The notes under the pieces were generated by a model. It was not told where the DNA came from. It saw only the letters and a list, made by a program, of their open reading frames with translations, and made no database searches. The position numbers were made by a program, and so were the translations under genes. DNA of 64,000 nucleotides from Streptomyces oceani (GTDB lineage: Bacteria; Actinomycetota; Actinomycetes; Streptomycetales; Streptomycetaceae), in contig NZ_LJGU01000114.1 in NCBI RefSeq assembly GCF_001751245.1, forward strand, positions 156,244 to 220,243, read 5' to 3'. Each line of letters opens with the position of its first letter. Position 1 is the first letter of the stretch. Shown here in pieces: positions 1-64,000 of this stretch.

Positions 1-1
1 G

Positions 2-862
2 CTCGCCAAGGTCATGGACGTCACGCCGGGTGGACTCAACAGACTGTTGCGCGTACTCGCGCACGAAGGCCTTCTCAGCCTCGACACGGAGACCGTCGGG
101 CTGACGCCCTTCGGCACCGTCCTGTTGGAGGACGCCGCCCACACCCGCCTGGACCGCCGCAACGGCTACTCCCGGCTGGACGACTCCTGGCCGGGACTGT
201 CACACACGCTGCGCACCGGCACCTCTGCCTTCGTGTACGAGAAGGGGCACGACTTCTGGGCCGAACTCGCCTCCGAGGAGCGCCTGAACCGTACCTTCGA
301 CGACGTGCTGAGCCACTGGACATCCCTGTGGTCGCCCCCCGCCGTCCGGCAACTGGCGCTCACCGACGAGCACGTCCTCGACATCGGCGGTGGCACTGGC
401 GCACTCCTCGGCCGGATCCTCACCGCCTACCCGCGCACCACGGGCACGCTGCTGGACCTACCGTCCACGGCCGAGCGCGGTCGCGCCGAACTCGCCGAAC
501 GGGGACTCGCCGAGCGCGTCCACATCGCGGCCCAGAGCTTCTTCGAAGTACTGCCCGACGACGCCGACGTCTACCTGCTGGCGCAGGTGCTGCACGACTG
601 GCCGGATCTGGAGTCCGTGGCCCTCCTGCGGCGGGTCGCACAGGCGGCGGGCGAGCGCCGGATCGCGCTGGTGGAGCGGATCAGCGGGGAAGACGACGAC
701 GAGCACGACGCGCTCTTCGATCTCCTGATGCACGCCGTGTTCGCCAGCGGGGAGCGCACCCTGGACGATTGGACCGGACTGGCCCGGCAGGCGGGACTGC
801 GGCTGGCCGGCACCACGCGGCTGCGGGAGAACCTTTTCATGATCGAACTGCGCGCGAGCTGA
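2..862 (+). CDS. SAM-dependent O-methyltransferase (5' end outside window)
   Basis: Transfers a methyl group from S-adenosylmethionine to a small-molecule hydroxyl; likely a cytosolic dimer of the AcnMT2 family (PF00891). The visible part starts inside the N-terminal winged-helix dimerisation domain, because the reading frame is open to the window edge and continues in family style before the first ATG at 14. Counting from that ATG, the glycine-rich SAM motif VLDIGGGTGA is at residues 121-130 and the family signature LLAQVLHDW at 188-196. The substrate cannot be read from the sequence. It ends 85 nt before a strong hairpin and is convergent with tRNA-Leu. Family call is firm; the true start and the role (natural product or other) are unknown. 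Confidence 0.85.
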   Translation, partial: LAKVMDVTPGGLNRLLRVLAHEGLLSLDTETVGLTPFGTVLLEDAAHTRLDRRNGYSRLDDSWPGLSHTLRTGTSAFVYEKGHDFWAELASEERLNRTFDDVLSHWTSLWSPPAVRQLALTDEHVLDIGGGTGALLGRILTAYPRTTGTLLDLPSTAERGRAELAERGLAERVHIAAQSFFEVLPDDADVYLLAQVLHDWPDLESVALLRRVAQAAGERRIALVERISGEDDDEHDALFDLLMHAVFASGERTLDDWTGLARQAGLRLAGTTRLRENLFMIELRAS

Positions 863-947
863 CAAGGACACCCACACACCGCGGGACAGGGGTCCGTCCA
901 GGCCACGCTTGAGCCCGGCGTCTGGGGCCCGCGCGTGACGTAACCCG

Positions 948-983
948 TTCCGGTTGTTCCCCGTGCGCGGGGAACAACCGGAA
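948..983. terminator. 15-bp perfect stem hairpin, bidirectional terminator
   Basis: Arms 948-962 and 969-983 are perfectly complementary (15 bp) around a 6-nt loop. It lies between the convergent methyltransferase gene and tRNA-Leu, so it can terminate both. No T-run follows, as is usual in high-GC actinomycetes. Confidence 0.7.
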
Positions 984-1038
984 GGAGGCAGGGTGGAGCG
1001 CGGCTCGCTGTCATGCGTTCCCGCACGAGTCTGGTAAG

Positions 1039-1123
1039 TGTCCGAGGGGGGACTTGAACCCCCACGCCCGATAAAGGGCACTAGCACCTCAAGCTAGCGC
1101 GTCTGCCATTCCGCCACCCGGAC
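1039..1123 (-). tRNA. tRNA-Leu (anticodon GAG)
   Basis: Read on the minus strand this is an 85-nt class II tRNA. The 7-bp acceptor stem starts GTCCGGG and pairs with CCTCGGAC at the 3' side (one G-U pair), with A73 as discriminator. The anticodon stem CTAGC/GCTAG encloses the loop TTGAGGT, which places GAG at positions 34-36. A long variable arm follows and the T loop reads GTTCAAGTC. CCA is not encoded. Decodes CUC (and CUU). Confidence 0.95.
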
Positions 1124-1124
1124 A

Positions 1125-1163
1125 GGTGTCGCGACCCGGACGCCGCCGTGTCGCCGAGACACC
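1125..1163. terminator. bulged hairpin between tRNA-Leu and the ebo-like operon
   Basis: Arms GGTGTC (1125-1130) and GACACC (1158-1163) pair, and an inner GCGA/TCGC pairing continues after a 3-nt bulge. It lies just upstream of the tRNA and 128 nt after the stop of the minus-strand operon, so it may end that operon. Weak evidence. Confidence 0.3.
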
Positions 1164-1290
1164 ATAACAAGTCGTGCGGGCTCCCCTCACCTCAGTTCCC
1201 CCGTTCTCCGGACGCGGACGCGGATCTGACCTCGCGGGCGGCGCCAATCGCGCCAGACTGCACGGTAGCGCCCCGAGAGGCTCGCCCTCG

Positions 1291-2373
1291 TCAGTCCCGC
1301 CCGCAGGTACGCAACGCGCGCAGGTGCTGGCTGGAGCGGCGGGCCGTGCTGAGCGAGCCGGCGGGGTTCGCCTCCGGGTCGACGGCGTCGTCACGTTCCA
1401 CCGCCCAGTGGTGCCGGCGTCGGTGGCCCGGAAGCCGGCCGACCTCGCTGAGGAAGTGCTGGTAGTCGATGTCGCCGTCGCCGACGTCGGTCATCCGGTA
1501 GCCGTCCGGGAGGTCCTCGTCGTGCTCCCCGTCCTTGACGTGGAAGAGCGGGAACCGGTCCGGCGCCGCCCGCACGTAGTCCAGCGGCTCGAACGGCGCC
1601 GGGCTGCCGTCCGGCCGTACGCTGTACTTGTGCTGCCCGGCGAAGGCCCAGTAGATGTCCATCTCCAGGTACACCAGCTCCGGGTCGGTCTCCTCCAGCA
1701 GCAGGTCGTAGAGCCGTACGTCCGGGCGGTCGGTGGCGAAGCCGAACTCGTCGGCGTGGTTGTGCTGGTAGAACTTCAGGCCGCGGGCCCGGGCCGCCGC
1801 GCCGTACACGTTGAACTCCTCGGCCGCGCGCTTCCACGCGTCGACGGTGTCACCGTAGCGGTTCGGGCTCGACGGGGTGCCGACGTGGGTCAGGCCGAGG
1901 GCCTGCGCGTCGTCGAGGACCTGTTCCAGTCGGGTGGCGAAGGTGTACGCGTCCGGGTCACCGCCGTCGGCGTGGTAGCCGACGTGGCTGCCGAGGCCGC
2001 GTAGCCCGTTGTCCCGCAGCAGCCGGTGCAGTTGGCGCAGGCTGATCTCGCCGGTGCCCTGGGTGTAGCCGGCGAACTCCACCTCGTCGTAGTGCTGGCG
2101 GGCCAGTTCCTCGAAGAGCGGCCCGAAGCCGATGGACCGCACCTGGTCCCGCAGGGTGTAGAGCTGGATGCCGAGCCGCCCGGGCGGCAGCACGGGGCGT
2201 CCGTGGCCGCGAGCGGACGGGCTCGTCGAGGCGCCGTCCGCGGCGCGGGCGGTTCCGGCGCCCAGTTCCGTACCCAACAGAGAGGCCGCGGTGGCGCCGG
2301 CGGCGACGCCGAGGAGGCCACGGCGGCGGAGTCTGCGGGTCAGGTCCGGGCGGGGCGTGGGACGTCGGGTCAT
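1291..2373 (-). CDS. Tat-exported sugar phosphate isomerase/epimerase (TIM barrel)
   Basis: A 360-residue xylose-isomerase-like TIM-barrel protein (AP endonuclease 2 fold), predicted to act outside the membrane. The N-terminus has a twin-arginine signal: RRLRRRGLLG, then an Ala-rich hydrophobic stretch and a likely cleavage after TARA. Barrel segments include LGIQLYTLRDQ, the metal-site-like FYQHNHADEFG and LFHVKDGEHD. The start is ATG at 2373, preceded by GGAGG, and overlaps the eboF-like stop by 4 nt (ATGA), so it is the last gene of the operon starting at 9623. Such secreted isomerase-like proteins often act on keto-sugars or glycosides, but the substrate here is unknown. Fold and export are well supported; chemistry is inference. 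Confidence 0.85.
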   Translation of the reverse strand: MTRRPTPRPDLTRRLRRRGLLGVAAGATAASLLGTELGAGTARAADGASTSPSARGHGRPVLPPGRLGIQLYTLRDQVRSIGFGPLFEELARQHYDEVEFAGYTQGTGEISLRQLHRLLRDNGLRGLGSHVGYHADGGDPDAYTFATRLEQVLDDAQALGLTHVGTPSSPNRYGDTVDAWKRAAEEFNVYGAAARARGLKFYQHNHADEFGFATDRPDVRLYDLLLEETDPELVYLEMDIYWAFAGQHKYSVRPDGSPAPFEPLDYVRAAPDRFPLFHVKDGEHDEDLPDGYRMTDVGDGDIDYQHFLSEVGRLPGHRRRHHWAVERDDAVDPEANPAGSLSTARRSSQHLRALRTCGRD

Positions 2374-3878
2374 GGGGTGCCTCCGGTGGTGTGTCGGGTG
2401 GACGGGATGGCGTCGGTGGACGGGACGGTCGCGGTGTGCGGGGCGCTGACCGGCTCGGCCCGTAGGCCGGCGAGGTCCAGCAGCAGTCGCTTGACCTCGG
2501 TGGCCGCCACCGACTCGGGTACGGCGCCGGGTCGGGAGCAGAGCAGCACCGGCCCCTCCGCCGCGTCGTCCGGCAGCCTGCCGTGGCTGCCGCCCAGGGG
2601 GCTGGGGTCGAGCGGCACGACCGCCATCCGGTAGCGCATGCCGGTCTTCTTCCGGGCGAGCGCGGTGGCGGCGCGCAGCCGCACGTACGGGTCGTGCGGG
2701 TCCAGGAACAGCTCGACCGGGTCGTAGCCGGGTTTCCGGTGGATCTCCACCAGCCGGGCGAAGTCCGGGGCCCGGTCGTCGTCCAGCCAGTAGTAGTACG
2801 TGAACCACGCGCCCGGTTCGGCGACCGCGACGAGCTCGCCGGCTCGGGGATGGTCCAGGCCGTACGCCTTCTTGCCCCGCTCGTCCAGGAGTTCGCCGAC
2901 GCCGTCGAGCCCGGCGAGCGCGGCTCGCGCCGCCGGCAGGTCGGCCGGGCGGCGGACGTAGACGTGCGCGAGCTGGTGGTCGGCGACGGCGAACGCCCGG
3001 GAGGTGGTGGGGTCCAGGTACTCCATGCCGTCCTGGGTGTGCACCTCGAGCAGGCCGGCCTCGCGCAGCGCCCGGTTGAGGTGCACGGGCCGGTTGACGG
3101 GGGTGATGCCGTACTCCGACAGCGCGACGACGGTACGGCCCTCGGCGGCGGCGTCGGCCAGCAGCGGGGCGAGCGCGGCGTCCAGGGCGGTTGCGGCGGC
3201 ACGGGCCCGCGGGTCGTCGGGGCCGTACCGCTGGAGGTCGTAGTCCAGGTGCGGGACATAGCACAGCGCCAGGTCGGGGTGCCGGGTGCGCAGGATGTGG
3301 CGGGTGGCGTCGATGATCCACCGCGAGGAGGTCAGCCCGGCGTGCGGGCCCCAGAAGGTGAACAGCGGGAAGGTGCCGAGGACTTCCTCGAGTTCGTCGT
3401 GCAGGGCCGGCGGTCGGGTGTAGCAGTCCGGCTCCTTGCGGCCGTCGGCGTAGTAGACCGGGCGGGGCGTGACGGTCCAGTCGGTGTCCGCGCCCATGGC
3501 GTACCACCAGCAGATGTTGGCGACGGTGTAGCCGGGGTGGGCGGCACGGGCGGCGTCCCACAGCTTCTCGCCGCCCACCAGCGCGTTGTGCTGCCGCCAG
3601 AGCAGCACCTCGCCCAGCTCCCGGAAGTACCAGCCGTTGCCGACGATGCCGTGCCCGGAGGGCGGCAGCCCGGTGAGGAAGGTGGACTGGGCGGCGCAGG
3701 TGACCGCCGGCAGGACGGTGCCCAGCGCCGCCTGCGAGCCGCTCTCGGCCAGCGACCGCAGGTGCGGCATGTGGGCCAGCAGCCGTGGGGTGAGGCCGAC
3801 GACGTCGAGTACGAGCAACGGCTGCGGGGCGTCGCCACCGGACGAGGCGGAGGGCGTATTCGGGTCGGATGGCGTCAC
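2370..3878 (-). CDS. eboF: EboF-like type I phosphodiesterase / nucleotide pyrophosphatase
   Basis: A 502-residue protein of the alkaline phosphatase superfamily (PF01663). Visible signs are the metal-binding start LLVLDVVGLTP, the nucleophile region VLPAVTCAAQSTFLTG with a Thr candidate, GHGIVGNGWY, and later SEYGITPVNRP and FTYYYWLDDDRAPDFA. There is no signal peptide. In cyanobacterial and other ebo operons, eboF is a phosphodiesterase of this type; its substrate is unknown. The start GTG at 3878 overlaps the eboE stop (GTGA), and the stop overlaps the next ATG (ATGA), so it is translationally coupled on both sides. A longer open frame extends upstream, but it only shadows eboE. Superfamily call is firm; the Ebo assignment rests on the neighbours. 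Confidence 0.82.
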   Translation of the reverse strand: MTPSDPNTPSASSGGDAPQPLLVLDVVGLTPRLLAHMPHLRSLAESGSQAALGTVLPAVTCAAQSTFLTGLPPSGHGIVGNGWYFRELGEVLLWRQHNALVGGEKLWDAARAAHPGYTVANICWWYAMGADTDWTVTPRPVYYADGRKEPDCYTRPPALHDELEEVLGTFPLFTFWGPHAGLTSSRWIIDATRHILRTRHPDLALCYVPHLDYDLQRYGPDDPRARAAATALDAALAPLLADAAAEGRTVVALSEYGITPVNRPVHLNRALREAGLLEVHTQDGMEYLDPTTSRAFAVADHQLAHVYVRRPADLPAARAALAGLDGVGELLDERGKKAYGLDHPRAGELVAVAEPGAWFTYYYWLDDDRAPDFARLVEIHRKPGYDPVELFLDPHDPYVRLRAATALARKKTGMRYRMAVVPLDPSPLGGSHGRLPDDAAEGPVLLCSRPGAVPESVAATEVKRLLLDLAGLRAEPVSAPHTATVPSTDAIPSTRHTTGGTP

Positions 3879-5137
3879 GGCAGCTCCTTGAGGCCGAGGT
3901 CGGCGAGCAGGTCCCGGGCGACGGCGAGTTCGGCCGCGATGCCGTCGGCGAGCTGTGCGCGGGTGCGGGGGCGTAGCCCTTCCGGCAGGGCCTGCCAGGT
4001 GTACGTCTCGACTTCGAGGTGGTGGGTCAGCGGTCGCGGCCCGCCGAGCAGTTCGGTCAGGGTGTCCCGCAGCACGGACAGGGTGGCCGTCAGTGGCGGG
4101 CGTAACGGCGCGTGCAGCGGCACGTGGAAGTGCGCGCGCCAGGGCACCTCGGTGGGCAGGGCGCCCGGGGTGAGGGCGGCGTCCAGGTCGTCGGTGCCGG
4201 TCAGACCAGGCAGGCCGGTCTGGCCGGTCGGAGCCGCCGGGCCGCCCTGAAGCGCCGGTCCGTCTCCAGCCACCTCGTCGCTCCGGGCCGCCGGGTCGAC
4301 CGCCGCCCGGGTCTGGTGCAGGAAGCGCGGCTCGGCGTACTCGGCGAGCGCGGCTCGTACGTCCGCGCGCCGTGGCTCCTGGGCGTGCAGGGCGGCGGAC
4401 AGCTGTGCCTTGACGACGGGGACGCCGGCCCCGGCGAGCGCGGTCAGCGCGGTGCTGGGGTCCTCGAAGGCGGTGGCGAGGTGGCAGGTGTCCAGACACA
4501 GGCCGAGGCGACGGGCGGGTGGCGCGTGCGCGTCGGTGAGCACGGCGACGGCCTGGTCGGTGGTCTCCACGACACAGCCGGGTTCGGGCTCCAGGCCGAC
4601 CCGGATACTGCGCCCGGTCAGCTCCTCCAGGGCGTCCAACCGCCCGGCGAGGGTGTTCAGTTGGTGTAGCGCGGTACGACGGTCGTGCTCGGTGAAGCCG
4701 GTGCGCCAGGCGAGCGGGAGGGTGGATACGGTGCCCTCGCGTACGTCGTCCGGGAGCAGCCCGGCCAGCAGTCGCGCGAGATCGACGGTGTGGTCCAGGC
4801 GGGCGCTCTCGGTCCAGTCGGGGCGGTAGACGCGATGCTTGACGGTCTCGGCGCCGAAGCCCTCGTACGGGAAGCCGTTGAGGGTGACCACCTCGAGTCC
4901 GCGGGCGTCCAAGGCGGCGCGCAGCCGGCGCAGCGCGGCCGGGTCGGCGGTCAGTTCCCGCGCCGCCGCGCGGGCCAGCCACAGGCCGATGCCGAGCCGG
5001 TCCCGGTGCAGCCGGCGACGCACGGGTTCGGCGTGGTCGGCGAGTTGCCGCAGGACGCCGTCCAGGTCCTCGGCGGCGTGCACGTTGGTGCAGTACGCGA
5101 GGTGGACGGTGCTGCCGTCGGGGTGCCGGAAGCGCAT
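3875..5137 (-). CDS. eboE: Metabolite traffic protein EboE (TIM-barrel)
   Basis: A 420-residue xylose-isomerase-like TIM-barrel protein of the EboE family. The start MRFRHPDGSTVHLAYCTNVH is the family's characteristic N-terminus. Further family blocks are LNGFPYEGFGAETVKHRVYRP, VGLEPEPGCVVETTD, LGLCLDTCHLATAFED (metal-type Cys/His/Asp) and WRAHFHVPLH. In cyanobacteria the ebo operon is needed to move a scytonemin precursor to the periplasm; the reaction of EboE itself is not known. ATG at 5137 lies 2 nt after the eboB stop. A Gly/Pro-rich linker of about 40 residues sits near residue 290. Identification is strong by sequence and by its EboA/EboB neighbours. Confidence 0.9.
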   Translation of the reverse strand: MRFRHPDGSTVHLAYCTNVHAAEDLDGVLRQLADHAEPVRRRLHRDRLGIGLWLARAAARELTADPAALRRLRAALDARGLEVVTLNGFPYEGFGAETVKHRVYRPDWTESARLDHTVDLARLLAGLLPDDVREGTVSTLPLAWRTGFTEHDRRTALHQLNTLAGRLDALEELTGRSIRVGLEPEPGCVVETTDQAVAVLTDAHAPPARRLGLCLDTCHLATAFEDPSTALTALAGAGVPVVKAQLSAALHAQEPRRADVRAALAEYAEPRFLHQTRAAVDPAARSDEVAGDGPALQGGPAAPTGQTGLPGLTGTDDLDAALTPGALPTEVPWRAHFHVPLHAPLRPPLTATLSVLRDTLTELLGGPRPLTHHLEVETYTWQALPEGLRPRTRAQLADGIAAELAVARDLLADLGLKELP

Positions 5138-5139
5138 GG

Positions 5140-5994
5140 TCAGTCCCCGCCGCGGAGCACGGAGTTGCCTTCGTGGCTGCTGTCCGGCGCGGGCAGCCGC
5201 AGGTCGAGCCGGCCGCTGAGACCGTAGAAGGCGACCGGGTTGCGCCACAGCACCTGGTCGACCTCGTCCTCGTGGTGGCCGGCCGCCAGCATGGCGTCAC
5301 CGACTCGGCGGGTCTTCAGCGGATCGCTGCGGCCCCAGTCGGCGGCGGAGTTGACGAGTATCCGGTCCTGGCAGGAGGCGTACTCGGCGAGCAGGGTCAC
5401 CATGCGCCGCTCGTCCATCTTGGTGTGCGGATAGATGGAGAAGCCGAGCCAGCAGCCGCTGTCGGCCGCGGCGGCGACGGTGGTCTCGTTGAGGTGGTCG
5501 AGCAGCACACGTTCCGGCGGCAGCGCCGATTCCCGTACGAGATCCAGGGTGCGGGCCAGCCCGGCGGCCTTGTCCCGGTGCGGGGTGTGCACGAGGGCGG
5601 GCAGGCCGTGTTGGGCGGCGAGGTCGAGTTGGGCGGCGAGCGCGGCGTCCTCGGCGGGGGTCATGGCGTCGTAGCCGATCTCGCCGACGGCGACGACGGA
5701 GTCCTTGAGCAGGTAGCGCGGCAGGGTGTCCAACACGGGGGCGCAGCGGGGGTCGTTGGCCTCCTTCGGATTCAGCGCGAGGGTGCAGTGGTGGACGATG
5801 CCGTGCTGGGCGGCGCGAAAGGGCTCCCAGCCGAGTAGCGAGTCGAAGTAGTCGTGGAAGCTGTCGGGCGAGGTGCGGGGCTGCCCGAGCCAGAAGGCGG
5901 GTTCGACGACGGCTCGCACCCCGGCGGCGTGCATCGCGACGTAGTCGTCGGTGGTGCGGGAGGTCATGTGGATGTGCGGGTCGAAGAGGCGCAT
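5140..5994 (-). CDS. eboB: EboB-like TatD-family metal-dependent hydrolase
   Basis: A 284-residue amidohydrolase-fold protein of the TatD group. Metal-site residues are visible: the HxH in LFDPHIHMTSRTTDDY near the N-terminus, His in LVHTPHRDKAAG, His in VLLDHLNETT and Asp in NSAADWGRSDP. TatD relatives are metal-dependent nucleases or hydrolases, but EboB members act in the ebo pathway on an unknown substrate. The start ATG at 5994 overlaps the eboA stop by one base (TGATG). A longer open frame upstream covers eboA antiparallel codons and is not used. Good family support; function within the operon is inference. Confidence 0.88.
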   Translation of the reverse strand: MRLFDPHIHMTSRTTDDYVAMHAAGVRAVVEPAFWLGQPRTSPDSFHDYFDSLLGWEPFRAAQHGIVHHCTLALNPKEANDPRCAPVLDTLPRYLLKDSVVAVGEIGYDAMTPAEDAALAAQLDLAAQHGLPALVHTPHRDKAAGLARTLDLVRESALPPERVLLDHLNETTVAAAADSGCWLGFSIYPHTKMDERRMVTLLAEYASCQDRILVNSAADWGRSDPLKTRRVGDAMLAAGHHEDEVDQVLWRNPVAFYGLSGRLDLRLPAPDSSHEGNSVLRGGD

Positions 5995-6722
5995 CAGGAC
6001 TCCTTCCCGGTGAGCGTCAGCACGTGGCACAGGTCCGTGGGGACGTCCCGGCCGGCCGCGGTGCGTTCGGCGGCGTAGTCGGCGAGCATCCGGGCCAGTT
6101 CGCGGTCGCCGGCGGCGCGCCGGGACAGTGCGCTGATCGCCGCCACGGGTATCCCGGTGAACAGGCACTTCAGGACCGCCTGCCGCCAGGCGGGCGGGTC
6201 AAGGTGGGTGGCGGCGTACGGGCCGAGGGCGGCAGCGATCAGCCGGGTGTCGTTGGTCCGCAGCGCGTCCGTCACCAGGTGCAGGGCCTCCGGTCCGGCG
6301 GTCAGGTGGGGCAACGCGCGCAGCACGGCGCGGCGTTCGGCGCCGGTGCCGCGGGTGTAGAGCCGGGTGAGGGTCCCGGTGCGGACGCCGGCGGCGTGCA
6401 GCAGCAGGACCCGGGCCACGGTGGCGGGGTCGTCAGGGGCGCCAGCGTTGTCAGGGGTGTCAGGGATGTCAGAGTCGCCGGGTGCCTGCGGTCCCACGGC
6501 CTCCGGTTTCGTACGGCGGCAGCGGCGCCCGGCGGCGGCGAAGTGCGCCTCCCAGGCCGGTAGCGGGGCCGGCCCGTCCGTGGCCGCGGGCTCGGGGCCG
6601 GCGCGCCGGACCTCGGCCAGGGCCTCGTCCAGCCAGTCCCTGCCGGCCGCGTCCGTACGACGGCACAGCCAGCGGTACGCCTCGTCGAGCAGCGGGTCCT
6701 CCCGGCCGCCGCCGGTCAGCAC
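5994..6722 (-). CDS. eboA: EboA domain protein
   Basis: A 242-residue protein with the EboA hallmark segment VLKCLFTGIPVAAISALSRR near residue 185, followed by a helical C-terminus. An Asp/Pro-rich linker (about residues 80-100) separates two helical parts. EboA has no known catalytic activity. The start is GTG at 6722, overlapping the preceding isomerase stop by 7 nt; the stop overlaps the eboB ATG. Immediate context with EboB and EboE makes the identification solid. No signal peptide or membrane segment is visible, so a cytosolic role is likely. Confidence 0.85.
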   Translation of the reverse strand: MLTGGGREDPLLDEAYRWLCRRTDAAGRDWLDEALAEVRRAGPEPAATDGPAPLPAWEAHFAAAGRRCRRTKPEAVGPQAPGDSDIPDTPDNAGAPDDPATVARVLLLHAAGVRTGTLTRLYTRGTGAERRAVLRALPHLTAGPEALHLVTDALRTNDTRLIAAALGPYAATHLDPPAWRQAVLKCLFTGIPVAAISALSRRAAGDRELARMLADYAAERTAAGRDVPTDLCHVLTLTGKES

Positions 6723-7651
6723 CGCTGCTCCGGAGCGGTCGCGGCCGATTCCCGAGCGGCGGACTCACGTACGCCCTCCCGTACGGGCTGTTCGCACGCC
6801 GGGTCGGCCGCCCGCAGGAAAGGCAGCGAGGACGCCGCCAGCTCGGGTCCAGCGGGCGAGTGGCGAGGCAGTTCCACGGTGACCAGTCCCTCGTACGCGA
6901 CCTCGTGCAGCGCGGCCAGCACCGGCGGGAAGTCCATCTCGCCCTCCCCGAAGGGCAGGTGCTCGTGCCGGCCACGGCGCATGTCCTCGATCTGCACGTG
7001 CCGCAGCCAGGGGGCGCTGGCACGCACGCACTCGGCGGGCGGCAGCTCCTCCAGGCACTGGCAGTGCCCCAGATCGAGGGTCAGGCCGAGTCCCGGTGGC
7101 TCCCCCAGGGCGCGGCGCAGCCGGTGGAAGCCGGCCAGGTCCTCGACCAGATGGCCCGGTTCCGGTTCCAGCGCCACCGGCACGCCCAGCCGGTCCGCTT
7201 CCGCCAGCACGTCGCCGATCCCCTCCGTCAGTCGCCGCCACGCCGCCGTCTCGGAAGTGCCCGGCGGCGTACTCCCGCTGAAGCAGTGCAGGGCGGTGGC
7301 ACCGAGGTCGGCGGCCACCCGTACGGCGCGGCACAGCAGGTCGACGCGGGCCCGCCGGCCGTCCGGTTCGGGATCGAGCAGGCTGGGGCGGTGCTTGCGG
7401 CGCGGGTCGAGTACGTAGCGCGCGCCGGTCTCGACAGCGACCGACAATCCGTGCCGCTGGAGGGTTCCGGCCACCTCGGCGGTACGGCGCCGCAGGTCGG
7501 GGGCGAGCGGGTCCAGGTGCATGTGGTCGAGGGTCAGTCCGACGCCGGCGTAGCCGAGGTCGGCGAGCAGGGCCAGCGCGTCGGACAGCCGGAGATCGGC
7601 GAGGCCGTTGGTGCCGTAGGCCAGCCGCAGGGGAGATACGGGCTGCGTCAA
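6716..7651 (-). CDS. Sugar phosphate isomerase/epimerase family protein (cytosolic TIM barrel)
   Basis: A 311-residue xylose-isomerase-like TIM-barrel protein without a signal peptide. Barrel and metal-site blocks are LAYGTNGLADLRLSDAL at the N-terminus, GVGLTLDHMHLDP, ALHCFSGSTPPG, VALEPEPGHLVED, LTLDLGHCQC and WLRHVQIEDM. The likely start is TTG at 7651, which overlaps the UbiA stop (TTGA) and is preceded by AAGGTGAG at a good distance. Within an operon with inositol-3-phosphate synthase it may isomerise or cleave an inositol or keto-sugar compound, but this is inference. It is a second, distinct barrel protein besides EboE and the exported one at the operon end. Confidence 0.82.
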   Translation of the reverse strand: MTQPVSPLRLAYGTNGLADLRLSDALALLADLGYAGVGLTLDHMHLDPLAPDLRRRTAEVAGTLQRHGLSVAVETGARYVLDPRRKHRPSLLDPEPDGRRARVDLLCRAVRVAADLGATALHCFSGSTPPGTSETAAWRRLTEGIGDVLAEADRLGVPVALEPEPGHLVEDLAGFHRLRRALGEPPGLGLTLDLGHCQCLEELPPAECVRASAPWLRHVQIEDMRRGRHEHLPFGEGEMDFPPVLAALHEVAYEGLVTVELPRHSPAGPELAASSLPFLRAADPACEQPVREGVRESAARESAATAPEQRC

Positions 7652-8523
7652 GTCGGGCTCACCTTTCGGGAGAGTCGGCGGGCCAGCGGTAGCAGGGCGA
7701 GCAGCGTGGCCGCGGTGCGCGGCGCTCCGGCGCGCCCGGCGAGGGTGGCCTGCAGGGGGATCATGGCGCGGATGCCGCCGCCCACCGCCCGCTGGTAGAG
7801 CGGCGGTGAGGGGTTGAGCGCCGCGTGGGCGAGCGGCCGGGCCGCGGTGGCGAGATAGCCGGCGGCCAGCGCGGACGTGGCGTACGCGCCCGGTCCCGGG
7901 CGGCGCCCCGCGCCGTACGCCACCGCGGTCATCGTCCCGAGGGCGGCCAGCGGCAACGCGGTGGAACCCCCGGTGGTCTCCCGGCGCGAGACGGTGGTGA
8001 CGGCGAGGGTGTGCGCGCCCAGTAGCCCGGCGGCGTGCCGGGCCGTACGGGGCGCGGGCCCGCCAGCGGTCGCCGTCGCGCCGAGCAGCAGATCCAGCGC
8101 GCGGGCGGTGGCCATCGCGGTGGGGCCGGCGGCGGTGTGCTTGAGTCCGAGGTCGTACGCCCACACGGAACCGGCCAGCGCCGTGGCCACCCCGAGTGCC
8201 GGCCGGCCGGCGCACCCGGCGAGACCGAGCCCGGCGGCGGTCAGCGTGCCGGCGGCGGTGAGGGCGGCGGTCGGGCTGATCCGGCCGGACGGCAGCGGGC
8301 GCGTGGGGCGTTCGACACGGTCGATACGCCGGTCCGCCCAGTCGTTCAGCGTCATACCGGCCTCGTACAGGCACAGGGAGCTGCCGAGCGCCAGCGCGGT
8401 CCGCCGGTTCGCACCGCCACCGGTGGCGGCGGCACCCGCGAACGCGTCCCCGGGCACGCTGCACAGGGCCGAGACCCGCAGCAGTTGGGCCCAGGCGGCG
8501 GCACGACTCCGTCCGCCCGTCAC
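7648..8523 (-). CDS. eboC: EboC-like UbiA-family prenyltransferase
   Basis: A 291-residue integral membrane protein with about eight hydrophobic helices. The first UbiA aspartate motif is clear: NDWADRRID at residues 60-68, followed by RPTRPLPSG at 72-80. A second aspartate region, VWAYDLGLKHTA, is present. UbiA enzymes move a prenyl group from a polyprenyl diphosphate to an acceptor at the membrane; the acceptor in ebo systems is unknown. The start GTG at 8523 overlaps the synthase stop (GTGA). Gene order next to inositol-3-phosphate synthase raises the possibility of a prenylated cyclitol or sugar product (inference). Confidence 0.88.
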   Translation of the reverse strand: MTGGRSRAAAWAQLLRVSALCSVPGDAFAGAAATGGGANRRTALALGSSLCLYEAGMTLNDWADRRIDRVERPTRPLPSGRISPTAALTAAGTLTAAGLGLAGCAGRPALGVATALAGSVWAYDLGLKHTAAGPTAMATARALDLLLGATATAGGPAPRTARHAAGLLGAHTLAVTTVSRRETTGGSTALPLAALGTMTAVAYGAGRRPGPGAYATSALAAGYLATAARPLAHAALNPSPPLYQRAVGGGIRAMIPLQATLAGRAGAPRTAATLLALLPLARRLSRKVSPT

Positions 8524-9623
8524 GCCGGCTCCCGCAGCCGCTCGCCGAGGGCCAGCAGGTCCCGCCACTGCTCGGACAGGGCGCTGGACCCGGTGTCGGG
8601 GTCCTTGAAGTAGAAGCCGAGGCCCGTCACCGGTCCGGCCACACCGAGTTGGTGTGCCCGGGCCACCAGGCGTACGAGGTCCAGGACCAGCGGCGCGGCC
8701 AGTGCCGAGTCGCAGCCCTGCCAGATGGTCTGCAGCATCATGCGGGAGCCGAGGAAGCCGTCGAAGGCGACGTGGTCCCAGGCGGTCTTCCAGTCTCCCA
8801 GTGCCGGCACGTCGTCGATGTGCACCTCGCCTTCCGGCAGTTGACCGAGTTCCTCGGCGAGCACCCGCTCCTTGCCGGCGTTCTTGGCCGCCGCCGCGCC
8901 CGGGTCGGTCAGCGCGGCCCCGTCGCCGCCGCCCAGCAGGTTGGTGCCGGACCAGGCGCGTACGTCCAACGCGCGCCGCGCGAACATCGGCGCGAGCACG
9001 GAACGCAGCAACGTCTGTCCGGTCTTGCCGTCCCGGCCGGCGTACGGCAGTCCGGAGTCCAGCGCTGCGTGCCGCACCTTGGGGTGGTGCAGGCCGGTGG
9101 ACGGCGTGAAGTTGACGTACGCGCAGCCTGCCCGGAGCGCGGCGGCCGCGTACCGGGAGCTGGGCGGCAGCTCGGCGCCGAGGGGCGCGGCCTCGGTGCT
9201 GGCGAGGTTCACCACGACGGTGCGGTCCAGCCGGTGCGTCTGGCCGAACGCGGTCATGTCCTCGGCGAGCGCCGACACCAGCCGCTCCTCGCCCCGTGGG
9301 TCGGCCGGCTCGGTGCCGGGACGTACGGACTCGTCGGCCGCGGCGAGTTCGGCCCGTACGCCGGCGGGCAGGCCGGGCGGCAGGGCTCCGGAGACGACCA
9401 GCTCCTCGGCCCGCTTGGGCAGCGGCGTGGGGGCCGGATCGTGGCCGCCGAAGACCAGGCTGTCCACCGGCGGCAACGGGCAGTCGGCGAACGGCTCGGT
9501 CGCGGTGACCATGCCGGTCGGCGGGTGCAGGCCCGCGGTCACGGCCGCGGCGCCCGCGATGACGGTGGTGGCGACGGAGCCGCGCGCACCGATCAGCCAC
9601 ACACCGGTTCTTTCCCCGACCAT
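8520..9623 (-). CDS. ino1: Inositol-3-phosphate synthase (MIPS) family
   Basis: A 367-residue protein of actinobacterial MIPS length. MIPS converts glucose 6-phosphate to inositol 3-phosphate with NAD. Visible blocks: the NAD-binding start VWLIGARGSVATT, YVNFTPSTG, GRDGKTGQTLLRSVLAP, WSGTNLLGGGDG and the active-site type LGDWKTAWDHVAFDGFLG. The first gene of the eight-gene operon: ATG at 9623 is preceded by GGAGGT with 5-nt spacing, and about 520 nt of non-coding DNA lies upstream. The position corresponds to where ebo operons often have a dehydroquinate-synthase-like EboD, also a sugar-phosphate cyclase type enzyme. It may be a specialised paralogue of the housekeeping MIPS rather than the main one (inference). 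Confidence 0.88.
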   Translation of the reverse strand: MVGERTGVWLIGARGSVATTVIAGAAAVTAGLHPPTGMVTATEPFADCPLPPVDSLVFGGHDPAPTPLPKRAEELVVSGALPPGLPAGVRAELAAADESVRPGTEPADPRGEERLVSALAEDMTAFGQTHRLDRTVVVNLASTEAAPLGAELPPSSRYAAAALRAGCAYVNFTPSTGLHHPKVRHAALDSGLPYAGRDGKTGQTLLRSVLAPMFARRALDVRAWSGTNLLGGGDGAALTDPGAAAAKNAGKERVLAEELGQLPEGEVHIDDVPALGDWKTAWDHVAFDGFLGSRMMLQTIWQGCDSALAAPLVLDLVRLVARAHQLGVAGPVTGLGFYFKDPDTGSSALSEQWRDLLALGERLREPA

Positions 9624-9901
9624 CCTCTACCTCCCTGTGCTGCGAACAATTCCGACTAACCCACTTCCAGGTTCTGCGGTACGGCTCCTGTCCTCGCGGT
9701 CCTGTTGCTTCCGGGTTCGCCCGCTCCCCGCCCGGCCGCTTCAGCCCCCGCCCCAACAGTCCGGTGTTCCTCCGAGGGTTCGCCCGCCTCCCCACCCGCG
9801 GTTCTGTGGGTACAGCGAGTGAGCCGAAGAGCGCGCCGGTGTTGAAAGTGACGAGACCAAATGAGCGAGCTTGCGAGCGAGTGCAGTGTCGAGGAGTGTC
9901 A

Positions 9902-9985
9902 ACACCGGGTACGAGCGCTCGGAGGCGAACCGAGCACAACCAGTCGACACCGGGTACGAGCGCCCGGAGGCGAACCGAGCGCAAA
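9902..9985. repeat. two 39-bp direct repeats, 45-bp period
   Basis: Copies at 9902-9940 and 9947-9985 share the core ACCGGGTACGAGCGC and GGAGGCGAACCGAGC with only a few differences. Inside each copy GCTCGG or GCCCGG faces CCGAGC across AGGCGAA, giving a small hairpin (perfect 6-bp arms in the first copy, 9917-9935). Origin unknown; only two copies with a 6-nt separator, so not a CRISPR array. Confidence 0.7.
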
Positions 9986-10046
9986 GAGGGTGAACCGAGT
10001 GCAGAGGAAGGGGGACGGCGGGTGGGAGTCGGCGTTCTCCGCACCC

Positions 10047-10099
10047 GCCGCCGGCGTCGCCGGTAACCCCCCTCGGGCTTCCGGCGACGGGTCGGCGGC
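10047..10099 (-). terminator. strong hairpin after the ThuA-family gene
   Basis: Arms 10047-10063 and 10081-10099 pair over about 16 bp with a small bulge and a 17-nt loop. It lies 44 nt beyond the stop of the minus-strand ThuA/3-keto-hydrolase gene and before the next minus-strand operon. Confidence 0.6.
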
Positions 10100-10142
10100 C
10101 CGGCCGGGATTCGGTCCGGCCAGGGCACGGTGGCGGGCAGGG

Positions 10143-11516
10143 TCAGGGGGCGGGCGTGGGTAGTTCCTTCAACCGGACGTCGCGGAAGGACACTTCGTCG
10201 GCATCACCGTGGTTCTGCAGGCCGATGTGCCCGTCGGTGAGGCTGCGTGCGGGGTCCTCGTTGGTGAAGTCGTTGATCAGTTCGCCGTTGAGAAAGACGC
10301 GCAGTCGCTCGCCCTCGACCCGGATCTCGTACGTGTTCCACTCCCCCGGCGGGTTGAGTGCCGCGTCTCGGGCCTCGATGTCGGCTGCCTGGAAGCCGTA
10401 GACGGACCCGGTGGTGCGCGCAGGGTCGTCGGTGGCGTCGATCTGGATCTCGTAGCCGTTGTCGACCGCGGACATCGGGTCGTCGGAGGCCGGGAAGCCC
10501 ACGAAGATCCCGGAGTTGTCGTCCCCGGCCATCCGCCAGTCCAGCTTGAGCGAGTAGGCGGAGAGTTCCTTGGTGCCGTACCAGTACAGGCCCATGCCGC
10601 CGACGCTGGTCAGGGTGCCGTCCTCGGCCTGGCGGAACGATCCGGGCCCGGCCTGTTGCCAGCCGTCCGTGTCGCCTGGCCCGGTCAGCGGCGTGTAGCC
10701 CTGTTCGGGCCGGCAGTCGGCCTGGGTGGCGCCGGTGGCGTACCGCACGCCGCCGAGCAGGTGTTGCCGGAAGGCGTCGTCGGCGAACGACTCCTTGGTG
10801 TGGCCGCTCCCGGTGTAGAAGGCCCGCCCGCCCTCGTACTCCTGGCACCAGGCGATCGGGTGGTCGCCGTCCATGGTGCCGCCGGTGTACGAGTCCTCGT
10901 CGAGGCTGGCCAGCACCCGGGCTCGGTCGCGCGGGTTGCTGCGGTAGTTGTACCACTCGTCGGTTCGCTGCCACTCGTGCGGAAGGTGCGCGGTGGCGGG
11001 ATGCGCGTGGTCCTCGACGCGCACCGTGGCGGGCTGGACGGGCGGGTGCGAGTCGAAGTACGCGCCGGCCAGTTCGCCGTAGAACGGCCAGTCGTACTCG
11101 GTGTCGGCGGCGGCGTGTACTCCGACGTAGCCGCCGCCCTCCTGGACGTAGTCCTCGAAGGCCCGTTGCTGCTGGGCGTTCAACACGTCCCCGGTGGTGG
11201 AGAGGAACACCACCGTGGCGTACCGCTCGAGGTTCTTCGTGGTGAACCGGCCGGCGTCCTCGGTCGCGTCCACCGTGAAGCCGTGCTCGTCGCCGAGCTC
11301 GGTCAGCGCGGTGATGCCGTCCGGGATGGAGTCGTGGCGGAAGCCCTCGGTCTTGGAGAAGACCAGTATCCGGGGGTCTTCCGTCGCCGCCACCGGGCCG
11401 CCGCCCGGCGGTGCCGATTCGGCGGATGCGCTGGCGGTCTGGCCGGGCACGGCCATGGCGCCCAGGAGCAGCGCGGCGGAGGCGAGCGCCACGGCCGGGG
11501 TGCGTTTCGGTCTCAT
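10143..11516 (-). CDS. Exported ThuA domain plus 3-keto-disaccharide hydrolase (DUF1080) protein
   Basis: A 457-residue secreted protein. A Sec-type signal peptide ends near residue 32 (AVPGQTASASA). Residues about 50-255 form a ThuA-like domain (PF06283, glutamine-amidotransferase fold): ILVFSKTEGFRHDSIPDG, GGGYVGVHAAADTEYDW, GGRAFYTGSGHTKESF. Residues about 275-450 form a PF06439 domain: GMGLYWYGTKELSAYSLKLD, DNSGIFVGFP, NGYEIQID, GEWNTYEIRVEGERL. PF06439 proteins hydrolyse 3-keto-disaccharides or glycosides; ThuA acts in the 3-keto-trehalose route of rhizobia. It lies 12 nt after the sorbosone dehydrogenase gene, in one operon. Domain calls are firm; substrate is inferred. Confidence 0.88.
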   Translation of the reverse strand: MRPKRTPAVALASAALLLGAMAVPGQTASASAESAPPGGGPVAATEDPRILVFSKTEGFRHDSIPDGITALTELGDEHGFTVDATEDAGRFTTKNLERYATVVFLSTTGDVLNAQQQRAFEDYVQEGGGYVGVHAAADTEYDWPFYGELAGAYFDSHPPVQPATVRVEDHAHPATAHLPHEWQRTDEWYNYRSNPRDRARVLASLDEDSYTGGTMDGDHPIAWCQEYEGGRAFYTGSGHTKESFADDAFRQHLLGGVRYATGATQADCRPEQGYTPLTGPGDTDGWQQAGPGSFRQAEDGTLTSVGGMGLYWYGTKELSAYSLKLDWRMAGDDNSGIFVGFPASDDPMSAVDNGYEIQIDATDDPARTTGSVYGFQAADIEARDAALNPPGEWNTYEIRVEGERLRVFLNGELINDFTNEDPARSLTDGHIGLQNHGDADEVSFRDVRLKELPTPAP

Positions 11517-11528
11517 CAGTCACTCCCC

Positions 11529-13994
11529 TCAGCTCGTGGTGAAGGTGAAGTCGTCGAGGGTGTAGAGCGCTCCGTCGCCGCCCTTGAACACCAGGTGCAG
11601 CTTCGTGGTGTCCTCGGGGACGTTCTGCAGCGGCGCGGTGACCTCCTCGTACGTTTCCCCTCCGCCGGTGTCGGCAACCTCGGCGCTGCCGAGCAGGGTG
11701 CCGTCCGGACCGTCGGCGCGTACTTCGAGGGTGCCGCCGCCTCCGTCGGAGGCGACGCGGGCGCTGAACTCGGTCGCTCCGGTGAGGGCGTAGGGCTCGA
11801 AGGCGATCCAGTCGCCGTCGTGGATCTCCCCGACTGCCTTGCCGCCGTGGGCCGAGTCCTGCGAGATCACCTTGACGCCCTCGGCGTCGTCGTGGTGTTC
11901 GGCCTGCCGCTGCTTGGTCTGCAGGATGCCCTCGTCGTGGGTGGTCAGTTCGGGTTGTCCGTTGGCGCCGTCGTCGGTGTACTCGGCGTCGAGCACGCCG
12001 AAGATGTTGGCGTTGGGATCGTGTTCGCCGTCCGACTTGGTCTGCAGGGTGCCGGAACAGCCGTTGGCCGAGGTCTGCGGGTGACCGTGGGTGTCGTGTC
12101 CGATGATGAAGGTCACCTTGACCTTCGAGCAGTCGATCTCGGCGTCCTCCGGGTCACTGACCTTGACCTCGTACGGCACCTTGTCGCCGAAGGAGAACAG
12201 CTCTCCGTCCTTGGGCTGTTGGATCTCCACGGTGGGCGCGGTGTTGCCGACGGTGACGTGCGCGGAGGCGGTGCCGGTGCGTCCGGAGGGGTCGGTGGCG
12301 GTGACCGTGGCGGTGTAGACGCCGTTCTCCTGGTAGGTGTGCGTCGGGGAGATCTTGTCCGAGGTCTCGCCGTCGCCGAAGTCCCAGGAGTAGGTCAGCT
12401 TGTCGCCGTCGCCGTCGCTGCTGCCCTCGGCGGAGAAGGCGACCTCGAGCGGCGCCTGGCCGTTGGTCACGTCGGCGGTGGCCTCGGCGACCGGGGAGTG
12501 CCCGTCGGTGGCGTTCTCGATCCGGTAGAGCGCGGAGTTCTCGTCCCCGGCGAAGTATCCGGTGCCGTAGTCGAGGACGTACAGCGCGCCCTTGGGGCCG
12601 AAGGCCATGTCCATCACCTGGGTGCCCTTCCAGGGGAAGTCGTTGATGGACTGCACGCCGCCGTCCGCGCCCTGCTCGATCCGCTTGATCCACTTGCGGC
12701 CGAACTCGCCGGCGAAGAAGTCGCCGTCGTACTCCTCGGGGAACTTCACCTTGGAGTCCAGCTGCTCGTCGTACTGGTAGACGGGTCCGCCCATCGGGGA
12801 TTCGGAGCCGTCCCCGAACTCCGGCACGGAGTCACCGTCGTACGCGATCCACGCGCCCTTGGCCGGGGGCAGTTTCTCCAGGCCGGTGTTGTGCGGCGAG
12901 TCGTTGACCGGCGCCGCGCAGTCGAAGGACTCGCCGGAGGTGCCGCCGTCGAAGTCGTAGTCGGTGTACGGGTCGTTCTTGCCGGTGCAGTACGGCCAGC
13001 CGTAGTTGCCGGGCTCGGTGATCCGGTTGAACTCGACCTGGCCGGACGGCCCGCGGGCTGGATCGGCGGTGCCGGCGTCCGGGCCGTAGTCGCCGACGTA
13101 GATGGTGCCGGTGGACTTGTCGACGTTCATCCGGAACGGGTTGCGGAAGCCCATGGCGTAGATCTCGGGCCGGGTCTTCTCGGTGCCGGGCTCGAAGAGG
13201 TTGCCTTCCGGGATGTCGTACGAGCCGTCGGCGCCGACCTTGATCCGCAGGATCTTTCCGCGCAGGTCGTTGGTGTTGCCGGCGGACCGCTGGGCGTCGA
13301 AGGCGGGGTTGCGGTCGGCGCGTTCGTCGATGGGCGTGTAGCCGTCGGACTGGAAGGGGTTGGTGTCGTCCCCGGTGGACAGCAGGAGGTTGCCGTCGGT
13401 GTCGAAGGCGATGTCGCCGCCGACGTGGCAGCAGAGGCCGCGGTTCGCGGGCACGTCGAGGATCTTGGTCTCGCTGCCCGTGTCCAGCGTGCCGTCCTCC
13501 TTGAGGACGAACCGGGAGAGCCGGTTGACACCGTCGAACGGTGCGAAGTCGGCGTCCGTGCCGGTCTCCGGGGCGTCACCCTCCGGGGTGTCCATGGGCG
13601 GCGCGTAGTAGAGGTAGACGAAGCGGTTCTCGGTGAAGTCGGGGTCGACGCCGATCCCTTGCAGGCCCTCCTCGTCATGACGGTAGGTCGGGATCTCGCC
13701 GGCGACGCTGGTCGTACCGCCCTCGTCGGTCAGCCGGACGACGCCGTCCCGCGCGGTGTGCAGCACGGAGCGGTCCGGCAGCACGGCCATGGTCATCGGC
13801 TCGCCCATCTCGGTCTTTCCCTTGGCGAGGGTGACCTGTTGGAACTGGGCGGCGGCCGACTCCTCGGCGGCGGGTTCCGCGGCGTGCGCGGGGTCCGCCT
13901 GGCCGGGGGTGACACCGGCGACCAGGCCGCCGATGAGCAGGGCGCTCGCGAAGCCCGCGAGTCGGGTGCGGAATCTACGGTGTTTCCTGTGCAC
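11529..13994 (-). CDS. Exported glucose/sorbosone dehydrogenase-type protein with PKD and CBM6-like domains
   Basis: An 821-residue secreted protein. The start is taken as GTG at 13994 because AGGAGG (14001-14006) lies 6 nt upstream and a good signal peptide follows (MHRKHRRFRTRLAGFASALLI in methionine notation shortened here; cleavage near AHAA). Longer starts at 14030 or 14057 lack a ribosome site. Residues about 40-480 form a six-bladed propeller of the GSDH/sorbosone type: GLQGIGVDPDF, LCCHVGGDIAFD, GMGFRNPFR-like YAMGFRNPFRMNVD, YGWPYCTG. Next a PKD domain (YSWDFGDGETSD, PSGRTGTASAHV) and a C-terminal CBM6-like carbohydrate-binding part (DWIAFEPYALTGATEFSARV). Acts probably as an extracellular sugar oxidase in the same operon as the ThuA protein. 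Confidence 0.85.
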   Translation of the reverse strand: MHRKHRRFRTRLAGFASALLIGGLVAGVTPGQADPAHAAEPAAEESAAAQFQQVTLAKGKTEMGEPMTMAVLPDRSVLHTARDGVVRLTDEGGTTSVAGEIPTYRHDEEGLQGIGVDPDFTENRFVYLYYAPPMDTPEGDAPETGTDADFAPFDGVNRLSRFVLKEDGTLDTGSETKILDVPANRGLCCHVGGDIAFDTDGNLLLSTGDDTNPFQSDGYTPIDERADRNPAFDAQRSAGNTNDLRGKILRIKVGADGSYDIPEGNLFEPGTEKTRPEIYAMGFRNPFRMNVDKSTGTIYVGDYGPDAGTADPARGPSGQVEFNRITEPGNYGWPYCTGKNDPYTDYDFDGGTSGESFDCAAPVNDSPHNTGLEKLPPAKGAWIAYDGDSVPEFGDGSESPMGGPVYQYDEQLDSKVKFPEEYDGDFFAGEFGRKWIKRIEQGADGGVQSINDFPWKGTQVMDMAFGPKGALYVLDYGTGYFAGDENSALYRIENATDGHSPVAEATADVTNGQAPLEVAFSAEGSSDGDGDKLTYSWDFGDGETSDKISPTHTYQENGVYTATVTATDPSGRTGTASAHVTVGNTAPTVEIQQPKDGELFSFGDKVPYEVKVSDPEDAEIDCSKVKVTFIIGHDTHGHPQTSANGCSGTLQTKSDGEHDPNANIFGVLDAEYTDDGANGQPELTTHDEGILQTKQRQAEHHDDAEGVKVISQDSAHGGKAVGEIHDGDWIAFEPYALTGATEFSARVASDGGGGTLEVRADGPDGTLLGSAEVADTGGGETYEEVTAPLQNVPEDTTKLHLVFKGGDGALYTLDDFTFTTS

Positions 13995-14251
13995 GCGTGT
14001 CCTCCTGGGAGGTCTAACGGCGGGTGACATGGTGTCGTTGACCGTCTTGCCTGGCACAGGCGCGCGCCGTCGCGCCGGGTTTCTCGGTTCGGCCGGTGTC
14101 GGTCTCGCTCGGCCGGTGTCGGTTTCGTCCCGGATGAGTACGGGGTTCGGGGCTGCGGTTGAGGGGTGAGGGGGCAGCCGCGGTTCGTGCTCCTCCGAGG
14201 ACGGTAGCCATCTTCGTCTAGTTCGGAAACCCCTTTCACAAATAGGAAGTT

Positions 14252-14278
14252 GGCTTTATCCCGCGCCTGGACAAAGCC
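14252..14278. promoter_or_regulatory. imperfect dyad, candidate operator of the dehydrogenase/ThuA operon
   Basis: GGCTTTATCC (14252-14261) and GGACAAAGCC (14269-14278) are inverted repeats with one mismatch and a 7-nt spacer, in an AT-richer stretch upstream of the operon starting at 13994. Could be bound by a sugar-responsive regulator such as the ROK protein nearby; inference only. Confidence 0.4.
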
Positions 14279-14288
14279 TTGTGGCATA

Positions 14289-14447
14289 AGAGCGTCCGGC
14301 AGTAGGTGGGTGGAGGAAGGAGGGCGTCGAGGCCCAAGTCCGGCAAGACGGAGGAGGGAGGCAGCCGGAGGCGCTGTCGACCGACGACAACGCCGCCAGA
14401 CGCCAGGCGTCGGCGGCCGACGCCGCCCACCTACTGCCGGACGCTCT
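14289..14447. repeat. 159-nt element with perfect 22-bp terminal inverted repeats
   Basis: The 22 bases at 14289-14310 are the exact inverse complement of 14426-14447. Pairing continues imperfectly inwards, and the centre can form another hairpin (GGCGCTGTCG facing CGACAACGCC). A TA dinucleotide lies just outside the left end (14287-14288) and at the right end (14447-14448). It begins 8 nt after the stop of the minus-strand isomerase gene, so it may act as a terminator, or be a MITE-like mobile remnant. Confidence 0.7.
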
Positions 14448-14454
14448 AAGGGGG

Positions 14455-15465
14455 TCAGCTCTCCTCGGCACCACCGAAGGCCGCGTCGAAGGAGGCGCGC
14501 GGCGGTTCGTAGTCGTACGCCCGCAACCGCCGCAGAGCCTCGGGCGCACCCTGTAGCCGGTCCATACCGGCGTCCTCCCACTCGACGGAGACCGGTCCCT
14601 CGTAGCCGATGGCACGCAGCATCCGGAACACGTCCTCCCAGGCGACGTCGCCGTGTCCGGCCGAGACGAAGTCCCAGCCGCGGCGCGGGTCGCCCCAGGG
14701 CAGGTGCGAGCCAAGCCGTCCGTTGCGGCCGTCCAGGCGGCGCCGGGCCTCCTTGCAGTCCACGTGGTAGACGCGGTCCCGGTAGTCGTAGAGGAAGCCG
14801 GCCGGGTCCAGGTCCTGCCAGACGAAGTGGCTCGGGTCGAAGTTCAGGCCGAAGGCGGGCCGGTGGTCGACCGCCTCCAGGGCGCGCTGGGTGGTCCAGT
14901 AGTCGTACGCGATCTCGCCGGGGTGCACCTCGTGGGCGAACCGCACGCCCTCCGCGTCGAAGACGTCGAGCACCGGATGCCAGCGCTCGGCGAAGTCGGC
15001 GTACCCGCGCTCCACCATGTGCGGCGGGGTGGGCGGGAACATCGCCACCAGGTGCCAGATCGACGAGCCGGTGAAACCGACCACCGTACGCACCCCGAAG
15101 GCCGCCGCCGCACGCGCGGTGTCGGCCATCTCGGCCGCGGCCCGCCGGCGCACGCCCTCCGGTTCGCCGTCCCCCCAGATCCGGTCGGGCAGGATGGCCT
15201 GGTGCCGCTCGTCGATGAGGGCGTCACAGACGGCTTGTCCGACCAGGTGGTTGGACACGGCCCAGCAGCGCAGCCCGTACCTCTCCAGCAGTTCGTGCCG
15301 GCCGGCGAGGTAGCCGGGCTCCCGCAGGGCGCGGTCCACCTCGAAGTGGTCGCCCCAGCAGGCGAGTTCCAGGCCGTCGTAGCCGAAGTCCCGGGCGAGT
15401 CGGCACACCTCCTCCAGTGGGAGATCGGCCCACTGCCCGGTGAACAGGGTGAAGGATCTCGGCAT
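14455..15465 (-). CDS. Sugar phosphate isomerase/epimerase (IolE-like TIM barrel)
   Basis: A 336-residue cytosolic xylose-isomerase-like TIM-barrel protein. Metal-site and barrel blocks: [83 protein letters not shown]. The start is ATG at 15465, with AAGGAG 8-9 nt upstream; a longer open frame to 15501 lacks a ribosome site. It follows the Gfo/Idh/MocA dehydrogenase gene on the same strand, separated by three 16-bp repeats. Such dehydrogenase/isomerase pairs act in inositol or 3-keto-sugar metabolism. Substrate unknown. Confidence 0.87.
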
Positions 15466-15543
15466 CAGCTCTCCTTGGTGACGAGACGAGTGGTCGGGCA
15501 CGCGGTGACCCGGCGCGAGCGTGCCAAGGCCCGCGGTCGGGGC

Positions 15544-15591
15544 GTCGGTACGTACGGGGGTCGGTACGTACGGGCGTCGGTACGTACGGGG
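15544..15591. repeat. three tandem 16-bp repeats with GTACGTAC palindrome
   Basis: Unit GTCGGTACGTACGGG plus one variable base occurs three times (15544, 15560, 15576), ending exactly at the stop of the dehydrogenase gene at 15592. Each unit holds the palindrome GTACGTAC. Could be a slippage product or a binding/processing site in the operon's intergenic RNA. Confidence 0.75.
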
Positions 15592-16755
15592 TCAGGCCTT
15601 CACGGGGGTCAGGACGCTGTTCTTGGTGGCGCTCTCCTCCACGGCCGCGAGCACCCGCTGAACCCCCAGGCCGTCGGCGAAGGACGGCCGGGGCTCGGTG
15701 CCCTCGGCGACGGCGTGCACGAGATCGCGTACCTGGTGCACGAAGGTGTGCTCGTATCCGAGGCCGTGCCCGGGCGGCCACCAGGCGGCCAGGTAGGGGT
15801 GGCTGTCCTCGGTGACGTGGATGCGGCGGAAGCCGGCCTCGCCCGGCTCCGTCGTGTGGTCGTGGAAGTGCAGCTCGTTCAGTCGCTCCAGGTCGAAACT
15901 CACCGAGCCACGGGTGCCGTTGAGTTCCACCCGCAGCGCGTTCCGCCGCCCCGCGGCGCACCTGCTCACCTCGAAGGAGGCCAACGCGCCGGAGCCGAAC
16001 CGGCCGTGGAAGAGCGCCGCGTCGTCCACGGTGACCGGCCCGTACGCCCCCGTGGTGTCCCCGGGGAGCGGCCGTTCGCGTACGAAGGTCTCGGTCCGCG
16101 CCGACACCCCCTCCAGGTCCTCGCCGGCGAGGTACTGCGCCAGGTCCACGGCGTGCGCGCCCAGATCACCCAGCGCGCCCGAGCCCGCGACCTCCCGACG
16201 CAGCCGCCAGGCGAGCGGGAACTCCGGGTCCACCAGCCAGTCCTGCAGATAGCTGACCCGTACGTGCCGCAGCTCGCCGAGTCGTCCCTGGGCGCGCATG
16301 CGCTGGGCGAGGGCGAGGGCGGGCGTGCGGCGGTAGTTGAAGCCCACCATGGCGCGCTGCCCGCTGGCCGCGGCGTCCTGGGCGGCGGCCACCATGGCCT
16401 CGGCCTCCGCCACCGAGTTGGCCAGCGGCTTCTCGCACAACACGTGCTTGCCCGCGCGCAGAGCCGCGATGGCGATCTCGGCGTGGCTGGCGCCGGGCGT
16501 GCAGATGTCGACGAGTTGCACGTCGTCCCGCTCGATCAGGGCACGCCAGTCGGTCTCGGTGGCGGACCAGCCCAGCCGCTCGGCCGCCTCCCGTACGTTG
16601 TCCGGGTCACGCCCGCACAGCGCGGCCATCCTCGGACGCAGCGGCAGGTCGAAGACCCGGCCCGCGGTGCGCCAGCCCTGTGAGTGGGCGGCTCCCATGA
16701 AGGCGTAGCCGACCATTCCGACACCCAGCGTGGGTGTCGAGGTGTCCTGCGGCAT
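15592..16755 (-). CDS. Gfo/Idh/MocA family NAD(P)-dependent dehydrogenase
   Basis: A 387-residue cytosolic oxidoreductase. The Rossmann start is LGVGMVGYAFMGAAHSQGW; the family motif HVLCEKPLAN is near residue 110; the catalytic region holds LGAHAVDLAQYLAG with the conserved His-Asp spacing. The C-terminal beta-sheet domain (PF02894-like) contains GSVSFDLERLNEL and WWPPGHGLGYEHTF. Family members oxidise inositols or sugars, often at C3 of a glycoside. The start is ATG at 16755 after GGAGGA. It follows the ABC transporter genes and precedes the isomerase gene, so it probably handles the imported sugar (inference). Confidence 0.9.
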   Translation of the reverse strand: MPQDTSTPTLGVGMVGYAFMGAAHSQGWRTAGRVFDLPLRPRMAALCGRDPDNVREAAERLGWSATETDWRALIERDDVQLVDICTPGASHAEIAIAALRAGKHVLCEKPLANSVAEAEAMVAAAQDAAASGQRAMVGFNYRRTPALALAQRMRAQGRLGELRHVRVSYLQDWLVDPEFPLAWRLRREVAGSGALGDLGAHAVDLAQYLAGEDLEGVSARTETFVRERPLPGDTTGAYGPVTVDDAALFHGRFGSGALASFEVSRCAAGRRNALRVELNGTRGSVSFDLERLNELHFHDHTTEPGEAGFRRIHVTEDSHPYLAAWWPPGHGLGYEHTFVHQVRDLVHAVAEGTEPRPSFADGLGVQRVLAAVEESATKNSVLTPVKA

Positions 16756-16824
16756 GAAGCTCCTCCCTGGTGGAGAACGGTGCCGTTCCTGCTGGAGCGG
16801 CACGGGTGCGGTGGCGGTCAACCC

Positions 16825-16870
16825 ACCGGCCGTCCCCGCCGACCCGCCGACCGGGGGGCGGTCGGCCGGT
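16825..16870 (-). terminator. hairpin between substrate-binding protein and dehydrogenase genes
   Basis: ACCGGCCG (16825-16832) pairs with CGGCCGGT (16863-16870), with additional inner GC pairing. It lies 34 nt after the binding-protein stop and may cause partial termination or protect the upstream message, as is common after binding-protein genes. Confidence 0.4.
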
Positions 16871-16903
16871 GGTTGGCCGTTGGCGGCTGTGAGCGGTCCG
16901 GGG

Positions 16904-17974
16904 TCAGGTGAAGCCGAGCGGCAGGTAGTCCTCGACGTTCTTCTTGGTGACCACGGCGGAGAAGAGCGTGATCGAGGCGGGGATCTCCAGTTCGGCGAGT
17001 CCGCTGACGCCCTTGCCCTGGCCGAGCGCGCGGGCGAGGTCGATCGCGGAGGCGGCCATCGTCGGCGGGTAGAGCACGGTGGCCTTGAGCACCGTGTCGT
17101 CCGCCTGGATGCTCTGCATCGCACGCTTGGATCCGGCGCCGCCGACCATCAGGAACTCGTCGCGGCCGGCCTGCTTGATGGCTCGCTCGGCTCCGACGCC
17201 CTGGTCGTCGTCGTGGTTCCACAGCGCGTCGAACCGGGACTCAGCCTGGAGCAGCGCCGACATCTTCTGTTGTCCGGACTCCACGGTGAACTCCGCGGCC
17301 TGCCGGGCGACCTTCTTCACGTTCGGGTAGTTCTTGAGCGCGTCGTCGAAGCCCTGGGTACGTTCCCTGGTGAGGGGCAGGTTGTCCGGGCCGGCCAGTT
17401 CGACGACCTTCGCGTTCTTCGTGTCCTTGAGTCGTTCGCCGATGAAGTTGCCGGCGTTCAGTCCCATGCCGTAGTTGTCGCCGCCGATCCAGCAGCGGTA
17501 TGCCTGGGGCGAGTTGAAGACCCGGTCCAGGTTGACGACGGGGATGCCGGAGCGCATGGCCTTCAGTCCGGCCCCGGTCAGTGCCTTGCCGTCGGCGGGC
17601 AGGATGACGAGCACGTCGACCTTCTTGTTGATCAGCGTGTCGATCTGGCCGATCTGCTGCGCGGTGTCGTTCGAGCCCTCGGTGCTGACCAGCGTGACGT
17701 CCTCGTACTCCTCGGCCCGTGACTTGCCCTGCTGGTTGATGGCGTTCAGCCAGCCATGGTCCGCCTGGGGCCCAGCGAAGCCGATGGTGACCTCCTTGCC
17801 GGGCTTGTCGTCGGCGACGTCGGCGGCCTGCTTGTCGCCCTCGGCGTTGTTGTTCTCGTTGCTGGTGCAGCCGGTCGCGAGCAGCGCGCCGGCGGCGGCG
17901 GTGCCGAAGAGGAGGTTGCGCCGGGAGGACCGGGGAGAGAGGGACGTTCCGGTGGTCTGTCGTGGTTGTCTCAT
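16904..17974 (-). CDS. RbsB-type sugar ABC transporter substrate-binding lipoprotein
   Basis: A 356-residue exported lipoprotein. It carries both a twin-arginine type SRRNLLFG and a lipobox LLATGC with the lipidated cysteine at residue 36. The mature part is a type I periplasmic-binding protein (Peripla_BP_4): VTIGFAGPQADHGWLNAINQ, VDVLVILPADG, GIPVVNLDRVF, DALWNHDDDQGVGAERAI. The ligand is a monosaccharide or cyclitol, not determinable here. ATG at 17974 overlaps the permease stop (ATGA), placing it third in an ATPase-permease-binding protein operon. Confidence 0.92.
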   Translation of the reverse strand: MRQPRQTTGTSLSPRSSRRNLLFGTAAAGALLATGCTSNENNNAEGDKQAADVADDKPGKEVTIGFAGPQADHGWLNAINQQGKSRAEEYEDVTLVSTEGSNDTAQQIGQIDTLINKKVDVLVILPADGKALTGAGLKAMRSGIPVVNLDRVFNSPQAYRCWIGGDNYGMGLNAGNFIGERLKDTKNAKVVELAGPDNLPLTRERTQGFDDALKNYPNVKKVARQAAEFTVESGQQKMSALLQAESRFDALWNHDDDQGVGAERAIKQAGRDEFLMVGGAGSKRAMQSIQADDTVLKATVLYPPTMAASAIDLARALGQGKGVSGLAELEIPASITLFSAVVTKKNVEDYLPLGFT

Positions 17975-18981
17975 GCGCTGTTACGACCCTTCTGGACCAG
18001 GACGGCGGCGACGATGATGGCGCCCTTGGCGATCTGCTGGACATCGGTCTGCAGGTTGTTCAGAGCGAACAGGTTGGTGATGGTGGTGAAGACGAGCACG
18101 CCGAGCACGGAGCCGGTGATGGTGCCGCGTCCGCCGCTGAGGAGGGTGCCGCCGATGATGGCGGCGGCGATGGCGTCCAGTTCGTACAGGTCGCCGTTGG
18201 TGTTCTGGCCGGAGCCGGTCAGCACCACGAGCATGAAGGCCGCGATGCCGCAGCAGAGCCCGGAGACCAGGTAGAGCAGCAGCCGCTGGCGTTTGACCGC
18301 GATGCCGGCGAGCCTGGACGCCTCGGGGTTGCCGCCGACGGCGACCGTGCGGCGGCCGAAGGTGGTGCGGTTCAGCACCAGCCAGCCGAGCACCGCCACG
18401 ACGGCGAAGACCAGCACCAGGGGCGGTATTCCCAGCACGTACGCGTCCGGCAGCCCCAGGTCGAGCACCGGCTGCACGGTGACCACCTGGGTCTTGCCGT
18501 CGCTGATCTGGAGCGCGAGGCCGCGGGCGGAGGCGAGCATGGCCAGCGTCGCGATGAACGGCACCATCGGGCCGTACGCGATCAGTACCCCGTTCACCAG
18601 CCCGCAGGCGAGTCCGACCAGCAGCGAGCAGAGCAGCATGCCGGCGAGGCCGAACTCCTGGGTGGCCACCGTCGTACACCACACGGACGCCAGCGCGACG
18701 ATGGCGCCAACCGACAGGTCGATGCCGCCGCCGATGATGACGAAGGTGACGCCGACGGTGACCACGCCGATCACGGACGCCTGGGTGAGGATCAGTTGGA
18801 GATTGTCGGTGCTCAGGAACTGACTGGGTTGGGTCAACCCACCGATCAGGGCGAGGACCCCGAGGACGGCGAGCAGCGAGACATGGTGCAGGTCGAGATG
18901 GGCGAGGGGAATCCCGCGCCTTCGCTTGTCCGGAGACCGCGGCGCACGCCCCGTCTCCGGGCTGGTCGTGGTGCTCAACAC
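17971..18981 (-). CDS. RbsC-type sugar ABC transporter permease
   Basis: A 336-residue membrane protein with about ten hydrophobic helices, BPD_transp_2 family. Signature stretch: GGGIDLSVGAIVALASV, then LNRTTFGRRTVAVGGNPEASRLAGI with the ATPase-contact region, and GTLLSGGRGTITGSVLG. The start is GTG at 18981, 7 nt overlapping the ATPase stop, with GGAAGGAAG upstream; TTG at 18978 is an alternative that would give a 4-nt overlap. It pairs with the RbsA-type ATPase and the binding protein to import a sugar or cyclitol. Confidence 0.92.
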   Translation of the reverse strand: MLSTTTSPETGRAPRSPDKRRRGIPLAHLDLHHVSLLAVLGVLALIGGLTQPSQFLSTDNLQLILTQASVIGVVTVGVTFVIIGGGIDLSVGAIVALASVWCTTVATQEFGLAGMLLCSLLVGLACGLVNGVLIAYGPMVPFIATLAMLASARGLALQISDGKTQVVTVQPVLDLGLPDAYVLGIPPLVLVFAVVAVLGWLVLNRTTFGRRTVAVGGNPEASRLAGIAVKRQRLLLYLVSGLCCGIAAFMLVVLTGSGQNTNGDLYELDAIAAAIIGGTLLSGGRGTITGSVLGVLVFTTITNLFALNNLQTDVQQIAKGAIIVAAVLVQKGRNSA

Positions 18982-20519
18982 GACGCGCTTCCTTCCATGA
19001 CGAGGTCCAGGACCCGGTGCTCGTCCAGTTCCTGGGCGGGGGCGGTGTGAACGACCTGGCCCTCCCGCAGCACCAGCACCCGATCGGCGAGGCCGAGCAC
19101 CTCGGGCACTTCGCTGGAGACCAGCAGGACGGCCACGCCCTCCTCGGCCAGGCGGCGGACGAGGGCGTACAGCTCGGCCCGGGCGCCGACGTCGACGCCG
19201 CGGGTCGGTTCGTCGAGCAGCAGCACCCGGCACTCGCGCAGCAGCCAGCGGGCGAGGACCACCTTCTGTTGGTTGCCGCCGGAGAGGGTGCGTACGGGGC
19301 GGTCCGGGTCGTCGGGGCTGAGCGAGAGGTCGCGGGTGCCGGCGTGTGCCGCCTGCCGCTCCCGCGTACGGTCCAGCCAGCCGCCGGTGGCGAACCGGGC
19401 CAGTGTGGAGACCGAGACGTTGCGGGTGACGGACTCCAGCATGAGCAGCGCCTGGGCCTTGCGTTCCTCCGGGGCGAGGCCGATGCCGGCGCGTACGGCC
19501 GCCGGCACCGAGCCGGGGCGCAGCGGCCGCCCGTCGACCAGTACGCGGCCGGCGGTGGGACGACGGGCGCCGTAGACGGTCTCCAGGATCTCCGAGCGGC
19601 CGGAGCCGACGAGCCCGGCGAGACCGACGACCTCGCCCGCGTGGAGTGTCAGGTCGAGGGGGCTGAACTCGCCCTGGCGGGCGAGACCTTCGGTCCGCAG
19701 GACGGGAGTCGGGGGTGGGGCTGGCCCTGAGCCTGGAGCGGGGGTCGTCGGCGCTGGTTCCTCGTGCCGCCTCGGCGGGAAGGGGCGCTCGATCTCGCGG
19801 CCGGTCATCAGCGCGACGACCTGCTTCGTGTCCGTCGTACGCGCCGCCAGGCCGCCGGCGGCGACCCGGCCGTCCTTGAGCACGGAGACCCGGTCCCCGA
19901 TCCGCCGGATCTCCTCCAGCCGGTGGGAGATGTAGACGACCGCGACCTCCCGCGAGGTCAGGTCGGCGACGATACGGAAGAGGTTGTCCACTTCATCCGG
20001 GTCCAGCGCCGCCGAGGGCTCGTCCATGACGAGCAGCCGTACGTCGTGGGACAGGGCCCGCGCCATCGACACCACCTGCTGGTGGGCCGCGGAGAGCCGT
20101 CCGACCAGCACTTCCGGGTCGATCTCCGGGTGACCGAGCCGGCCCAGCAGTTCGGTCGAGCGGTGACGCGCCTCCTGGGGCCGGACGAGGCCGTGTCGGG
20201 CGATCTCGTGGCCGAGGAAGATGTTCTCGGCCACCGACAGGTGTTCCACCAGGTCGAGTTCCTGGTAGATGGTGGAGATACCCAGCCGCATGGCGGCCAC
20301 CGGGTTCGACAGCCGTACGGGCTCCTCCCGCCACTCGATCCGGCCCTCGTCCGGTTGGTGCGCCCCGGCGAGCACCTTGATCAGGGTGGACTTCCCCGCG
20401 CCGTTCTGACCCAGGAGGCAGTGCACTTCGCCGGCCTCGACCGCCAGGTCGACGCCGTCGAGTGCGCGTACGCCCGGGAAGGACTTGGTGATGCCGGTCA
20501 TCGTGAGCAGTGGCGCCAT
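18975..20519 (-). CDS. RbsA-type sugar ABC transporter ATP-binding protein (two ATPase domains)
   Basis: A 514-residue double ATPase. Domain 1: Walker A GQNGAGKST, signature LSAAHQQ, Walker B LLVMDEPSA, His-loop YISHRLEE. Domain 2 is the usual degenerate copy: GLVGSGRSE in the Walker A place, then full signature LSGGNQQK and LLLDEPTRGVD. A Pro/Ala-rich linker of about 30 residues joins the halves. It energises the RbsC-type permease. ATG at 20519 is preceded by GGAGGG. First gene of the transporter operon, 323 nt downstream of the ROK regulator gene on the same strand. Confidence 0.94.
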   Translation of the reverse strand: MAPLLTMTGITKSFPGVRALDGVDLAVEAGEVHCLLGQNGAGKSTLIKVLAGAHQPDEGRIEWREEPVRLSNPVAAMRLGISTIYQELDLVEHLSVAENIFLGHEIARHGLVRPQEARHRSTELLGRLGHPEIDPEVLVGRLSAAHQQVVSMARALSHDVRLLVMDEPSAALDPDEVDNLFRIVADLTSREVAVVYISHRLEEIRRIGDRVSVLKDGRVAAGGLAARTTDTKQVVALMTGREIERPFPPRRHEEPAPTTPAPGSGPAPPPTPVLRTEGLARQGEFSPLDLTLHAGEVVGLAGLVGSGRSEILETVYGARRPTAGRVLVDGRPLRPGSVPAAVRAGIGLAPEERKAQALLMLESVTRNVSVSTLARFATGGWLDRTRERQAAHAGTRDLSLSPDDPDRPVRTLSGGNQQKVVLARWLLRECRVLLLDEPTRGVDVGARAELYALVRRLAEEGVAVLLVSSEVPEVLGLADRVLVLREGQVVHTAPAQELDEHRVLDLVMEGSASC

Positions 20520-20842
20520 GGCGGTGCCCTCCGTGCGTGCGGACAGTGCGGGGCAGTGCGGGCGGTACTGGCGGTACGGGGCGGTACTGGCGATGCGGAC
20601 GGTGTCGGTGCTCGGTGCGGGTCGCTCCGTACGTACGACGCGAGGTGCGCCGGGCGGTGGCGAGCGCGTTTCCTACGGGCAGCCGGGCTGCCGGGAGACG
20701 CTGCCGCCACGCCACCGCGGTCGGCTAAGGATGTGGTCGTGCCGGTCGGTCGCCGGTAACCGTCGGCGGCGGTACCGGATGCGCACGTACGTGAGAGGCC
20801 GTCGGGTTGGTCAGGGCCGTCCGGGCCGTCAGGCGGTCGGAG
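20520..20842. other. 323-nt region upstream of the sugar transporter operon
   Basis: No gene is visible. GCGGTACTGG occurs twice (20562-20571 and 20581-20590), and a compact dyad GGCAGCC-G-GGCTGCC lies at 20678-20692, which could be an operator for the minus-strand transporter operon. Promoter boxes are not clear. Confidence 0.45.
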
Positions 20843-22033
20843 TCAGGCGGGCGAGAAGAGGTGGTCGCTGATCAGCCGGACCGCTCCGGTGACCCCGGCG
20901 GCCGGCCCCAACTCGGCCGGCACGATGGGCAGGTTGCCGGTGGCCAACGGGAGGGACCGGCGGTACACCTGCGTACGGATACTGGCGAGCAGGTGGTGCC
21001 CGAGGCCGGTCACACCGCCTCCGATCACCACCAGCCCGGGGTTGAAGAAGCTGACCAGTCCGGCGATGACCTGGCCGGTGCGCGCGCCGCCCTCCTGGAT
21101 GAGGTCGAGCGCCACGCCGTCCCCCGCCGCCGCGGCGGCGGCGACGTCCGCGGCGCTGAGCCGACCAGCCGCCTCGAGCCGACCGGCCAGCTCCACCGAC
21201 CGGTCCTCCCGGGCGGCGGCCTCCGCGTCCCGGGCCAGCGCGGCACCGCTGAAGTGTGCTTCCAGGCAGCCGCGATTGCCGCAGGCGCACTGGCGGCCCT
21301 CCGGGTCCACCTGGATGTGCCCGATGTCGCCCGCGCTGCCGGTCATGCCGCGATGCACCACGCCGCCCACGACGACGCCGCAGCCGATGCCGGTGCCGAT
21401 CTTCACGCAGAAGAAGTCCCGTACGGAGCGGGCGACCCCGGCCTGCTGCTCGCCCATCGCCATCAGGTTGACGTCGTTGTCCACCATCACCGGGCAGCCC
21501 AGCTCCTGGCTGAGCGCTTCCCGTACGGGAAAGCCGTCCCAGCCCGGCATGATGGGCGGCGCCACCGGCACCCCCTCCGGGAAGCGCACCGGACCCGGCA
21601 CCCCGATGCCGGCGCCGTCGAAACCGTCGGCGACACCGGAGTCCCGCAGCTTCTGCACCATGTTCAGGACCTGCTCGAAGACCGCGACCGGCCCCTCCCG
21701 TACGTCCATCGGGTGGGTGAGGTGTCCGAGGATCTCCAACTCGGCGTTGGTCACCGCGACATCGACCGAGGTGGCGCCGATGTCCACGCCGAGGAAACGC
21801 AGGCCGGGGGCCAGCCGGATGTTGTGCGAACGCCGCCCGCCGCGGGAGGCTGCCAGCCCGTCGGCGACCACCAGTCCGGTCTCCAGCAGCCGGTCCACCT
21901 CGACGGCGAGCTTCGAGCGGGACAGCTCCGTCTCGTCGCCCAGCTGCGCGCGGGAGTTGGGACCGCTGTCTCGCAACGCCCGCAGCAACCGCGCCTGGTG
22001 CGCGTTGGCCGGACGAGCTGTCATACGTCGCAC
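20843..22033 (-). CDS. ROK family transcriptional regulator
   Basis: A 396-residue sugar-responsive repressor. Residues 1-65 form a winged helix-turn-helix (RAQLGDETELSRSKLAVEVD). The sugar-kinase-like ROK part follows: FLGVDIGATSVDVAVTN (phosphate 1), VDNDVNLMAMGE, and the ROK zinc motif CACGNRGCLEAH. The start is GTG at 22033, chosen because GGAGGG lies 5 nt upstream; the ATG at 22024 is three codons later. It most likely controls the transporter operon downstream and itself. Ligand unknown. Upstream is a divergent methyltransferase gene, with a nested dyad in between. Confidence 0.92.
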   Translation of the reverse strand: MRRMTARPANAHQARLLRALRDSGPNSRAQLGDETELSRSKLAVEVDRLLETGLVVADGLAASRGGRRSHNIRLAPGLRFLGVDIGATSVDVAVTNAELEILGHLTHPMDVREGPVAVFEQVLNMVQKLRDSGVADGFDGAGIGVPGPVRFPEGVPVAPPIMPGWDGFPVREALSQELGCPVMVDNDVNLMAMGEQQAGVARSVRDFFCVKIGTGIGCGVVVGGVVHRGMTGSAGDIGHIQVDPEGRQCACGNRGCLEAHFSGAALARDAEAAAREDRSVELAGRLEAAGRLSAADVAAAAAAGDGVALDLIQEGGARTGQVIAGLVSFFNPGLVVIGGGVTGLGHHLLASIRTQVYRRSLPLATGNLPIVPAELGPAAGVTGAVRLISDHLFSPA

Positions 22034-22144
22034 GCTGTCCCTCCTTCCCGCCCGGCCAGGGGAAACCCGGCCTGGATGACCCGGAGAAGCGGCTTGTACG
22101 CCTCCGGGATTACCCACAGAACGTAGCAGTGAGGCGCGACACTT

Positions 22145-22180
22145 GGAAGAAGTTGTGCACAACTCAGTCGTACTTCTTCC
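22145..22180. promoter_or_regulatory. nested dyads upstream of the ROK gene, candidate operator
   Basis: AGTTGTGCACAACT (22151-22164) is a perfect 14-bp palindrome. It is enclosed by GGAAGAAGT (22145-22153) and ACTTCTTCC (22172-22180), a perfect 9-bp inverted pair. The site sits in the divergent gap between the ROK gene (start 22033) and the methyltransferase gene (start 22285), where an autoregulatory operator is expected. Confidence 0.6.
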
Positions 22181-22284
22181 TGTTACGGGACAAAGACGAG
22201 CCGGGGACGCCGACGCTCGGCGGGACGCGGCTACTCCGGCGAAAACCCGCTGCGGCGAGCCGCGCGCTCTGCAAACCTCCCCCG

Positions 22285-23001
22285 ATGAGCACCGAGAGCA
22301 CGCCCGACTGGTACCTCGACGAGACCGCCCATGCCGGCCCCGAACACCTCGACCCGGACTTCGTGTCCGGGTACGACCGCAAGCAGGGCCACCCGGACGC
22401 CACCGCCGACCTGGCCGCCCTACGGGCGCACGGTCTCGGCGAGTCGTCCACCGTCGTCGACCTCGCCGCCGGCACGGGACAGTTCACCCTGCCCGCGGCA
22501 CGGGAGTTCGGAGAAGTGGTCGCCGTGGACGTGTCGCCCGCGATGCTGGACGCGCTGCGCTCCCGCCTCACCGCGCCCGACGCGGAGCGGGTGCGCTGCG
22601 TGTCCGCCGGCTTCCTCAGTTACGCGCACCAGGGGCCGCCGGCGGACGCCGTGCACACCCGCAACGCGCTACACCAACTGCCGGACCTCTGGAAGGTGGT
22701 GGCGCTGGACCGGATCGCCGGAATGCTGCGGCCCGGCGGCGTGCTGCGCCTGCACGACCTGGTCTTCGACTGCGCGCCGTCCGACGTGGACACCGTGGTG
22801 AACCGCTGGCTGGACGGCGCGGCCCACGACCGTACGCGCGGCTACACCCGGGCGGACTACGCGGCGCACCTGCGGACGGAGTTCAGCACCTTCCGTTGGC
22901 TGCTGGAGCCGATGCTGGACGCCGCCGGCTTCGAGATCACGCACACCGCCTTCCATGCCAGCGCGTTCGGCAGCTACACCTGCGTGCGGCGGGGCGACTG
23001 A
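22285..23001 (+). CDS. Class I SAM-dependent methyltransferase
   Basis: A 238-residue cytosolic methyltransferase. Motif I is VVDLAAGTGQFTLPAAREFG (about residues 60-79), followed by VVAVDVSPAMLDALRSR, TRNALHQLPD and MLRPGGVLRLHDLVFD. Substrate unknown; the fold resembles methyltransferase type 11/25 enzymes. The start ATG at 22285 is the most sensible because homologous-looking sequence begins there (STPDWYLDETAHAGPEHLDP), though the ribosome site is weak; the frame is open further up to a GTG at 22129 across the operator. Divergent from the ROK regulator, convergent with the HAD gene. Confidence 0.82.
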   Translation: MSTESTPDWYLDETAHAGPEHLDPDFVSGYDRKQGHPDATADLAALRAHGLGESSTVVDLAAGTGQFTLPAAREFGEVVAVDVSPAMLDALRSRLTAPDAERVRCVSAGFLSYAHQGPPADAVHTRNALHQLPDLWKVVALDRIAGMLRPGGVLRLHDLVFDCAPSDVDTVVNRWLDGAAHDRTRGYTRADYAAHLRTEFSTFRWLLEPMLDAAGFEITHTAFHASAFGSYTCVRRGD

Positions 23002-23071
23002 GCGCCGCTTCCCGCCCGGCCCCGGACGCGTACGACCGGGCGCGTGGATCACGTACGCCCGTGGGCCTGGA

Positions 23072-23554
23072 TCACGTACGGCCCTGCCCCTCCTGCGCCT
23101 GGTCGAGCGTCTGGGAGCCGGGCATCCAGTCGGCCCGCAGCACCCGGAATCCGGCACGCCGGTACGCGTCACAGACCTGCTCGTCGTCGTCCACCACCAC
23201 GGCGATCCGCCGGTTGGCCGCGAGCCGCCGCAGCAGCTGCGGCTTGGTCACCCGGGCGGGCCGTCGGTCGCTGGCACCGCGCATCCACAGTTCGCCGGTC
23301 GGCAGCCGCTGCTCGCGGAGCCAGCGCTCGGTGGCCTTACGGCACCGCTCCGGACGACCGGTGACATAGCCCAGGTCGCAGCTCTCCGCCCACTCCCGGG
23401 CGAGCGCGATGCCGGCGGGCAGCGGCGGATCGTCGCCGGCGGCGCGGAAGAAGGCGTTCCAGTCGCGCGGCGCGGACTCCACCAGGTACAGCCGGTGCCG
23501 GGTGTCGGAGAGGGTGCCGTCCAGGTCGAACACCGCCAGCGGACGCGAGGACAT
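23072..23554 (-). CDS. HAD-superfamily phosphatase (polynucleotide-kinase 3'-phosphatase-like)
   Basis: A 160-residue single-domain HAD protein. Motif I is AVFDLDGTLSDTRHRLYLV (nucleophile Asp and the DxD acid), motif II is LGYVTGRPE, motif III lysine is probably in VTKPQLLRRL, and motif IV is VVVDDDEQVCDAYR. It resembles the phosphatase part of bacterial polynucleotide kinases or small nucleotidase-like HADs. ATG at 23554 follows GGGGA. Stands alone, with a methyltransferase gene behind it on the same strand 80 nt upstream. Substrate unknown. Confidence 0.83.
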   Translation of the reverse strand: MSSRPLAVFDLDGTLSDTRHRLYLVESAPRDWNAFFRAAGDDPPLPAGIALAREWAESCDLGYVTGRPERCRKATERWLREQRLPTGELWMRGASDRRPARVTKPQLLRRLAANRRIAVVVDDDEQVCDAYRRAGFRVLRADWMPGSQTLDQAQEGQGRT

Positions 23555-23634
23555 CTCAGTTCCCCGGCCCGGCGGGCTTCGTCAGTGCCATGCCGTCAGG
23601 CTACGCCGGGACAGCCCGCAGGGCTCGCGGACCG

Positions 23635-24408
23635 TCAACCGCGCCGGGCGACGCGGATCTTCGACTGCCCGTGCGGCAGGGCCTCCCAGTCGTCCATGAA
23701 GCGTGCGGTGAGGCCGTGCTGGCGGGCGAGGTCGAGCAGGGTCCGGGTGCGGTAGTAGAAGTCCTCGCGCAGGGCGTGGTGCTCCTCACCCTCCGTACGG
23801 TCGAAGGTGAAGTCGAACCAGCCGTCGGGCGCCAGGACACGGCCGACGTGGGCGAAGCACTCGTCGATCACCGACAACGGGGAGTGCGAGAAGACGCTGT
23901 GGGCGTGGATCACGTCGAACCATTGCTCCGGAAGGAACCCGAGGGTGAGGTCGCGCACCGGCGTCAGGACGGGCAGCCGGCCTTGGAGAGCGCGCTCCCG
24001 CAGCGTGTCCTGGGCGGCGAAGAGGATGTCGGGCGAGATGTCCACGCCGTGGTAGTGGCCCGGCTCCAGGTAGTCGATGAACCGCCAGCCGGCCCGCAGG
24101 TTCCCGCAGCCGATCTCCAGCATCCGGTGTTCGGGGCGCAGTCCGTGCTCGAGCAGGTAGTCGAACTGCATCTTCCCGAGCGCCAGCCAGCGCTCGCGGC
24201 CGCGCCCGCCCACGGCCAGGTCCGGGTCACGCCGGGTGTCCGAGCGCATGACCGCCCGGTAGTAGGCGACATGGTCCGGAGACCGGTAGCGCAGCCAGGC
24301 GTCCCGACTGGTACGGCGCAGGTGTCGCGGCACCCGGCCGGGGTGCCGTAGCGCGTACGAGAGGCGGTGGCTGAGGGAGGAGCGGTTGGCCGTGAGGTTC
24401 TTGGGCAT
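23635..24408 (-). CDS. Class I SAM-dependent methyltransferase
   Basis: A 257-residue protein. The SAM site is RMLEIGCGNLRAGWRFIDYL (about residue 97-116), then YHGVDISPDILFAAQ, WFDVIHAHSVFSHSPLSVID and VLAPDGWFDFTFDR, all typical for this fold. The N-terminal 45 residues are basic (RLSYALRHPGRVPRHLRRTSR) and may contact a lipid or nucleic acid. No substrate can be named. ATG at 24408 with a weak GGAG site. Divergent from the sensor kinase gene; a perfect palindrome lies between them. Confidence 0.8.
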   Translation of the reverse strand: MPKNLTANRSSLSHRLSYALRHPGRVPRHLRRTSRDAWLRYRSPDHVAYYRAVMRSDTRRDPDLAVGGRGRERWLALGKMQFDYLLEHGLRPEHRMLEIGCGNLRAGWRFIDYLEPGHYHGVDISPDILFAAQDTLRERALQGRLPVLTPVRDLTLGFLPEQWFDVIHAHSVFSHSPLSVIDECFAHVGRVLAPDGWFDFTFDRTEGEEHHALREDFYYRTRTLLDLARQHGLTARFMDDWEALPHGQSKIRVARRG

Positions 24409-24524
24409 GGCGTAGCTCCGGCTCGATAGCGTGTGATGCGGTTGACCTCCGAGTCTTGGCGAGCGGCCCCGTACCGGCATCGGGCGATCAGCCGCACGTG
24501 GGAGCCGGTACGGGCCATGTGGTG

Positions 24525-24540
24525 TCAACCGATCGGTTGA
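24525..24540. promoter_or_regulatory. perfect 16-bp palindrome, candidate operator
   Basis: TCAACCGATCGGTTGA is a perfect palindrome in the divergent gap between the methyltransferase gene (start 24408, minus) and the sensor kinase gene (start about 24602, plus). ACCGATCGGT-type sites are typical of TetR-family binding, but no TetR gene is adjacent. Confidence 0.5.
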
Positions 24541-24601
24541 TGTTCCGCCCGGCCCGTGGCGGTATAGCTGAAGGCCGGACGTGAGCGGGGGAGGGAGAAC
24601 A

Positions 24602-25840
24602 GTGCGGCGGGACGGGACGGAGTCGGACCCCGACGCGCGCTGGCTCGCCCTCGGGCTGCACTCGGCCTTCGTGCTGCTGCTGGGCGGCGCGGTCGCCCGC
24701 CTGCTGACCCACGAACCGTACGAGGGAGCCCGCACGTGGTGGGTCCTCGCGCTGTTCCTCAGCTTCGGACTCCTCTACCTCGTGGGGCAGTTGTGGGCCG
24801 CGCCGCCCGGGGCGGGAGAGCGTCCCACCGCACGCCACCTGTGGTGGCTCGGCACGGTCCTCGCCCTCTGGATGGTGCTGCTCGCCGTCGAGCCGAGCGC
24901 CACCTGGTGCGCCATGCCGCTGCTGTTCACCGGGCTGCACCGGCTGCCGGTACGGCTCGCGGTGCCGCTCGCGGGGCTGCTGGTCGTCCTGGTGGTGGTC
25001 TCCGAAGTACGCATCGCGACGGAGGGGTTCAACCCGAACCTGGTGATCGCGCCGATCGGGCTCGGCACGGTGGCCACGGCCGTCCTCGTGCACAGTCGCC
25101 GGCAGACCGAGCGACAACGCCGCCTCGTCGCCGATCTGGTACGCACCCGCGGCGAGTTGGCGGCTTCCGAACGACACGCGGGCGTCCTCGCCGAGCGTGA
25201 GCGGCTCTCCACCGAGATCCACGATCTGCTCGCCCAGAGCCTCTCCAGCCAGCAGATGCTCCTTCAGGCCGCGCGACGCCACCGACGGGAGGCACCGCAG
25301 ACCGCGCACACCTACGTCGACGAAGCCGCCGCCTCGGCGGAACGCGCGCTCACCGAGGTCCGGCGGTTCGTCCGGGACCTCACCCCGCTCGACCTCGCCG
25401 AGGACTCCCTCGTGCAGGCGCTTCGGAACCTCGCCGCATCCGAGGGCGGGCGGCGCCCGTTGGTGGAGTTCCGGCTCGACGCCGAACACGGCGGCCCGCG
25501 TACGCTGCCGGACCCCGTCGAGACGGCGTTGCTGCGCGTGGCCCAACAGGCGCTGGCCAACGCCCGCGAACACGCCCAGGCGACGCGCGTCGTCATCACC
25601 CTTACCTGTCTGGAGGACGGCAGCACCGTGGACATCGCCGACGACGGACGCGGCTTCGACACCCGGCAGCCGTCGTCCCGTAACAGGCCGGCGGGTCGCG
25701 GGCAGGGCCTCACCGGCATGCGGAGACGTGCCCGGAAGGTCGGCGGGACGCTCACCGTCGAGACGGCCCCGGGCGCGGGAACCGTGGTGACGGTGTCCGT
25801 CCCCGCGGCCGTCCGAGCCGCCGAAGAGCGGGCGTCGTGA
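24602..25840 (+). CDS. NarL/DesK-type sensor histidine kinase
   Basis: A 412-residue membrane kinase. The N-terminal 150 residues contain about five or six hydrophobic helices without a large extracellular domain, so it may sense a membrane or intramembrane signal. Then a coiled linker and a HisKA_3 domain with the phospho-acceptor His in LSTEIHDLLAQSLSSQQ. The HATPase_c domain shows the N box ALANAREHAQA, G1 DIADDGRGFD and G2 GQGLTGMRRRARKVGG. The start GTG at 24602 is preferred over GTG 24581 because GGGAGGGAG lies just before it. Its stop overlaps the response regulator start (GTGA). Confidence 0.92.
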   Translation: MRRDGTESDPDARWLALGLHSAFVLLLGGAVARLLTHEPYEGARTWWVLALFLSFGLLYLVGQLWAAPPGAGERPTARHLWWLGTVLALWMVLLAVEPSATWCAMPLLFTGLHRLPVRLAVPLAGLLVVLVVVSEVRIATEGFNPNLVIAPIGLGTVATAVLVHSRRQTERQRRLVADLVRTRGELAASERHAGVLAERERLSTEIHDLLAQSLSSQQMLLQAARRHRREAPQTAHTYVDEAAASAERALTEVRRFVRDLTPLDLAEDSLVQALRNLAASEGGRRPLVEFRLDAEHGGPRTLPDPVETALLRVAQQALANAREHAQATRVVITLTCLEDGSTVDIADDGRGFDTRQPSSRNRPAGRGQGLTGMRRRARKVGGTLTVETAPGAGTVVTVSVPAAVRAAEERAS

Positions 25841-26511
25841 CCTCCTCTGTCGTCCGGGTGCTGCTCTGCGACGACCACGCCGTCATCCGGGCCGGGCTGC
25901 GTGCCCTGCTCTCCAGCACCGAGGGGATCGACGTCGTCGGGGAGGCGGCGAGCGGCGAGGAGTCGCTGACCATGGCGGCGGCGCTGCGGCCGGACGTGGT
26001 GCTGATGGACCTGCAATTGGGGCCGGGCATGGACGGCGTCGCGGCCACCCGCGCGCTGACCGGCGGCCAGACGGACCCGGCCGCGGCCTCGGCCTCGGCC
26101 TCAGTCGCGGAGGACGGCCCGGCGGTGCTGGTCCTGACCATGTTCGACACCGACGCGGACATCGCCCGGGCCGTGGAGGCGGGAGCGACCGGCTACCTCC
26201 TCAAGGCCGAGCAGCCGGAACGGCTCTTCGCCGCAATCCAGGACGCGGCGGCCGGCCGCACCGCCCTCTCGGGCTCGATCGCGGACCGCGTCCTCTCCCG
26301 ACTGCGCTCCCCCGCCCCCGCGTTGACCGCCCGAGAACGCGACATCCTCGCCCGGCTCGGCGAGGGCCTCGGCAACCGGGAGATCGCCCGCTCGTTGTTC
26401 CTGAGCGAGGCCACGGTCAAGACGCACCTCGGCCGCATCTACACCAAGCTCGGCGTCCACACCCGGGCCGGGGCGGTGGCGGCCGCCAACCGGGAGCGCC
26501 TGCTGCCGTGA
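25837..26511 (+). CDS. NarL/FixJ-type response regulator (LuxR helix-turn-helix)
   Basis: A 224-residue regulator. The receiver domain has the acidic pair D12-D13 and the phospho-acceptor Asp58 in VVLMDLQLG; the switch residues lie in LVLTMFDTD and the Lys in GYLLKAEQPE. An unusual Ala/Ser-rich insert (about 15 residues, near residue 80) sits between receiver strands. The C-terminal LuxR domain is complete: LTARERDILARLGEGL, SEATVKTHLGRIYTKLGV. It pairs with the kinase just upstream (4-nt overlap). Its targets cannot be read here. Confidence 0.94.
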   Translation: MTSSVVRVLLCDDHAVIRAGLRALLSSTEGIDVVGEAASGEESLTMAAALRPDVVLMDLQLGPGMDGVAATRALTGGQTDPAAASASASVAEDGPAVLVLTMFDTDADIARAVEAGATGYLLKAEQPERLFAAIQDAAAGRTALSGSIADRVLSRLRSPAPALTARERDILARLGEGLGNREIARSLFLSEATVKTHLGRIYTKLGVHTRAGAVAAANRERLLP

Positions 26512-26735
26512 GGCGGCGCCGCCGGGACGCCGCCATCAGACGGAGGAGCCCGGCGGGAGGTACTGGTAGCTGCTCTGGGAGGACCGCGCGCGGGCACGGA
26601 CCGCTGGCCCGAACCACCTCCGACAGTGGCACCATGGCCGAGCGACGTCCCACCATCGCGCCACGATGAGTGATCACGTCGCGACAGATCGCTCACCGGC
26701 GGCAGCCGGTCTCCCCGTCGTGAGAAGGGACTGTG

Positions 26736-27617
26736 ATGGGCCGGGTCACCGAACGCCGCCGCGTCGTGCGCATCCGGGACGGCGCCGTGTCCGAGCGCCC
26801 GGACACGCTGGCCGGCGAGGAACCGCTGGAGATCCGGCTGAACGGCCGACCGCTCGCCATCACCATGCGTACGCCCGGTGAGGACTTCGCACTCGCCGTG
26901 GGCTTCCTGGTCAGCGAGGGGGTGCTGGCCAAGGCCAGCGACGTGACCAGCATCGCGTACTGCGCGGGGACGGGCGAGGACGGCTCGAACACGTACAACA
27001 TCGTCGACGTACGGCTCGCCCCCGAGGTCCCCGAACCGGACATCAGCCTGGAGCGCAGCGTCTACACCACCTCGTCCTGCGGCCTCTGCGGCAAGACGAG
27101 CCTGGACGCCGTCCGCACGCGCACCCGCTGGCCGCTCCCGGAGGACGGCCCGACGACCCCCTCGCTCGACCCCTCGGTGCTGGCCCTGCTGCCGGACCGG
27201 CTCCGCGCGGCACAACGGGTCTTCGACCGTACGGGCGGCCTGCACGCGGCGGCGCTGTTCACCCCGGACGGTGAGATGCTCGGCGTCCGCGAGGACGTCG
27301 GCCGGCACAACGCCGTCGACAAGCTGGTCGGGCACGCGCTACGCGAGGGCCAGTTGCCACACACCGACGCCCTGCTGATGGTGTCCGGGCGGGCCTCCTT
27401 CGAGCTGGTGCAGAAGGCCGTGATGGCCGGGATACCAGCGCTGGCGGCGGTCTCGGCGCCCTCCTCCCTCGCGGTGGACCTGGCGGCCGAGACCGGTATG
27501 ACGCTGGTCGGCTTCCTGCGTGGCAGCTCGATGAACGTGTACGCCGGCGCGCGCCGGCTCACCGGGATCGCGGAGCCCGCGGAGACCGCCGAGAGCACGG
27601 CCGCCGCGGATCGTTGA
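26736..27617 (+). CDS. fdhD: Formate dehydrogenase accessory sulfurtransferase FdhD
   Basis: A 293-residue cytosolic protein. FdhD passes sulfur to the molybdenum cofactor of formate dehydrogenases. The catalytic Cys pair is in SSCGLCGKTS (Cys115 and Cys118). Other family blocks: LAGEEPLEIRLNGRPLAITM, PGEDFALAVGFLVSEG, VFDRTGGLHAAALF, REDVGRHNAVDKLVG, VSGRASFELVQKAV. The start is ATG at 26736, one codon after a GTG at 26733. Stands alone; the only molybdoenzyme in the window is at 43674, which belongs to another family and would not need FdhD. Confidence 0.95.
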   Translation: MGRVTERRRVVRIRDGAVSERPDTLAGEEPLEIRLNGRPLAITMRTPGEDFALAVGFLVSEGVLAKASDVTSIAYCAGTGEDGSNTYNIVDVRLAPEVPEPDISLERSVYTTSSCGLCGKTSLDAVRTRTRWPLPEDGPTTPSLDPSVLALLPDRLRAAQRVFDRTGGLHAAALFTPDGEMLGVREDVGRHNAVDKLVGHALREGQLPHTDALLMVSGRASFELVQKAVMAGIPALAAVSAPSSLAVDLAAETGMTLVGFLRGSSMNVYAGARRLTGIAEPAETAESTAAADR

Positions 27618-27639
27618 GGCCATCCCGTCGGCACTGTGG

Positions 27640-27669
27640 GGGCCGCTCTGTCCCATGGGCCCGGCCCCT
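27640..27669. terminator. weak hairpin between fdhD and sulfotransferase genes
   Basis: GGGGCCG (27640-27646) pairs with CGGCCCC (27663-27669) around a 16-nt loop, at the end of two convergent genes and touching the sulfotransferase stop. Confidence 0.35.
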
Positions 27670-28589
27670 CAGTCCGCCTCCGCCGCGGCCACCTCGTCGT
27701 CGTATCCCCAGCTCTCCGCGATACGCGCCAGCCTCGGCGGCAGCGGCCCCCCGGCCTCACGCTTCCGAGCGGGTTGGATCCGGCCGGACTTGATCTTGTT
27801 GCTCCAGTCCCCGATGTGCGGGCGGAACGCACCGTGGTCCTGCTGTCCGTAGTCGAGCATCGTCGGGTCCCAGTCCACACCCAGGTAATGGCAGATCGCG
27901 CGGGTCTCCCGCTCCGGGTTCGCGGTCAGCTCCTCGTAGCGCACGGTGTGCCCCGTGAGCGTCTGCCGGGCCTCCTCCAGACGCTCGCAGTACTTCAGCA
28001 CCTCGGCGTGGATCTGCCCCGGGTCCGGGTCCCGGCGACGGTTGACCAGCGAGCTGACGACGGCGGCGGGGTGCCGCAGCAGGAAGAGGTAGCGCGCCTG
28101 CGGCCAGGCACGCCGCAGCCGGGGCCAGATCAGGGTGTTCGGCGGGGTCTTGTCGACGATGATCCGCTTGCCGCTGCGCTCCAGCTCCAGATGCATCACG
28201 CGGTCCCACAGCAGATGCTCCAGCTCGTCCTTGTCCAGCTCGAGTTCGCGCATCGCGCCCGGCGTGAAGTCCCGCCCCAGGCGTACGTGCACGGTGCGCA
28301 GGTGCATCTCGTGCGGGGCGCGGATCGCCGGGTGGCTGTTGAGCAGCACCCGCAGCAGGGTGGAGCCGGAACGCACGGGGGAGAGCAGGAACACCGGCGA
28401 CTCGACCAGCCGGGTCGCGAGCGGGGCGACGTACTCCGGCGTGGCCGCGTCCTCGGCCGCCGCGGCCACCCCCACCGGGGCGCCGGTACCGGCGTACGTC
28501 GTGCCGGCCGGGGGGCGCAACGCCTCGGCGATCAGCCGGCCTCTGCGGCGCAGGCCCTTGCTCACGGTCTGGGTACGCGGGTCCGGCAT
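27669..28589 (-). CDS. Sulfotransferase family protein
   Basis: A 306-residue PAPS-type sulfotransferase (PF13469-like). The 5'-phosphosulfate loop is VFLLSPVRSGSTLLRVLLNS (about residues 65-85); the 3'-phosphate region is ARYLFLLRHPAAVVSSLVNR. Downstream blocks VRYEELTANPERETRAICHYLG and a basic C-terminus (SGRIQPARKREAG) fit the family. It moves sulfate from PAPS to an unknown acceptor. The start is ATG at 28589 with GAGGG upstream; longer frames upstream run through repeats and are not used. Orphan gene; a role with the acyl-CoA ligase on the other side is possible but unsupported. Confidence 0.85.
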   Translation of the reverse strand: MPDPRTQTVSKGLRRRGRLIAEALRPPAGTTYAGTGAPVGVAAAAEDAATPEYVAPLATRLVESPVFLLSPVRSGSTLLRVLLNSHPAIRAPHEMHLRTVHVRLGRDFTPGAMRELELDKDELEHLLWDRVMHLELERSGKRIIVDKTPPNTLIWPRLRRAWPQARYLFLLRHPAAVVSSLVNRRRDPDPGQIHAEVLKYCERLEEARQTLTGHTVRYEELTANPERETRAICHYLGVDWDPTMLDYGQQDHGAFRPHIGDWSNKIKSGRIQPARKREAGGPLPPRLARIAESWGYDDEVAAAEAD

Positions 28590-29129
28590 CGGGCGCCCTC
28601 TCGGTCTCGCGGTCTCGCGGTGTGGTGGACGGGCGTACGGCAGGGTGTCCGTCGGCACCGGGCCCCCGGTTCCCCGTCCGTACGAGTCGCCGCGTCCGAC
28701 GCTGCCCGGCGACAGTGACCACACCACCGGAGCGGACCGAACGGCAGGTGTCCGGCAGGCGGCGCGGGGGTTTCCCCGGGTGGTCCGTCCGGTCGTCGCC
28801 CCGCTCGCGAAACCCGCGGTGCCCGTTGGCGACCGCTGGGACCGCCGGAACCGCTGGGACCGCCGGGAGCCGCCGGGAGCCGCCGGGAGCCGCCGGGAGC
28901 CGCCGATGGACGATGCTTTCCAGCCATCGCCCGCCCCGGGGTCCGCCGTCCCGGTCACGCCAGGGCAGCGTAGGTTTCGTGGAGATCCCGGAAGCGTGCT
29001 GCAACAAAACCCCCGCTCACTTCCCGAAGTGTCCACAATGACCAGCGGAGCCGCCTCGGCCCCTCTCCCGCCCACGGGCCGGATTAGATACGGTCACGAC
29101 GCTGTATCCAGCGTGGAGAGGCAGGACCA
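28590..29129. other. 540-nt divergent region between sulfotransferase and acyl-CoA ligase genes
   Basis: No gene visible. It holds a run of 10-bp repeats (28861-28905) and, near 29080-29110, an AT-richer stretch (GGATTAGATACGG) that may be part of the ligase promoter. Nothing else stands out. Confidence 0.5.
28861..28905. repeat. 10-bp tandem repeat, four to five units
   Basis: CGCCGGGAGC occurs four times in a row from 28861 and is followed by a partial unit; diverged units (CGCTGGGACC, CGCCGGAACC) precede it from about 28837. Probably replication slippage. Confidence 0.8.
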
Positions 29130-30956
29130 TTGCAGGAGTTCACCGTCCCCGCCGCGGCGACGGCACCTCAGGTGGGCGGACTGGCGGACGTCGTCTTCGA
29201 ACACGCCGCCACGGACCCGGACCGGGTCGCGCTGGCACGTAAGGACGCCGCGGGCCAGTGGCGTGATATCAGCGCCGCGGACTTCCGCGACGAGGTCCTG
29301 GCGCTGGCGAAGGGCCTGCTCGCCGAGGGCGTGCGGTTCGGCGACCGGGTCGCGATCATGTCCCGTACACGCTACGAGTGGACTCTGTTCGACTTCGCGC
29401 TCTGGTCCGTCGGCGCGCAGTCCGTACCGCTGTATCCGACCTCCTCAGCCGAGCAGGTCCTCTGGATGCTGCACGACGCCGGGGTCAGCGCGGCCGTCGT
29501 CGAGCACGAGGACCACGCCATGACCGTCGGCTCGGTCATCGACCGGCTCCCGCTCCTGAAGCGCCTTTGGCAACTGGACGCGGACGCCGAGGAAGAACTG
29601 CGGCGCGCGGGCGCGCACCTCGCCGACGACGTCGTGCACCGACACCGACTGGCCCTCACTCCGGACACCGTCGCCACGGTCATCTACACCTCCGGTACGA
29701 CCGGCCGCCCGAAGGGCTGCGTCCTCACCCACGCCAACTTCATGGCGGAGACGGACAACATCGTCGCGCGCTACGAGCCGGTCTTCCATGCCAAGCCCGG
29801 CGACCAGCCCTCCACGCTGCTCTTCCTCCCCCTCGCGCACGTCTTCGGCAGGATGGTGGAGGTCGCGATGCTGCGCGGCCGGGTCACGATCGGCCACCAG
29901 CCGCAGCTCAACGCCGCGGTACTGCTGCCCGACCTGGCCTCCTTCCGCCCCAGCTTCATCCTGGCGGTGCCGTACATCTTCGAGCGGGTCTTCGCCGCCG
30001 CGCGCCGCAAAGCGGAGACGGAAGGCCGGCTCGGCCCGTTCGACAAGGCCGTCGAGACCGCGACGCGGTACGCGGAGGCGGCGGAGCACAAGGCGTTCGG
30101 CACCGGTCCCGGCCCCGGGGCGGCGCTTCGAGTGCAGCACCAGGTGTACGACCGGCTGGTGTACTCCAAGTTGCGGGCGGCGCTCGGCGGCCGATGCCGG
30201 CACGCGGTGTCCGGCGGCAGCGCCATGGAGCGCTGGCTGGGCCTCTTCTTCGACGGGGCCGGCATGCGGATCTTCGAGGGTTACGGGCTGACCGAGGCGA
30301 CCGCGGCGGCCACCGCCAATCCGCCGGAACAGACCCGGTTCGGCACCGTTGGCCGCCCCATCCCGGGCACGACGGTGCGGGTGGCCGAGGACGGCGAGGT
30401 GTGGCTGCGGGGCGGCCAGATCTTCCAGGGCTACCTCAACAGCCCCCAGGCCACCGACGAGACACTGCGGGACGGCTGGCTCACCACCGGCGACCTCGGC
30501 GTACTGGACGAGGACGGATACCTGACGATCACCGGGCGCAAGAAGGAGATCCTGGTGACGTCCAGCGGGAAGACCGTCGCTCCGGGCGCGCTGGAGGATC
30601 GCGTACGGGCGCATCCGCTGGTGTCCCAGTGTCTCGTGGTGGGCGACGACCGCCCGTACGTGGCCGCGCTCGTCACCCTGGACCCGGAGGCCGTCTCGCA
30701 CTGGTTGACGATGCGGGCGAAGCCCGAACTCGCGGTGGGCGAACTGGTCAGTGACCCGGACCTGGAGACGGAGATACGGCGCGCGGTGGTGGCGGCCAAC
30801 ACGCATGTCTCACAGGCGGAGTCCGTCCGGACCTTCCGGATACTGGCCGCCCAGTTCACCGAGGAGCACGGCCTGCTGACGCCCTCGCTGAAGCTGAAAC
30901 GCAGGGCGATCGAGGAGGCGTACGCGACCGAGATCGAGGCGTTGTACCAGCAGTGA
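29130..30956 (+). CDS. Long-chain fatty acid-CoA ligase (FadD15-like AMP-forming synthetase)
   Basis: A 608-residue cytosolic or peripheral enzyme that activates fatty acids with ATP and CoA. Adenylation motifs: ATVIYTSGTTGRPKG (about residues 182-196), GYGLTEATAA, GDLGVLDEDGYLTITGRKKE, and a C-terminal subdomain with SLKLKRRAIEEAY. The long insert after PLAHVFGRMVEVAML with a helical EFRVFAAARRK-like region (IFERVFAAARRKAET) is typical of the long-chain FACS group. The start is TTG at 29130, preceded by GGAGAGGCAGGA. Single gene with its own promoter; aldo/keto reductase follows 105 nt later. Confidence 0.92.
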   Translation: MQEFTVPAAATAPQVGGLADVVFEHAATDPDRVALARKDAAGQWRDISAADFRDEVLALAKGLLAEGVRFGDRVAIMSRTRYEWTLFDFALWSVGAQSVPLYPTSSAEQVLWMLHDAGVSAAVVEHEDHAMTVGSVIDRLPLLKRLWQLDADAEEELRRAGAHLADDVVHRHRLALTPDTVATVIYTSGTTGRPKGCVLTHANFMAETDNIVARYEPVFHAKPGDQPSTLLFLPLAHVFGRMVEVAMLRGRVTIGHQPQLNAAVLLPDLASFRPSFILAVPYIFERVFAAARRKAETEGRLGPFDKAVETATRYAEAAEHKAFGTGPGPGAALRVQHQVYDRLVYSKLRAALGGRCRHAVSGGSAMERWLGLFFDGAGMRIFEGYGLTEATAAATANPPEQTRFGTVGRPIPGTTVRVAEDGEVWLRGGQIFQGYLNSPQATDETLRDGWLTTGDLGVLDEDGYLTITGRKKEILVTSSGKTVAPGALEDRVRAHPLVSQCLVVGDDRPYVAALVTLDPEAVSHWLTMRAKPELAVGELVSDPDLETEIRRAVVAANTHVSQAESVRTFRILAAQFTEEHGLLTPSLKLKRRAIEEAYATEIEALYQQ

Positions 30957-31061
30957 CCTGGGGCGGAGGCACGGTGGCGGTCCGTGGCGGGAATGTTCCG
31001 GGCGCCCCGAGCGTTGTTCGTGCGTACCCAGAAGAGCCAAGCACGTAAGGACCGATTGCCA

Positions 31062-31898
31062 GTGAGCAGCGTCCCCACCCTCACCCTCAACAACGGCGTC
31101 GCCATGCCGCAGCTCGGCTTCGGTGTCTGGCAGGTGCCGGACGACGAGGCGGAACGCGCCGTGGGCAGCGCGCTTGAGGCCGGCTACCGCAGCATCGACA
31201 CGGCCACGGTCTACGAGAACGAGCGCGGCACCGGCCGTGCCCTCGGTACGGCCGGGATTCCCCGCGAGGAACTCTTCATCACGACCAAGCTCTGGAACAG
31301 CGATCAGGGGCACGACACCGCGCTGGCCGCCGTGGACGCCTCCTTGGAGCGGCTCGGCCTGGACTACGTCGACCTCTACCTCATCCACTGGCCGATGCCG
31401 GCGGTCGACACGTACACCCAGACCTGGAAGGCGTTCGAGAAGATCCTCGCCGACGGCCGTGCCCGGGCGATCGGCGTCTCCAACTTCCATCCCGCGCACC
31501 TCCAGCGGCTGTTGGACGAGCACGGCATCGTGCCGGCGGTGAACCAGATCGAGCTGCACCCCCGGCTCCAGCAGAGTATCCCGCGCGCGTACCACGCCGA
31601 CCACGGCATCGTCACCGAGGCGTGGTCACCGCTCGGCCAGGGCAAGGACCTGCTCGACGACCCGCAGTTGGGCACCCTCGCCCAGAAGCACGGCAAGACC
31701 GTCGCCCAGGTCGTGCTGCGCTGGCACCTGCAGATCGGAAACGTCGCGATTCCCAAGTCCGTGACACCCTCGCGGATTCGGGAGAACCTCGACGTCTTCG
31801 ACTTCGAGCTGGACGCCGCCGACCTGGCGACCATCGGCGGGCTCAACACCGACACCCGGCTGGGCGCCGACCCGGAGACGATGAACTTCCTCGGCTGA
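31062..31898 (+). CDS. Aldo/keto reductase
   Basis: A 278-residue NADPH-dependent reductase of the AKR5 type. The catalytic tetrad is visible: Asp46, Tyr51, Lys76 and His109 (SIDTATVYENE, TTKLW, YLIHWP). Cofactor-binding parts are VNQIELHPRLQ, TEAWSPLGQG and NVAIPKSVTPSRIRENLDVFDF. The start GTG at 31062 gives the usual family length; an in-frame TTG at 31056 is closer to AAGGA and is the alternative. Reduces aldehydes or ketones, perhaps 2,5-diketo-gluconate-like sugars or methylglyoxal. A strong terminator follows. Confidence 0.93.
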   Translation: MSSVPTLTLNNGVAMPQLGFGVWQVPDDEAERAVGSALEAGYRSIDTATVYENERGTGRALGTAGIPREELFITTKLWNSDQGHDTALAAVDASLERLGLDYVDLYLIHWPMPAVDTYTQTWKAFEKILADGRARAIGVSNFHPAHLQRLLDEHGIVPAVNQIELHPRLQQSIPRAYHADHGIVTEAWSPLGQGKDLLDDPQLGTLAQKHGKTVAQVVLRWHLQIGNVAIPKSVTPSRIRENLDVFDFELDAADLATIGGLNTDTRLGADPETMNFLG

Positions 31899-31900
31899 CC

Positions 31901-31953
31901 CACGGGCCGCCTACGCGCCGGTCCCCGGCCGGGGGCCGGCGCGTACGCCCGTG
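31901..31953. terminator. long GC hairpin between convergent genes
   Basis: Nested pairing: CACGGGC/GCCCGTG outside (31901-31907, 31947-31953), TACGCGCCGG/CCGGCGCGTA (31912-31921, 31936-31945), and CCCCGGCCGGGG at the tip. It ends the aldo/keto reductase gene and the opposing flavoprotein gene. Confidence 0.75.
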
Positions 31954-31964
31954 CACATCGCCAA

Positions 31965-32525
31965 CTACCGCTCTGAGTCCGCCTCCTGGCGAGCGAACAT
32001 GTCCCTCACAGCATCCAGCGCGCGGGCCCAGGGGAATTCAGCCGCCCGCCCCGTCTTCGGCGGATGCGGCTCATATCCGTCCTCACCGAGCAGCACCCGC
32101 ACGCCCTGCACACGCAACGCCTCCACGCTACGGAGCACCGCAGGTTGGGCGGCCTGTGCCTGGTTGAAGAACGGCATCACAGCCACGGGCACCCCCATGT
32201 GCACGGCTTCTGACGGGATTCCCAACGCCACGGTGTCCGCGATTCCCGCCCCCCATTTGTTCAAGCTCGTGCACGACAGCGGCGCCACCAACATGGCGTC
32301 CGCTTTCGGCAGCACATCAGACTGCCACGGCAGCTTGTACTGGGACCGGACTGGATGACCTGTCAGGTCTTCCAACTCACTCATCCGCGGCTCCCACCAC
32401 GTCGCGGCGGAGGGACTGAGAATGGCGCATACATTCCAGCCGCGCCCTTGAGCAAGCCGTACACCCAGGTCCAGGTACTGGGACGGCCCGGCCGCGCAGG
32501 CGATGAGGTAGAGCACTGGGGTCAT
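31965..32525 (-). CDS. Flavoprotein, PPC-decarboxylase family
   Basis: A 186-residue flavoprotein (PF02441) related to phosphopantothenoylcysteine decarboxylase. Typical stretches: VLYLIACAAGPSQYLDLG at the start, CAILSPSAATWW, ADAMLVAPLSCTSLNKWGAGIADT and MPFFNQAQAAQPAV. The catalytic His of true CoA-pathway enzymes is not evident, so it may act in another oxidative decarboxylation or only bind FMN. ATG at 32525 overlaps the stop of the frameshifted XRE regulator gene (ATGA), a gene pair often seen in streptomycetes. Biological role unknown. Confidence 0.78.
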   Translation of the reverse strand: MTPVLYLIACAAGPSQYLDLGVRLAQGRGWNVCAILSPSAATWWEPRMSELEDLTGHPVRSQYKLPWQSDVLPKADAMLVAPLSCTSLNKWGAGIADTVALGIPSEAVHMGVPVAVMPFFNQAQAAQPAVLRSVEALRVQGVRVLLGEDGYEPHPPKTGRAAEFPWARALDAVRDMFARQEADSER

Positions 32526-33713
32526 GCGCGGAGTCCACACCGCCGGGCCAGGCCGGTCAACTCCGGTCCGGGGGCGGACACCAGTTCCGTCAGCTCGCCG
32601 ATGAGCCGGGTAACGGACGGCCGCCGCATCTCTTCGGGCGCGAGCCGCTCAGCCTCCAGCAAGTCCCTGACAGCGTCCTCACGGCTCCGAGTCAAGGCCG
32701 AAGCGCGTGCAGTCGTCACCAAGTGCCGGGCCTGCCGCTCCCGTCCCAACGCGGAAATCGCACCGGTATCAATGCGCTGCGCAGCCTCGATCGCGGACCA
32801 AGCATCATCCAGCCTCAGCAGCACGTCCACCTCGTGCAGTTCCACGTTGGTCGGCCCGAACGAAGTGAAGTCAGCCCCTTCTCCACCCTGCTGCTCTGCC
32901 ACCTGCGTGGCTTCGCCCAAGCTTTCCGTGGCGGCTGCTACGGCCTGCCGCGACCTGCCCTCACCGGTCGCACCAACGGCGGCCACGAGATACAGCATGC
33001 CGAGCGCGGACAGTCCAGCCACACCGGACCGCTCCAGATGGGGCCTGAGGTCAGCGGCGGTGGCCGTGGCGTAGTCGGCGGCGGTGGTGTGCCGCTGCTG
33101 ATGTATGAGGCCGCGGGCAACTCTCCGTGCAGCGGCGGCCATCGCGATCGGATCGCCAGAAGCCTCGGCTGCTCTGAGGGCCCGGTCTGCGGCCAGTACC
33201 GCCGGAGTGCGGGCCAACTCCCCGTACTTGAAGAGCAGGCTGGCAACGAGTTGGTAGGCGCGGGACAGCAAAGCAGAGGCTTCGCCTCTCGATACCGCGG
33301 ATCGGTGTGCGTCTGCCAGGACACCGGGAAGGTCCCGTGCCGCAGCAGCGTAGTGGCACGAAGCCCAAGCCTGACAACAGAACGTGATGCGCCGTCGGAG
33401 TTCGGCGAGGTCAACGATGTTTCCGTCGTGGGCGGAGGCATAGAGAGAGTCGACCAGTGCGGCGACCTCGGTTGGAAGCTTGAAGACGCGGCTGGGTTCG
33501 GGGGTGGTGTCGTCGGCCAGGAGGCGTTCCAGGGGGATTCGGAAGACATCGGCCGCCCTGGAGCACCGAAACCCTGGGATCGCTCTGCCGTTGACCCCCT
33601 TCAAGGTCCTGTACCCAGCGTCGGGACTTGCCCATGAGGCGTCCGAAGCCTTGGGTGAAACCGCGCAACTCTCGCCAATAGGCGATGCGCCGACCGATGC
33701 TCTCAGTGTCCAC
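32522..33713 (-). pseudogene. XRE-type helix-turn-helix regulator with TPR-like C-terminus, frameshifted
   Basis: Translation from GTG at 33713 (GGGAG upstream) gives a normal N-terminus, VDTESIGRRIAYWRELRGFTQ ... WVQDLEGGQRQSDPRVSVL, an XRE helix-turn-helix. The rest of the family pattern, RAADVFRIPLERLLADD and a long alpha-helical repeat domain to the stop at 32522, continues in another frame. The break is at about base 33560: one extra base, or two missing, between the VSVL and RAAD codons. Without a shift the protein would be about 100 residues and end in nonsense. It is either a true pseudogene, a sequencing error, or (less likely) programmed frameshifting. The intact C-terminal frame has no stop, so the damage looks recent. 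Confidence 0.78.
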
Positions 33714-33730
33714 CGCGACTCCCGGAACGA

Positions 33731-33749
33731 AGCACGCACTTTGCGTGCT
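33731..33749. promoter_or_regulatory. 19-bp dyad in divergent gap, candidate operator
   Basis: AGCACGCA (33731-33738) and TGCGTGCT (33742-33749) are perfect inverted repeats with a 3-nt centre. A second small pair GTTG/CAAC (33774-33786) follows. The site lies between the frameshifted XRE gene (minus) and the small gene at 33812 (plus), suitable for autoregulation. Confidence 0.5.
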
Positions 33750-33811
33750 CACCCTAGTCGTACCTCGCTCTATGTTGCGACACAACGGCTTACCGTGACG
33801 AAGGAGCGACC

Positions 33812-34192
33812 ATGCACGCTACAACCAGACCGCCCGAGCCCGCCGGGCCAGGCCAAGCGACGGCTGACACCGGGTCGGTGGACGTGCCCACGATCCGTGC
33901 CGCGATCGACCGTGCTCTGGTACGAGGTCCCTCTCCCCGTTATGAGGAACTGGTGGACCTGGAGCGCTTGTTGCATGGCCACACCATCCTGCTGTTGCCG
34001 CTCGCCGAGTCCGCTAACGACAGCCAGTGGCGCGACTCCCCGGACTGGGAGGAGCGCGACGCCCGGTTGCGGGACGTACGCGACCACCTGACCCACGGGC
34101 TCGGTGACGGCCTGTTGTCCGCCGTCGCCCAGGTACGCCGCCTGGCCCGGGACTGCGAGGTCCTGCTGACGTACGTGGCGGTGGAGAGGTGA
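33812..34192 (+). CDS. Small protein resembling the DUF6415 family
   Basis: A 126-residue protein of unknown function. Visible features: PTIRAAIDRALVRG, then VDLERLLHGHTILLLPLAES, an acidic stretch DSPDWEERDARLRDVRDHL, and a C-terminal helix QVRRLARDCEVLLTYVAVE. It looks like the DUF6415 group of small actinomycete proteins, but this is from memory and not certain. ATG at 33812 is preceded by AAGGAG. The last codons overlap the next gene (GTGA). It diverges from the XRE regulator, so the three small genes and the flavoprotein probably form one accessory cassette. Confidence 0.7.
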   Translation: MHATTRPPEPAGPGQATADTGSVDVPTIRAAIDRALVRGPSPRYEELVDLERLLHGHTILLLPLAESANDSQWRDSPDWEERDARLRDVRDHLTHGLGDGLLSAVAQVRRLARDCEVLLTYVAVER

Positions 34193-34431
34193 ACGCCGAG
34201 AACGGCTACCTCGCCACACCCGGGGAGTGCTGTCGCTGCCGTGCCCAAGCGGAGGAGCGCATGACCGTCGCCCTGGTACAGGGCAACTCCGGACCCGGCT
34301 GGTCCACGTACGCCTGCGTGCCCTGCGCCCGCGTCTACGCCCGCTCGCCCCTCGCCCCGGAATGGCTGCGGGAGGACCTGGCCGCCCTGGACGCCCTCGG
34401 CAGCCGGTCCACGACGCGAACCGTCACGTGA
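34189..34431 (+). CDS. Small zinc-ribbon-like protein
   Basis: An 80-residue protein. It has two Cys pairs, CCRC (residues 14-17) and CVPC (43-46), spaced like a small zinc ribbon. Start GTG at 34189 overlaps the upstream stop (GTGA), so both are co-translated. Function unknown; similar tiny Cys-pair proteins often accompany XRE regulators in streptomycetes. Downstream, about 285 nt up to 34716 hold no gene, only the promoter region of the CHRD-type gene. Confidence 0.65.
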   Translation: MNAENGYLATPGECCRCRAQAEERMTVALVQGNSGPGWSTYACVPCARVYARSPLAPEWLREDLAALDALGSRSTTRTVT

Positions 34432-34716
34432 GCCCACACGCCACCGGGCGGGGCTTTCGCAGGCCATGAACGTCTTCGCCTGCTCCATTGGTCGTATCCC
34501 GACTAGACGGCTGGAGAGTACGGCGTGACCAGGGATTTCCTGTTCCTTACGGCGCCTTTACAACCGCCCTTGGGTGACCGTTGCGGTGGCGGCGCCGTGC
34601 GACAGCTGTGCAGAGTCGATCACGTCGAGGCCGGTAGTCCGATGTGTACGCCAGGTCATGGTGTGACCGCTCGGGGACCGGATCGTATCCCTCCCAGTCG
34701 GCTGGAGATGACACAC

Positions 34717-35496
34717 GTGAAGAAGTCCCTCACCGCCACTTGTGCCGCCGCGGTGGCCCTGGCTCCACTCATGGCCCTCGCGCCGGCCGCCACCGCCGGT
34801 GGCAAGCCCGCCCCCGAGCAACACGGCAAGGTGGCGCTGCACGCCACACTCGACCCGTTCAAGGTCAACAAGGTCGACGGACACGGATCGGCCGAGGTAC
34901 GCCTCCAAGACCGTCACGTGACAGTACGGGTGAAAGCCCAGGGCCTCCTCAACGCCCCGCACGCACAGCACTTCCACATCGCCGCCAAGGGGGTGTGCCC
35001 GCCAGAGTCGGCCGCCCAGGAACACAACGGCAAGCTGTCCCTCTCCACCGTGGATGGCCAACCGTTCTACGGCAGGATCGGCGCCTCGTTGACGACCAAG
35101 GGCGACACCAGCCCGAAGTCGGCGCTCGCGGTCGACCGGTTCCCCACCGGCTCGCAGTACCACTACAAGCGCAGCTTCACGGTCAGCAAGGAGACCGCCA
35201 AGTCGCTGCGTGAGGGCACCGCGGTGGTCGTGGTGCACGGCATCGACTACAACAAGAACGGCAAGTACGACTTCAACCTCGGCAAGAGCCTGCTCGACCC
35301 GAAACTCCCGCTCGAGGCGACCGCACCCGCTCTGTGCGGGACTCTGAAGAAGACCCCGACCGGAGGCATCTCCGGCGGGCTCGGCGGGACGCAGGGCGAC
35401 GGCTTCGAGGCGGGTCCGGCCGGTCTGGCCGGCGCCGGTCTGCTGGCCGCCGGCGCCGGGTTCTACCTGCGCCGCCGCAGCATCCGCTCCAACTGA
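34717..35496 (+). CDS. Secreted CHRD-like protein with C-terminal membrane anchor
   Basis: A 259-residue surface protein. The start is GTG at 34717, with GGAG nine bases upstream (the ATG at 34708 abuts the GGAG). The signal peptide is KKSLTATCAAAVALAPLMALAPAATA. The middle resembles a CHRD domain: VALHATLDPFKVN, VTVRVKAQGLLNAPHAQHFH, VVVVHGIDYNKNGKY. The C-terminus is Gly-rich, then a hydrophobic helix LAGAGLLAAGAGFYL and RRRS, like a sortase substrate tail but without LPXTG. The next gene, 15 nt downstream, encodes a class F sortase, so this is its probable client (inference). Confidence 0.8.
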   Translation: MKKSLTATCAAAVALAPLMALAPAATAGGKPAPEQHGKVALHATLDPFKVNKVDGHGSAEVRLQDRHVTVRVKAQGLLNAPHAQHFHIAAKGVCPPESAAQEHNGKLSLSTVDGQPFYGRIGASLTTKGDTSPKSALAVDRFPTGSQYHYKRSFTVSKETAKSLREGTAVVVVHGIDYNKNGKYDFNLGKSLLDPKLPLEATAPALCGTLKKTPTGGISGGLGGTQGDGFEAGPAGLAGAGLLAAGAGFYLRRRSIRSN

Positions 35497-35511
35497 CCGC
35501 TGAGCAGGCAG

Positions 35512-36186
35512 ATGTACGGGAAGCCCACGCTCGGGCCCCGGGGTCGCCGCGGTGTTCTCACCGCGGCGACCACCGCCTGTGCCCTCCTCGGCACCACGCT
35601 GCTCACGCTCGATCTCACGTCGAGCTCCGAACCGCCCCCCGTACCGAAGGACGCCGTACGTGCCCCCGCACGCCCGTCCAACCCGTCGGTTGGCGAGCGG
35701 CCACGCGGGGAGCGCGGCACGCTGACCCAGTCGCCCCCCACCCGTGTCGAGATCCCAGCCATCGGGCTTGGGACAGACGTCAAACGCGTCGCGCTGAACA
35801 CGGCCGGGGCGATCGCCATGCCCAGTGACGCCGACCATACCGGGTGGTACACCGGCTCCCCTTCTCCCGGAAGCCAGGGCAACTCGATCCTGGTGGGCCA
35901 CCTCGACTCCCGCAGCGGGCCCGCGGCGTTCTACGGTCTCGGGGCCGTGGAGGAGGGAGATCGCATCACCATCGACCGCGCGGACGGACGAACCGCCACC
36001 TACGTGGTCGACAGCATGACGATCTGGCCCAAGGACGACTTCCCTTCCCAGCGCGTCTACGGACCCACGCCGGAACCCCGACTCACGCTCCTGACCTGCG
36101 CTGACTGGGACGACGGGAACGAAACGTACCGATCGAACCTGATCGTGAACGCACACCTGAAACTGGTGGAGGGCAACGCAACATGA
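35512..36186 (+). CDS. Class F sortase
   Basis: A 224-residue membrane-anchored cysteine transpeptidase. N-terminal hydrophobic segment at residues 14-34, then a Pro-rich linker, then the sortase barrel from about residue 75 (TRVEIPAIGLGTDVKRV). The catalytic triad is visible: His130 in SILVGHLDS, Cys196 in LTLLTCADWD and Arg207 in ETYRSNL. Class F sortases attach or trim surface proteins in actinobacteria; their recognition signals are poorly defined. It follows the CHRD-like gene by 15 nt, forming a two-gene unit ahead of the sigK-like gene. Confidence 0.92.
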   Translation: MYGKPTLGPRGRRGVLTAATTACALLGTTLLTLDLTSSSEPPPVPKDAVRAPARPSNPSVGERPRGERGTLTQSPPTRVEIPAIGLGTDVKRVALNTAGAIAMPSDADHTGWYTGSPSPGSQGNSILVGHLDSRSGPAAFYGLGAVEEGDRITIDRADGRTATYVVDSMTIWPKDDFPSQRVYGPTPEPRLTLLTCADWDDGNETYRSNLIVNAHLKLVEGNAT

Positions 36187-36492
36187 GAGGTGAGCCCGGC
36201 AGCACGCTGGCTCGACAGGAGCGTTGGGCTACTCGGTGACCCACGACCGAGCACCCTCGCCCAGCAGGGATGCTTGACGGAAGAGCACCACCCCGGGACC
36301 AATCCGCCGCGCCTCGGGCAACGAAGCACGGGTGTCCAGGTGCAGGATGGAGTGCGGCGACAGCCGCCGGTCCCCGGAGGAGTACATGATCAGCGCCGTC
36401 CCCAGCAGTGCCCGCCCGACAGGCCCGGAACCCGTACGGACAGCCGCCGTGACCGGGTGTCGCCACCCGGTACGTGGCATGGACGGGCGGGC
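36187..36492. other. 306-nt region upstream of the sigK-like gene
   Basis: No gene supported on either strand. It should hold the promoter of the sigma factor gene, but I see no clear boxes. A minus-strand frame crossing it has no family-like sequence. Confidence 0.45.
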
Positions 36493-37077
36493 ATGAGGGA
36501 GTCCGCCCGCGCCGCCCGTACGGCCCAGCCGGGACCCGGCCTGGACGGGCTGCTGGAGCGGGTCGCCAGAGGTGACCAGGAGGCGTTCGCCGCCGTGTAC
36601 GACATCGTCGCCGAGCCTCTGTTCGGCCTTGTACGCGGCGTCCTGCGGGACCCCGCGCAGTCGGAGGAGGTCGCCCAGGAGGTGTTGGTCGAGGTGTGGC
36701 GCAGTGCTCCCCGCTTCCGGCCGGAGCGCGGCAGCGCGATGTCCTGGGTGATGACGTTGGCGCATCGGCGTGCCGTGGACCGGGTGCGGTCCGCGCAGGC
36801 CGCCAGCGATCGCGAGCACCGCGCCGCGCTGCTGGACCAGGCGCCCGCCTTCGACGACGTCACCGAGCAGGTGGAGGCCCGGCTCGAGCGGGAACAGGTG
36901 CGGCGCTGCATGCGCACTCTCACCGAGGTGCAACGACAGTCCATCACGCTGGCCTACTACCGTGGGCTGACCTACCGCGAGGTCGCCGAGTTGCTGACGC
37001 TGCCGTTGGGCACTGTGAAGACCCGGCTGCGGGACGGACTCATTCGTCTGCGGGACTGCCTGGGGGTGAGCGCGTGA
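36493..37077 (+). CDS. sigK: ECF sigma factor, SigK type
   Basis: A 194-residue ECF sigma factor. Region 2 is SEEVAQEVLVEVWRSAPRFR with the -10 recognition helix ending MSWVMTLAHRRAVDRVRSAQA; region 4 is VQRQSITLAYYRGLTYREVAELLTLPLGTVKTRLR. Assignment to SigK rests on sequence style and on the neighbours: an RskA-type anti-sigma gene with 4-nt overlap, and the same accessory genes as the mycobacterial sigK locus. ATG at 36493 with a weak ribosome site. It likely drives the two operons nearby and itself after RskA cleavage by membrane proteases (family knowledge). Confidence 0.88.
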   Translation: MRESARAARTAQPGPGLDGLLERVARGDQEAFAAVYDIVAEPLFGLVRGVLRDPAQSEEVAQEVLVEVWRSAPRFRPERGSAMSWVMTLAHRRAVDRVRSAQAASDREHRAALLDQAPAFDDVTEQVEARLEREQVRRCMRTLTEVQRQSITLAYYRGLTYREVAELLTLPLGTVKTRLRDGLIRLRDCLGVSA

Positions 37078-37841
37078 CCAGCACCGATCCACACACCCTG
37101 ACCGGCGCCTACAGCATGGACGCCCTTCCGGAGGCCGAACGCCGCGAGTTCGAACGACACTTGGCGCGCTGCGAGTCGTGCGCCGTGGAGGTGCGCGAGC
37201 TGACCGCCACGGCGGAGCGGTTGGCGCTGGCGGCTGCCGCGCCACCACCGTCGCAGCTGCGGCGGCAGGTACTGCGGGAGATCGCCGAGGTGCGGCAGGA
37301 GCCGCCACCCGTCTCCCGCACCCGTCGGCTTGGCTCTCGGCTCCGGCCGGGCGCTCGCGCGCTGCCCATGTTCGCGTTGGCCGCCTCGCTGGCCGCCGCG
37401 CTGTTCGGTGGCGTGGCCGTGTGGCAGTACGAGTCGGCGCAGGACGCCCGGCAGCACGCCGAACAGCGCGAGGAACGGGCCGAGACGCTGGCCCGGGTGT
37501 TGTCCGCGCCGGACGCGCGGGTCAGGAGCGGCGCGCTGCCGGAGGGTGGCACGGCGTCCGTGGTGGTGTCCCGGGACGCCGACCGCGCGGCGTTCTTCGC
37601 CGCCGACCTGCCCAGGGCTCCGGAGGGCAAGGTGTACCAACTGTGGTTCAGCGAGGGCGGCACCATGCGCCCGGCCGGTCTGCTGAGTGCCGCTGAGCGG
37701 GGCGCGACGGTGCTGATGGACGGCCCCGTACGGGACGCCTCGGCGATGGGTCTCACCGTGGAGCCGGACGGCGGATCGCCACAACCCACCTCCGAACCGC
37801 TGACGTTGCTGAGGCTCACCGGCGCCAGCGGCCAGGCGTGA
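37074..37841 (+). CDS. rskA: RskA-type membrane anti-sigma factor
   Basis: A 255-residue protein. The N-terminal anti-sigma domain has the zinc-type motif HLARCESC (His29, Cys33, Cys36). A single transmembrane helix is at about residues 97-117 (LPMFALAASLAAALFGGVAVW). The extracellular RskA domain follows: GTASVVVSRDADRAAFFAADLP, KVYQLWFSEGGTMRPAGLLS, GLTVEPDGGSPQPTSEP. It holds the SigK-like factor inactive at the membrane. GTG at 37074 overlaps the sigma stop (GTGA). Convergent with the DUF1295 gene. Confidence 0.9.
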   Translation: MTSTDPHTLTGAYSMDALPEAERREFERHLARCESCAVEVRELTATAERLALAAAAPPPSQLRRQVLREIAEVRQEPPPVSRTRRLGSRLRPGARALPMFALAASLAAALFGGVAVWQYESAQDARQHAEQREERAETLARVLSAPDARVRSGALPEGGTASVVVSRDADRAAFFAADLPRAPEGKVYQLWFSEGGTMRPAGLLSAAERGATVLMDGPVRDASAMGLTVEPDGGSPQPTSEPLTLLRLTGASGQA

Positions 37842-37899
37842 GCGCGGCAGATGTCGGGCCGGGCCCGGCCTCTGGGTACGCCCCACCCGTACGACGTGC

Positions 37900-38730
37900 T
37901 CAACCCGTACGGGGAGGGCGGCCCCGCCGCGGTGGCAGCGGGAGGAAGCCGCTGGTGCGGGCGGCGTACTCGGCGAATCCCGGCCGGTCCGCCAGATCCC
38001 GCTCCAGCAGCCGCTTCCCGCTGCCCACCGTGAGCAGCGCGGTCATCACCAGCGGCGCGATCACCGTGGCGCCCGCCACCGACCAACTACCCGCGGCCAG
38101 GAGGAAGAGGCCCCACCACACGCAGCAGTCACCGAAGTAGTTCGGGTGCCGAGTCCAGGCCCACAGCCCCCGGTCCATGATCCTGCCGCGGTTCGCGGAG
38201 TCGGCCTGGAAGCGGGCGAGTTGCGCGTCGCCGACCGCCTCGAAGAACAGCCCGGTCGCCCACAGCACGACCCCGGCCAGCGCGACCGGGCCGACCGGCG
38301 CGGGGACGTACTGGCCGGCCTGCACCGGCAGCGAGACCAGCCAGACCAGCGCCGCCTGCGCCAGGTACACCTTCCACAGGGCGTACAGCGCCTGGTTGCC
38401 GGGCGCCCTGCTCAGCAGGCGTGCGTACCGCGGGTCCTCGCGGCCACCATGCCTGCTCCCGCGCCGCGCGATGTGGGCGGCCAGCCGCAGGCCCCAAAGC
38501 GCCGTGCAGGCGGTCAGCAGCAGCCGTCGCCAGTGGTCGCCGCCCTCGTCGGCCGACAGGAGGTACGTCACCACCGCCACGGCGGTGAAGGCGAGTCCCC
38601 AGGCGACATCGACGATCCGGTGCACACCCTTGGCGAGCGCTCGGGCGTAGGTGACCAGCAGGACGATCAGCGCGGCACCGGCCGTGGCCGGTAGGACACG
38701 GGCGAGTTCGGACCACACGAGACCGTTCAC
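37900..38730 (-). CDS. DUF1295 membrane protein (Rv0446c-like, steroid-reductase fold)
   Basis: A 276-residue integral membrane protein with about seven hydrophobic helices. The C-terminal signature WTRHPNYFGDCCVWWGLF is the NADPH-binding region of the DUF1295 / steroid 5-alpha-reductase-like and isoprenylcysteine-methyltransferase-like group. An early block VDVAWGLAF is also typical. The reaction is unknown; likely a reductase acting on a modified lipid. The start GTG at 38730 overlaps the upstream methyltransferase stop (GTGA). Last gene of the five-gene operon, matching the order in the mycobacterial sigK locus. Confidence 0.88.
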   Translation of the reverse strand: MNGLVWSELARVLPATAGAALIVLLVTYARALAKGVHRIVDVAWGLAFTAVAVVTYLLSADEGGDHWRRLLLTACTALWGLRLAAHIARRGSRHGGREDPRYARLLSRAPGNQALYALWKVYLAQAALVWLVSLPVQAGQYVPAPVGPVALAGVVLWATGLFFEAVGDAQLARFQADSANRGRIMDRGLWAWTRHPNYFGDCCVWWGLFLLAAGSWSVAGATVIAPLVMTALLTVGSGKRLLERDLADRPGFAEYAARTSGFLPLPPRRGRPPRTG

Positions 38731-40130
38731 CTCGCGTCTCCCCCGTCCGGCCCGGCGACGTCCGATCCGGCGGTCCCGTCCGGTTCGGCGCCACCGTATG
38801 GTTCGGCGCCACCGTATGGTTCAGCCACACCATGCGGCCGGGACGTGCCGTGCCAGGCGGGCTGCACTGCGGGCATGCCGCTGGCGCCCCGCTCACCGGG
38901 GCGCACCGCGAGGACCTGGTCCACGCCCATCCCGCCGGTCTCGAAGGCGAGCGCCCCGCCGGTGAGGTAGAGCCGCCACACCCGCGCGGTCGGTTCGCCG
39001 ACCAGCTCCACGAACTCGGGCCACCGCCGCTCCAGGGTGCGCAGCCACGCGCGGACCGTGGCGACGTAGTGCTCCCGGATCGACTCGGTGGACCGCACCT
39101 CCAGGCCGGCTGTCTCGAGCAACGAGAGAGTCCGGCCCAGCGGGCGCATGTGCATGTCGGGCGCGATGTACGCCTCAATGAACGCGCCGCCGCCCGGAGC
39201 GTGTTGACCCCGAGACATCTGCTGGACCAGCAGCCGCCCGCTGGGCCGGAGCAGCGCGTGCAAGCGGCGGGCGAATCCCGGGTACTCCGTGTCTCCGACG
39301 TGTTCGCCCATCTCGATCGCGGAGACCGCGTCGTACCGCTCCTGCCGGATGTCCCGGTAGTCCCGCAGCTGTACGTCCACCCGGTCCGCCAATCCCCGTT
39401 GCCGTACCCGGGTGCGGGCGTACGCCGCCTGCCGCTCGGACAGCGTGACGGCCGTGACCCGCGCGCCGTACTCCGCGGCGGCGTGCTCCGCCAGGGCGCC
39501 CCAGCCGCAGCCGACGTCCAACAGTCGGTCGTCCGGCCCCAGTCCGAGCTTGCGGCAGACCAGCGTCAGCTTGTCGCGCTGCGCGTCCGTGACGTCGTAG
39601 GCGGGGTCGCCGGGGCGGGTCCAGTAGCCGCAGGAGTAGGCCATCGGGTGACCGAGCAGCCGGGCGTAGAAGTCGTTCGACAGATCGTAGTGGTGACTGA
39701 TCGCCGCCCGGTCCCGGGCCCTACTGTGGCGTACGCCCCGCACGGCGGCACGGGGCGCGCCGGGACGCGGCGGGCGGGGGCCGACAGCACCGAGCCGCAG
39801 CAGCAGCACGGCCGCGTCGGCGGCCTGCGGAAGAGTGGGTCGCGGTCGCGACCTCGTCCCGGGACGTGCCGGGACGGCGGCACGCAGGGCGCGTAGGACG
39901 GGCGTGAGTTCGCCGGCCGCCTCGAGTTCCCCCGCGACGTACGCCTCGACGAGCCCGAGTTGGTTCGGTTGCCACAACAGGCGGCGCAGCGCGCGACGGG
40001 AGCGCAGTTCGACGACGGGGGCGTCGGCGGGTCCGGACTCGCTTCCGTCCCAGGCGCGGAGCCTTATGGGCAGCGGTCCACCCAGCAGCCGCTCAAGGGT
40101 GCCGTGCAGGTGTCGGGCCGTGTTGTTCAC
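38727..40130 (-). CDS. Cyclopropane-fatty-acid-synthase-like methyltransferase (second copy)
   Basis: A 467-residue SAM enzyme of the CFAS/mycolic acid methyltransferase family. N-terminal lipid-binding part (LRRLLWQPNQLGLVEAYVAGELE), then the hallmark ISHHYDLSNDFYARLLG, SAM motif LLDVGCGWGALAEHAA and YDAVSAIEMGEHVGDTEY with the bicarbonate-type Glu. The last 45 residues are low complexity (repeats of AEPYGG). It differs clearly from the neighbouring copy, so the pair may methylate different double bonds or act together. GTG start at 40130 overlaps the previous stop. Probable homologue of UfaA1 (Rv0447c) type proteins. Confidence 0.88.
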   Translation of the reverse strand: MNNTARHLHGTLERLLGGPLPIRLRAWDGSESGPADAPVVELRSRRALRRLLWQPNQLGLVEAYVAGELEAAGELTPVLRALRAAVPARPGTRSRPRPTLPQAADAAVLLLRLGAVGPRPPRPGAPRAAVRGVRHSRARDRAAISHHYDLSNDFYARLLGHPMAYSCGYWTRPGDPAYDVTDAQRDKLTLVCRKLGLGPDDRLLDVGCGWGALAEHAAAEYGARVTAVTLSERQAAYARTRVRQRGLADRVDVQLRDYRDIRQERYDAVSAIEMGEHVGDTEYPGFARRLHALLRPSGRLLVQQMSRGQHAPGGGAFIEAYIAPDMHMRPLGRTLSLLETAGLEVRSTESIREHYVATVRAWLRTLERRWPEFVELVGEPTARVWRLYLTGGALAFETGGMGVDQVLAVRPGERGASGMPAVQPAWHGTSRPHGVAEPYGGAEPYGGAEPDGTAGSDVAGPDGGDAR

Positions 40131-41416
40131 GTGCTGCTCTCTCCTCCCTCCTGGAGCGGTGGTTTCTCCAGGAGCAGTTGCCGGACGTCGAGGTAGCCGG
40201 AGCGGAAGCCGGCTTCCGAGTAGCCGAGATAGAAGGTCCACATCCGTTGGAAGGTCTCGTCGAAGCCGAGCCGTCGAACGTGTCTGGTCCGGGCGGTGAA
40301 GCGTTCCCGCCACAGTCGGAGGGTCTCCGCGTAGTGCGGTCCGAAGCCGTCCGAACGCGTCAGTCGCAGGCTGGTCCGCTCCGCGCTGATCCGGGCCACC
40401 GCCTCCTCGGAGGGCAGCATGCCGCCGGGGAAGACGTACTTCTGAATCCAGGTGTACGTGTCCCGGGTGGCCAGCATCCGGTCGTGCGGCATCGTGATCG
40501 CCTGCAGCGCGACCCGACCGTCGGGGGCGAGCCGCCGGTCCAGCACTCGGAGGAACTCCGGCCAGAACTCCGCGCCGACCGCCTCGATCATCTCGACGCT
40601 CACGATGGCGTCGTAGTGTCCCGTCACCTCCCGGTAGTCCCGCAGTAGTACGTCCACCCGGCCGGGCGGATCCGCCTCCGCCACACGGCGCTGGGCGTAC
40701 CGACGCTGTTCCTCGGAGAGTGTGATCGTGACGACCTCGGCGCCGCGTTCCGCCGCGCGCAGCGCCAACTCGCCCCAGCCGGTGCCGATCTCCAGCAGTC
40801 TGCTGCCGGGGCCCACCCCGGCCAGGTCCAACAGGCGATCGACCTTGCGCTGTTGCGCCGCCCACAGGTGTGACGGGTTCGCCGGCAGGGTGCGGAACAC
40901 CGCGGCGGAGTACGACATGCCGGGGTCGAGGAAGCTCGCGAACAGGTCGTTGGACAGGTCGTAGTGCCGGTGGATGTTGTCCCGCGCGCCCCGGGTGGTG
41001 TTGCGCTGGGCGGCGGGCCGCCGGCGTACGTACATCCCGCGCAGCCGCTGTAGGGGCTGCGGCACGAGCGTACGCACCTCGGCCGCCAGCACGGTCAGCA
41101 CCGCGACCAGGTCGGGCGCCTCCCACTCGCCCGCCTGGTACGACTCGCCGAAGCCGATCAGGCCGTCCACGGCGATCCGTCGGTGGAAGGCGACCGGGTC
41201 GCGGAGTTCCAGCCGTGGCCCGCCCCGCCCCCAGGTCCGGCCGTCGGGCAGCGTCACGCACAGCGGCAGCCGGGCCACGGCGCGCCGTACGAACGACTGG
41301 GCGAGTGCCGCCCGAGCGCGGCCACAGCGCGGGACCTCGGCGACGTCGGGCCAGCGCTCCGGATCCGGCCGCCGGGTGCCAGATCCCGGCGGGGCGCCGG
41401 GCGCGGAAGCGGTCAC
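40127..41416 (-). CDS. Cyclopropane-fatty-acid-synthase-like methyltransferase (first copy)
   Basis: A 429-residue SAM-dependent lipid methyltransferase. Hallmarks: RRIAVDGLIGFGESYQAGEW, NIHRHYDLSNDLFASFLD, motif I LLEIGTGWGELALRAAERG, YDAIVSVEMIEAVG, QAITMPHDRM and WIQKYVFPGGMLPS. It converts unsaturated acyl chains of phospholipids to cyclopropane or methyl-branched forms. The start is GTG at 41416, with AGGAGG 7 nt upstream and a 4-nt overlap with the DUF1365 stop. Conserved catalytic residues appear intact. Closest in context to mycobacterial UfaA1 in the sigK locus. Confidence 0.9.
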   Translation of the reverse strand: MTASAPGAPPGSGTRRPDPERWPDVAEVPRCGRARAALAQSFVRRAVARLPLCVTLPDGRTWGRGGPRLELRDPVAFHRRIAVDGLIGFGESYQAGEWEAPDLVAVLTVLAAEVRTLVPQPLQRLRGMYVRRRPAAQRNTTRGARDNIHRHYDLSNDLFASFLDPGMSYSAAVFRTLPANPSHLWAAQQRKVDRLLDLAGVGPGSRLLEIGTGWGELALRAAERGAEVVTITLSEEQRRYAQRRVAEADPPGRVDVLLRDYREVTGHYDAIVSVEMIEAVGAEFWPEFLRVLDRRLAPDGRVALQAITMPHDRMLATRDTYTWIQKYVFPGGMLPSEEAVARISAERTSLRLTRSDGFGPHYAETLRLWRERFTARTRHVRRLGFDETFQRMWTFYLGYSEAGFRSGYLDVRQLLLEKPPLQEGGESST

Positions 41417-42207
41417 TGCGGGACCTCCTGAGCTTGCCGAGGGGCTTTCCGGGTGCCTCTCCACGGGCGGGGCTGTACGGGCAGCCCGCGCAGGTACAGC
41501 CGTACGCCGTGCCAGCGGATACCCGCGGACACCGCCACCGTCGACCACCCGTGCCGGGCGACGGCCCGGCACAGGCCGCGGACCGTGGCCGGCCGCCGAG
41601 AGCCTCGCACCGTCGCGGTGAGTGCCGGCCGGCCCTGCCGCTCCAGCCGTACGGTCAACGCCAGCCTCGCGCCGGGTGCCGGCAACCGCATCACGTAGTG
41701 GCCGTCCACCGGGAAGAACGGCGAGACGTAGAACTCCTTGGCGGCGCGCGCCGCATCCGTGTCGTCCGGGTGCAGCAGATAGCAGTGCCGCTGGCCGTAG
41801 GTGTTGTGCACCTCGGCGACCACGCAGTGCGGGGTGCCGTCGGCGTGGTGGCACCAGAAGACGGTGAGCGGGTTGAAGACGTGGCCGGCCACCCGGGCGT
41901 GCGCGAGCATCAGCACCGGGCCGTCGGGCGGCGGTTCGCCCCGCGCGGTCAGGAACCGGTCCAGTCCGGCGCGGATGTCCGGGGCGGTGCCGTCGAAGTG
42001 GTCCCGGGCGTCGAATCGGGCCAGCCAGCGCAGTGGCCGGGGCAGCCGCGGCGGCCGTGCCGGATCGACCAGCCAGAGGTACGTACGACTCCGGAAGGCG
42101 TAGCGTACGGGCCCGGCGCGCCGGTGGGTGAGGGTGCAGTGGTAGAGGGCGGGGGTCGGCGCCACCCGTGCCACCCGCGCGGCGGCGCCCGGTCGGTGGC
42201 CGGTCAC
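41413..42207 (-). CDS. DUF1365 family protein (Rv0448c-like)
   Basis: A 264-residue protein. Family blocks: ALYHCTLTHRRAGPVRYAFR, YLWLVDPARPPRLPRPLR, LMLAHARVAGHVFNPLTVFWC, VVAEVHNTYGQRHCYLL, KEFYVSPFFPVDGHYVM. DUF1365 genes nearly always sit between an FAD-dependent oxidoreductase and a CFAS gene, as here, and are thought to help lipid modification. No signal peptide or clear membrane helix. The GTG at 42207 overlaps the oxidoreductase stop (GTGA). Function unknown; family is certain. Confidence 0.92.
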   Translation of the reverse strand: MTGHRPGAAARVARVAPTPALYHCTLTHRRAGPVRYAFRSRTYLWLVDPARPPRLPRPLRWLARFDARDHFDGTAPDIRAGLDRFLTARGEPPPDGPVLMLAHARVAGHVFNPLTVFWCHHADGTPHCVVAEVHNTYGQRHCYLLHPDDTDAARAAKEFYVSPFFPVDGHYVMRLPAPGARLALTVRLERQGRPALTATVRGSRRPATVRGLCRAVARHGWSTVAVSAGIRWHGVRLYLRGLPVQPRPWRGTRKAPRQAQEVPQ

Positions 42208-43487
42208 CAGTGGACTCCGAGAGCGCGGGCGGCGTGTACGCCTGAGCGGCAGCCGTCCTCGTGGAAGCCCCAGCCGTGGTAGGCGCCGGCGAAGGCGAGG
42301 ACCGGACTGTTGAGGGCCGGGAGTTCCCGCTGGGCGCGCACCGACTCCGGGGTGTAGACCGGGTGTTCGTAGACCATACGGGCCAGCACCTGGTCCCGTC
42401 GTACGCGAGGGGTCCCGCCGAGGGTGACGTAATGCCGCTCGGGCGCGTCCGGTCCCTGGAGCCTGCGCATGTCGTAACTCACCTGGACCGGGCCGGCCGA
42501 GGGACGACAGTCGGGCAACAGGTAGTTCCAGGCGGCCCGTGCCGCGGCTCGGCGGGGCAGTAGCGAGTCGTCGGTGTGCAGCAGGGTCTCGTTGCGGGAG
42601 TAGTGGAACGCGCCCAGCACCCGGCGCTCCGCCTCGCTGGGCTCGGCCAGCAGCCGGAGTGCCTGGTCGGGGTGCACGGCGAGCACCACGGAGTCGTACG
42701 AGCGGGTCGTGCCGTCCGCGGTGACGATCGCCGCGCCGTGCGGCCGGCGGAGCACCGCCCGGATCGGGTCGCCGGTGTGAACGACGGGCAGTTGCTTGCC
42801 GATCCGCTCGACGTAGCTGCGCGAGCCGCCGCGTACGGTGCGCCAGGTCGGGGAGCCGCGGACGCCGAGCATGCCGTGGTGCGCGAGGAACTGGAAGAGG
42901 TAGCGGGCCGGGTAGCGCAGCGCCGTACCGGGCGCGCAGGACCACACGGCGGAGACCAGCGGTATCGCGAAGTGTGCCGTGAAGTAGCGCGAGAACCTGC
43001 CGGCGGAGAGGAAGTCGCCGAGGGTGCGCAGCACGCCGTCGGCCGGGTCCGCCGGCTCGGTCTCGAGCAGCCTGCGGGCTTGCCGGTGGAAGGCGGGCAC
43101 CTCGGTGAGCATCCGCAGGTAGTCGCCGGTGACGGCGTTGCGGGGCCGGGCGAACAGTCCCCGCGGGCCGCGCGCGCCCGCGTACTCCAGCCCGCAGCCC
43201 TCGCAGCGTACGGACATGCTCATCTCCGACTCCCGGGTCGGTACGCGCAGTTCCGTCAGCAGCCGGCACAACAGCGGGTAGGTGCGGGCGTTGTGCACGA
43301 TGAAGCCGGAGTCGACCTGGTGCACGAGGCCGTGCGGGGACATCAACTCGTGCGTGTGCGCGTGTCCTCCGAGTCGGTCGTCCGCTTCGTACAGCGTCAC
43401 CTCGTGCGCCCGCCGCAGTACGTAGGCCGCGGTCAGGCCCGCTATCCCGCTGCCCACCACGGCGGTGCTGTGCTGTCCCTCGGGCAT
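42204..43487 (-). CDS. FAD-dependent oxidoreductase, amine-oxidase-like (Rv0449c-like)
   Basis: A 427-residue flavoprotein. The dinucleotide fold is TAVVGSGIAGLTAAYVLRR followed by VTLYEADDRLGGHAHT; later VDSGFIVHN, the Cys pair CEGCG, RGGSRSYVERIG, DSVVLAVHPDQALRLL and the FAD end AFAGAYHGWGFHEDGCRSG. It may introduce or isomerise a double bond in a lipid used by the CFAS enzymes (inference from constant gene neighbourhood). First gene of the operon: ATG at 43487 after GGGAGG. An open frame runs on upstream but has no coding character. Promoter lies in the divergent gap up to 43673. Confidence 0.92.
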   Translation of the reverse strand: MPEGQHSTAVVGSGIAGLTAAYVLRRAHEVTLYEADDRLGGHAHTHELMSPHGLVHQVDSGFIVHNARTYPLLCRLLTELRVPTRESEMSMSVRCEGCGLEYAGARGPRGLFARPRNAVTGDYLRMLTEVPAFHRQARRLLETEPADPADGVLRTLGDFLSAGRFSRYFTAHFAIPLVSAVWSCAPGTALRYPARYLFQFLAHHGMLGVRGSPTWRTVRGGSRSYVERIGKQLPVVHTGDPIRAVLRRPHGAAIVTADGTTRSYDSVVLAVHPDQALRLLAEPSEAERRVLGAFHYSRNETLLHTDDSLLPRRAAARAAWNYLLPDCRPSAGPVQVSYDMRRLQGPDAPERHYVTLGGTPRVRRDQVLARMVYEHPVYTPESVRAQRELPALNSPVLAFAGAYHGWGFHEDGCRSGVHAARALGVHW

Positions 43488-43673
43488 ACGCCTCCCTTCG
43501 GTAGGGCCGAAGAACCCGGCCCGTGTCGGGGGTTCGGCGCCACGGGCGTCCCGGATTGCCGACCGACGCCATAGCGGGCTGATTTCACTCTTTCGCGTGA
43601 CGGACCAATCCGCGCCGGTGTGCGCCGCCGAATGCCGGATGTGCGAGCGGAACGAGCAAGGACGACAACGGCG

Positions 43674-45371
43674 ATGCCCTCTCGGGCCGGCCGCCTCCTG
43701 CGGCTGACCCTGGGCGGGTTCAGCGGAGTACTCGCCGGAGGCTGCGCGCTGGGCGTGGCGGAGCTGGCGGCGGCGTTCGTGGGTGAGCAGGCGGGACCTG
43801 TCACGGCGGTCGGCGGCGCGGTGATCGACCGTACGCCGACGCCGGTGAAGGTGTGGGCGGTCCAGACCTTCGGTACCGACGACAAGCTCGTGCTGCGACT
43901 CGGCATCCTGCTGACGCTGACGCTGTTCGCGCTGGCGCTGGGCATGACCGCGCTGCGCCACCGGCGGGTGGGAGCGGCCGGTGTGCTGGTCTTCGGGCTG
44001 ATCGGAGCCGGAGCGGCGGCGAGCCGGCCGATGGCCCGGTGGATCGACGTGCTGCCCTCGCTGGGCGCCGCGGCGCTCGGGGCCATTGTGTTGTACGTCC
44101 TGACCGGCCAACTCACCAGTGGCGGGCGGCACCTGGGAGCCGGAGCCGAAGCGCTGACGGAAGGTCCGGCGGGACCGGCGTCGTCGGCTGCGGCCGAGGA
44201 CGAGTCGGGCGCCGTCGGCACGCAACCGACCGCGGCCGGAACGGAGTCGACGGCCGGGACACCGCCGTACGGTGCCGCGGGCTCGTTCGACCGACGCGGT
44301 TTCGTGCTGACCGCCGGCGCGGTCGGGGTGGCCTCCGCCGCTTCCGGATGGTTCGGCCGTCGACTGGACCTCACCAGCGCCGACGCCGTCGCCGCCCGCG
44401 AGGCGGTGACCCTTCCCGCGCCCGGCTCCCGCGCGGCACCGGTCCCGTCCGGTGTGCATCCGAGGGTGCGTGGACTGAGCCCGTTCTTCACCGCCAACCG
44501 GGACTTCTACCGGGTGGACACCGCCCTGGCGGTCCCGAAGGTGGACCCGGACGGGTGGCGCCTGCGCCTGCACGGCAAGGGCGTGTCCGAGCCGCGCACG
44601 TTCGGCTTCCGCGAGTTGCTCGAACGGGACCTGATCGAGCGCGACATCACCCTGACCTGCGTCTCGAACGAGGTCGGCGGGGAGTACGTGTCCACCGCGC
44701 GCTGGCTCGGCGTACCGCTCGGCCCGCTGCTGCGTGCGGCGGGCGTCCGGCCGCCGTCCGAGGGCGGGCCCGCCGACCAGCTCGTGGCCCGCTCGGTGGA
44801 CGGGATGACCCTGGGCAGCCCCGTCGAGGTGGTGCTGGACGGCCGTGACGCGATGCTCGCCGTGGGCATGAACGGGCAACCGCTGCCCTTCCGGCACGGC
44901 TTCCCGGTACGGATGCTGGTGCCGGGGCTGTACGGCTACGTCTCGGCCTGCAAGTGGCTCCAGGAACTGGAGCTGACCACCTTCCGGGACTACGACACCT
45001 ACTGGACGAAGCGGGACTGGGCGGCCCGGGCACCCGTGAAGACCCAGTCCCGCATCGACACGCCCAAGCCCTTCGACAATCCCAAGGCCGGCACGGTGCC
45101 GGTCGCCGGTGTGGCCTGGGCCCAGCACACCGGGATCGAACGGGTGGAGGTGCGGGTCGACGACGGGGCGTGGCAACGGGCCGAACTCGCCCCGGTACCC
45201 AGCCAGGACACCTGGCGTCAGTGGGTCTGGCAGTGGCCCGCGACGCCCGGCTCCCACACGCTCCAGGTCCGGGCGACGGACCGGGATGGAAACACCCAGA
45301 CGGCGCGTCGGGCCGGGACCGTGCCGGACGGCGCCACCGGACGCCATCAGGTGGTGGTCGACGTGCGGTGA
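43674..45371 (+). CDS. Membrane molybdopterin-dependent oxidoreductase (sulfite-oxidase fold)
   Basis: About 565 residues. The N-terminus has four to five hydrophobic helices, then a Ser/Ala-rich linker, then a twin-arginine-like DRRGFVLTAGAVGVASAAS near residue 206. The catalytic domain follows: SPFFTANRDFYRVDTAL, and the molybdenum-binding Cys at about residue 329 in ITLTCVSNEVGGEYVSTARW; GLYGYVSACKWLQELELT closes the pocket. A dimerisation domain ends the protein (RVEVRVDDGAWQRAEL). The same membrane-fused layout occurs in mycobacteria (Rv0218 type). The start at 43674 is uncertain (upstream GTG 43620 and ATG 43632 possible). Divergent from the FAD operon and 70 nt ahead of the fasciclin gene. 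Confidence 0.88.
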   Translation: MPSRAGRLLRLTLGGFSGVLAGGCALGVAELAAAFVGEQAGPVTAVGGAVIDRTPTPVKVWAVQTFGTDDKLVLRLGILLTLTLFALALGMTALRHRRVGAAGVLVFGLIGAGAAASRPMARWIDVLPSLGAAALGAIVLYVLTGQLTSGGRHLGAGAEALTEGPAGPASSAAAEDESGAVGTQPTAAGTESTAGTPPYGAAGSFDRRGFVLTAGAVGVASAASGWFGRRLDLTSADAVAAREAVTLPAPGSRAAPVPSGVHPRVRGLSPFFTANRDFYRVDTALAVPKVDPDGWRLRLHGKGVSEPRTFGFRELLERDLIERDITLTCVSNEVGGEYVSTARWLGVPLGPLLRAAGVRPPSEGGPADQLVARSVDGMTLGSPVEVVLDGRDAMLAVGMNGQPLPFRHGFPVRMLVPGLYGYVSACKWLQELELTTFRDYDTYWTKRDWAARAPVKTQSRIDTPKPFDNPKAGTVPVAGVAWAQHTGIERVEVRVDDGAWQRAELAPVPSQDTWRQWVWQWPATPGSHTLQVRATDRDGNTQTARRAGTVPDGATGRHQVVVDVR

Positions 45372-45441
45372 CCAGCGAGCGAGCGGCACGCGCTCGCGAC
45401 CCCGATCCCAGAGGTATCCGTAGCAACAGAGGAGTGTCCCG

Positions 45442-46104
45442 ATGAACAAGCGTTTTCGTCGCACCACCGTGGCCGTGCTCGCCGCCGTGGTGTTGCCGGT
45501 TTCCATGTCCGCCTGCTCGGACGACGGTGACTCGTCGTCCAACGAGGGTTCGGACTCCAAGAAGTCCCAGTCAGAGAAGTCCGGTGACTCGTCGGGGTCG
45601 GAGAAGGGCGAGGACGCCCAGGCGATGGACGGGCCGTTCGGGCCCGGCTGCGCGACCGTGCCGGAGTCCGGCAAGGGCAGCTTCGACGGTATGGCGAAGG
45701 ACCCGGTGGCGACCGCCGCGTCCAACAACCCCGAACTGTCCACGCTCACCGGAGCCGTCAAGAAGGCGGGCCTGGTCGACACGCTGAACAACGCGAAGGA
45801 CATCACCGTGTTCGCGCCGACCAACGCGGCGTTCGAGAAGATCCCGAAGAAGGACCTGGACGCGGTGATGAGCGACAAGAAGAAGCTCACCGACCTGCTC
45901 ACGTACCACGTGGTGGGCGAGCGGCTCACACCCGAGGACCTGGAGAAGGGGTCCTACGAGACCATGCAGAAGGACAAGCTGAGCACCGCCGGTTCCGGGA
46001 AGGAGTACACGGTCAACGACATGTCGAAGGTCGTCTGCGGCAACGTCCCGACCGCCAACGCCACGGTGTACCTCGTCGACTCGGTGCTGATGCCGGAGAA
46101 GTGA
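45442..46104 (+). CDS. Fasciclin (FAS1) domain lipoprotein, MPT70/MPT83-like
   Basis: A 220-residue lipoprotein. The signal peptide ends in a lipobox VSMSAC with Cys25 lipidated. A Ser/Lys/Asp-rich linker covers residues 26-60, then one FAS1 domain: DPVATAASNNPELSTLTGAV, ITVFAPTNAAFEKIP, LTYHVVGERLTPEDL, ATVYLVDSVLMP. Two Cys (in GCATVP and VVCGNV) may form a disulfide. MPT70 and MPT83 of M. tuberculosis, main targets of SigK, have this form. ATG at 45442 with GAGGAG upstream. Follows the molybdoenzyme gene; terminator downstream. Confidence 0.93.
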   Translation: MNKRFRRTTVAVLAAVVLPVSMSACSDDGDSSSNEGSDSKKSQSEKSGDSSGSEKGEDAQAMDGPFGPGCATVPESGKGSFDGMAKDPVATAASNNPELSTLTGAVKKAGLVDTLNNAKDITVFAPTNAAFEKIPKKDLDAVMSDKKKLTDLLTYHVVGERLTPEDLEKGSYETMQKDKLSTAGSGKEYTVNDMSKVVCGNVPTANATVYLVDSVLMPEK

Positions 46105-46127
46105 CGCCCTGACGACAGGGTCCAGGC

Positions 46128-46167
46128 ACGCGGCTGGCGGATCGAGTAAGCGGTCGGCCAGCCGCGT
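46128..46167. terminator. 11-bp stem terminator between convergent genes
   Basis: ACGCGGCTGGC (46128-46138) and GCCAGCCGCGT (46157-46167) pair perfectly around an 18-nt loop, ending the fasciclin gene and the opposing dehydratase gene. Confidence 0.65.
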
Positions 46168-46235
46168 AGCACGTTCGCGTACGGCAAGCGCCGACCCGCC
46201 GCCCCGCTGGCTGGTCGGTGTGCCGTGCTCGCGCG

Positions 46236-46541
46236 TCAGCGCACTCCGTGCCCGGCGGCGATCTCCTCGATACGGCGGGCCAGCGCGACATCGAGTTCGG
46301 TGATCCTGCCACCCACGCTGTGGGTGTTCACCGTGACGGAGAGGGTGTTGTAGCTCAGGGTCAGGTCCGAGTGGTGCCCCAGCTCCTCCTGAATCGCGGC
46401 GACATGGATGACCATGGCGGCGGCCGGCAGGTGGCCGCGGAAGGCGTAGTCCCGGGCGAGACGGCCGTCCTCGGCGCGCCAACCGGGAAGTTCGCTGAGT
46501 GCTTCGTCGGTCTGCTGTGCGGACAACGGTTCGGGGGCCAT
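46236..46541 (-). CDS. 4a-hydroxytetrahydrobiopterin dehydratase (PCD/DCoH family)
   Basis: A 101-residue protein of the full family length. Recycles the pterin cofactor of aromatic amino acid hydroxylases, or has a related role with molybdopterin in bacteria lacking those enzymes. Signature: VAAIQEELGHHSDLTLSYNT with the catalytic His pair (Ser replaces the usual Pro after HH), and NTHSVGGRITELDVALAR. ATG at 46541, GGAGGT upstream. A molybdoenzyme gene lies just beyond the fasciclin gene, which fits a pterin-salvage role, but no link is proven. Confidence 0.93.
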   Translation of the reverse strand: MAPEPLSAQQTDEALSELPGWRAEDGRLARDYAFRGHLPAAAMVIHVAAIQEELGHHSDLTLSYNTLSVTVNTHSVGGRITELDVALARRIEEIAAGHGVR

Positions 46542-46759
46542 GCGGACCTCCTTCTACTGGACCGGCCTGGGCCGGACCGGGGGTGTGAGCGCTCGCTCGG
46601 CCACCCTGTCACGCCGGCCCCGTTTCGGCCGTGTCCCAGCGGGCAGGGCCTGGTCGGGCATGGCAGAGTGAGCGAGGTGCTCGGCGGGCTCACGCGGTGC
46701 CCGGAAGTCGACACGCCACGGATCGGGACCCCCTGCGCCAGGAAGCGAGGCGAAGCCGA

Positions 46760-47545
46760 GTGTCGTCCGCAACGCCTCCGGTCTACGGCGCGCCGTGCTG
46801 GGTACACCTCGCGGCGCGCGATCTGGACTCCGCCCAGGACTTCTACGCGGCGACGCTCGGGTGGCGGTTCGCCACGAGCGAGTTGGGGCCGGAGTTCTCC
46901 GTCGCCATGGTCGGCGACGAGCCGGTCGCCGGGATCGGCACCATGCAGGCCACCCTCGGCATGCCGGTCGCCTGGACTCCGTACTTCCTCGTGCCCAGCG
47001 CGGACACGACGGCCGCCCGGGTCGCTGAGCGGAGCGCCACCGTGGCCGTCGGTCCGCTGACGCTCGCCACCGGGCGTGCCTCTCTCGCGTCCGATCCGGC
47101 CGGGGCGACGTTCGGCTTCTGGGAGGGTGAGCTCCCGAGCGGACGGCCCACGAGGGGCGACACGGCACCGCAGCTGGAACTGCGCACCCGGGACGCCTTC
47201 GCGATGGCGATCTTCTACGCCGAGGTCTTCGAGTGGGCCTCCGGTGACCAGCAGCGCTGCGACGTCGCCTACGAGCACGGCGCGGTGACCGTACTCGTGG
47301 GTGAACACGTCGTGGCGACACTGCGGGGCGGGGCGGTGGAGGCGGCTCCGGACCCACGCATCCAGCCTCGTTGGCACGTGGCGTTCCCCGTCGCCGATGT
47401 GGCGGAGACCGTGCGGGCCGCGACGTCGGCGGGGGGCAGTATCGCGACCGAGCCCGGCGACACCCCGTTCGGGCACTCCGCGGTGCTCCGCGATCCGGAC
47501 GGCGGCTTCTTCACTGTGACGCAGAACACGCAGCACACGAGTTGA
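46760..47545 (+). CDS. VOC family (glyoxalase/bleomycin-resistance fold) two-domain protein
   Basis: A 261-residue protein with two tandem VOC domains. Domain 1 starts APCWVHLAARDLDSAQDFYA; domain 2 holds LRTRDAFAMAIFYAEVFEWA and ends PFGHSAVLRDPDGGFFTV. Family members bind a metal and a small ligand: dioxygenases, isomerases or resistance proteins. Metal ligands cannot be assigned with confidence. The start GTG at 46760 fits the first domain; a longer frame to 46631 looks non-coding. Ligand unknown. Confidence 0.82.
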   Translation: MSSATPPVYGAPCWVHLAARDLDSAQDFYAATLGWRFATSELGPEFSVAMVGDEPVAGIGTMQATLGMPVAWTPYFLVPSADTTAARVAERSATVAVGPLTLATGRASLASDPAGATFGFWEGELPSGRPTRGDTAPQLELRTRDAFAMAIFYAEVFEWASGDQQRCDVAYEHGAVTVLVGEHVVATLRGGAVEAAPDPRIQPRWHVAFPVADVAETVRAATSAGGSIATEPGDTPFGHSAVLRDPDGGFFTVTQNTQHTS

Positions 47546-47872
47546 GCGTTGTCGATCACTGGCTGGCCGCGTGCCGGCGAGCGCGCGTGGCGCCCCGGCG
47601 CCCCGGGCCGATGACGCCTCCCTTTGCGGCTACCGTCCTGAGCGGTGGGAATTTCGGAACCGGTTCCCGTGGTTACGTACGGTGTAGCGGCCAACGGAGG
47701 CGTTTTATCGAACAAGCGTTCTCTTTTCGTGGGAAAGCCAGCGAGTCTACCCAACCGGGCCGGCCTGCGACGGTGTAGCCAGCACCCCTATTTCCCCTGC
47801 GGCAGTCCGCAGCCCGAAGAGTGCGGCTACACGGCTTTCACCTGCTACTCCGCAGCGGTCAGACTGTCCGCC
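47546..47872 (+). promoter_or_regulatory. 327-nt promoter region of the desaturase gene
   Basis: No gene. GGAACCGGTTCC (47656-47667) is a perfect 12-bp palindrome; its GGAAC could also be the -35 of an ECF-type promoter with a GTACGG-like -10 sixteen bases on. CAGACT lies 10 nt before the desaturase ATG, so a leaderless message is possible. All of this is tentative. Confidence 0.4.
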
Positions 47873-48928
47873 ATGACGACACCGACCGAGGCACCACCGG
47901 GGCCCACAACCGTCCCGGCGCAGCAGGGCAGCGACTTCGCCCGACTCTCCCGCAGGATCACCGAAGCCGGCCTGCTCGCACGGAAGCCCGCCTACTACAC
48001 CGTGCGTTTCACCCTGGTCGGGCTCTCGCTGGCGGCGACCTGGACCGGGTTCGTCCTGCTCGGTGACAGCTGGTGGCAACTGGCACTGGCGGTGGCGATG
48101 GGGCTGGTCTTCGGCCAGTGCGCCCTGGTCGCGCACGACCTCGCGCACCGGCAGGTGTTCCGCAAGCGGCGGGCCAGCGAGGTCGGCGGTCGGATAGTCG
48201 GGAACCTCGGCATCGGCATGTCCTACGGCTGGTGGATGAACAAGCACACCCGCCACCACGCGAACCCGAACCACGAGGAGTTGGACCCGGACGTCTCCCC
48301 CGACATCCTCGTCTGGTCCCAGGACCAGGCCCGCGAGGCGAAGGGGCTGCCGCGCTTCATGGGTCGGCACCAGGCGGGGCTGTTCTTCCCGCTGCTCACC
48401 CTCGAGGGCTTCAACCTGCACGTCGCCAGCGCGCGGGCGCTCCGCGAGCCGCACATGAAGCGGCGCTGGCTGGAGGGCGTACTGCTGTACGGGCACTTCG
48501 TCGGCTACCTGGTGGCGCTGTTCCTCGTGCTGCCGGTCGGCATGGCCCTCGCCTTCCTGCTCGTCCACCAGGCGGTCTTCGGCGTGTACCTGGGCTCGGT
48601 GTTCGCGCCCAACCACAAGGGCATGCCGATGCTGAACGGCGACACCAAGCCGGACTTCCTGCGCAAGCAGGTACTCACCTCGCGGAACGTACGCGGCGGT
48701 TGGCTGATCAACACCGTCATGGGCGGCCTGAACTTCCAGATCGAGCACCACCTCTTCCCGAACATGCCCTCGCCGCACCTGGCGCGCGCCCAGAAGATCG
48801 TCCGCGAGTACTGCGCGGAGCTGGACATCCCGTACCACGAGACGGGGCTGATCGAATCCTGGCGGGAGGCGCTGTCGCACCTGCACGAGGTGGGCGTGCC
48901 GATCCGCAACGCTCCGGCGGAGGGCTGA
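47873..48928 (+). CDS. Membrane fatty acid desaturase (acyl-CoA/acyl-lipid)
   Basis: A 351-residue integral membrane di-iron enzyme that puts a double bond into acyl chains. All three His boxes are present: HDLAHR, HTRHHANPNHEE and QIEHHLFPNMPSPH. Four hydrophobic segments (for example FTLVGLSLAATWTGFVLL and LVALFLVLPVGMALAFLLV). ATG at 47873 has no clear ribosome site, so translation may be leaderless. It could supply unsaturated chains to the CFAS enzymes upstream. Convergent with the phosphatase gene. Confidence 0.93.
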   Translation: MTTPTEAPPGPTTVPAQQGSDFARLSRRITEAGLLARKPAYYTVRFTLVGLSLAATWTGFVLLGDSWWQLALAVAMGLVFGQCALVAHDLAHRQVFRKRRASEVGGRIVGNLGIGMSYGWWMNKHTRHHANPNHEELDPDVSPDILVWSQDQAREAKGLPRFMGRHQAGLFFPLLTLEGFNLHVASARALREPHMKRRWLEGVLLYGHFVGYLVALFLVLPVGMALAFLLVHQAVFGVYLGSVFAPNHKGMPMLNGDTKPDFLRKQVLTSRNVRGGWLINTVMGGLNFQIEHHLFPNMPSPHLARAQKIVREYCAELDIPYHETGLIESWREALSHLHEVGVPIRNAPAEG

Positions 48929-48960
48929 GCCGTCCCGCACACCGGCGGGTGAGCCCGGGT

Positions 48961-48992
48961 GGCGGCTGAGGGCCGGCCCGGACTCAGCCGCC
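48961..48992. terminator. 10-bp stem terminator between convergent genes
   Basis: GGCGGCTGAG (48961-48970) and CTCAGCCGCC (48983-48992) pair perfectly with a 12-nt loop; the right arm covers the stop codon of the minus-strand phosphatase gene. Confidence 0.6.
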
Positions 48993-51140
48993 GGTACGCG
49001 CCGAGCCGTGCCGTACGGTCGTCGGCGGGCTCGCGATCTCCCGCAGCCAACGCCGCAGCACCCGGTGGACCTGCTCGGCTCCGATGAGTTCGTACTCCTC
49101 GGAGCCCGCCCCGGCTCCTGCGCCCGTCACGCCCTCGGAGCCCTCCAAGCTCTCCGGGCCGCCGTCGTCCACCGGCGCGGACAGCCGCAGCGGCGACAGC
49201 AGGAACGCCGCGCTCTGCTCCCCACCGAGCCCGCCGTGCGAACCGATCTGCTCCTCGAAGGCGTGTACCGCGCCGGTCTCCGGGCAGACGCTGGAGTTGA
49301 CCATGATGTCGGCGAGGTGGTTCCGGAACGCCGCGGCCCGCCGTACGGTCGCCACCGCGCCCGGACCGAACGGAGCGAGCGGATCGCGGTCCCCGGTCGT
49401 CTCCCCGGAATCCAGCCGGTGCTCGCTGGCCTCCGGGCCCAGCACCACCGAACCGTGCTTCTCGCTCCACACCAGCAGGAAACCCACGCCCGGATGGTTG
49501 GCGAGGGCCCGAAGCAGCGCGGGATGCCGTGCCTCGATCTCCTCGCGTGACATCCGCCCGGGTACGTCCGGGAAGGACACCAGGGCGAGGTTCCCGGAGG
49601 CCAGCACCACCGGCTCGGTACCGTCCGTGACCTTCTCCGGCGGCGGATCGCTGCTTCGCTCCTCCGGCCGGCGCAGCGCCGCCCGCGCCGCCTCCCGCGC
49701 CTCCGCCCCACTGCGGGAGCGCCGGGCTCGCCGGGACACGGGCAGCCCGGACCCGGCGCGTACGAGGTCCTCCAGGGTCAGCCCGTACCGTCCGGCGAAG
49801 GTCTGTCCCTCGCTCTGGCCGTGGTCGGACAGCAGCACCAGGCGGTACGGGCGCGGCGCGTGCTCGGCGGCCTTGCTGATCAGCCGGATGGCCCGATCCA
49901 GGCCACGCAGCACCTGATGGGTGTCCCGGGAACGCGGGCCGGAATGGTGCGCCACCTCGTCGTAAGCCACCAGGTCGGCGTAGACGGCGGTACGACCGGC
50001 CAGCAGGTCGCCGATCACCGCGGCGACCACCACGTCACGCTGCACCACGGTGGCGAAGGCGCGCAGGAAGGGGTACAGCCCGCCGCGCCGCACCCGCGGG
50101 GTGTCCCGTCGCAGCAGAGCGCGGGAGGACTGGCCGATCTCGCGGCCCACCTCGGCGAGGTACGAGACGGCCGTGCGGGTGGCGTTCGCCGGGTCGGAGA
50201 AGTAGGCGAAGTACCCGGCGCGGGACCGTGTCTCCCGGCCGCGCCGCGCCGAGACCGAGAGCACCAGGGCGAGTTGGCGCGCGCCGCCGCTGAAGAGGTT
50301 CCCCCGGCTGGCGCCGTGCGGGCCCAGCAGCCCGTGCGGGCCCGTACGGGCGACGGCCCGCCGCTCCAGCTCGGCGGCGCCACTGGGACGGTTGGTCACC
50401 AGCACGGCGCCGCGTTCCTTCTCGTACCAGCGGAAGGCCGGCACGTCGGCGTTGCTGCCGTGCAGGATGCCGAGTTGACTCGCCCCGGTCTGGCTGGACC
50501 AGTCGGTACGCCAGCGGGTGAGCCTGTGTGTGCTGGCGCGGAGCGCGGCCACGGTCGGCATCAACGGGCGCTCGCCCTCCGTCGCCTCCCGGAGCACGTC
50601 GTATCCGACCCCGTCGAGTTGCACGAACACCAGGCCCGTCGCCTCGACCTCGGAGTTCGCGCCCCCGTACGTACGACGGCGGCCACGTCCCGCGAGCCGT
50701 GCGAACCGGCGCCGGTAGGCACCGTCGTCCCACACCGTGAGGAAGGTGTACGCCGCCGAGGACGCGGCGGACATCACCGCCGCCACCACGACCGCGGTCC
50801 GCGGGTCCACCTCGCCCGGGCCGGGGACGATGAGCAGCGCGAACCAGAGCAACGAGCCGTTCAGGAAGAAAACCAACAGCCCGAGCACCAGCGCCGGGAC
50901 CAGCAGGAGTGCCCGTACGATCAGCGGCCACACCAGCGTGCTCAGCAGGCCGAACCCGCCGGCGCACAGGGCCGCGGTGAAGGCGAGCCGGGTGGCGCTG
51001 TCCCCGTCGGCCGACTGCAGCCGGAACTCCGGCAGTCCGCCGGCCAGCAGCAGCATCGTGACGGTGCTGACCGTCCACACCGTGAGCAGTCGGAGCACCG
51101 CCGAGCCCAGACCTCGCCAGGAGGGCACTCGCAGTCGCAC
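48984..51140 (-). CDS. Membrane alkaline-phosphatase-superfamily protein with holin-like N-terminus
   Basis: A 718-residue protein. Residues 1-140 hold four hydrophobic helices resembling the phage-holin-4-2 family (ALLLVPALVLGLLVFFLNGS). From about residue 165 a phosphatase/phosphodiesterase domain follows: LVFVQLDGVGYDVL (metal Asp), SSQTGASQLGILHG (nucleophile region), DLVAYDEVAHHSGP, VLLSDHGQSEGQTF and EEQIGSHGGLGGEQSAAFLL. Metal-site residues seem complete. It probably acts on a membrane-linked phosphate at the cell surface; substrate unknown. GTG at 51140 follows AGGAG. Such fusions are common in actinomycetes and do not mean prophage. Confidence 0.85.
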   Translation of the reverse strand: MRLRVPSWRGLGSAVLRLLTVWTVSTVTMLLLAGGLPEFRLQSADGDSATRLAFTAALCAGGFGLLSTLVWPLIVRALLLVPALVLGLLVFFLNGSLLWFALLIVPGPGEVDPRTAVVVAAVMSAASSAAYTFLTVWDDGAYRRRFARLAGRGRRRTYGGANSEVEATGLVFVQLDGVGYDVLREATEGERPLMPTVAALRASTHRLTRWRTDWSSQTGASQLGILHGSNADVPAFRWYEKERGAVLVTNRPSGAAELERRAVARTGPHGLLGPHGASRGNLFSGGARQLALVLSVSARRGRETRSRAGYFAYFSDPANATRTAVSYLAEVGREIGQSSRALLRRDTPRVRRGGLYPFLRAFATVVQRDVVVAAVIGDLLAGRTAVYADLVAYDEVAHHSGPRSRDTHQVLRGLDRAIRLISKAAEHAPRPYRLVLLSDHGQSEGQTFAGRYGLTLEDLVRAGSGLPVSRRARRSRSGAEAREAARAALRRPEERSSDPPPEKVTDGTEPVVLASGNLALVSFPDVPGRMSREEIEARHPALLRALANHPGVGFLLVWSEKHGSVVLGPEASEHRLDSGETTGDRDPLAPFGPGAVATVRRAAAFRNHLADIMVNSSVCPETGAVHAFEEQIGSHGGLGGEQSAAFLLSPLRLSAPVDDGGPESLEGSEGVTGAGAGAGSEEYELIGAEQVHRVLRRWLREIASPPTTVRHGSARTGG

Positions 51141-51411
51141 GCCTGGTTCTCCTCACCCGCGTCCGTCCCCGCGTCCGTCCCCCGGCGTCACTCGTGTCGG
51201 CGAAGACCGGCCGGTGCCGCCGCGCGGACCCTCTCCACTCTTGCACAGCGCCGGACACCGTGCGTGACGCGCTGCCCGGTCGGCCCCCGGGGGCGGGCAC
51301 ACGCCGTACGCTCGAGGCAGCGGCGCTCGCCCGGGCGGGGTCCCGCGGACCGGCCCGTGCGGGGCGCGGCCGAGCGCGGTTGCCGGACGCCCACGCGGGA
51401 GAGGAGCACGT

Positions 51412-52182
51412 GTGCCGGTGCAGGTCACCTGGTGGGGACACGCCACCGCGACAGTGCGCGACTCGGGCCTCAGCGTGCTCACCGACCCGCTGTTCGTACG
51501 CCGCCTGGCGCACCTGCGCAGGCGGCGGGGCGCGCTGCCGCCCGCCTCGGCGGCGGCAGCGGCCGACGTGGTGCTGGTGTCCCATCTGCACGCCGACCAC
51601 CTGCACCTGGGCTCGCTCGCCCGGCTCGCGCCGGGCACTCCGGTGGTGCTGCCGAAGGGGGCGTCGAGGGCGGTGCCGGGGCTGCGCCGATTGCGGAGGT
51701 TCCTCGCGCTGCGCGAGGTGCTACCGGGCGATGTCCTACGGGTCGGCGCGTTGCGGGTGCACGCGGTGCCGGCCGCGCACGACGGGCGGCGGCTGCCGTA
51801 CGGGCCGCAGCAGGCTCCGGCGTTGGGCTACGTGGTGGAGGGCGAGGCCCGGACGTACTTCGCCGGCGACACCGGCTTGTTCGACGGCATGGCGCGGGCG
51901 GTCGGCCCGGTCGATACGGCGCTGCTGCCGGTCGGCGGCTGGGGGCCGTACCTGGGCCACGGGCACCTGGACGCCGGACGTGCGGCGCGTGCGCTGCGCT
52001 GCCTGACGCCGCGCTGGGCGGTGCCGGTGCACTACGGCACGTACTGGCCGATCGGGATGGACGCCGTGCGCCCGCACGAGTTCCACGCGCCCGGCGACGA
52101 GTTCGTGCGGCTGTCCGCCCAGCTGGCGCCGGGGGTCGAGGTGCGCCGGCTGGGGCACGGCGAGACGCTACGGCTGGGCTGA
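51412..52182 (+). CDS. MBL-fold metallo-hydrolase (UlaG/NAPE-PLD-like)
   Basis: A 256-residue cytosolic protein of the metallo-beta-lactamase fold. The main metal motif is VLVSHLHADHLHLGSL (HxHxDH); further ligands lie in VPAAHDGRR, YFAGDTGLFDG and VPVHYGTYWP. Starts QVTWWGHATATVRDSGLSVL, typical of lactonase/phosphodiesterase-like members. Hydrolyses an unknown phosphoester, lactone or amide. GTG at 51412 after GAGGAG. Divergent from the phosphatase gene and followed 6 nt later by a DedA gene, probably co-transcribed. Confidence 0.9.
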   Translation: MPVQVTWWGHATATVRDSGLSVLTDPLFVRRLAHLRRRRGALPPASAAAAADVVLVSHLHADHLHLGSLARLAPGTPVVLPKGASRAVPGLRRLRRFLALREVLPGDVLRVGALRVHAVPAAHDGRRLPYGPQQAPALGYVVEGEARTYFAGDTGLFDGMARAVGPVDTALLPVGGWGPYLGHGHLDAGRAARALRCLTPRWAVPVHYGTYWPIGMDAVRPHEFHAPGDEFVRLSAQLAPGVEVRRLGHGETLRLG

Positions 52183-52188
52183 GGGACG

Positions 52189-52869
52189 ATGAGCAGCGGC
52201 ATGGGGCAGTACGACGCCGGCACCGCCCAGGCGCCGGAGTTCCTCGCCGTGCTGGGGTTGTTGCCGCCCGGGTCGACACAGCCGGCGCTCGGCTATCCGT
52301 CGCTGTTCCTGCTGGTGATCTTCGGTGCGCTACTGCCGGTGGTGCCCACGGGTGCGCTGGTCAGCGGGGCGGCGGTGGTGGCGGTGCATCACAGCGCGCC
52401 GGCGCTGTCCCTGCTGGCCGTCTTCGTGGTGGCCGCGCTGGCCGCCTTCCTGGGCGATGTGAGCCTGTACTGGCTCGGCCAGCGCGGGCTGCGCTCCCAG
52501 AACGGCTCCCGCTGGCTGGAGCAACTGCGGGCCCGTGCCGCTCCCGAGCGGCTGGCGCAAGCGCGGGAGAAGCTGGCGGATCACGGTGTGGCGGTGCTGG
52601 TGGTGTCCCGGCTGGTGCCGGCGGGACGGATTCCGGTGATGCTGGCCTGTCTGCTGGCCCGGATGCCGCTGACCGGATTCGTACGGGCGGACGCGCTGGC
52701 CTGTCTGGCGTGGACGGCGACCTACCAGTTGATCGGGGTCACCGGCGGTTCGCTCTTCCCCCAGCCCTGGCAGGGCCTGGTCGCGGTGGTCGCGCTGACG
52801 GTGTTGGTCAGCGCCGCTCCGTCGATCGGGCGGCGCCTGCGGCGGACGAACCGGGACACGGTGCGCTGA
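52189..52869 (+). CDS. DedA family membrane protein (VTT domain)
   Basis: A 226-residue protein with five to six hydrophobic helices. DedA/VTT proteins move lipid carriers (undecaprenyl phosphate or phosphatidyl lipids) across the membrane. Core blocks: LVIFGALLPVVPTGALVSGAAV, AFLGDVSLYWLGQRGL, VLVVSRLVPAGRIPVMLAC and WTATYQLIGVTGGSLF. The usual acidic residue of the first re-entrant loop is replaced (PTGAL), common in this branch. ATG at 52189, GAGGG upstream. Forms a pair with the MBL-fold gene. Confidence 0.87.
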   Translation: MSSGMGQYDAGTAQAPEFLAVLGLLPPGSTQPALGYPSLFLLVIFGALLPVVPTGALVSGAAVVAVHHSAPALSLLAVFVVAALAAFLGDVSLYWLGQRGLRSQNGSRWLEQLRARAAPERLAQAREKLADHGVAVLVVSRLVPAGRIPVMLACLLARMPLTGFVRADALACLAWTATYQLIGVTGGSLFPQPWQGLVAVVALTVLVSAAPSIGRRLRRTNRDTVR

Positions 52870-52884
52870 CCCCGCGCTGGTCAG
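52866..52884. terminator. short hairpin after the DedA gene
   Basis: CTGACC (52866-52871) and GGTCAG (52879-52884) pair around CCGCGCT, overlapping the stop codon; the opposing gene ends 30 nt further on. Confidence 0.35.
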
Positions 52885-52913
52885 GTCGTTCCGACCGGTC
52901 CGATCCCGCCCGG

Positions 52914-54104
52914 TCACGCCGTTCCGGCACCGTCTCCCAGCAGCTCGGCCAGCTCCGTACGCACCCGGCGCACCGCCGCCTCCTCCGGCACCTGCTCCGG
53001 CACCTGCTCTGGCCCTGCCGCACGCTCCGTACCCAGCACGTCCGCCGACAACCGCACCCGCAGCCCGCCCGGTTCGTCGCCGAAGCGGTGACCGCCGCTG
53101 ACATACGGACCCAGCCGGCGTACGAGTTCCGCCTCCAGCCCCGGAGCGTCCGTCACCCCGCGAGCCGCGAGCCGCGAGCGCCACTGCTCCAGGTCCGCGT
53201 ACAGGAACCAGCCCACCCTCGGTGGCCGACACAGCGCGCCCGCCTCCGTCAGGACGGTGTGCAGCGCCGCGGCACGCGCGCCGTACACCGCGGACTCGGC
53301 GGCCAGCCGCTTCCGTACGGCCGCCGGCTCCGTCAGCGCCGCGGCGATCGCCGCGTCGTCCGCGCCGTGCGGGCCCGCGTGCAGGGTCTCCAGGATCTCG
53401 CGCACCCGAGCGCTCAGCCGATGCCCGTACGGGCTGGCCGGAAAGCGCGCGATGCCCGCCTGCGGACCATCGGGCAGCAACGACACCTCAAGCCCCGCGA
53501 GCACGACCACGGAGTCACGTCCACCGTGGCCCAACATCTCCGCCGGGCTGACGACCACGGTCTCCCGCGGGTCATGGGCGGTGTCCCGCCAGCTCTCGTC
53601 GCTGATGATCAACAGGCCCTCGTCCACGGCGGCCTCGCAGACCTCGTGCAGGAGCTCGGGACTGGCGATCGTCCCCGTGGGATCGTCGGCCACGGAGAGC
53701 AGCAGCACCCGGGGAGCGCCGCCGCCGGCACGGACCCGGCGCACGGTCTCCCGCAGTGCGACCGGATCGGGAATTCCGCCGCACTCGGCGGGCACCGAAA
53801 CCGGGTGCGCCTGCCGGGAGAGCAGCCCGGCCTGCGCCGCGTGCCAGTCGGCGGTGGGGCAGGGCAGCAACACGTCGCCACGCGCGGGCACTCGGGGGTG
53901 GCGTGCGGCGAGACCGAGCGTGGCCGGAGCGTCCGCCGAGTCCGCCGGATCGGCCTGATCCCGGGTCCCGTCTCCTACCGCGGCCAGTAGCGCCAGCAGC
54001 AGCAACGCGGCACCGGGAGCGGCGACCACCTGCTCCGGCTCGGTGCTCAGACCCCGTCGACGCCAGTAGCCGCAAGCCGCCGTCACCGTGTCCGACTGCC
54101 GCAT
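52914..54104 (-). CDS. Aminotransferase class I/II-fold protein lacking an evident catalytic lysine
   Basis: A 396-residue protein with the overall layout of a PLP-dependent aminotransferase: DPTGTIASPELLHEVCEAA (in the NPTG place), LIISDESWRD (cofactor Asp) and VSGGHRFGDEPGGLRVRLS near the end. Where family members have an SxSK motif holding PLP, this protein reads VVVLAGLEVSLLPDGPQ, with no lysine. An Ala/Asp-rich insert lies near residue 50. Either the enzyme is inactive and has become a binding or regulatory protein, or it uses another residue. ATG at 54104 follows GGAGG. Standing alone. Confidence 0.78.
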   Translation of the reverse strand: MRQSDTVTAACGYWRRRGLSTEPEQVVAAPGAALLLLALLAAVGDGTRDQADPADSADAPATLGLAARHPRVPARGDVLLPCPTADWHAAQAGLLSRQAHPVSVPAECGGIPDPVALRETVRRVRAGGGAPRVLLLSVADDPTGTIASPELLHEVCEAAVDEGLLIISDESWRDTAHDPRETVVVSPAEMLGHGGRDSVVVLAGLEVSLLPDGPQAGIARFPASPYGHRLSARVREILETLHAGPHGADDAAIAAALTEPAAVRKRLAAESAVYGARAAALHTVLTEAGALCRPPRVGWFLYADLEQWRSRLAARGVTDAPGLEAELVRRLGPYVSGGHRFGDEPGGLRVRLSADVLGTERAAGPEQVPEQVPEEAAVRRVRTELAELLGDGAGTA

Positions 54105-54326
54105 CCGTATCCGCCTCCCGCGAACCGTGCCCGACCGCCCGACCAGTCACTGCCCACGCCTGACCGACGTCGCGACGGAACCGCGTCGCGCGCGCTCGCA
54201 CGGCGACCCGTGCGTCCACTCTCTGCCCCGGCACCTCGGCTGTCCAGCGGATGCGTATCCGAGTGGCACTCGGAACCCTGGAAGCCACTGGAGCCGCGCG
54301 ACCCGCCGGCCACGGGATGCGTCAGG

Positions 54327-54830
54327 TCAGGGCACCGCGGTCAGTTCGGTGAAGGTGCCCGCGCGAGCGCGCGCGGCGAGTTCGTCCAGTGCCTGACGGG
54401 CCTGTCCCGCGGCCTCCGGATCCGTTTCGGGCAGACCGCTGGCCAGGAACTCGTCCTCGTCCAGCCGGAGCGCCGCGCTCCCGTCGGCCGGTACCCACAG
54501 GTCCAGCTCCAGGTCGACGCTGGTCAGTTCGCCGTCCCGGACGCACGCCGGCCGCGCCATGTCGCAGTACCAGCCCTTACGCCGTCCGTCGGCCGCCCGT
54601 ACCTCCTTGACGGCGTACCAGCGGTCTCGCCAGTAGTGCTCGGTGAACACGTCGCCGTGCTCGAAACGCACGAAACCGAAGTCCCGGACGGGCGGGCCCG
54701 CCCACGGCGCCCGTACGGCCGCCCGTGTGCCGTCGTCGTCCAGCGCGGTCGCCGGATAGCGCACATCGGCCCGCCCGTGCTTGCGGAGGATCACCGTCAC
54801 GGGCTCGCCGGCCGTCAGCATCGCGTCCAT
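54327..54830 (-). CDS. DUF402 family protein (nucleotide phosphatase-like)
   Basis: A 167-residue protein of the DUF402/FomD-like group (PF04167). Visible blocks: VTVILRKHGRADVRYPATAL, VRFEHGDVFTEHYWRDRWYA, GWYCDMARPACVRDGE, VDLELDLWVPADGSAALRLD and DEDEFLASGLP, the acidic residues likely binding metal. Some relatives remove nucleotides from phosphonates or act on nucleoside diphosphates. The start ATG at 54830 may instead be the ATG three codons later. Nothing co-transcribed is obvious; 220 nt without a gene separate it from the aminotransferase gene. Confidence 0.83.
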   Translation of the reverse strand: MDAMLTAGEPVTVILRKHGRADVRYPATALDDDGTRAAVRAPWAGPPVRDFGFVRFEHGDVFTEHYWRDRWYAVKEVRAADGRRKGWYCDMARPACVRDGELTSVDLELDLWVPADGSAALRLDEDEFLASGLPETDPEAAGQARQALDELAARARAGTFTELTAVP

Positions 54831-54943
54831 GCGACCAGCGTGCTGCACCGGACCTCGATCGGGCACCCGGTTTTCCGTCTCGTGACGGGGACCGTCCGGC
54901 ACGCGCCGCCTGGAGCCTGAGTGACGGCGCCCGCCACCCGGCG

Positions 54944-55165
54944 TCAGGCACCGCGCGCCCGCGCGCCCGCCCGCGTACGCCCCGGCGCCACCGGGCGTCG
55001 GGGATGCCGGCGGAGGTACTCGCCCTCCAGCTCCGCCATGCGAGCGTTGTGCCTTCCCAACGCGTCGTTCGATCCGTGCAGCAGGGTGTCGTGTCGGGTG
55101 CGGTGAATCGTCTGCAGTTCCTTGACAAGCTGTGCGTCGGACAGATCCCGCGGGTCGATGCCCAT
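54944..55165 (-). CDS. DUF6158-like small protein
   Basis: A 73-residue protein starting MGIDPRDLSDAQLVKELQTI, then HRTRHDTLLHGSNDAL and a helical region with RMAELEGEYLRRHP; the C-terminus is basic. This matches my memory of the DUF6158 family found in actinomycetes. The start is ATG at 55165, with GAGGAGG 7 nt upstream; a second ATG at 55170 is out of frame. It diverges from the baeRF2 gene with only about 67 nt between, so both may share a stress promoter. Function unknown. Confidence 0.8.
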   Translation of the reverse strand: MGIDPRDLSDAQLVKELQTIHRTRHDTLLHGSNDALGRHNARMAELEGEYLRRHPRRPVAPGRTRAGARARGA

Positions 55166-55232
55166 CCCATGCCCTCCTCGTGTCGCTCCTCGCTGTCTGG
55201 GTACCCGATCCTGGCGAGCCAAGGAGAAACTC

Positions 55233-56471
55233 ATGGAAGTCGGCTTCCTCAGTCCGCTCTTCGACCGCCCCGGCCCCTGGGCCTCGGTGTATCTCGACAC
55301 TACGGCGCTCAGTCCGGACCCTCATCCGCGAGCGGAACGCGCCGCTCACGCCGCCTGCGCTCGGCTGCGCGGGCAGGGCGCCGACCCACGCACCTGCCGG
55401 GCGGTGTACGAGGCCATGACGACACCAGCGGAACCACCCGCGCCGCCGGGCCGGGCGATCTTCGCCACGGACGGCACGGTGGTGCTGGCGCCGCCGCTGG
55501 CCACGGCACCCGACGGGGGGCCGCACGCCTGTTGGGAGGCCCTCCCGCACACCGGACCACTGTTGGAGCTCGCCGAGACGAACCCGGCCTGTGTGGTGGC
55601 CCGCGTCCGTCCGGACGGGGCGACGTTCGAGCTGCACGGTCCGTACGGCGTGCTCGACGCGGGCCGGGTGCGCGGCGACTGGCCGGTGCACCGCAGCAGC
55701 CCGGCGGACTGGTCGGTGTGCCACTTCCGCCCAACCGAGCCGGACGACGACACCCGCGGCGCCGAGTTGGTGGCCGACGGTATCCGGAACTGCGCCGCGC
55801 GTACCAGGCCCGAACTGGTGATACTCGCCGGAGACCGCGCCGTACGCATGGCCGTGCTCGAGCGGTTGCCGGCCGGGCTGCGTTCCCGGACCGTGCACGC
55901 CGACGAGCGGACCGGCACGGCGGACGGCCCGCCGCAGGTGGCGGGCGAACGGGGTGGCACGACCGACCCGATCGCCCCCGAGGTCGCGCGGATCCGCGCC
56001 ACGCACGGCCGCCGGCACGCCCGTAGCACCATGGAGTGCTTCCTGTCCGGACGGCTGCCGACGGACGACGGGCGGATCGCCGCCGCCGAGGGCGTGCCCG
56101 CGCTGATAGACGCCGCGCGGCAGCACCGTATCGGCTCGCTGATCGTGCGGCCGGAGGGCGTCGACCTGCATCGGGAGGTGTGGGTCGGCCAGGACCCGGA
56201 GCAGTTGGCCGTGCGGCCCACCGACGCCCAACTGCTCGGTGGCCAGCAGCCGGCGACCGCCCGTGCCGACGACGCGCTGGTGCGTTCGGCCGCCACCTCC
56301 GGCGCGGAGGTGTTGTGCGTACGCCCGTACGAGTTGGCCCCGGGCACCCCGGACGGGCTGCCGTCCGGGGGACTCGGGGCGCTGCTTCGCTGGCCGTACG
56401 GCGCGGCCCCGGAGACGACTCACCGCAGGGAAGGAGGCGGCCGCGATGGCGGACATGCAGCGCGGCAGTGA
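55233..56471 (+). CDS. baeRF2 domain protein (Rv2629-like, eRF1-type ribosome factor)
   Basis: A 412-residue protein of the bacterial archaeo-eukaryotic release-factor-like group. Recognisable parts: LFDRPGPWASVYLDTTALSP at the start, RAIFATDGTVVLAPPL, DWSVCHFRPTEPDDD, ELVILAGDRAVRMAVLERL, DAARQHRIGSLIVRPEG and TSGAEVLCVRPYELAPGTPD. No GGQ peptidyl-hydrolysis motif is visible. The M. tuberculosis member Rv2629 is dormancy-induced and reported to bind ribosomes. ATG at 55233 after AAGGAG. Its end overlaps the DUF2795 gene by 26 nt, so they are one unit. Confidence 0.82.
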   Translation: MEVGFLSPLFDRPGPWASVYLDTTALSPDPHPRAERAAHAACARLRGQGADPRTCRAVYEAMTTPAEPPAPPGRAIFATDGTVVLAPPLATAPDGGPHACWEALPHTGPLLELAETNPACVVARVRPDGATFELHGPYGVLDAGRVRGDWPVHRSSPADWSVCHFRPTEPDDDTRGAELVADGIRNCAARTRPELVILAGDRAVRMAVLERLPAGLRSRTVHADERTGTADGPPQVAGERGGTTDPIAPEVARIRATHGRRHARSTMECFLSGRLPTDDGRIAAAEGVPALIDAARQHRIGSLIVRPEGVDLHREVWVGQDPEQLAVRPTDAQLLGGQQPATARADDALVRSAATSGAEVLCVRPYELAPGTPDGLPSGGLGALLRWPYGAAPETTHRREGGGRDGGHAARQ

Positions 56472-56865
56472 TCGCGTGAACGTCCATCTGGACGACGAGA
56501 TCAAGAAGGAGATGCACGGGCGACTGCACTCGGGGCACCCGACCCGCGCCCAGCAGGAGAAGGACCCGGAGCCGGGCGCGGACGACGACTCCTGGCTGGC
56601 CGAACGCCCGCAGTCGGCCGGCAGCGGCCGGGACTCGGAGAGTGGCGAAGCGGAGACGGAGGCGGAGGAGTTGCGGTCGGATCTGGCGCGGCATCTCGGC
56701 CGTACGGCGTTCCCCGCGGACCGGCGGACCCTGGTGCGCACGCTGCTCGCCACCCAGGCCCCGGACGACTTGGTGGACACCGTACGGACACTGCCGCACG
56801 GTGGGGAGGAGTACCGCACCGTGCAGGAGGTCGTGGTCGCTCTCGGGCACCACCCGCGGGCGTAG
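56446..56865 (+). CDS. DUF2795 domain small protein
   Basis: A 139-residue hydrophilic protein. The N-terminal 80 residues are charged and look disordered (ERPQSAGSGRDSESGEAETE). The C-terminal 60 residues form the DUF2795 helical domain: LRSDLARHLGRTAFPADRRT, LVRTLLATQAPDDLVDTVRTL, GGEEYRTVQEVVVALG. ATG at 56446 has AAGGAGG 8 nt upstream and lies inside the end of the baeRF2 gene in another frame, so the pair is tightly coupled. Function unknown, perhaps stress-related with its partner. Confidence 0.82.
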   Translation: MADMQRGSDRVNVHLDDEIKKEMHGRLHSGHPTRAQQEKDPEPGADDDSWLAERPQSAGSGRDSESGEAETEAEELRSDLARHLGRTAFPADRRTLVRTLLATQAPDDLVDTVRTLPHGGEEYRTVQEVVVALGHHPRA

Positions 56866-56968
56866 GCCGGGTCGTTCACCTGGCGGTCTGCCGCCGTGGC
56901 GGGCGGGCGGCTGGCGGGCGCTGGCGGTGCCGGGCGCTCGGTCGCCGGTCAGGGCGAGTCAGTGTGAA

Positions 56969-57190
56969 TTAGGGCGAGGCGAGATCGTAGCCCGCCGCCT
57001 CCACCGCGGCACGCACGGCCGTCGGTGGAAGGTCCCGGTCGCTGTTCACCGTCAACGAGCCGCTCGCGACATCGACGGCCGCCGAGGTGACCCCGTCGAC
57101 GAGTTCGACCTCCTCCGTGACCGTGCTCGCGCAGCTGCGGCAGGCCATGCCGACGACCTGATAGGTGGACGTCCCCGCGGTCTCACTCAT
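56969..57190 (-). CDS. Heavy-metal-associated domain protein (copper-chaperone-like)
   Basis: A 73-residue single HMA domain (PF00403). Motif GMACRSCASTVTEEV has the GMxCxxC metal pair; VDVASGSLTVNSDRDLPPTA and VRAAVEAAGYDL complete the ferredoxin-like fold. It binds Cu(I) or a similar ion in the cytosol. ATG at 57190 overlaps the upstream gene by 8 nt. No copper ATPase is nearby, which is odd for such a chaperone; an in-frame extension to 57244 is not needed. Confidence 0.9.
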   Translation of the reverse strand: MSETAGTSTYQVVGMACRSCASTVTEEVELVDGVTSAAVDVASGSLTVNSDRDLPPTAVRAAVEAAGYDLASP

Positions 57191-57590
57191 GAGAGCCACC
57201 GTTGAGCGTGCGGGTGAATCCGCAGGAGCGGTGCATGCGGCCATCCGGCGTGAACTCGCAGAACTGCATGACCTCCGTGGAGATCAGCTTCTTCCGCATC
57301 GCCGCGTGGATGGTGAGCCGTGCCGCGATGCGGTTGCCGTCCGCGAGGGCCTCGTGCACCTCGAAGCGGGCCTCGTCGTCCTCGGCCAGGTGCTTGCGTA
57401 CGGGGTGGATGTGGGCGACGAGTTTGTCCCAGTTGAGTCGGACGCCGTCGCTGATCATCACGATGTCCGGGGTGTAGAAGCGGGCCATCGCCGGTGCCGG
57501 GTCGCCGGAGCCCCGCACCACCTCCTCGTGGTAGGTGGTGAAGAATTTCGTCATGAACTGCTCAGGGGTGCTCTGCACCAGTGACCTCAT
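57183..57590 (-). CDS. NTF2/SnoaL-like protein
   Basis: A 135-residue small alpha+beta protein. The segment FMTKFFTTYHEEVVRGSGDP, YTPDIVMISDGVRLNWDKLV and CEFTPDGRMHRSCGF suit the nuclear-transport-factor-2 / SnoaL fold, which hosts ketosteroid isomerase-like and cyclase enzymes. Catalytic residues cannot be assigned. ATG at 57590 after GGAGGGAG. Upstream is a divergent TetR gene with shared operator sites; downstream the HMA gene overlaps. The TetR protein probably represses both. Confidence 0.8.
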   Translation of the reverse strand: MRSLVQSTPEQFMTKFFTTYHEEVVRGSGDPAPAMARFYTPDIVMISDGVRLNWDKLVAHIHPVRKHLAEDDEARFEVHEALADGNRIAARLTIHAAMRKKLISTEVMQFCEFTPDGRMHRSCGFTRTLNGGSHE

Positions 57591-57643
57591 GGCACTCCCT
57601 CCGGAGGCTGCGATCGGAGCGGGCCGAGCGGCACCACTCCGCT

Positions 57644-57700
57644 AACTCTTACATTCTGTAAGATATATCCGCCAGACAACACTGACAAGGTGTAAGAGTT
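57644..57700. promoter_or_regulatory. triple half-site operator between TetR and NTF2-like genes
   Basis: AACTCTTACA (57644-57653) and TGTAAGAGTT (57691-57700) are perfect 10-bp inverse complements, and TGTAAG (57657-57662) makes CTTACA-TTC-TGTAAG with the left one. The right copy runs into the TTG start codon of the TetR gene. The gap is unusually AT-rich (AGATATAT), suitable for divergent promoters. Likely TetR autoregulatory operator. Confidence 0.75.
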
Positions 57701-58301
57701 GACTCCTCCTCCGGCCCGCCGCGCCGACGCCGAACGCAGTCGAATCGCCGTGCTCGACGCGGCCCTCCACCTTCTCGGCGAGCGCCCCAGCGCGGGAATG
57801 GCCGCCGTCGCCGCCGCGGCCGGGGTCACCCGCCAGACGGTCTACGCGCACTTCTCCTCCCGGGACGACCTGGTCACGGCGGTCGTCGACCACATGACGG
57901 AGAAGGTGGTCCAGGCGATGGACGCCGTTGCTGCCGACGCAGGGCCGGCACCGGACGCGCTGTTCCGACTGCTGGACGCGACGTGGCGCGTCTCCGAGGC
58001 ATACCCGGCCCTGATCCAGCTCGGGGACCATCCGACACTGACCGAGCGGGACCGGACCCGCCACCAGCCGATCGCCGACCGCATCGCACAGGTGCTCCAG
58101 CGCGGCCGGGACGACGGCGTCTTCGACCCGACACCGCCGCTCTCCTGGCAGGTCGCGGCCGTCATCGCGCTCAGCCACGCCACCGGAGAGGAGGTCCGCG
58201 CCGACCGCATGCCCGCCGCGGAGGCGCAGCAGGCCCTGCGTTCCGGGCTCCTGCGGCTCCTCATGCCAGACACCGCGACCTCCGCGACCGAGCCGCCGTG
58301 A
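57699..58301 (+). CDS. TetR/AcrR family transcriptional regulator
   Basis: A 200-residue repressor. The DNA-binding helix-turn-helix is AAVAAAAGVTRQTVYAHFSSRDDLVTAVV (shown here only as its core VTRQTVYAHFSSRDDL). The C-terminal ligand domain is all-helical with TWRVSEAYPALIQLGDHPTL. The start is TTG at 57699, preceded by AAGGTGT and overlapping the operator copy. Divergent from the NTF2-like/HMA unit, which it most likely controls. The ligand is unknown. Confidence 0.92.
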   Translation: MTPPPARRADAERSRIAVLDAALHLLGERPSAGMAAVAAAAGVTRQTVYAHFSSRDDLVTAVVDHMTEKVVQAMDAVAADAGPAPDALFRLLDATWRVSEAYPALIQLGDHPTLTERDRTRHQPIADRIAQVLQRGRDDGVFDPTPPLSWQVAAVIALSHATGEEVRADRMPAAEAQQALRSGLLRLLMPDTATSATEPP

Positions 58302-58391
58302 CTTCGCTCCCGGCCCGCCACGACAGGCGCCGGCCGAGCCACTTCCAACGCGGCGCTGACCTCGCCACAACTGTCAACTAGGCTGCGCCAC

Positions 58392-58748
58392 ATGGACATT
58401 CTGGGGACTTCGCTGCGGGTCTGCGTCGACGATCTGGACGCCGCCGTGCCGGTGTACGAGAAACTGGCGGACGCGGAAGCGGCACGCTTCGAGAGCGGAC
58501 CTGTCTCGGTCGCCGCGGTCGGACCGTTCTTCCTGATGAGCGGCCCACAGGAACACCTCGACGTGCTGCGGAAGATCGCGGCCACGTTGGCGGTGCAGGA
58601 CGTGGACGAGGCGCTCGCCGATCTGAAGGCCGTCGGCGCCGACATCATCGCCGGCCCCAAACCGACTCCCGCCGGCCGGAACCTGGTCGCCCGGCACCCG
58701 GACGGCTCGGTGTTCGAGTACGTCGACCGGCAGGGTGCCGGGAGCTGA
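58392..58748 (+). CDS. VOC family protein (glyoxalase-like)
   Basis: A 118-residue single VOC domain: LGTSLRVCVDDLDAAVPVYE at the start, FFLMSGPQEHLDVLRKIA, DVDEALADLKAVGADIIAGP and the closing NLVARHPDGSVFEYVD. Family roles include small-molecule binding, resistance and dioxygenation; metal residues are not clear here. ATG at 58392 lies 90 nt after the TetR stop on the same strand; it may be read together with the regulator gene. Ligand unknown. Confidence 0.82.
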   Translation: MDILGTSLRVCVDDLDAAVPVYEKLADAEAARFESGPVSVAAVGPFFLMSGPQEHLDVLRKIAATLAVQDVDEALADLKAVGADIIAGPKPTPAGRNLVARHPDGSVFEYVDRQGAGS

Positions 58749-58919
58749 GCCTCCGAAGCACCTGAGAGCCACGACGGTACGTCCGGCGCTCTGGCAGAGT
58801 CCGCGGCGGTCCGGCCGCTGTCGGGTGCGCTGCCGGACGCCGGCCCGCGCGTCGCGGTGACCGCCGGGGGCGGGATCGGCTCTCCTCAGCACGGGCAGTA
58901 CGGGCGTACCGTCTCCCGT

Positions 58920-60569
58920 ATGGCCACCACCCACGAAGTCTTCAACCAGGCACCACCGCTGACCGGCTACAACGCCGCGGCGGACGATCTCGCCCTGCTC
59001 GAGTCGGTGCGCCACGGCGGTGCCGGCCACGGTGAGGGGCGACTGCTCGAGCTGGGCGCGCGTGCCGGTTCCCCGGAGGTGCTGGAACAGGCCCGGCTGG
59101 CGGAGGAGAACCCGCCGCGGCTGCGCACGCACGACCGGTTCGGTCACCGTATCGACGAGGTGGAGTTCCACCCTGCCTGGCACCAGTTGATGACCGCGGC
59201 GGTCGGGGCCGGTCTGCACGCCGCACCGTGGACGGACCAACGACCGAGCGCCCACCTGCTGCGGGCAGCCCGGTTCTACGTCTGGTCCCAGGCGGAGGCG
59301 GGCCACGGCTGCCCGATCTCCATGACGTACGCGGCCGTGCCGGCCCTGCGTGCCCAGCCCGAGCTGGCCGCGGCGTACGAACCGCTGCTCGCCTCCCGCA
59401 GCTACGACTTCGGGCTGCGCCCGCCCCTGGCGAAGTCCGGGCTGATCGCGGGCATGTCGATGACGGAGAAGCAGGGCGGCTCGGACGTACGCGCCAACAC
59501 CACCCGCGCGGTGTCCGTCGGGGACGCCGACGGCACGTACCGGATCACCGGCCACAAGTGGTTCACCTCCGCGCCGATGAGCGACGTCTTCCTCACCCTG
59601 GCGAACCTGGAAGAGGGGCCGACCTGCTTCCTTCTCCCCCGGGTGTTGCCGGACGGGGCCCGGAACGGCCTGCGACTGCAACGGCTCAAGGAGAAGCTGG
59701 GCAACCGTTCCAACGCCTCCGCCGAGTTGGAGTACGAGGGCGCGCTGGGTTGGCGGGTCGGCGAGCCGGGGCGGGGGGTACGCACCATCGTCGAGATGGT
59801 CAACATGACAAGGCTGGACTGCGTACTCGGTTCGGCCGCCGGGATGCGGGCCGGGCTGCGGCACGCGCTTCAGCACACCAACCATCGCGAGGCGTTCGGC
59901 GCGGTGCTCCGTGAACAGCCACTGATGCGGAACGTACTGGCGGATCTGGCGCTGGAGTCGGAGGCCGCGACCGCGCTGGGCCTGCGTCTGGCCACCGCGC
60001 TGGACCGGGCGCAGGCCGGCGACCAGCAGGAGGCGGCGCTGCGTCGGTTGGGGCTGGCGGCCGGCAAGTACTGGGTGTGCAAGCGGGGCAGCGCGCACGC
60101 CGCCGAGGCGCTGGAGTGCCTGGGCGGCAACGGCTACGTGGAGGAGTCCGGGATGCCGCGCCTTTTCCGGGAGGCGCCGCTGCTGTCGATCTGGGAGGGC
60201 TCGGGGAACGTCGCCGCCCTGGACGTACTGCGCGCGCTGGCGAAGGACCCGGGGCTGCTGGACGCGTTCTGGGCCGAGGTGGAGAGCGCCTCCGGCGCCG
60301 ACCGGCGGCTGGACTCGGCGGTGGCGTCGCTGCGCAAGGAGGTGACGATGCTGTCCGATCCGGTGGCGGGGCAGTTGTGGGCGCGCCGGCTGGCCGAACG
60401 GATCACCCTGGTCTTCCAGGGCGCGTTGCTCGTACGGCACAGCACGCCCGCGGTCGCGGACGCCTTCTGCGCCTCCCGGCTCGGCGGTGACTGGGGCGGG
60501 GCGTTCGGGACGCTGCCGACCGACGTCGAGCTGGCCACGATCCTGGACCGGGCGAGCGGGATGGCCTGA
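58920..60569 (+). CDS. Acyl-CoA dehydrogenase family protein, AidB-like
   Basis: A 549-residue flavoprotein of the AidB group (longer than ordinary acyl-CoA dehydrogenases). FAD and substrate blocks: GMSMTEKQGGSDVRANTT, GHKWFTSAPMSDVFLTLANL, EKLGNRSNASAELEYEGALG, and SIWEGSGNVAALDVLRAL around the catalytic Glu. AidB proteins protect DNA in the alkylation response, others oxidise isovaleryl-CoA. The start at ATG 58920 lacks a clear ribosome site, so the message may be leaderless. 219 nt without a gene follow, up to the convergent dehydrogenase gene; only short GGGAC repeats are seen there. Confidence 0.92.
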   Translation: MATTHEVFNQAPPLTGYNAAADDLALLESVRHGGAGHGEGRLLELGARAGSPEVLEQARLAEENPPRLRTHDRFGHRIDEVEFHPAWHQLMTAAVGAGLHAAPWTDQRPSAHLLRAARFYVWSQAEAGHGCPISMTYAAVPALRAQPELAAAYEPLLASRSYDFGLRPPLAKSGLIAGMSMTEKQGGSDVRANTTRAVSVGDADGTYRITGHKWFTSAPMSDVFLTLANLEEGPTCFLLPRVLPDGARNGLRLQRLKEKLGNRSNASAELEYEGALGWRVGEPGRGVRTIVEMVNMTRLDCVLGSAAGMRAGLRHALQHTNHREAFGAVLREQPLMRNVLADLALESEAATALGLRLATALDRAQAGDQQEAALRRLGLAAGKYWVCKRGSAHAAEALECLGGNGYVEESGMPRLFREAPLLSIWEGSGNVAALDVLRALAKDPGLLDAFWAEVESASGADRRLDSAVASLRKEVTMLSDPVAGQLWARRLAERITLVFQGALLVRHSTPAVADAFCASRLGGDWGGAFGTLPTDVELATILDRASGMA

Positions 60570-60788
60570 GGAACGGGGTTTCTCAAGCGGCTGGTGCGGC
60601 CGGGGCCGGGACATTCCGCCGGACCGGTGGACGGGGACCGGGACGGGGACGGGGACGACCGGAGCGTCAGTCCGAGCTGGGCGCCGGATACCAACGCCCC
60701 GGTCGTACGTCCGTGGGTGCGGGGTACAGGACCAGCGGCCGGTCGTGCTCCCCACACCCTCAGGCCGCGGACGGATCCCTGGGCAGGA

Positions 60789-61778
60789 TCACGGCACCAC
60801 TACGATCTTTCGCCCCTCCCCGGCCGCGAAGCGCTCCAACGCGGCCGGGTAACTCTGCAGTGGCATCCGGTCACTGATGAAGACGTCCGGATCGAGCACG
60901 CCGGCCGCGAAGAGGTCCGCGGCGCGTTCGTAGCTGTGCAGGACCGCCATGGAGCCGGTGATGGTGATCTCCTGGTTATAGATCTTGTACGGCTCGATGG
61001 TGGCCCGGGTCGCGTAGTCGGACACCCCGAACTGCAGGAAGGTGCCCGCCTTCGCGACCCGACCGAGGCCGTCCTGGATGGCGGCGGCGTTACCGGTGGC
61101 GTCCACCACCAGGTCCCAGCCCTTCGGACGGTCCAGCTCGTCCGCGCTGGCCGCCGCGGCGGAGCAGCCGAGCGTGCGAGCGGTGGCGAGACGGTCCGCG
61201 TTGAGGTCCAGCATGTCGACGGCCGCGGCGCCGGTGCGCTTGGCCAGCTCGAGCATCATCAGGCCCATGGTGCCGGAACCGTAGATCAGCACGTGCGCGC
61301 CGAGTTGGCTGTTGAGCACGTCGTAACCCCGCACCGCGCAGGACAGCGGCTCGATGAGCGCGGCGTCCTGGGTGCGTACGTGCTCCGGCAGCCGCACGCA
61401 GTTGGCGACCGGGGCCACGGCGTACTCCGCCGCCCCGCCCTGGGTGGTGACGCCGATCGCCGACCAGCGGTCGCACAGGTTGTTGTGCCCGGTGCGGCAG
61501 TAACGGCACTCGAAGCAGTACAGCGAGGGGTCGACAGCCACCTGGTCGCCCACCGCCAGTTCGGTGACCTCGCTACCGATCCCGACGACCTCACCGGCGA
61601 ACTCGTGCCCGGGGACCAGAGGCAGCGAGGGCGCGAACTCGCCCTGCAGGATGTGCAGGTCCGTACCACACAGCCCGCAGGCCGCCACATCGACGACGAC
61701 CTCGCGTGGGCCGGGTGAGGGGTCCGGCACGGTGGTGATGCCGACCGTGCCGGGCGATTCCACGAGTGCGGCCTTCAT
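60789..61778 (-). CDS. Zinc-dependent polyol (alcohol) dehydrogenase
   Basis: A 329-residue medium-chain dehydrogenase. Catalytic zinc ligands: Cys and His in CGLCGTDLHILQGEF and GHEFAGEVVG. The structural zinc lobe has four Cys in CFECRYCRTGHNNLC. The NAD fold is LIYGSGTMGLMMLELA followed by Asp-rich VDMLDLNADR, favouring NAD. The start ATG at 61778 overlaps the permease stop (ATGA), with GGAG upstream. Placed behind a SmoFG-like transporter, it likely oxidises an imported polyol such as sorbitol, mannitol or arabitol (inference). Confidence 0.92.
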   Translation of the reverse strand: MKAALVESPGTVGITTVPDPSPGPREVVVDVAACGLCGTDLHILQGEFAPSLPLVPGHEFAGEVVGIGSEVTELAVGDQVAVDPSLYCFECRYCRTGHNNLCDRWSAIGVTTQGGAAEYAVAPVANCVRLPEHVRTQDAALIEPLSCAVRGYDVLNSQLGAHVLIYGSGTMGLMMLELAKRTGAAAVDMLDLNADRLATARTLGCSAAAASADELDRPKGWDLVVDATGNAAAIQDGLGRVAKAGTFLQFGVSDYATRATIEPYKIYNQEITITGSMAVLHSYERAADLFAAGVLDPDVFISDRMPLQSYPAALERFAAGEGRKIVVVP

Positions 61779-62719
61779 TTGACTGCTCCTAGCGACAGGC
61801 CCTGGACGAGTTTGTCCTGGGCGGCGAAGCCGGCGGCGAGCACCGGCAGGGAAATGGCGAGCGAGGCGGCGCACACCTTGGCCAGGAACAGGCCCTGGCT
61901 GGTGATGAATCCGGTGAGGAAGACCGGAGCGGTCTGCGCGACGACACCGGTGAGAACTTTCGCGAAAAGCATCTCGTTCCAGCTGAAGATGAAACAGATC
62001 AACGCGGTCGCGGCCACGCCGGGGCCGGCGATCGGCGCGATCACCCGAAGCAGGATGGTCGGAAGCCGGGCGCCGTCGAGTTGCGCGGCCTCGATGAGCG
62101 AGACCGGTATCTCGGCGAGGAAGGACTGCAGCATCCACACCGCGATCGGCAGGTTCATCGAGGTGTAGAGGATGATCAGCAGCCAGATGTTGTCGAGCAT
62201 GCCGACGTTCTTCGCGAAGAGGTAGACCGGCAACAGGCCGGCCACCACCGGCAGCATCTTCGTGGACAGGAAGAAGAAAAGCACGTCCCGCCACCTGGCG
62301 ACCGGCCGGATCGACAGCGCGTACGCCGCCGGGAAGGCCAGCAACAGCACGAACACCGTGGAGAGCACGGACGCGGACATCGAGTTGGCCAGCGACGGCC
62401 ACGGGCTGGCGCCGCCGTCCGCGCCGAAGAACGTGCGGTAGCTGTCCAGGGTGAGTGGCGCCCCCAGGGAGGGCGGGTTCGTGGCGGCGTCCGGTTCGGA
62501 GTGCAGTGAGGTGAGGACCATCCACGCCACGGGGAGGAAGAAGAGCACCCCCAGCAGCCACGCCAGCAGGCCCAGCGCGGCGTTCCGGCGACGGGCCCGG
62601 CGCAGCGGGGGCGGGGGTGGCGCGGCCTGCCGGGACGCGCGGCGTGTGGTGGCGGCCGGACTGCTGGCGGTCCGTGTCGCGGACGAGGGTTTCGGATCGG
62701 GGACCTGGGCCGCGGTCAT
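61775..62719 (-). CDS. Carbohydrate ABC transporter permease (MalG/SmoG-like)
   Basis: A 314-residue membrane protein with six helices and a proline-rich N-terminus. The ATPase-contact EAA loop is SLIEAAQLDGARLPTILLRVIAP. Further blocks: WLLGVLFFLPVAWMVLTSLH, LLPVYLFAKNVGMLDNIWLL and FIFSWNEMLFAKVLTG. Works with the partner permease (62716-63777) and the binding protein at the window edge. ATG at 62719 overlaps the partner's stop (ATGA). The ATPase gene is not in the window; shared ATPases such as MsiK often serve such systems in streptomycetes. Confidence 0.92.
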   Translation of the reverse strand: MTAAQVPDPKPSSATRTASSPAATTRRASRQAAPPPPPLRRARRRNAALGLLAWLLGVLFFLPVAWMVLTSLHSEPDAATNPPSLGAPLTLDSYRTFFGADGGASPWPSLANSMSASVLSTVFVLLLAFPAAYALSIRPVARWRDVLFFFLSTKMLPVVAGLLPVYLFAKNVGMLDNIWLLIILYTSMNLPIAVWMLQSFLAEIPVSLIEAAQLDGARLPTILLRVIAPIAGPGVAATALICFIFSWNEMLFAKVLTGVVAQTAPVFLTGFITSQGLFLAKVCAASLAISLPVLAAGFAAQDKLVQGLSLGAVK

Positions 62720-63777
62720 CCTCGCGACACCTCCTCACTGAAGAGAGACGAGACGACGCGGAGGACGAAGGTGGCTATGACGATCGACCCGAGCACGACG
62801 AGCACGCCCGTGGCGGATGCCTCGCCGTACTCGTGCGCCTTGTAGAAGGTCTCGTAGATGGTGTACGGCAGGTTGGCGGTGCCAAGGCCGCCCTTGGTGA
62901 TGGTGAACACCGCGTCGAAGTTCTGCACGATGTAGATGGAGCCGAGCAGCGCGCCGAGTTCCAGGTAGCGGCGCAGGTGCGGCAGGGTGAGGTAGCGGAA
63001 GACCTGCCAGTTGTTGGCACCGTCGAGGTGTGCCGCCTCGATCAGCTCGAGCGGGCGGCTCTGCAGCCCGGCGAGCACGATCAGCATCATGAACGGCGTC
63101 CACTGCCAGATCAACGCCGCCTCCACCGCCAGCAGCGGCATCTCCGAGGTCCACTCGGGCTGCGCCGGGTCCGCGATGCCGAACAGGCTGCCGAACCAGT
63201 TGAGAAGACCGTTGAACAGGCCGTACTCGGGGTTGAAGAGGGCGTGTTTCCACAACAACGCGGCGGCGACGGGCACGATCAGGAACGGCGCGATGAGCAT
63301 GGTGCGTACGATCCCGCGACCCCGGAAGGTGCGGTCGAGCAGCAGTGCCAGCAGCAGGCCGAGCAGCAGGCTGGTGAGGACGACGGCCGCGGTGAGCACG
63401 GCGGTTGTCACCACCGACTCGCGTACGTCGGGATCACCGAGCACCGTGGCGTAGTTGCCGAGGCCGCTGAAGGCACGGTTGTCCGGGTGCAGCGAGTTCC
63501 AGTCGAAGAGAGAGGTCACCAGCGTCGCGGCGAACGGCAGTTGGGTGACGACGATCAGGAAGACCAGCGCGGGCAGCAGCGGGGCCCGGGTGGCCCACGC
63601 TTTGAGACCCCGCTCTTTGGCTCCCGGTTCGGTCCCTGGCTTCCGTGCCGGTGCCGGACGGTCAGTCTGGTCCGTGCCGGCCGACCGTGGGGCGGGCGGC
63701 CGGCTCGTGGTGGTGGACGTGGTCTGGGCGTCCGGAGTGCTGGGCTCTGGGGTCGTGGAGTCCGGGGTACTCGTCAT
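62716..63777 (-). CDS. Carbohydrate ABC transporter permease (MalF/SmoF-like)
   Basis: A 353-residue membrane protein. The first 60 residues are Thr/Pro-rich and disordered, then six helices. The EAA loop is LELIEAAHLDGANNWQVFRY. Other blocks: LLPALVFLIVVTQLPFAATL, VRTMLIAPFLIVPVAAALLW and IVQNFDAVFTITKGGLGTAN. Starts at ATG 63777, overlapping the binding-protein stop (ATGA). It forms the transport pore together with the MalG-type partner. Confidence 0.92.
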   Translation of the reverse strand: MTSTPDSTTPEPSTPDAQTTSTTTSRPPAPRSAGTDQTDRPAPARKPGTEPGAKERGLKAWATRAPLLPALVFLIVVTQLPFAATLVTSLFDWNSLHPDNRAFSGLGNYATVLGDPDVRESVVTTAVLTAAVVLTSLLLGLLLALLLDRTFRGRGIVRTMLIAPFLIVPVAAALLWKHALFNPEYGLFNGLLNWFGSLFGIADPAQPEWTSEMPLLAVEAALIWQWTPFMMLIVLAGLQSRPLELIEAAHLDGANNWQVFRYLTLPHLRRYLELGALLGSIYIVQNFDAVFTITKGGLGTANLPYTIYETFYKAHEYGEASATGVLVVLGSIVIATFVLRVVSSLFSEEVSRG

Positions 63778-64000
63778 TTCTGGTACTCCTCCGCCACTTC
63801 CTCGGCCAGCTTCTGCGAGGTCTCCAGCGCGTCGTCGACCGACTGCTGTCCCGCGATCGCGGCACTGATCTCCTGGGACACCTCCAAGCCGAGTTCGGTG
63901 AACTCCGGGATACCGACGAACTGAATGCCGGGGGCGGGCCTCTTCTGTATGCCCGGGTCATCCGGCTTGGTGTTGTCGATCGCTTCGTGGGTCACCTCGT
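63774..64000 (-). CDS. Extracellular solute-binding protein, C-terminal part (cut by window edge)
   Basis: Only the last 75 or so residues are in the window; the frame is open to position 64000. The visible sequence, GIQFVGIPEFTELGLEVSQEISAAIAG followed by SVDDALETSQKLAEEVAEEYQ, is typical of the C-terminal end of family 1 sugar/polyol-binding proteins. Quoted pieces are core fragments. It precedes the two permeases with a 4-nt overlap, so it is the binding protein of this transporter. Lipobox and ligand lie outside the view. Confidence 0.85.
   Translation of the reverse strand, partial: EVTHEAIDNTKPDDPGIQKRPAPGIQFVGIPEFTELGLEVSQEISAAIAGQQSVDDALETSQKLAEEVAEEYQK

Follow-up and report, generated by a model that had tools for sequence, protein, structure and literature searches.

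What does an inositol-3-phosphate synthase (MIPS) gene do at the head of an ebo operon? A role of ebo genes in metabolite traffic to the periplasm has been proposed from Nostoc mutants (PMC6282210, available part of the text), and ebo chemistry is unsolved in the ebo literature found. The operon considered here lies in a stretch of 64,000 nucleotides (the window). Judged from its GC content and family matches, the window is probably from the phylum Actinomycetota and the genus Streptomyces.

The operon and its first gene

Eight co-directional genes run from position 9623 to 1291 on the minus strand, where the initial annotation had placed them. MIPS (8520..9623; ATG start, 367 aa; PF07994/PF01658) is followed by a UbiA-type membrane prenyltransferase of the SCO3242 family (7648..8523; GTG), overlapping MIPS by 4 nt, by the xylose-isomerase-like TIM barrel TIM1 (6716..7651; TTG; PF01261), overlapping UbiA by 4 nt, and by EboA (5994..6722; GTG; NF035938), overlapping TIM1 by 7 nt. 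Then come the TatD-like metal-dependent hydrolase EboB (5140..5994; ATG; PF01026; 1-nt overlap with EboA), the TIM barrel EboE (3875..5137; NF035939; 2-nt gap after EboB), EboF with its phosphodiesterase/alkaline-phosphatase fold (2370..3878; GTG; PF01663; 4-nt overlap with EboE) and a Tat-type TIM barrel (1291..2373; ATG; PF01261; 4-nt overlap with EboF). All seven junctions thus overlap by 1–7 nt except that between EboB and EboE, as had been claimed, and because of these overlaps the operon is probably translated as a unit. A scan of positions 9500–10300 for promoters and terminators found none. The description of the operon as complete has to be given up: it has no EboD, which in the published six-gene operon is the sugar phosphate cyclase, and the single PF01761 match of the genome lies on another contig (C109). 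The informative point, MIPS in the place of the expected EboD, had been overlooked.

The window MIPS scores 110 and 98 bits with the two Pfam MIPS domains. In a profile search of the PDB the best match is the A. fulgidus enzyme (1u1i, 328 bits), the M. tuberculosis enzyme (1gr0) scoring 66 bits, and the eight catalytic residues checked with the A. fulgidus enzyme as reference (a Lys/Asp/Asn set) are kept in 17 of 17 aligned operon MIPS. The model of the mycothiol-type actinobacterial Ino1 (TIGR03450) is not reached (36 bits, cut-off 638). The protein is predicted to be active as an inositol-3-phosphate synthase and to belong to an ebo-specific, archaeal-like subfamily that has taken EboD's cyclase role.

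MIPS and EboD exclude each other in the sampled loci

Among 173 loci with EboE, EboB and EboF, 86 have MIPS without EboD, 78 have EboD without MIPS, none has both and nine have neither. In three of these nine a contig end truncates the locus, and two others are second copies, which leaves four (L153, L052, L037 and L025) that neither explanation covers; in L153 another dehydrogenase occupies the first position. Before this count 22 of 195 loci were left out for having no EboB or EboF within 9 kb; they contain EboD in nine cases, MIPS in one (L133), both in none and neither in 12, of which 10 are lone EboE paralogues. The short duplicates L001–L006 were excluded. All EboE places above the cut-off were taken in, and from below it only G279 and five others; one of the locus searches scored at most about four candidates per genome, as did the genome survey described below. 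It should be noted that the sampling is uneven, 80 loci being the best 80 of at least 581 found with a query whose first row is an EboD-type EboE, and that none of the loci is known to be from Pseudomonadota or Planctomycetota.

Where MIPS is present, the operon is remarkably constant. The order MIPS-UbiA-TIM1-EboA-EboB-EboE-EboF, co-directional, is found in 73 of the 86 MIPS-type loci and is therefore not due to chance. Of the others, nine are only without a separately listed EboA match, three are without TIM1 and one is without UbiA, so that MIPS in first and UbiA in second place are found in 85 of 86. A single open frame joining MIPS and UbiA in L185 was set aside, there being a long low-complexity stretch between the two domains.

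Two unrelated cyclases in the same operon role thus speak strongly, at the level of sequence, for a cyclitol in the pathway. The swap suggests that the operon may build a lipid-tagged, sugar-like ring. A cyclitol, possibly prenylated, which is the product class initially proposed, remains the most economical one.

A proposed route to a prenylated inositol lipid

The reading that we favour, with a probability of roughly 0.55, is that of a MIPS-type ebo variant in which MIPS forms the cyclitol and UbiA prenylates the MIPS-derived inositol to a prenylated inositol lipid for membrane traffic. The presumed reaction of EboD leads from sedoheptulose 7-phosphate to a cyclitol. MIPS, which is NAD-dependent and unrelated to EboD, would convert glucose 6-phosphate to inositol 3-phosphate, and UbiA, the EboC counterpart, would prenylate an oxygen atom in this inositol or in one of its derivatives. 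EboB, EboE and TIM1, with conserved metal-site residues, would tailor the head group, EboA would hold the proteins together, and EboF would have a non-standard role. The lipid would then help in the membrane traffic of a different metabolite, in line with the proposal made for the cyanobacterial ebo operon. Three elements of this route are inferences: that MIPS is active, that UbiA accepts the MIPS product, and what the later steps are and in which order they run.

EboB matches the TatD family (PF01026, 43 bits, cut-off 27) and has H7, H9, E105, H136, H167 and D219 in 87/87 MIPS-type and 78/78 EboD-type proteins; 68 of its positions are at least 90 % conserved in both operon types. EboE reaches 415 bits with NF035939 (cut-off 250), and shared positions of UbiA, EboB and EboE are conserved in both operon types. 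TIM1 (PF01261, 151 bits) is a companion of MIPS: at 150 bits or more it is found in 83 of 86 MIPS-type loci and in none of the 78 EboD-type loci. In five loci TIM1 and EboA share one open frame. A prediction of the TIM1 substrate from its PDB profile was tried; the profile matches many epimerases and isomerases, the best with 76 bits (MJ1311), and no substrate was drawn from it. EboA contains the NF035938 domain (160 bits, cut-off 50) and falls short of the narrower family model NF035937 (72 bits of 320). Its predicted model is all-helical (pLDDT 87) and has no match in the PDB at E 0.001; it therefore says "helical" only, and a scaffold function is a guess.

Tentatively, this reading may be extended to all ebo operons, which would then make a prenylated cyclitol carrier lipid. 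The window's phylum would have swapped the ring-forming enzyme and kept the rest, and the carrier there would therefore be a prenyl-inositol. The module, which stands beside an NRPS in one relative, would be mobile between natural-product clusters and serve export, parallel to scytonemin, and EboF would be a repurposed phosphodiesterase fold and not the usual hydrolase.

The prenyltransferase and its acceptor

UbiA of the window fits the SCO3242-family model NF045897 (360 bits, cut-off 260) and not the EboC equivalog model NF035940 (127 bits, cut-off 250); it is the counterpart of EboC. The motif NDxxDxxxD at positions 60–68 is invariant at N60, D61, D64 and D68 (84/84 MIPS-type and 70/70 EboD-type proteins). 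In the second motif D144 is found in 82 of 84 MIPS-type proteins, and the EboD-type proteins have N (67/70) or V (3/70).

It is possible, if rather improbable, that MIPS replaces EboD while the acceptor of UbiA is a different compound, such as an aromatic acid; the cyclitol would then end as a decoration or a cofactor in another branch. Indeed, the available part of PMC9235831 reports in vitro farnesylation of 8-hydroxyquinoline-2-carboxylic acid and quinaldic acid by UbiA-297, the EboC protein of Maribacter and others. However, the 14 acceptors offered are described there as aromatic, and polyols were therefore probably not among them. The profile and structure comparisons speak, by a narrow margin, against such an acceptor. 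The predicted UbiA model (pLDDT 94.5) is matched best by DGGGP synthase (6m31, Z 24.1 at 4.2 Å), with ApUbiA at Z 23.0 and 2.7 Å, and in the profile search of the PDB DGGGP synthase is again best and chlorophyll synthase next; for the profile of the MIPS-type UbiA alone the two are nearly tied (36.2 versus 34.7 bits). By profile and predicted fold UbiA thus appears, narrowly, to resemble most the archaeal DGGGP synthase, whose acceptor is a polyol phosphate. The adjacency of MIPS and UbiA in all but one of the MIPS-type loci likewise argues against an unrelated acceptor.

Probably one old replacement

Each of three gene trees, built from subsets of loci and with SH-aLRT support only, requires one MIPS/EboD switch; in the EboB tree the branching of L018 (MIPS) and L200 (EboD), which stand at the base of its EboA side, is not resolved. 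Judged from these trees, the exchange of the cyclases is probably one old replacement, kept since. Because the exclusion goes back to one historical switch, shared ancestry alone could yield both the exclusion counts and the D144/N difference.

The single switch, and the confinement of ebo-type MIPS to one phylum within the sampled loci, would also fit a MIPS that is an inherited passenger topping up inositol for mycothiol or phosphatidylinositol. We consider this unlikely, for in no locus does MIPS occur together with EboD, and the survey of relatives speaks against a passenger. Among 396 genomes of the phylum, with at most about four candidates scored per genome, the ebo-type MIPS subfamily reaches 564–620 bits in 17, the next best score being 321; it stands within the ebo cluster in 17 of 17 and was not found outside one. 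EboE is above the cut-off in 18 of the 396 (again with at most about four candidates per genome), and the one without ebo-type MIPS, G381, has EboD. In 15 of the 17 genomes there is a second MIPS elsewhere, and the operon copy therefore looks dedicated. Across 14 family codes and 26 genus codes ebo-type MIPS has been held at the first position. The linkage of MIPS and ebo genes, on which the initial annotation had staked its proposal, is thus conserved in relatives.

EboF and the accessory genes

The product of MIPS keeps its phosphate. That of the EboD enzyme class is without it (PMC5133447, available part of the text), and the two products are therefore not equivalent without an extra step. 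The initial annotation had let EboF dephosphorylate the inositol phosphate; EboF is, however, equally present with EboD. It matches PF01663 (227 bits, cut-off 23), and 120 of its positions are at least 90 % conserved across both operon types. In an alignment to 2gsn, seven positions were compared that we take to be the metal ligands and the Thr nucleophile: T60, D212 and H432 are kept, and four are replaced (Asp by V27, His by Q216, Asp by E255, His by Y256), with the same residues in nearly all 165 sequences of both operon types. At E255 the change, from Asp to Glu, is mild. EboF thus does not have the set of dinuclear metal ligands and Thr nucleophile of an NPP-type zinc phosphodiesterase, and its assignment as the phosphatase is not supported.

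The Tat-type TIM barrel (PF01261, 55 bits) has RRRGLL near the N terminus, which is Tat-like by eye. At 80 bits or more and within 9 kb of EboE, a match is found in 23 of 27 same-genus and 17 of 59 other-genus MIPS-type loci, in none of the 78 EboD-type loci, and is lacking in 46 of the 86 MIPS-type loci; because of this distribution the gene is a lineage accessory. Handling of the product outside the membrane by this isomerase is therefore not supported. Two further accessory genes lie upstream on the minus strand: a protein with ThuA and 3-keto-disaccharide hydrolase domains (10143..11516; PF06283, PF06439) and a glucose/sorbosone dehydrogenase (GSDH) with PKD and CBM6 domains (U2; 11529..14057; PF07995, PF18911, PF03422). 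Within 9 kb, ThuA-like matches are found in 41/86 MIPS-type and 5/78 EboD-type loci, and GSDH matches in 46/86 and 4/78. The exported TIM barrel, ThuA and GSDH are common neighbours in the window's genus.

Next to two copies without MIPS, L008 and L121, stands a phosphatase of the inositol monophosphatase superfamily. It is not counted as evidence for inositol, because for L008 the named model that comes nearest, without reaching its cut-off, is histidinol-phosphatase.

The full route first proposed, from inositol phosphate through prenylation and dephosphorylation by EboF to the Tat isomerase outside, can draw on the gene content, the Tat-like N terminus and the frequency of these neighbours in the genus, yet it is very doubtful in view of the EboF replacements and the patchy exported TIM barrel; what stands of it is MIPS as a conserved, dedicated member.

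Comparison with known systems

Labelled inositol is on sale and can be fed, which does not hold for the presumed EboD product, and the prenylated inositol reading would give chemists a starting point in a known compound. No report of MIPS in an ebo operon was found among the matches listed in the open-licence literature, and the word "inositol" is absent from the main texts of PMC5133447, PMC6282210 and PMC9235831.

With the six-gene operon eboABCDEF of Bacteroidota, Cyanobacteria and eustigmatophyte plastids (PMC5133447; PMC6282210) the window operon has in common EboA, EboB, EboE, EboF, an EboC-like UbiA and a sugar phosphate cyclase gene. It differs in having MIPS and TIM1 instead of EboD, in a UbiA that fits the SCO3242 family model and not EboC, and in the order MIPS-UbiA-TIM1-A-B-E-F. 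The MIPS of A. fulgidus (1u1i) and that of 7nwr match the window MIPS over nearly the full length, but ebo-type MIPS forms a tight subfamily of its own that within the 396-genome sample occurs in ebo operons only. DGGGP synthase (6m31, 7bpu) has the same fold as the predicted UbiA model and the same NDxxDxxxD motif, with 17 % identity over the aligned part. A further parallel may be in S. coelicolor, in which SCO3243 is a myo-inositol phosphate synthase, SCO3242 a transferase and SCO3237 a phosphodiesterase (PMC3610822 and PMC8981147, available parts). The run of seven tags SCO3237–SCO3243 fits the seven-gene core, the likeness being drawn from the annotations of these three genes, and this run appears to fall within the annotated CDA lipopeptide cluster, as far as the available parts of these sources go. 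If S. coelicolor has the operon inside the CDA cluster, an ordinary laboratory strain could serve as a test bed.

Gene content of the operon

The minus strand carries eight consecutive genes between 9623 and 1291; neighbours overlap by 1 to 7 nt or, at one junction, are 2 nt apart. Family scans assign them to MIPS (inositol-3-phosphate synthase), a UbiA prenyltransferase (SCO3242 family), a xylose-isomerase-like TIM barrel (TIM1), EboA, EboB, EboE, EboF and another TIM barrel that has, by eye, a Tat-export-like N terminus. A tRNA-Leu (gag) gene, likewise on the minus strand (1038–1123), follows closely downstream. The ebo operon is described in the cited section as six genes, A to F (PMC5133447). 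UbiA is the counterpart of EboC, but EboD, the sugar phosphate cyclase, is absent from the window operon, and the genome's sole match to the DHQ-synthase family is on another contig. Since EboD is missing, the initial annotation was wrong to call the operon complete, and the presence of MIPS needs an explanation.

MIPS in the place of EboD

The window operon is a real, conserved variant of the known ebo operon, with MIPS substituted for EboD. A search for EboE across 396 evenly sampled Actinomycetota genomes gave a match in 19, of which 18 were above the cut-off. Among 19 EboE neighbourhoods fetched from this sample outside the window, 16 contain MIPS, UbiA, TIM1, EboA, EboB, EboE and EboF together; one locus (L011) has EboD and lacks MIPS, one (L008) is a second ebo copy that lacks MIPS, the other copy of that genome containing it, and one (L025) is broken. 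A profile of the ebo-type MIPS (A2), searched over the 396 genomes with handles agreeing with the EboE sample (E value limit of 1e-60, with no more than about four candidates scored per genome), gave 564 to 620 bits in 17 genomes, every match being at an ebo cluster; the next best among the matches listed had 321 bits. The linkage of MIPS with ebo genes in relatives is thus borne out in 17 of the 18 genomes with EboE above the cut-off, the 18th (G381) having EboD in its cluster. A second MIPS is encoded elsewhere in 15 of the 17 genomes and was found in neither G268 nor G318 (82 % complete).

To these loci were added the best 80 of at least 581 EboE loci from a scan of named genomes, the EboE matches from 98 of 394 genomes sampled in the window's class (above the cut-off in 90) and those in samples of the phyla of three EboD-type genomes (matches in 6/251, 7/199 and 13/198 genomes; 5, 6 and 2 above the cut-off). 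This gave 195 loci besides the window; in 173 of them both EboB and EboF lie no more than 9 kb from EboE. MIPS without EboD (MIPS-type) is present in 86 of the 173, EboD without MIPS (EboD-type) in 78, both in none and neither in nine. Contig ends truncate three of the nine (L129, L158 and L159), and L008 and L121 are second copies; L037, L052, L025 and L153 are explained by neither circumstance. Inside the phylum, the 94 loci divide into 86 with MIPS, 1 with EboD and 7 with neither; outside it, the 79 loci divide into 77 with EboD, 0 with MIPS and 2 with neither. The 22 loci dropped because EboB or EboF was not within 9 kb include 9 with EboD, 1 with MIPS and none with both. TIM1 scores at least 150 bits in 83/86 MIPS-type versus 0/78 EboD-type loci. 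MIPS is encoded elsewhere in four of nine EboD-type genomes tested; its absence from the operon there is therefore not always absence of the gene family.

In L153 a GFO/IDH/MocA oxidoreductase (12728–14050) occupies the usual place of MIPS upstream of UbiA, and TIM1 is missing. The order upstream of UbiA in L008 and L121 is a CrtO/CrtI-like FAD oxidoreductase, an inositol-monophosphatase-superfamily phosphatase and a gamma-glutamyltranspeptidase. EboE-like proteins with 256–312 bits to the EboE profile and no other ebo gene within the fetched stretch (L140, L170, L173, L183, L184, L186–L190) are lone EboE paralogues in the window's class.

Number and direction of replacements

Quick trees calculated from chosen locus subsets, with the root not inferred, were made for EboB (76 rows), EboE (63 rows) and EboF (54 rows). 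Each requires a single switch between MIPS and EboD; the EboB tree is partly unresolved at its base. The above counts must be read as a single old replacement, since retained in no fewer than 14 family codes and 26 genus codes, and not as many independent events. EboD is found with EboA in Bacteroidota and Cyanobacteria, and without EboA detectable by profile in Chloroflexota and most Acidobacteriota sampled. That EboD occurs both with and without EboA favours EboD as the older state, the trees being unrooted.

Predicted functions of the core enzymes

A profile built from 17 operon MIPS scores 328 bits with A. fulgidus mIPS (1u1i), along almost the full length of that enzyme, 246 bits with 7nwr MIPS and just 66 bits with M. 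tuberculosis Ino1 (1gr0). D225, N255, D261, K274, K278, K306, D332 and K367 of the A. fulgidus enzyme, which we take to be catalytic (mutant PDB chains carry alanine at N255, K278 and K367), have the same residue each in the profile; the matching D198, N228, D234, K247, K251, K279, D305 and K340 of the window MIPS are invariant in 17/17. Because these residues are retained, operon MIPS is predicted to convert glucose 6-phosphate into inositol 3-phosphate. The conserved MIPS in the place of EboD strengthens the proposal of the initial annotation that a cyclitol is on the path of the operon.

UbiA N60, D61, D64 and D68 are invariant in 84/84 MIPS-type (window included) and 70/70 EboD-type proteins, and Y123 and R141 of the second motif are retained. 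Position 144 is D in 82/84 MIPS-type proteins, and N in 67/70 and V in 3/70 EboD-type proteins, a difference that could reflect a changed acceptor or ancestry only. DGGGP synthase transfers a prenyl group onto a hydroxyl of a polyol phosphate. It is the top-scoring solved structure (92 bits, against 45 for the runner-up) for a profile of the window UbiA with 43 EboD-side proteins, is barely preferred over chlorophyll synthase (36.2 versus 34.7 bits) by a MIPS-type-only profile, and nearly ties with ApUbiA (Z 24.1, rmsd 4.2 versus Z 23.0, rmsd 2.7) when compared with the predicted UbiA model (pLDDT 94.5). UbiA-297, an EboC relative, attaches farnesyl to quinoline acids in vitro, which by analogy would count against an inositol acceptor, though all 14 acceptors tried are called aromatic in the cited part of the study (PMC9235831). 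A prenyl-inositol lipid is a plausible product of the operon, put forward here only as a proposal.

EboF is usually named a phosphodiesterase. The section cited infers a phosphate-containing substrate for it from family membership, the metal-site residues not being discussed there (PMC5133447). Aligned to NPP 2gsn, EboF has V27 for the Asp of SIDGL, Q216 for the His of GHDHG and E255-Y256 for the Asp-His pair of SDHG, and retains T60 (nucleophile Thr), D212 and H432. Four of these seven positions, presumably the NPP metal ligands and nucleophile, are replaced. V27, Q216 and Y256 are each found in 87/87 MIPS-type and 78/78 EboD-type proteins (165 in all), E255 in 87/87 and 76/78. Since both operon types share the replacements, dephosphorylation by EboF, a step of the route first proposed, is unsupported and unsafe to assume for either. 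EboB has in both types a complete set of what we take to be TatD-like metal ligands and would be the better candidate for a hydrolytic step.

Accessory genes

Within 9 kb of EboE, the exported TIM barrel, a ThuA protein and a GSDH-PKD-CBM6 protein are encoded in 40/86, 41/86 and 46/86 MIPS-type and 0/78, 5/78 and 4/78 EboD-type loci. The MIPS-type loci of Streptomyces have them in 23/27, 20/27 and 21/27 cases, those of other genera in 17/59, 21/59 and 25/59. By this distribution the three proteins are best placed outside the operon core, and they may form an outside sugar-processing module. Final handling of the product by the exported isomerase, as initially annotated, thus finds no support. 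Upstream of the window operon (10143–17145) are genes for a ThuA/3-keto-disaccharide hydrolase, a GSDH-PKD-CBM6 protein, a weakly IolE-like TIM barrel and a levoglucosan-dehydrogenase/IolG-like oxidoreductase, every family match being under equivalog cut-offs; this run may be a module for oxidising sugars or cyclitols.

Natural-product settings

One MIPS-ebo operon (L009) has on its flanks an NRPS end, an ABC/FtsX transporter pair, a phosphopantetheinyl transferase and a TauD-family oxygenase. Three FAD aromatic hydroxylases flank another (L136), and a third (L191) has a SARP-like regulator beside it. Relatives of the L009 NRPS fragment are found within the fetched stretch in 3/86 MIPS-type loci, one weakly, and the NRPS neighbourhood is therefore a minority setting. 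In S. coelicolor, the available annotations assign SCO3243 (myo-inositol phosphate synthase) and SCO3242 (transferase) to the CDA cluster (PMC3610822), as they do SCO3237 (phosphodiesterase), the cluster extending from SCO3210 to SCO3249 (PMC8981147). The window UbiA matches an NCBI model named after SCO3242. SCO3237 to SCO3243 are seven locus tags, which fits the seven-gene MIPS-ebo core as far as the annotations of SCO3237, SCO3242 and SCO3243 alone can tell. By analogy, the natural-product neighbours would fit an ebo traffic role for cluster products, such as the cited text proposes for scytonemin (PMC6282210).
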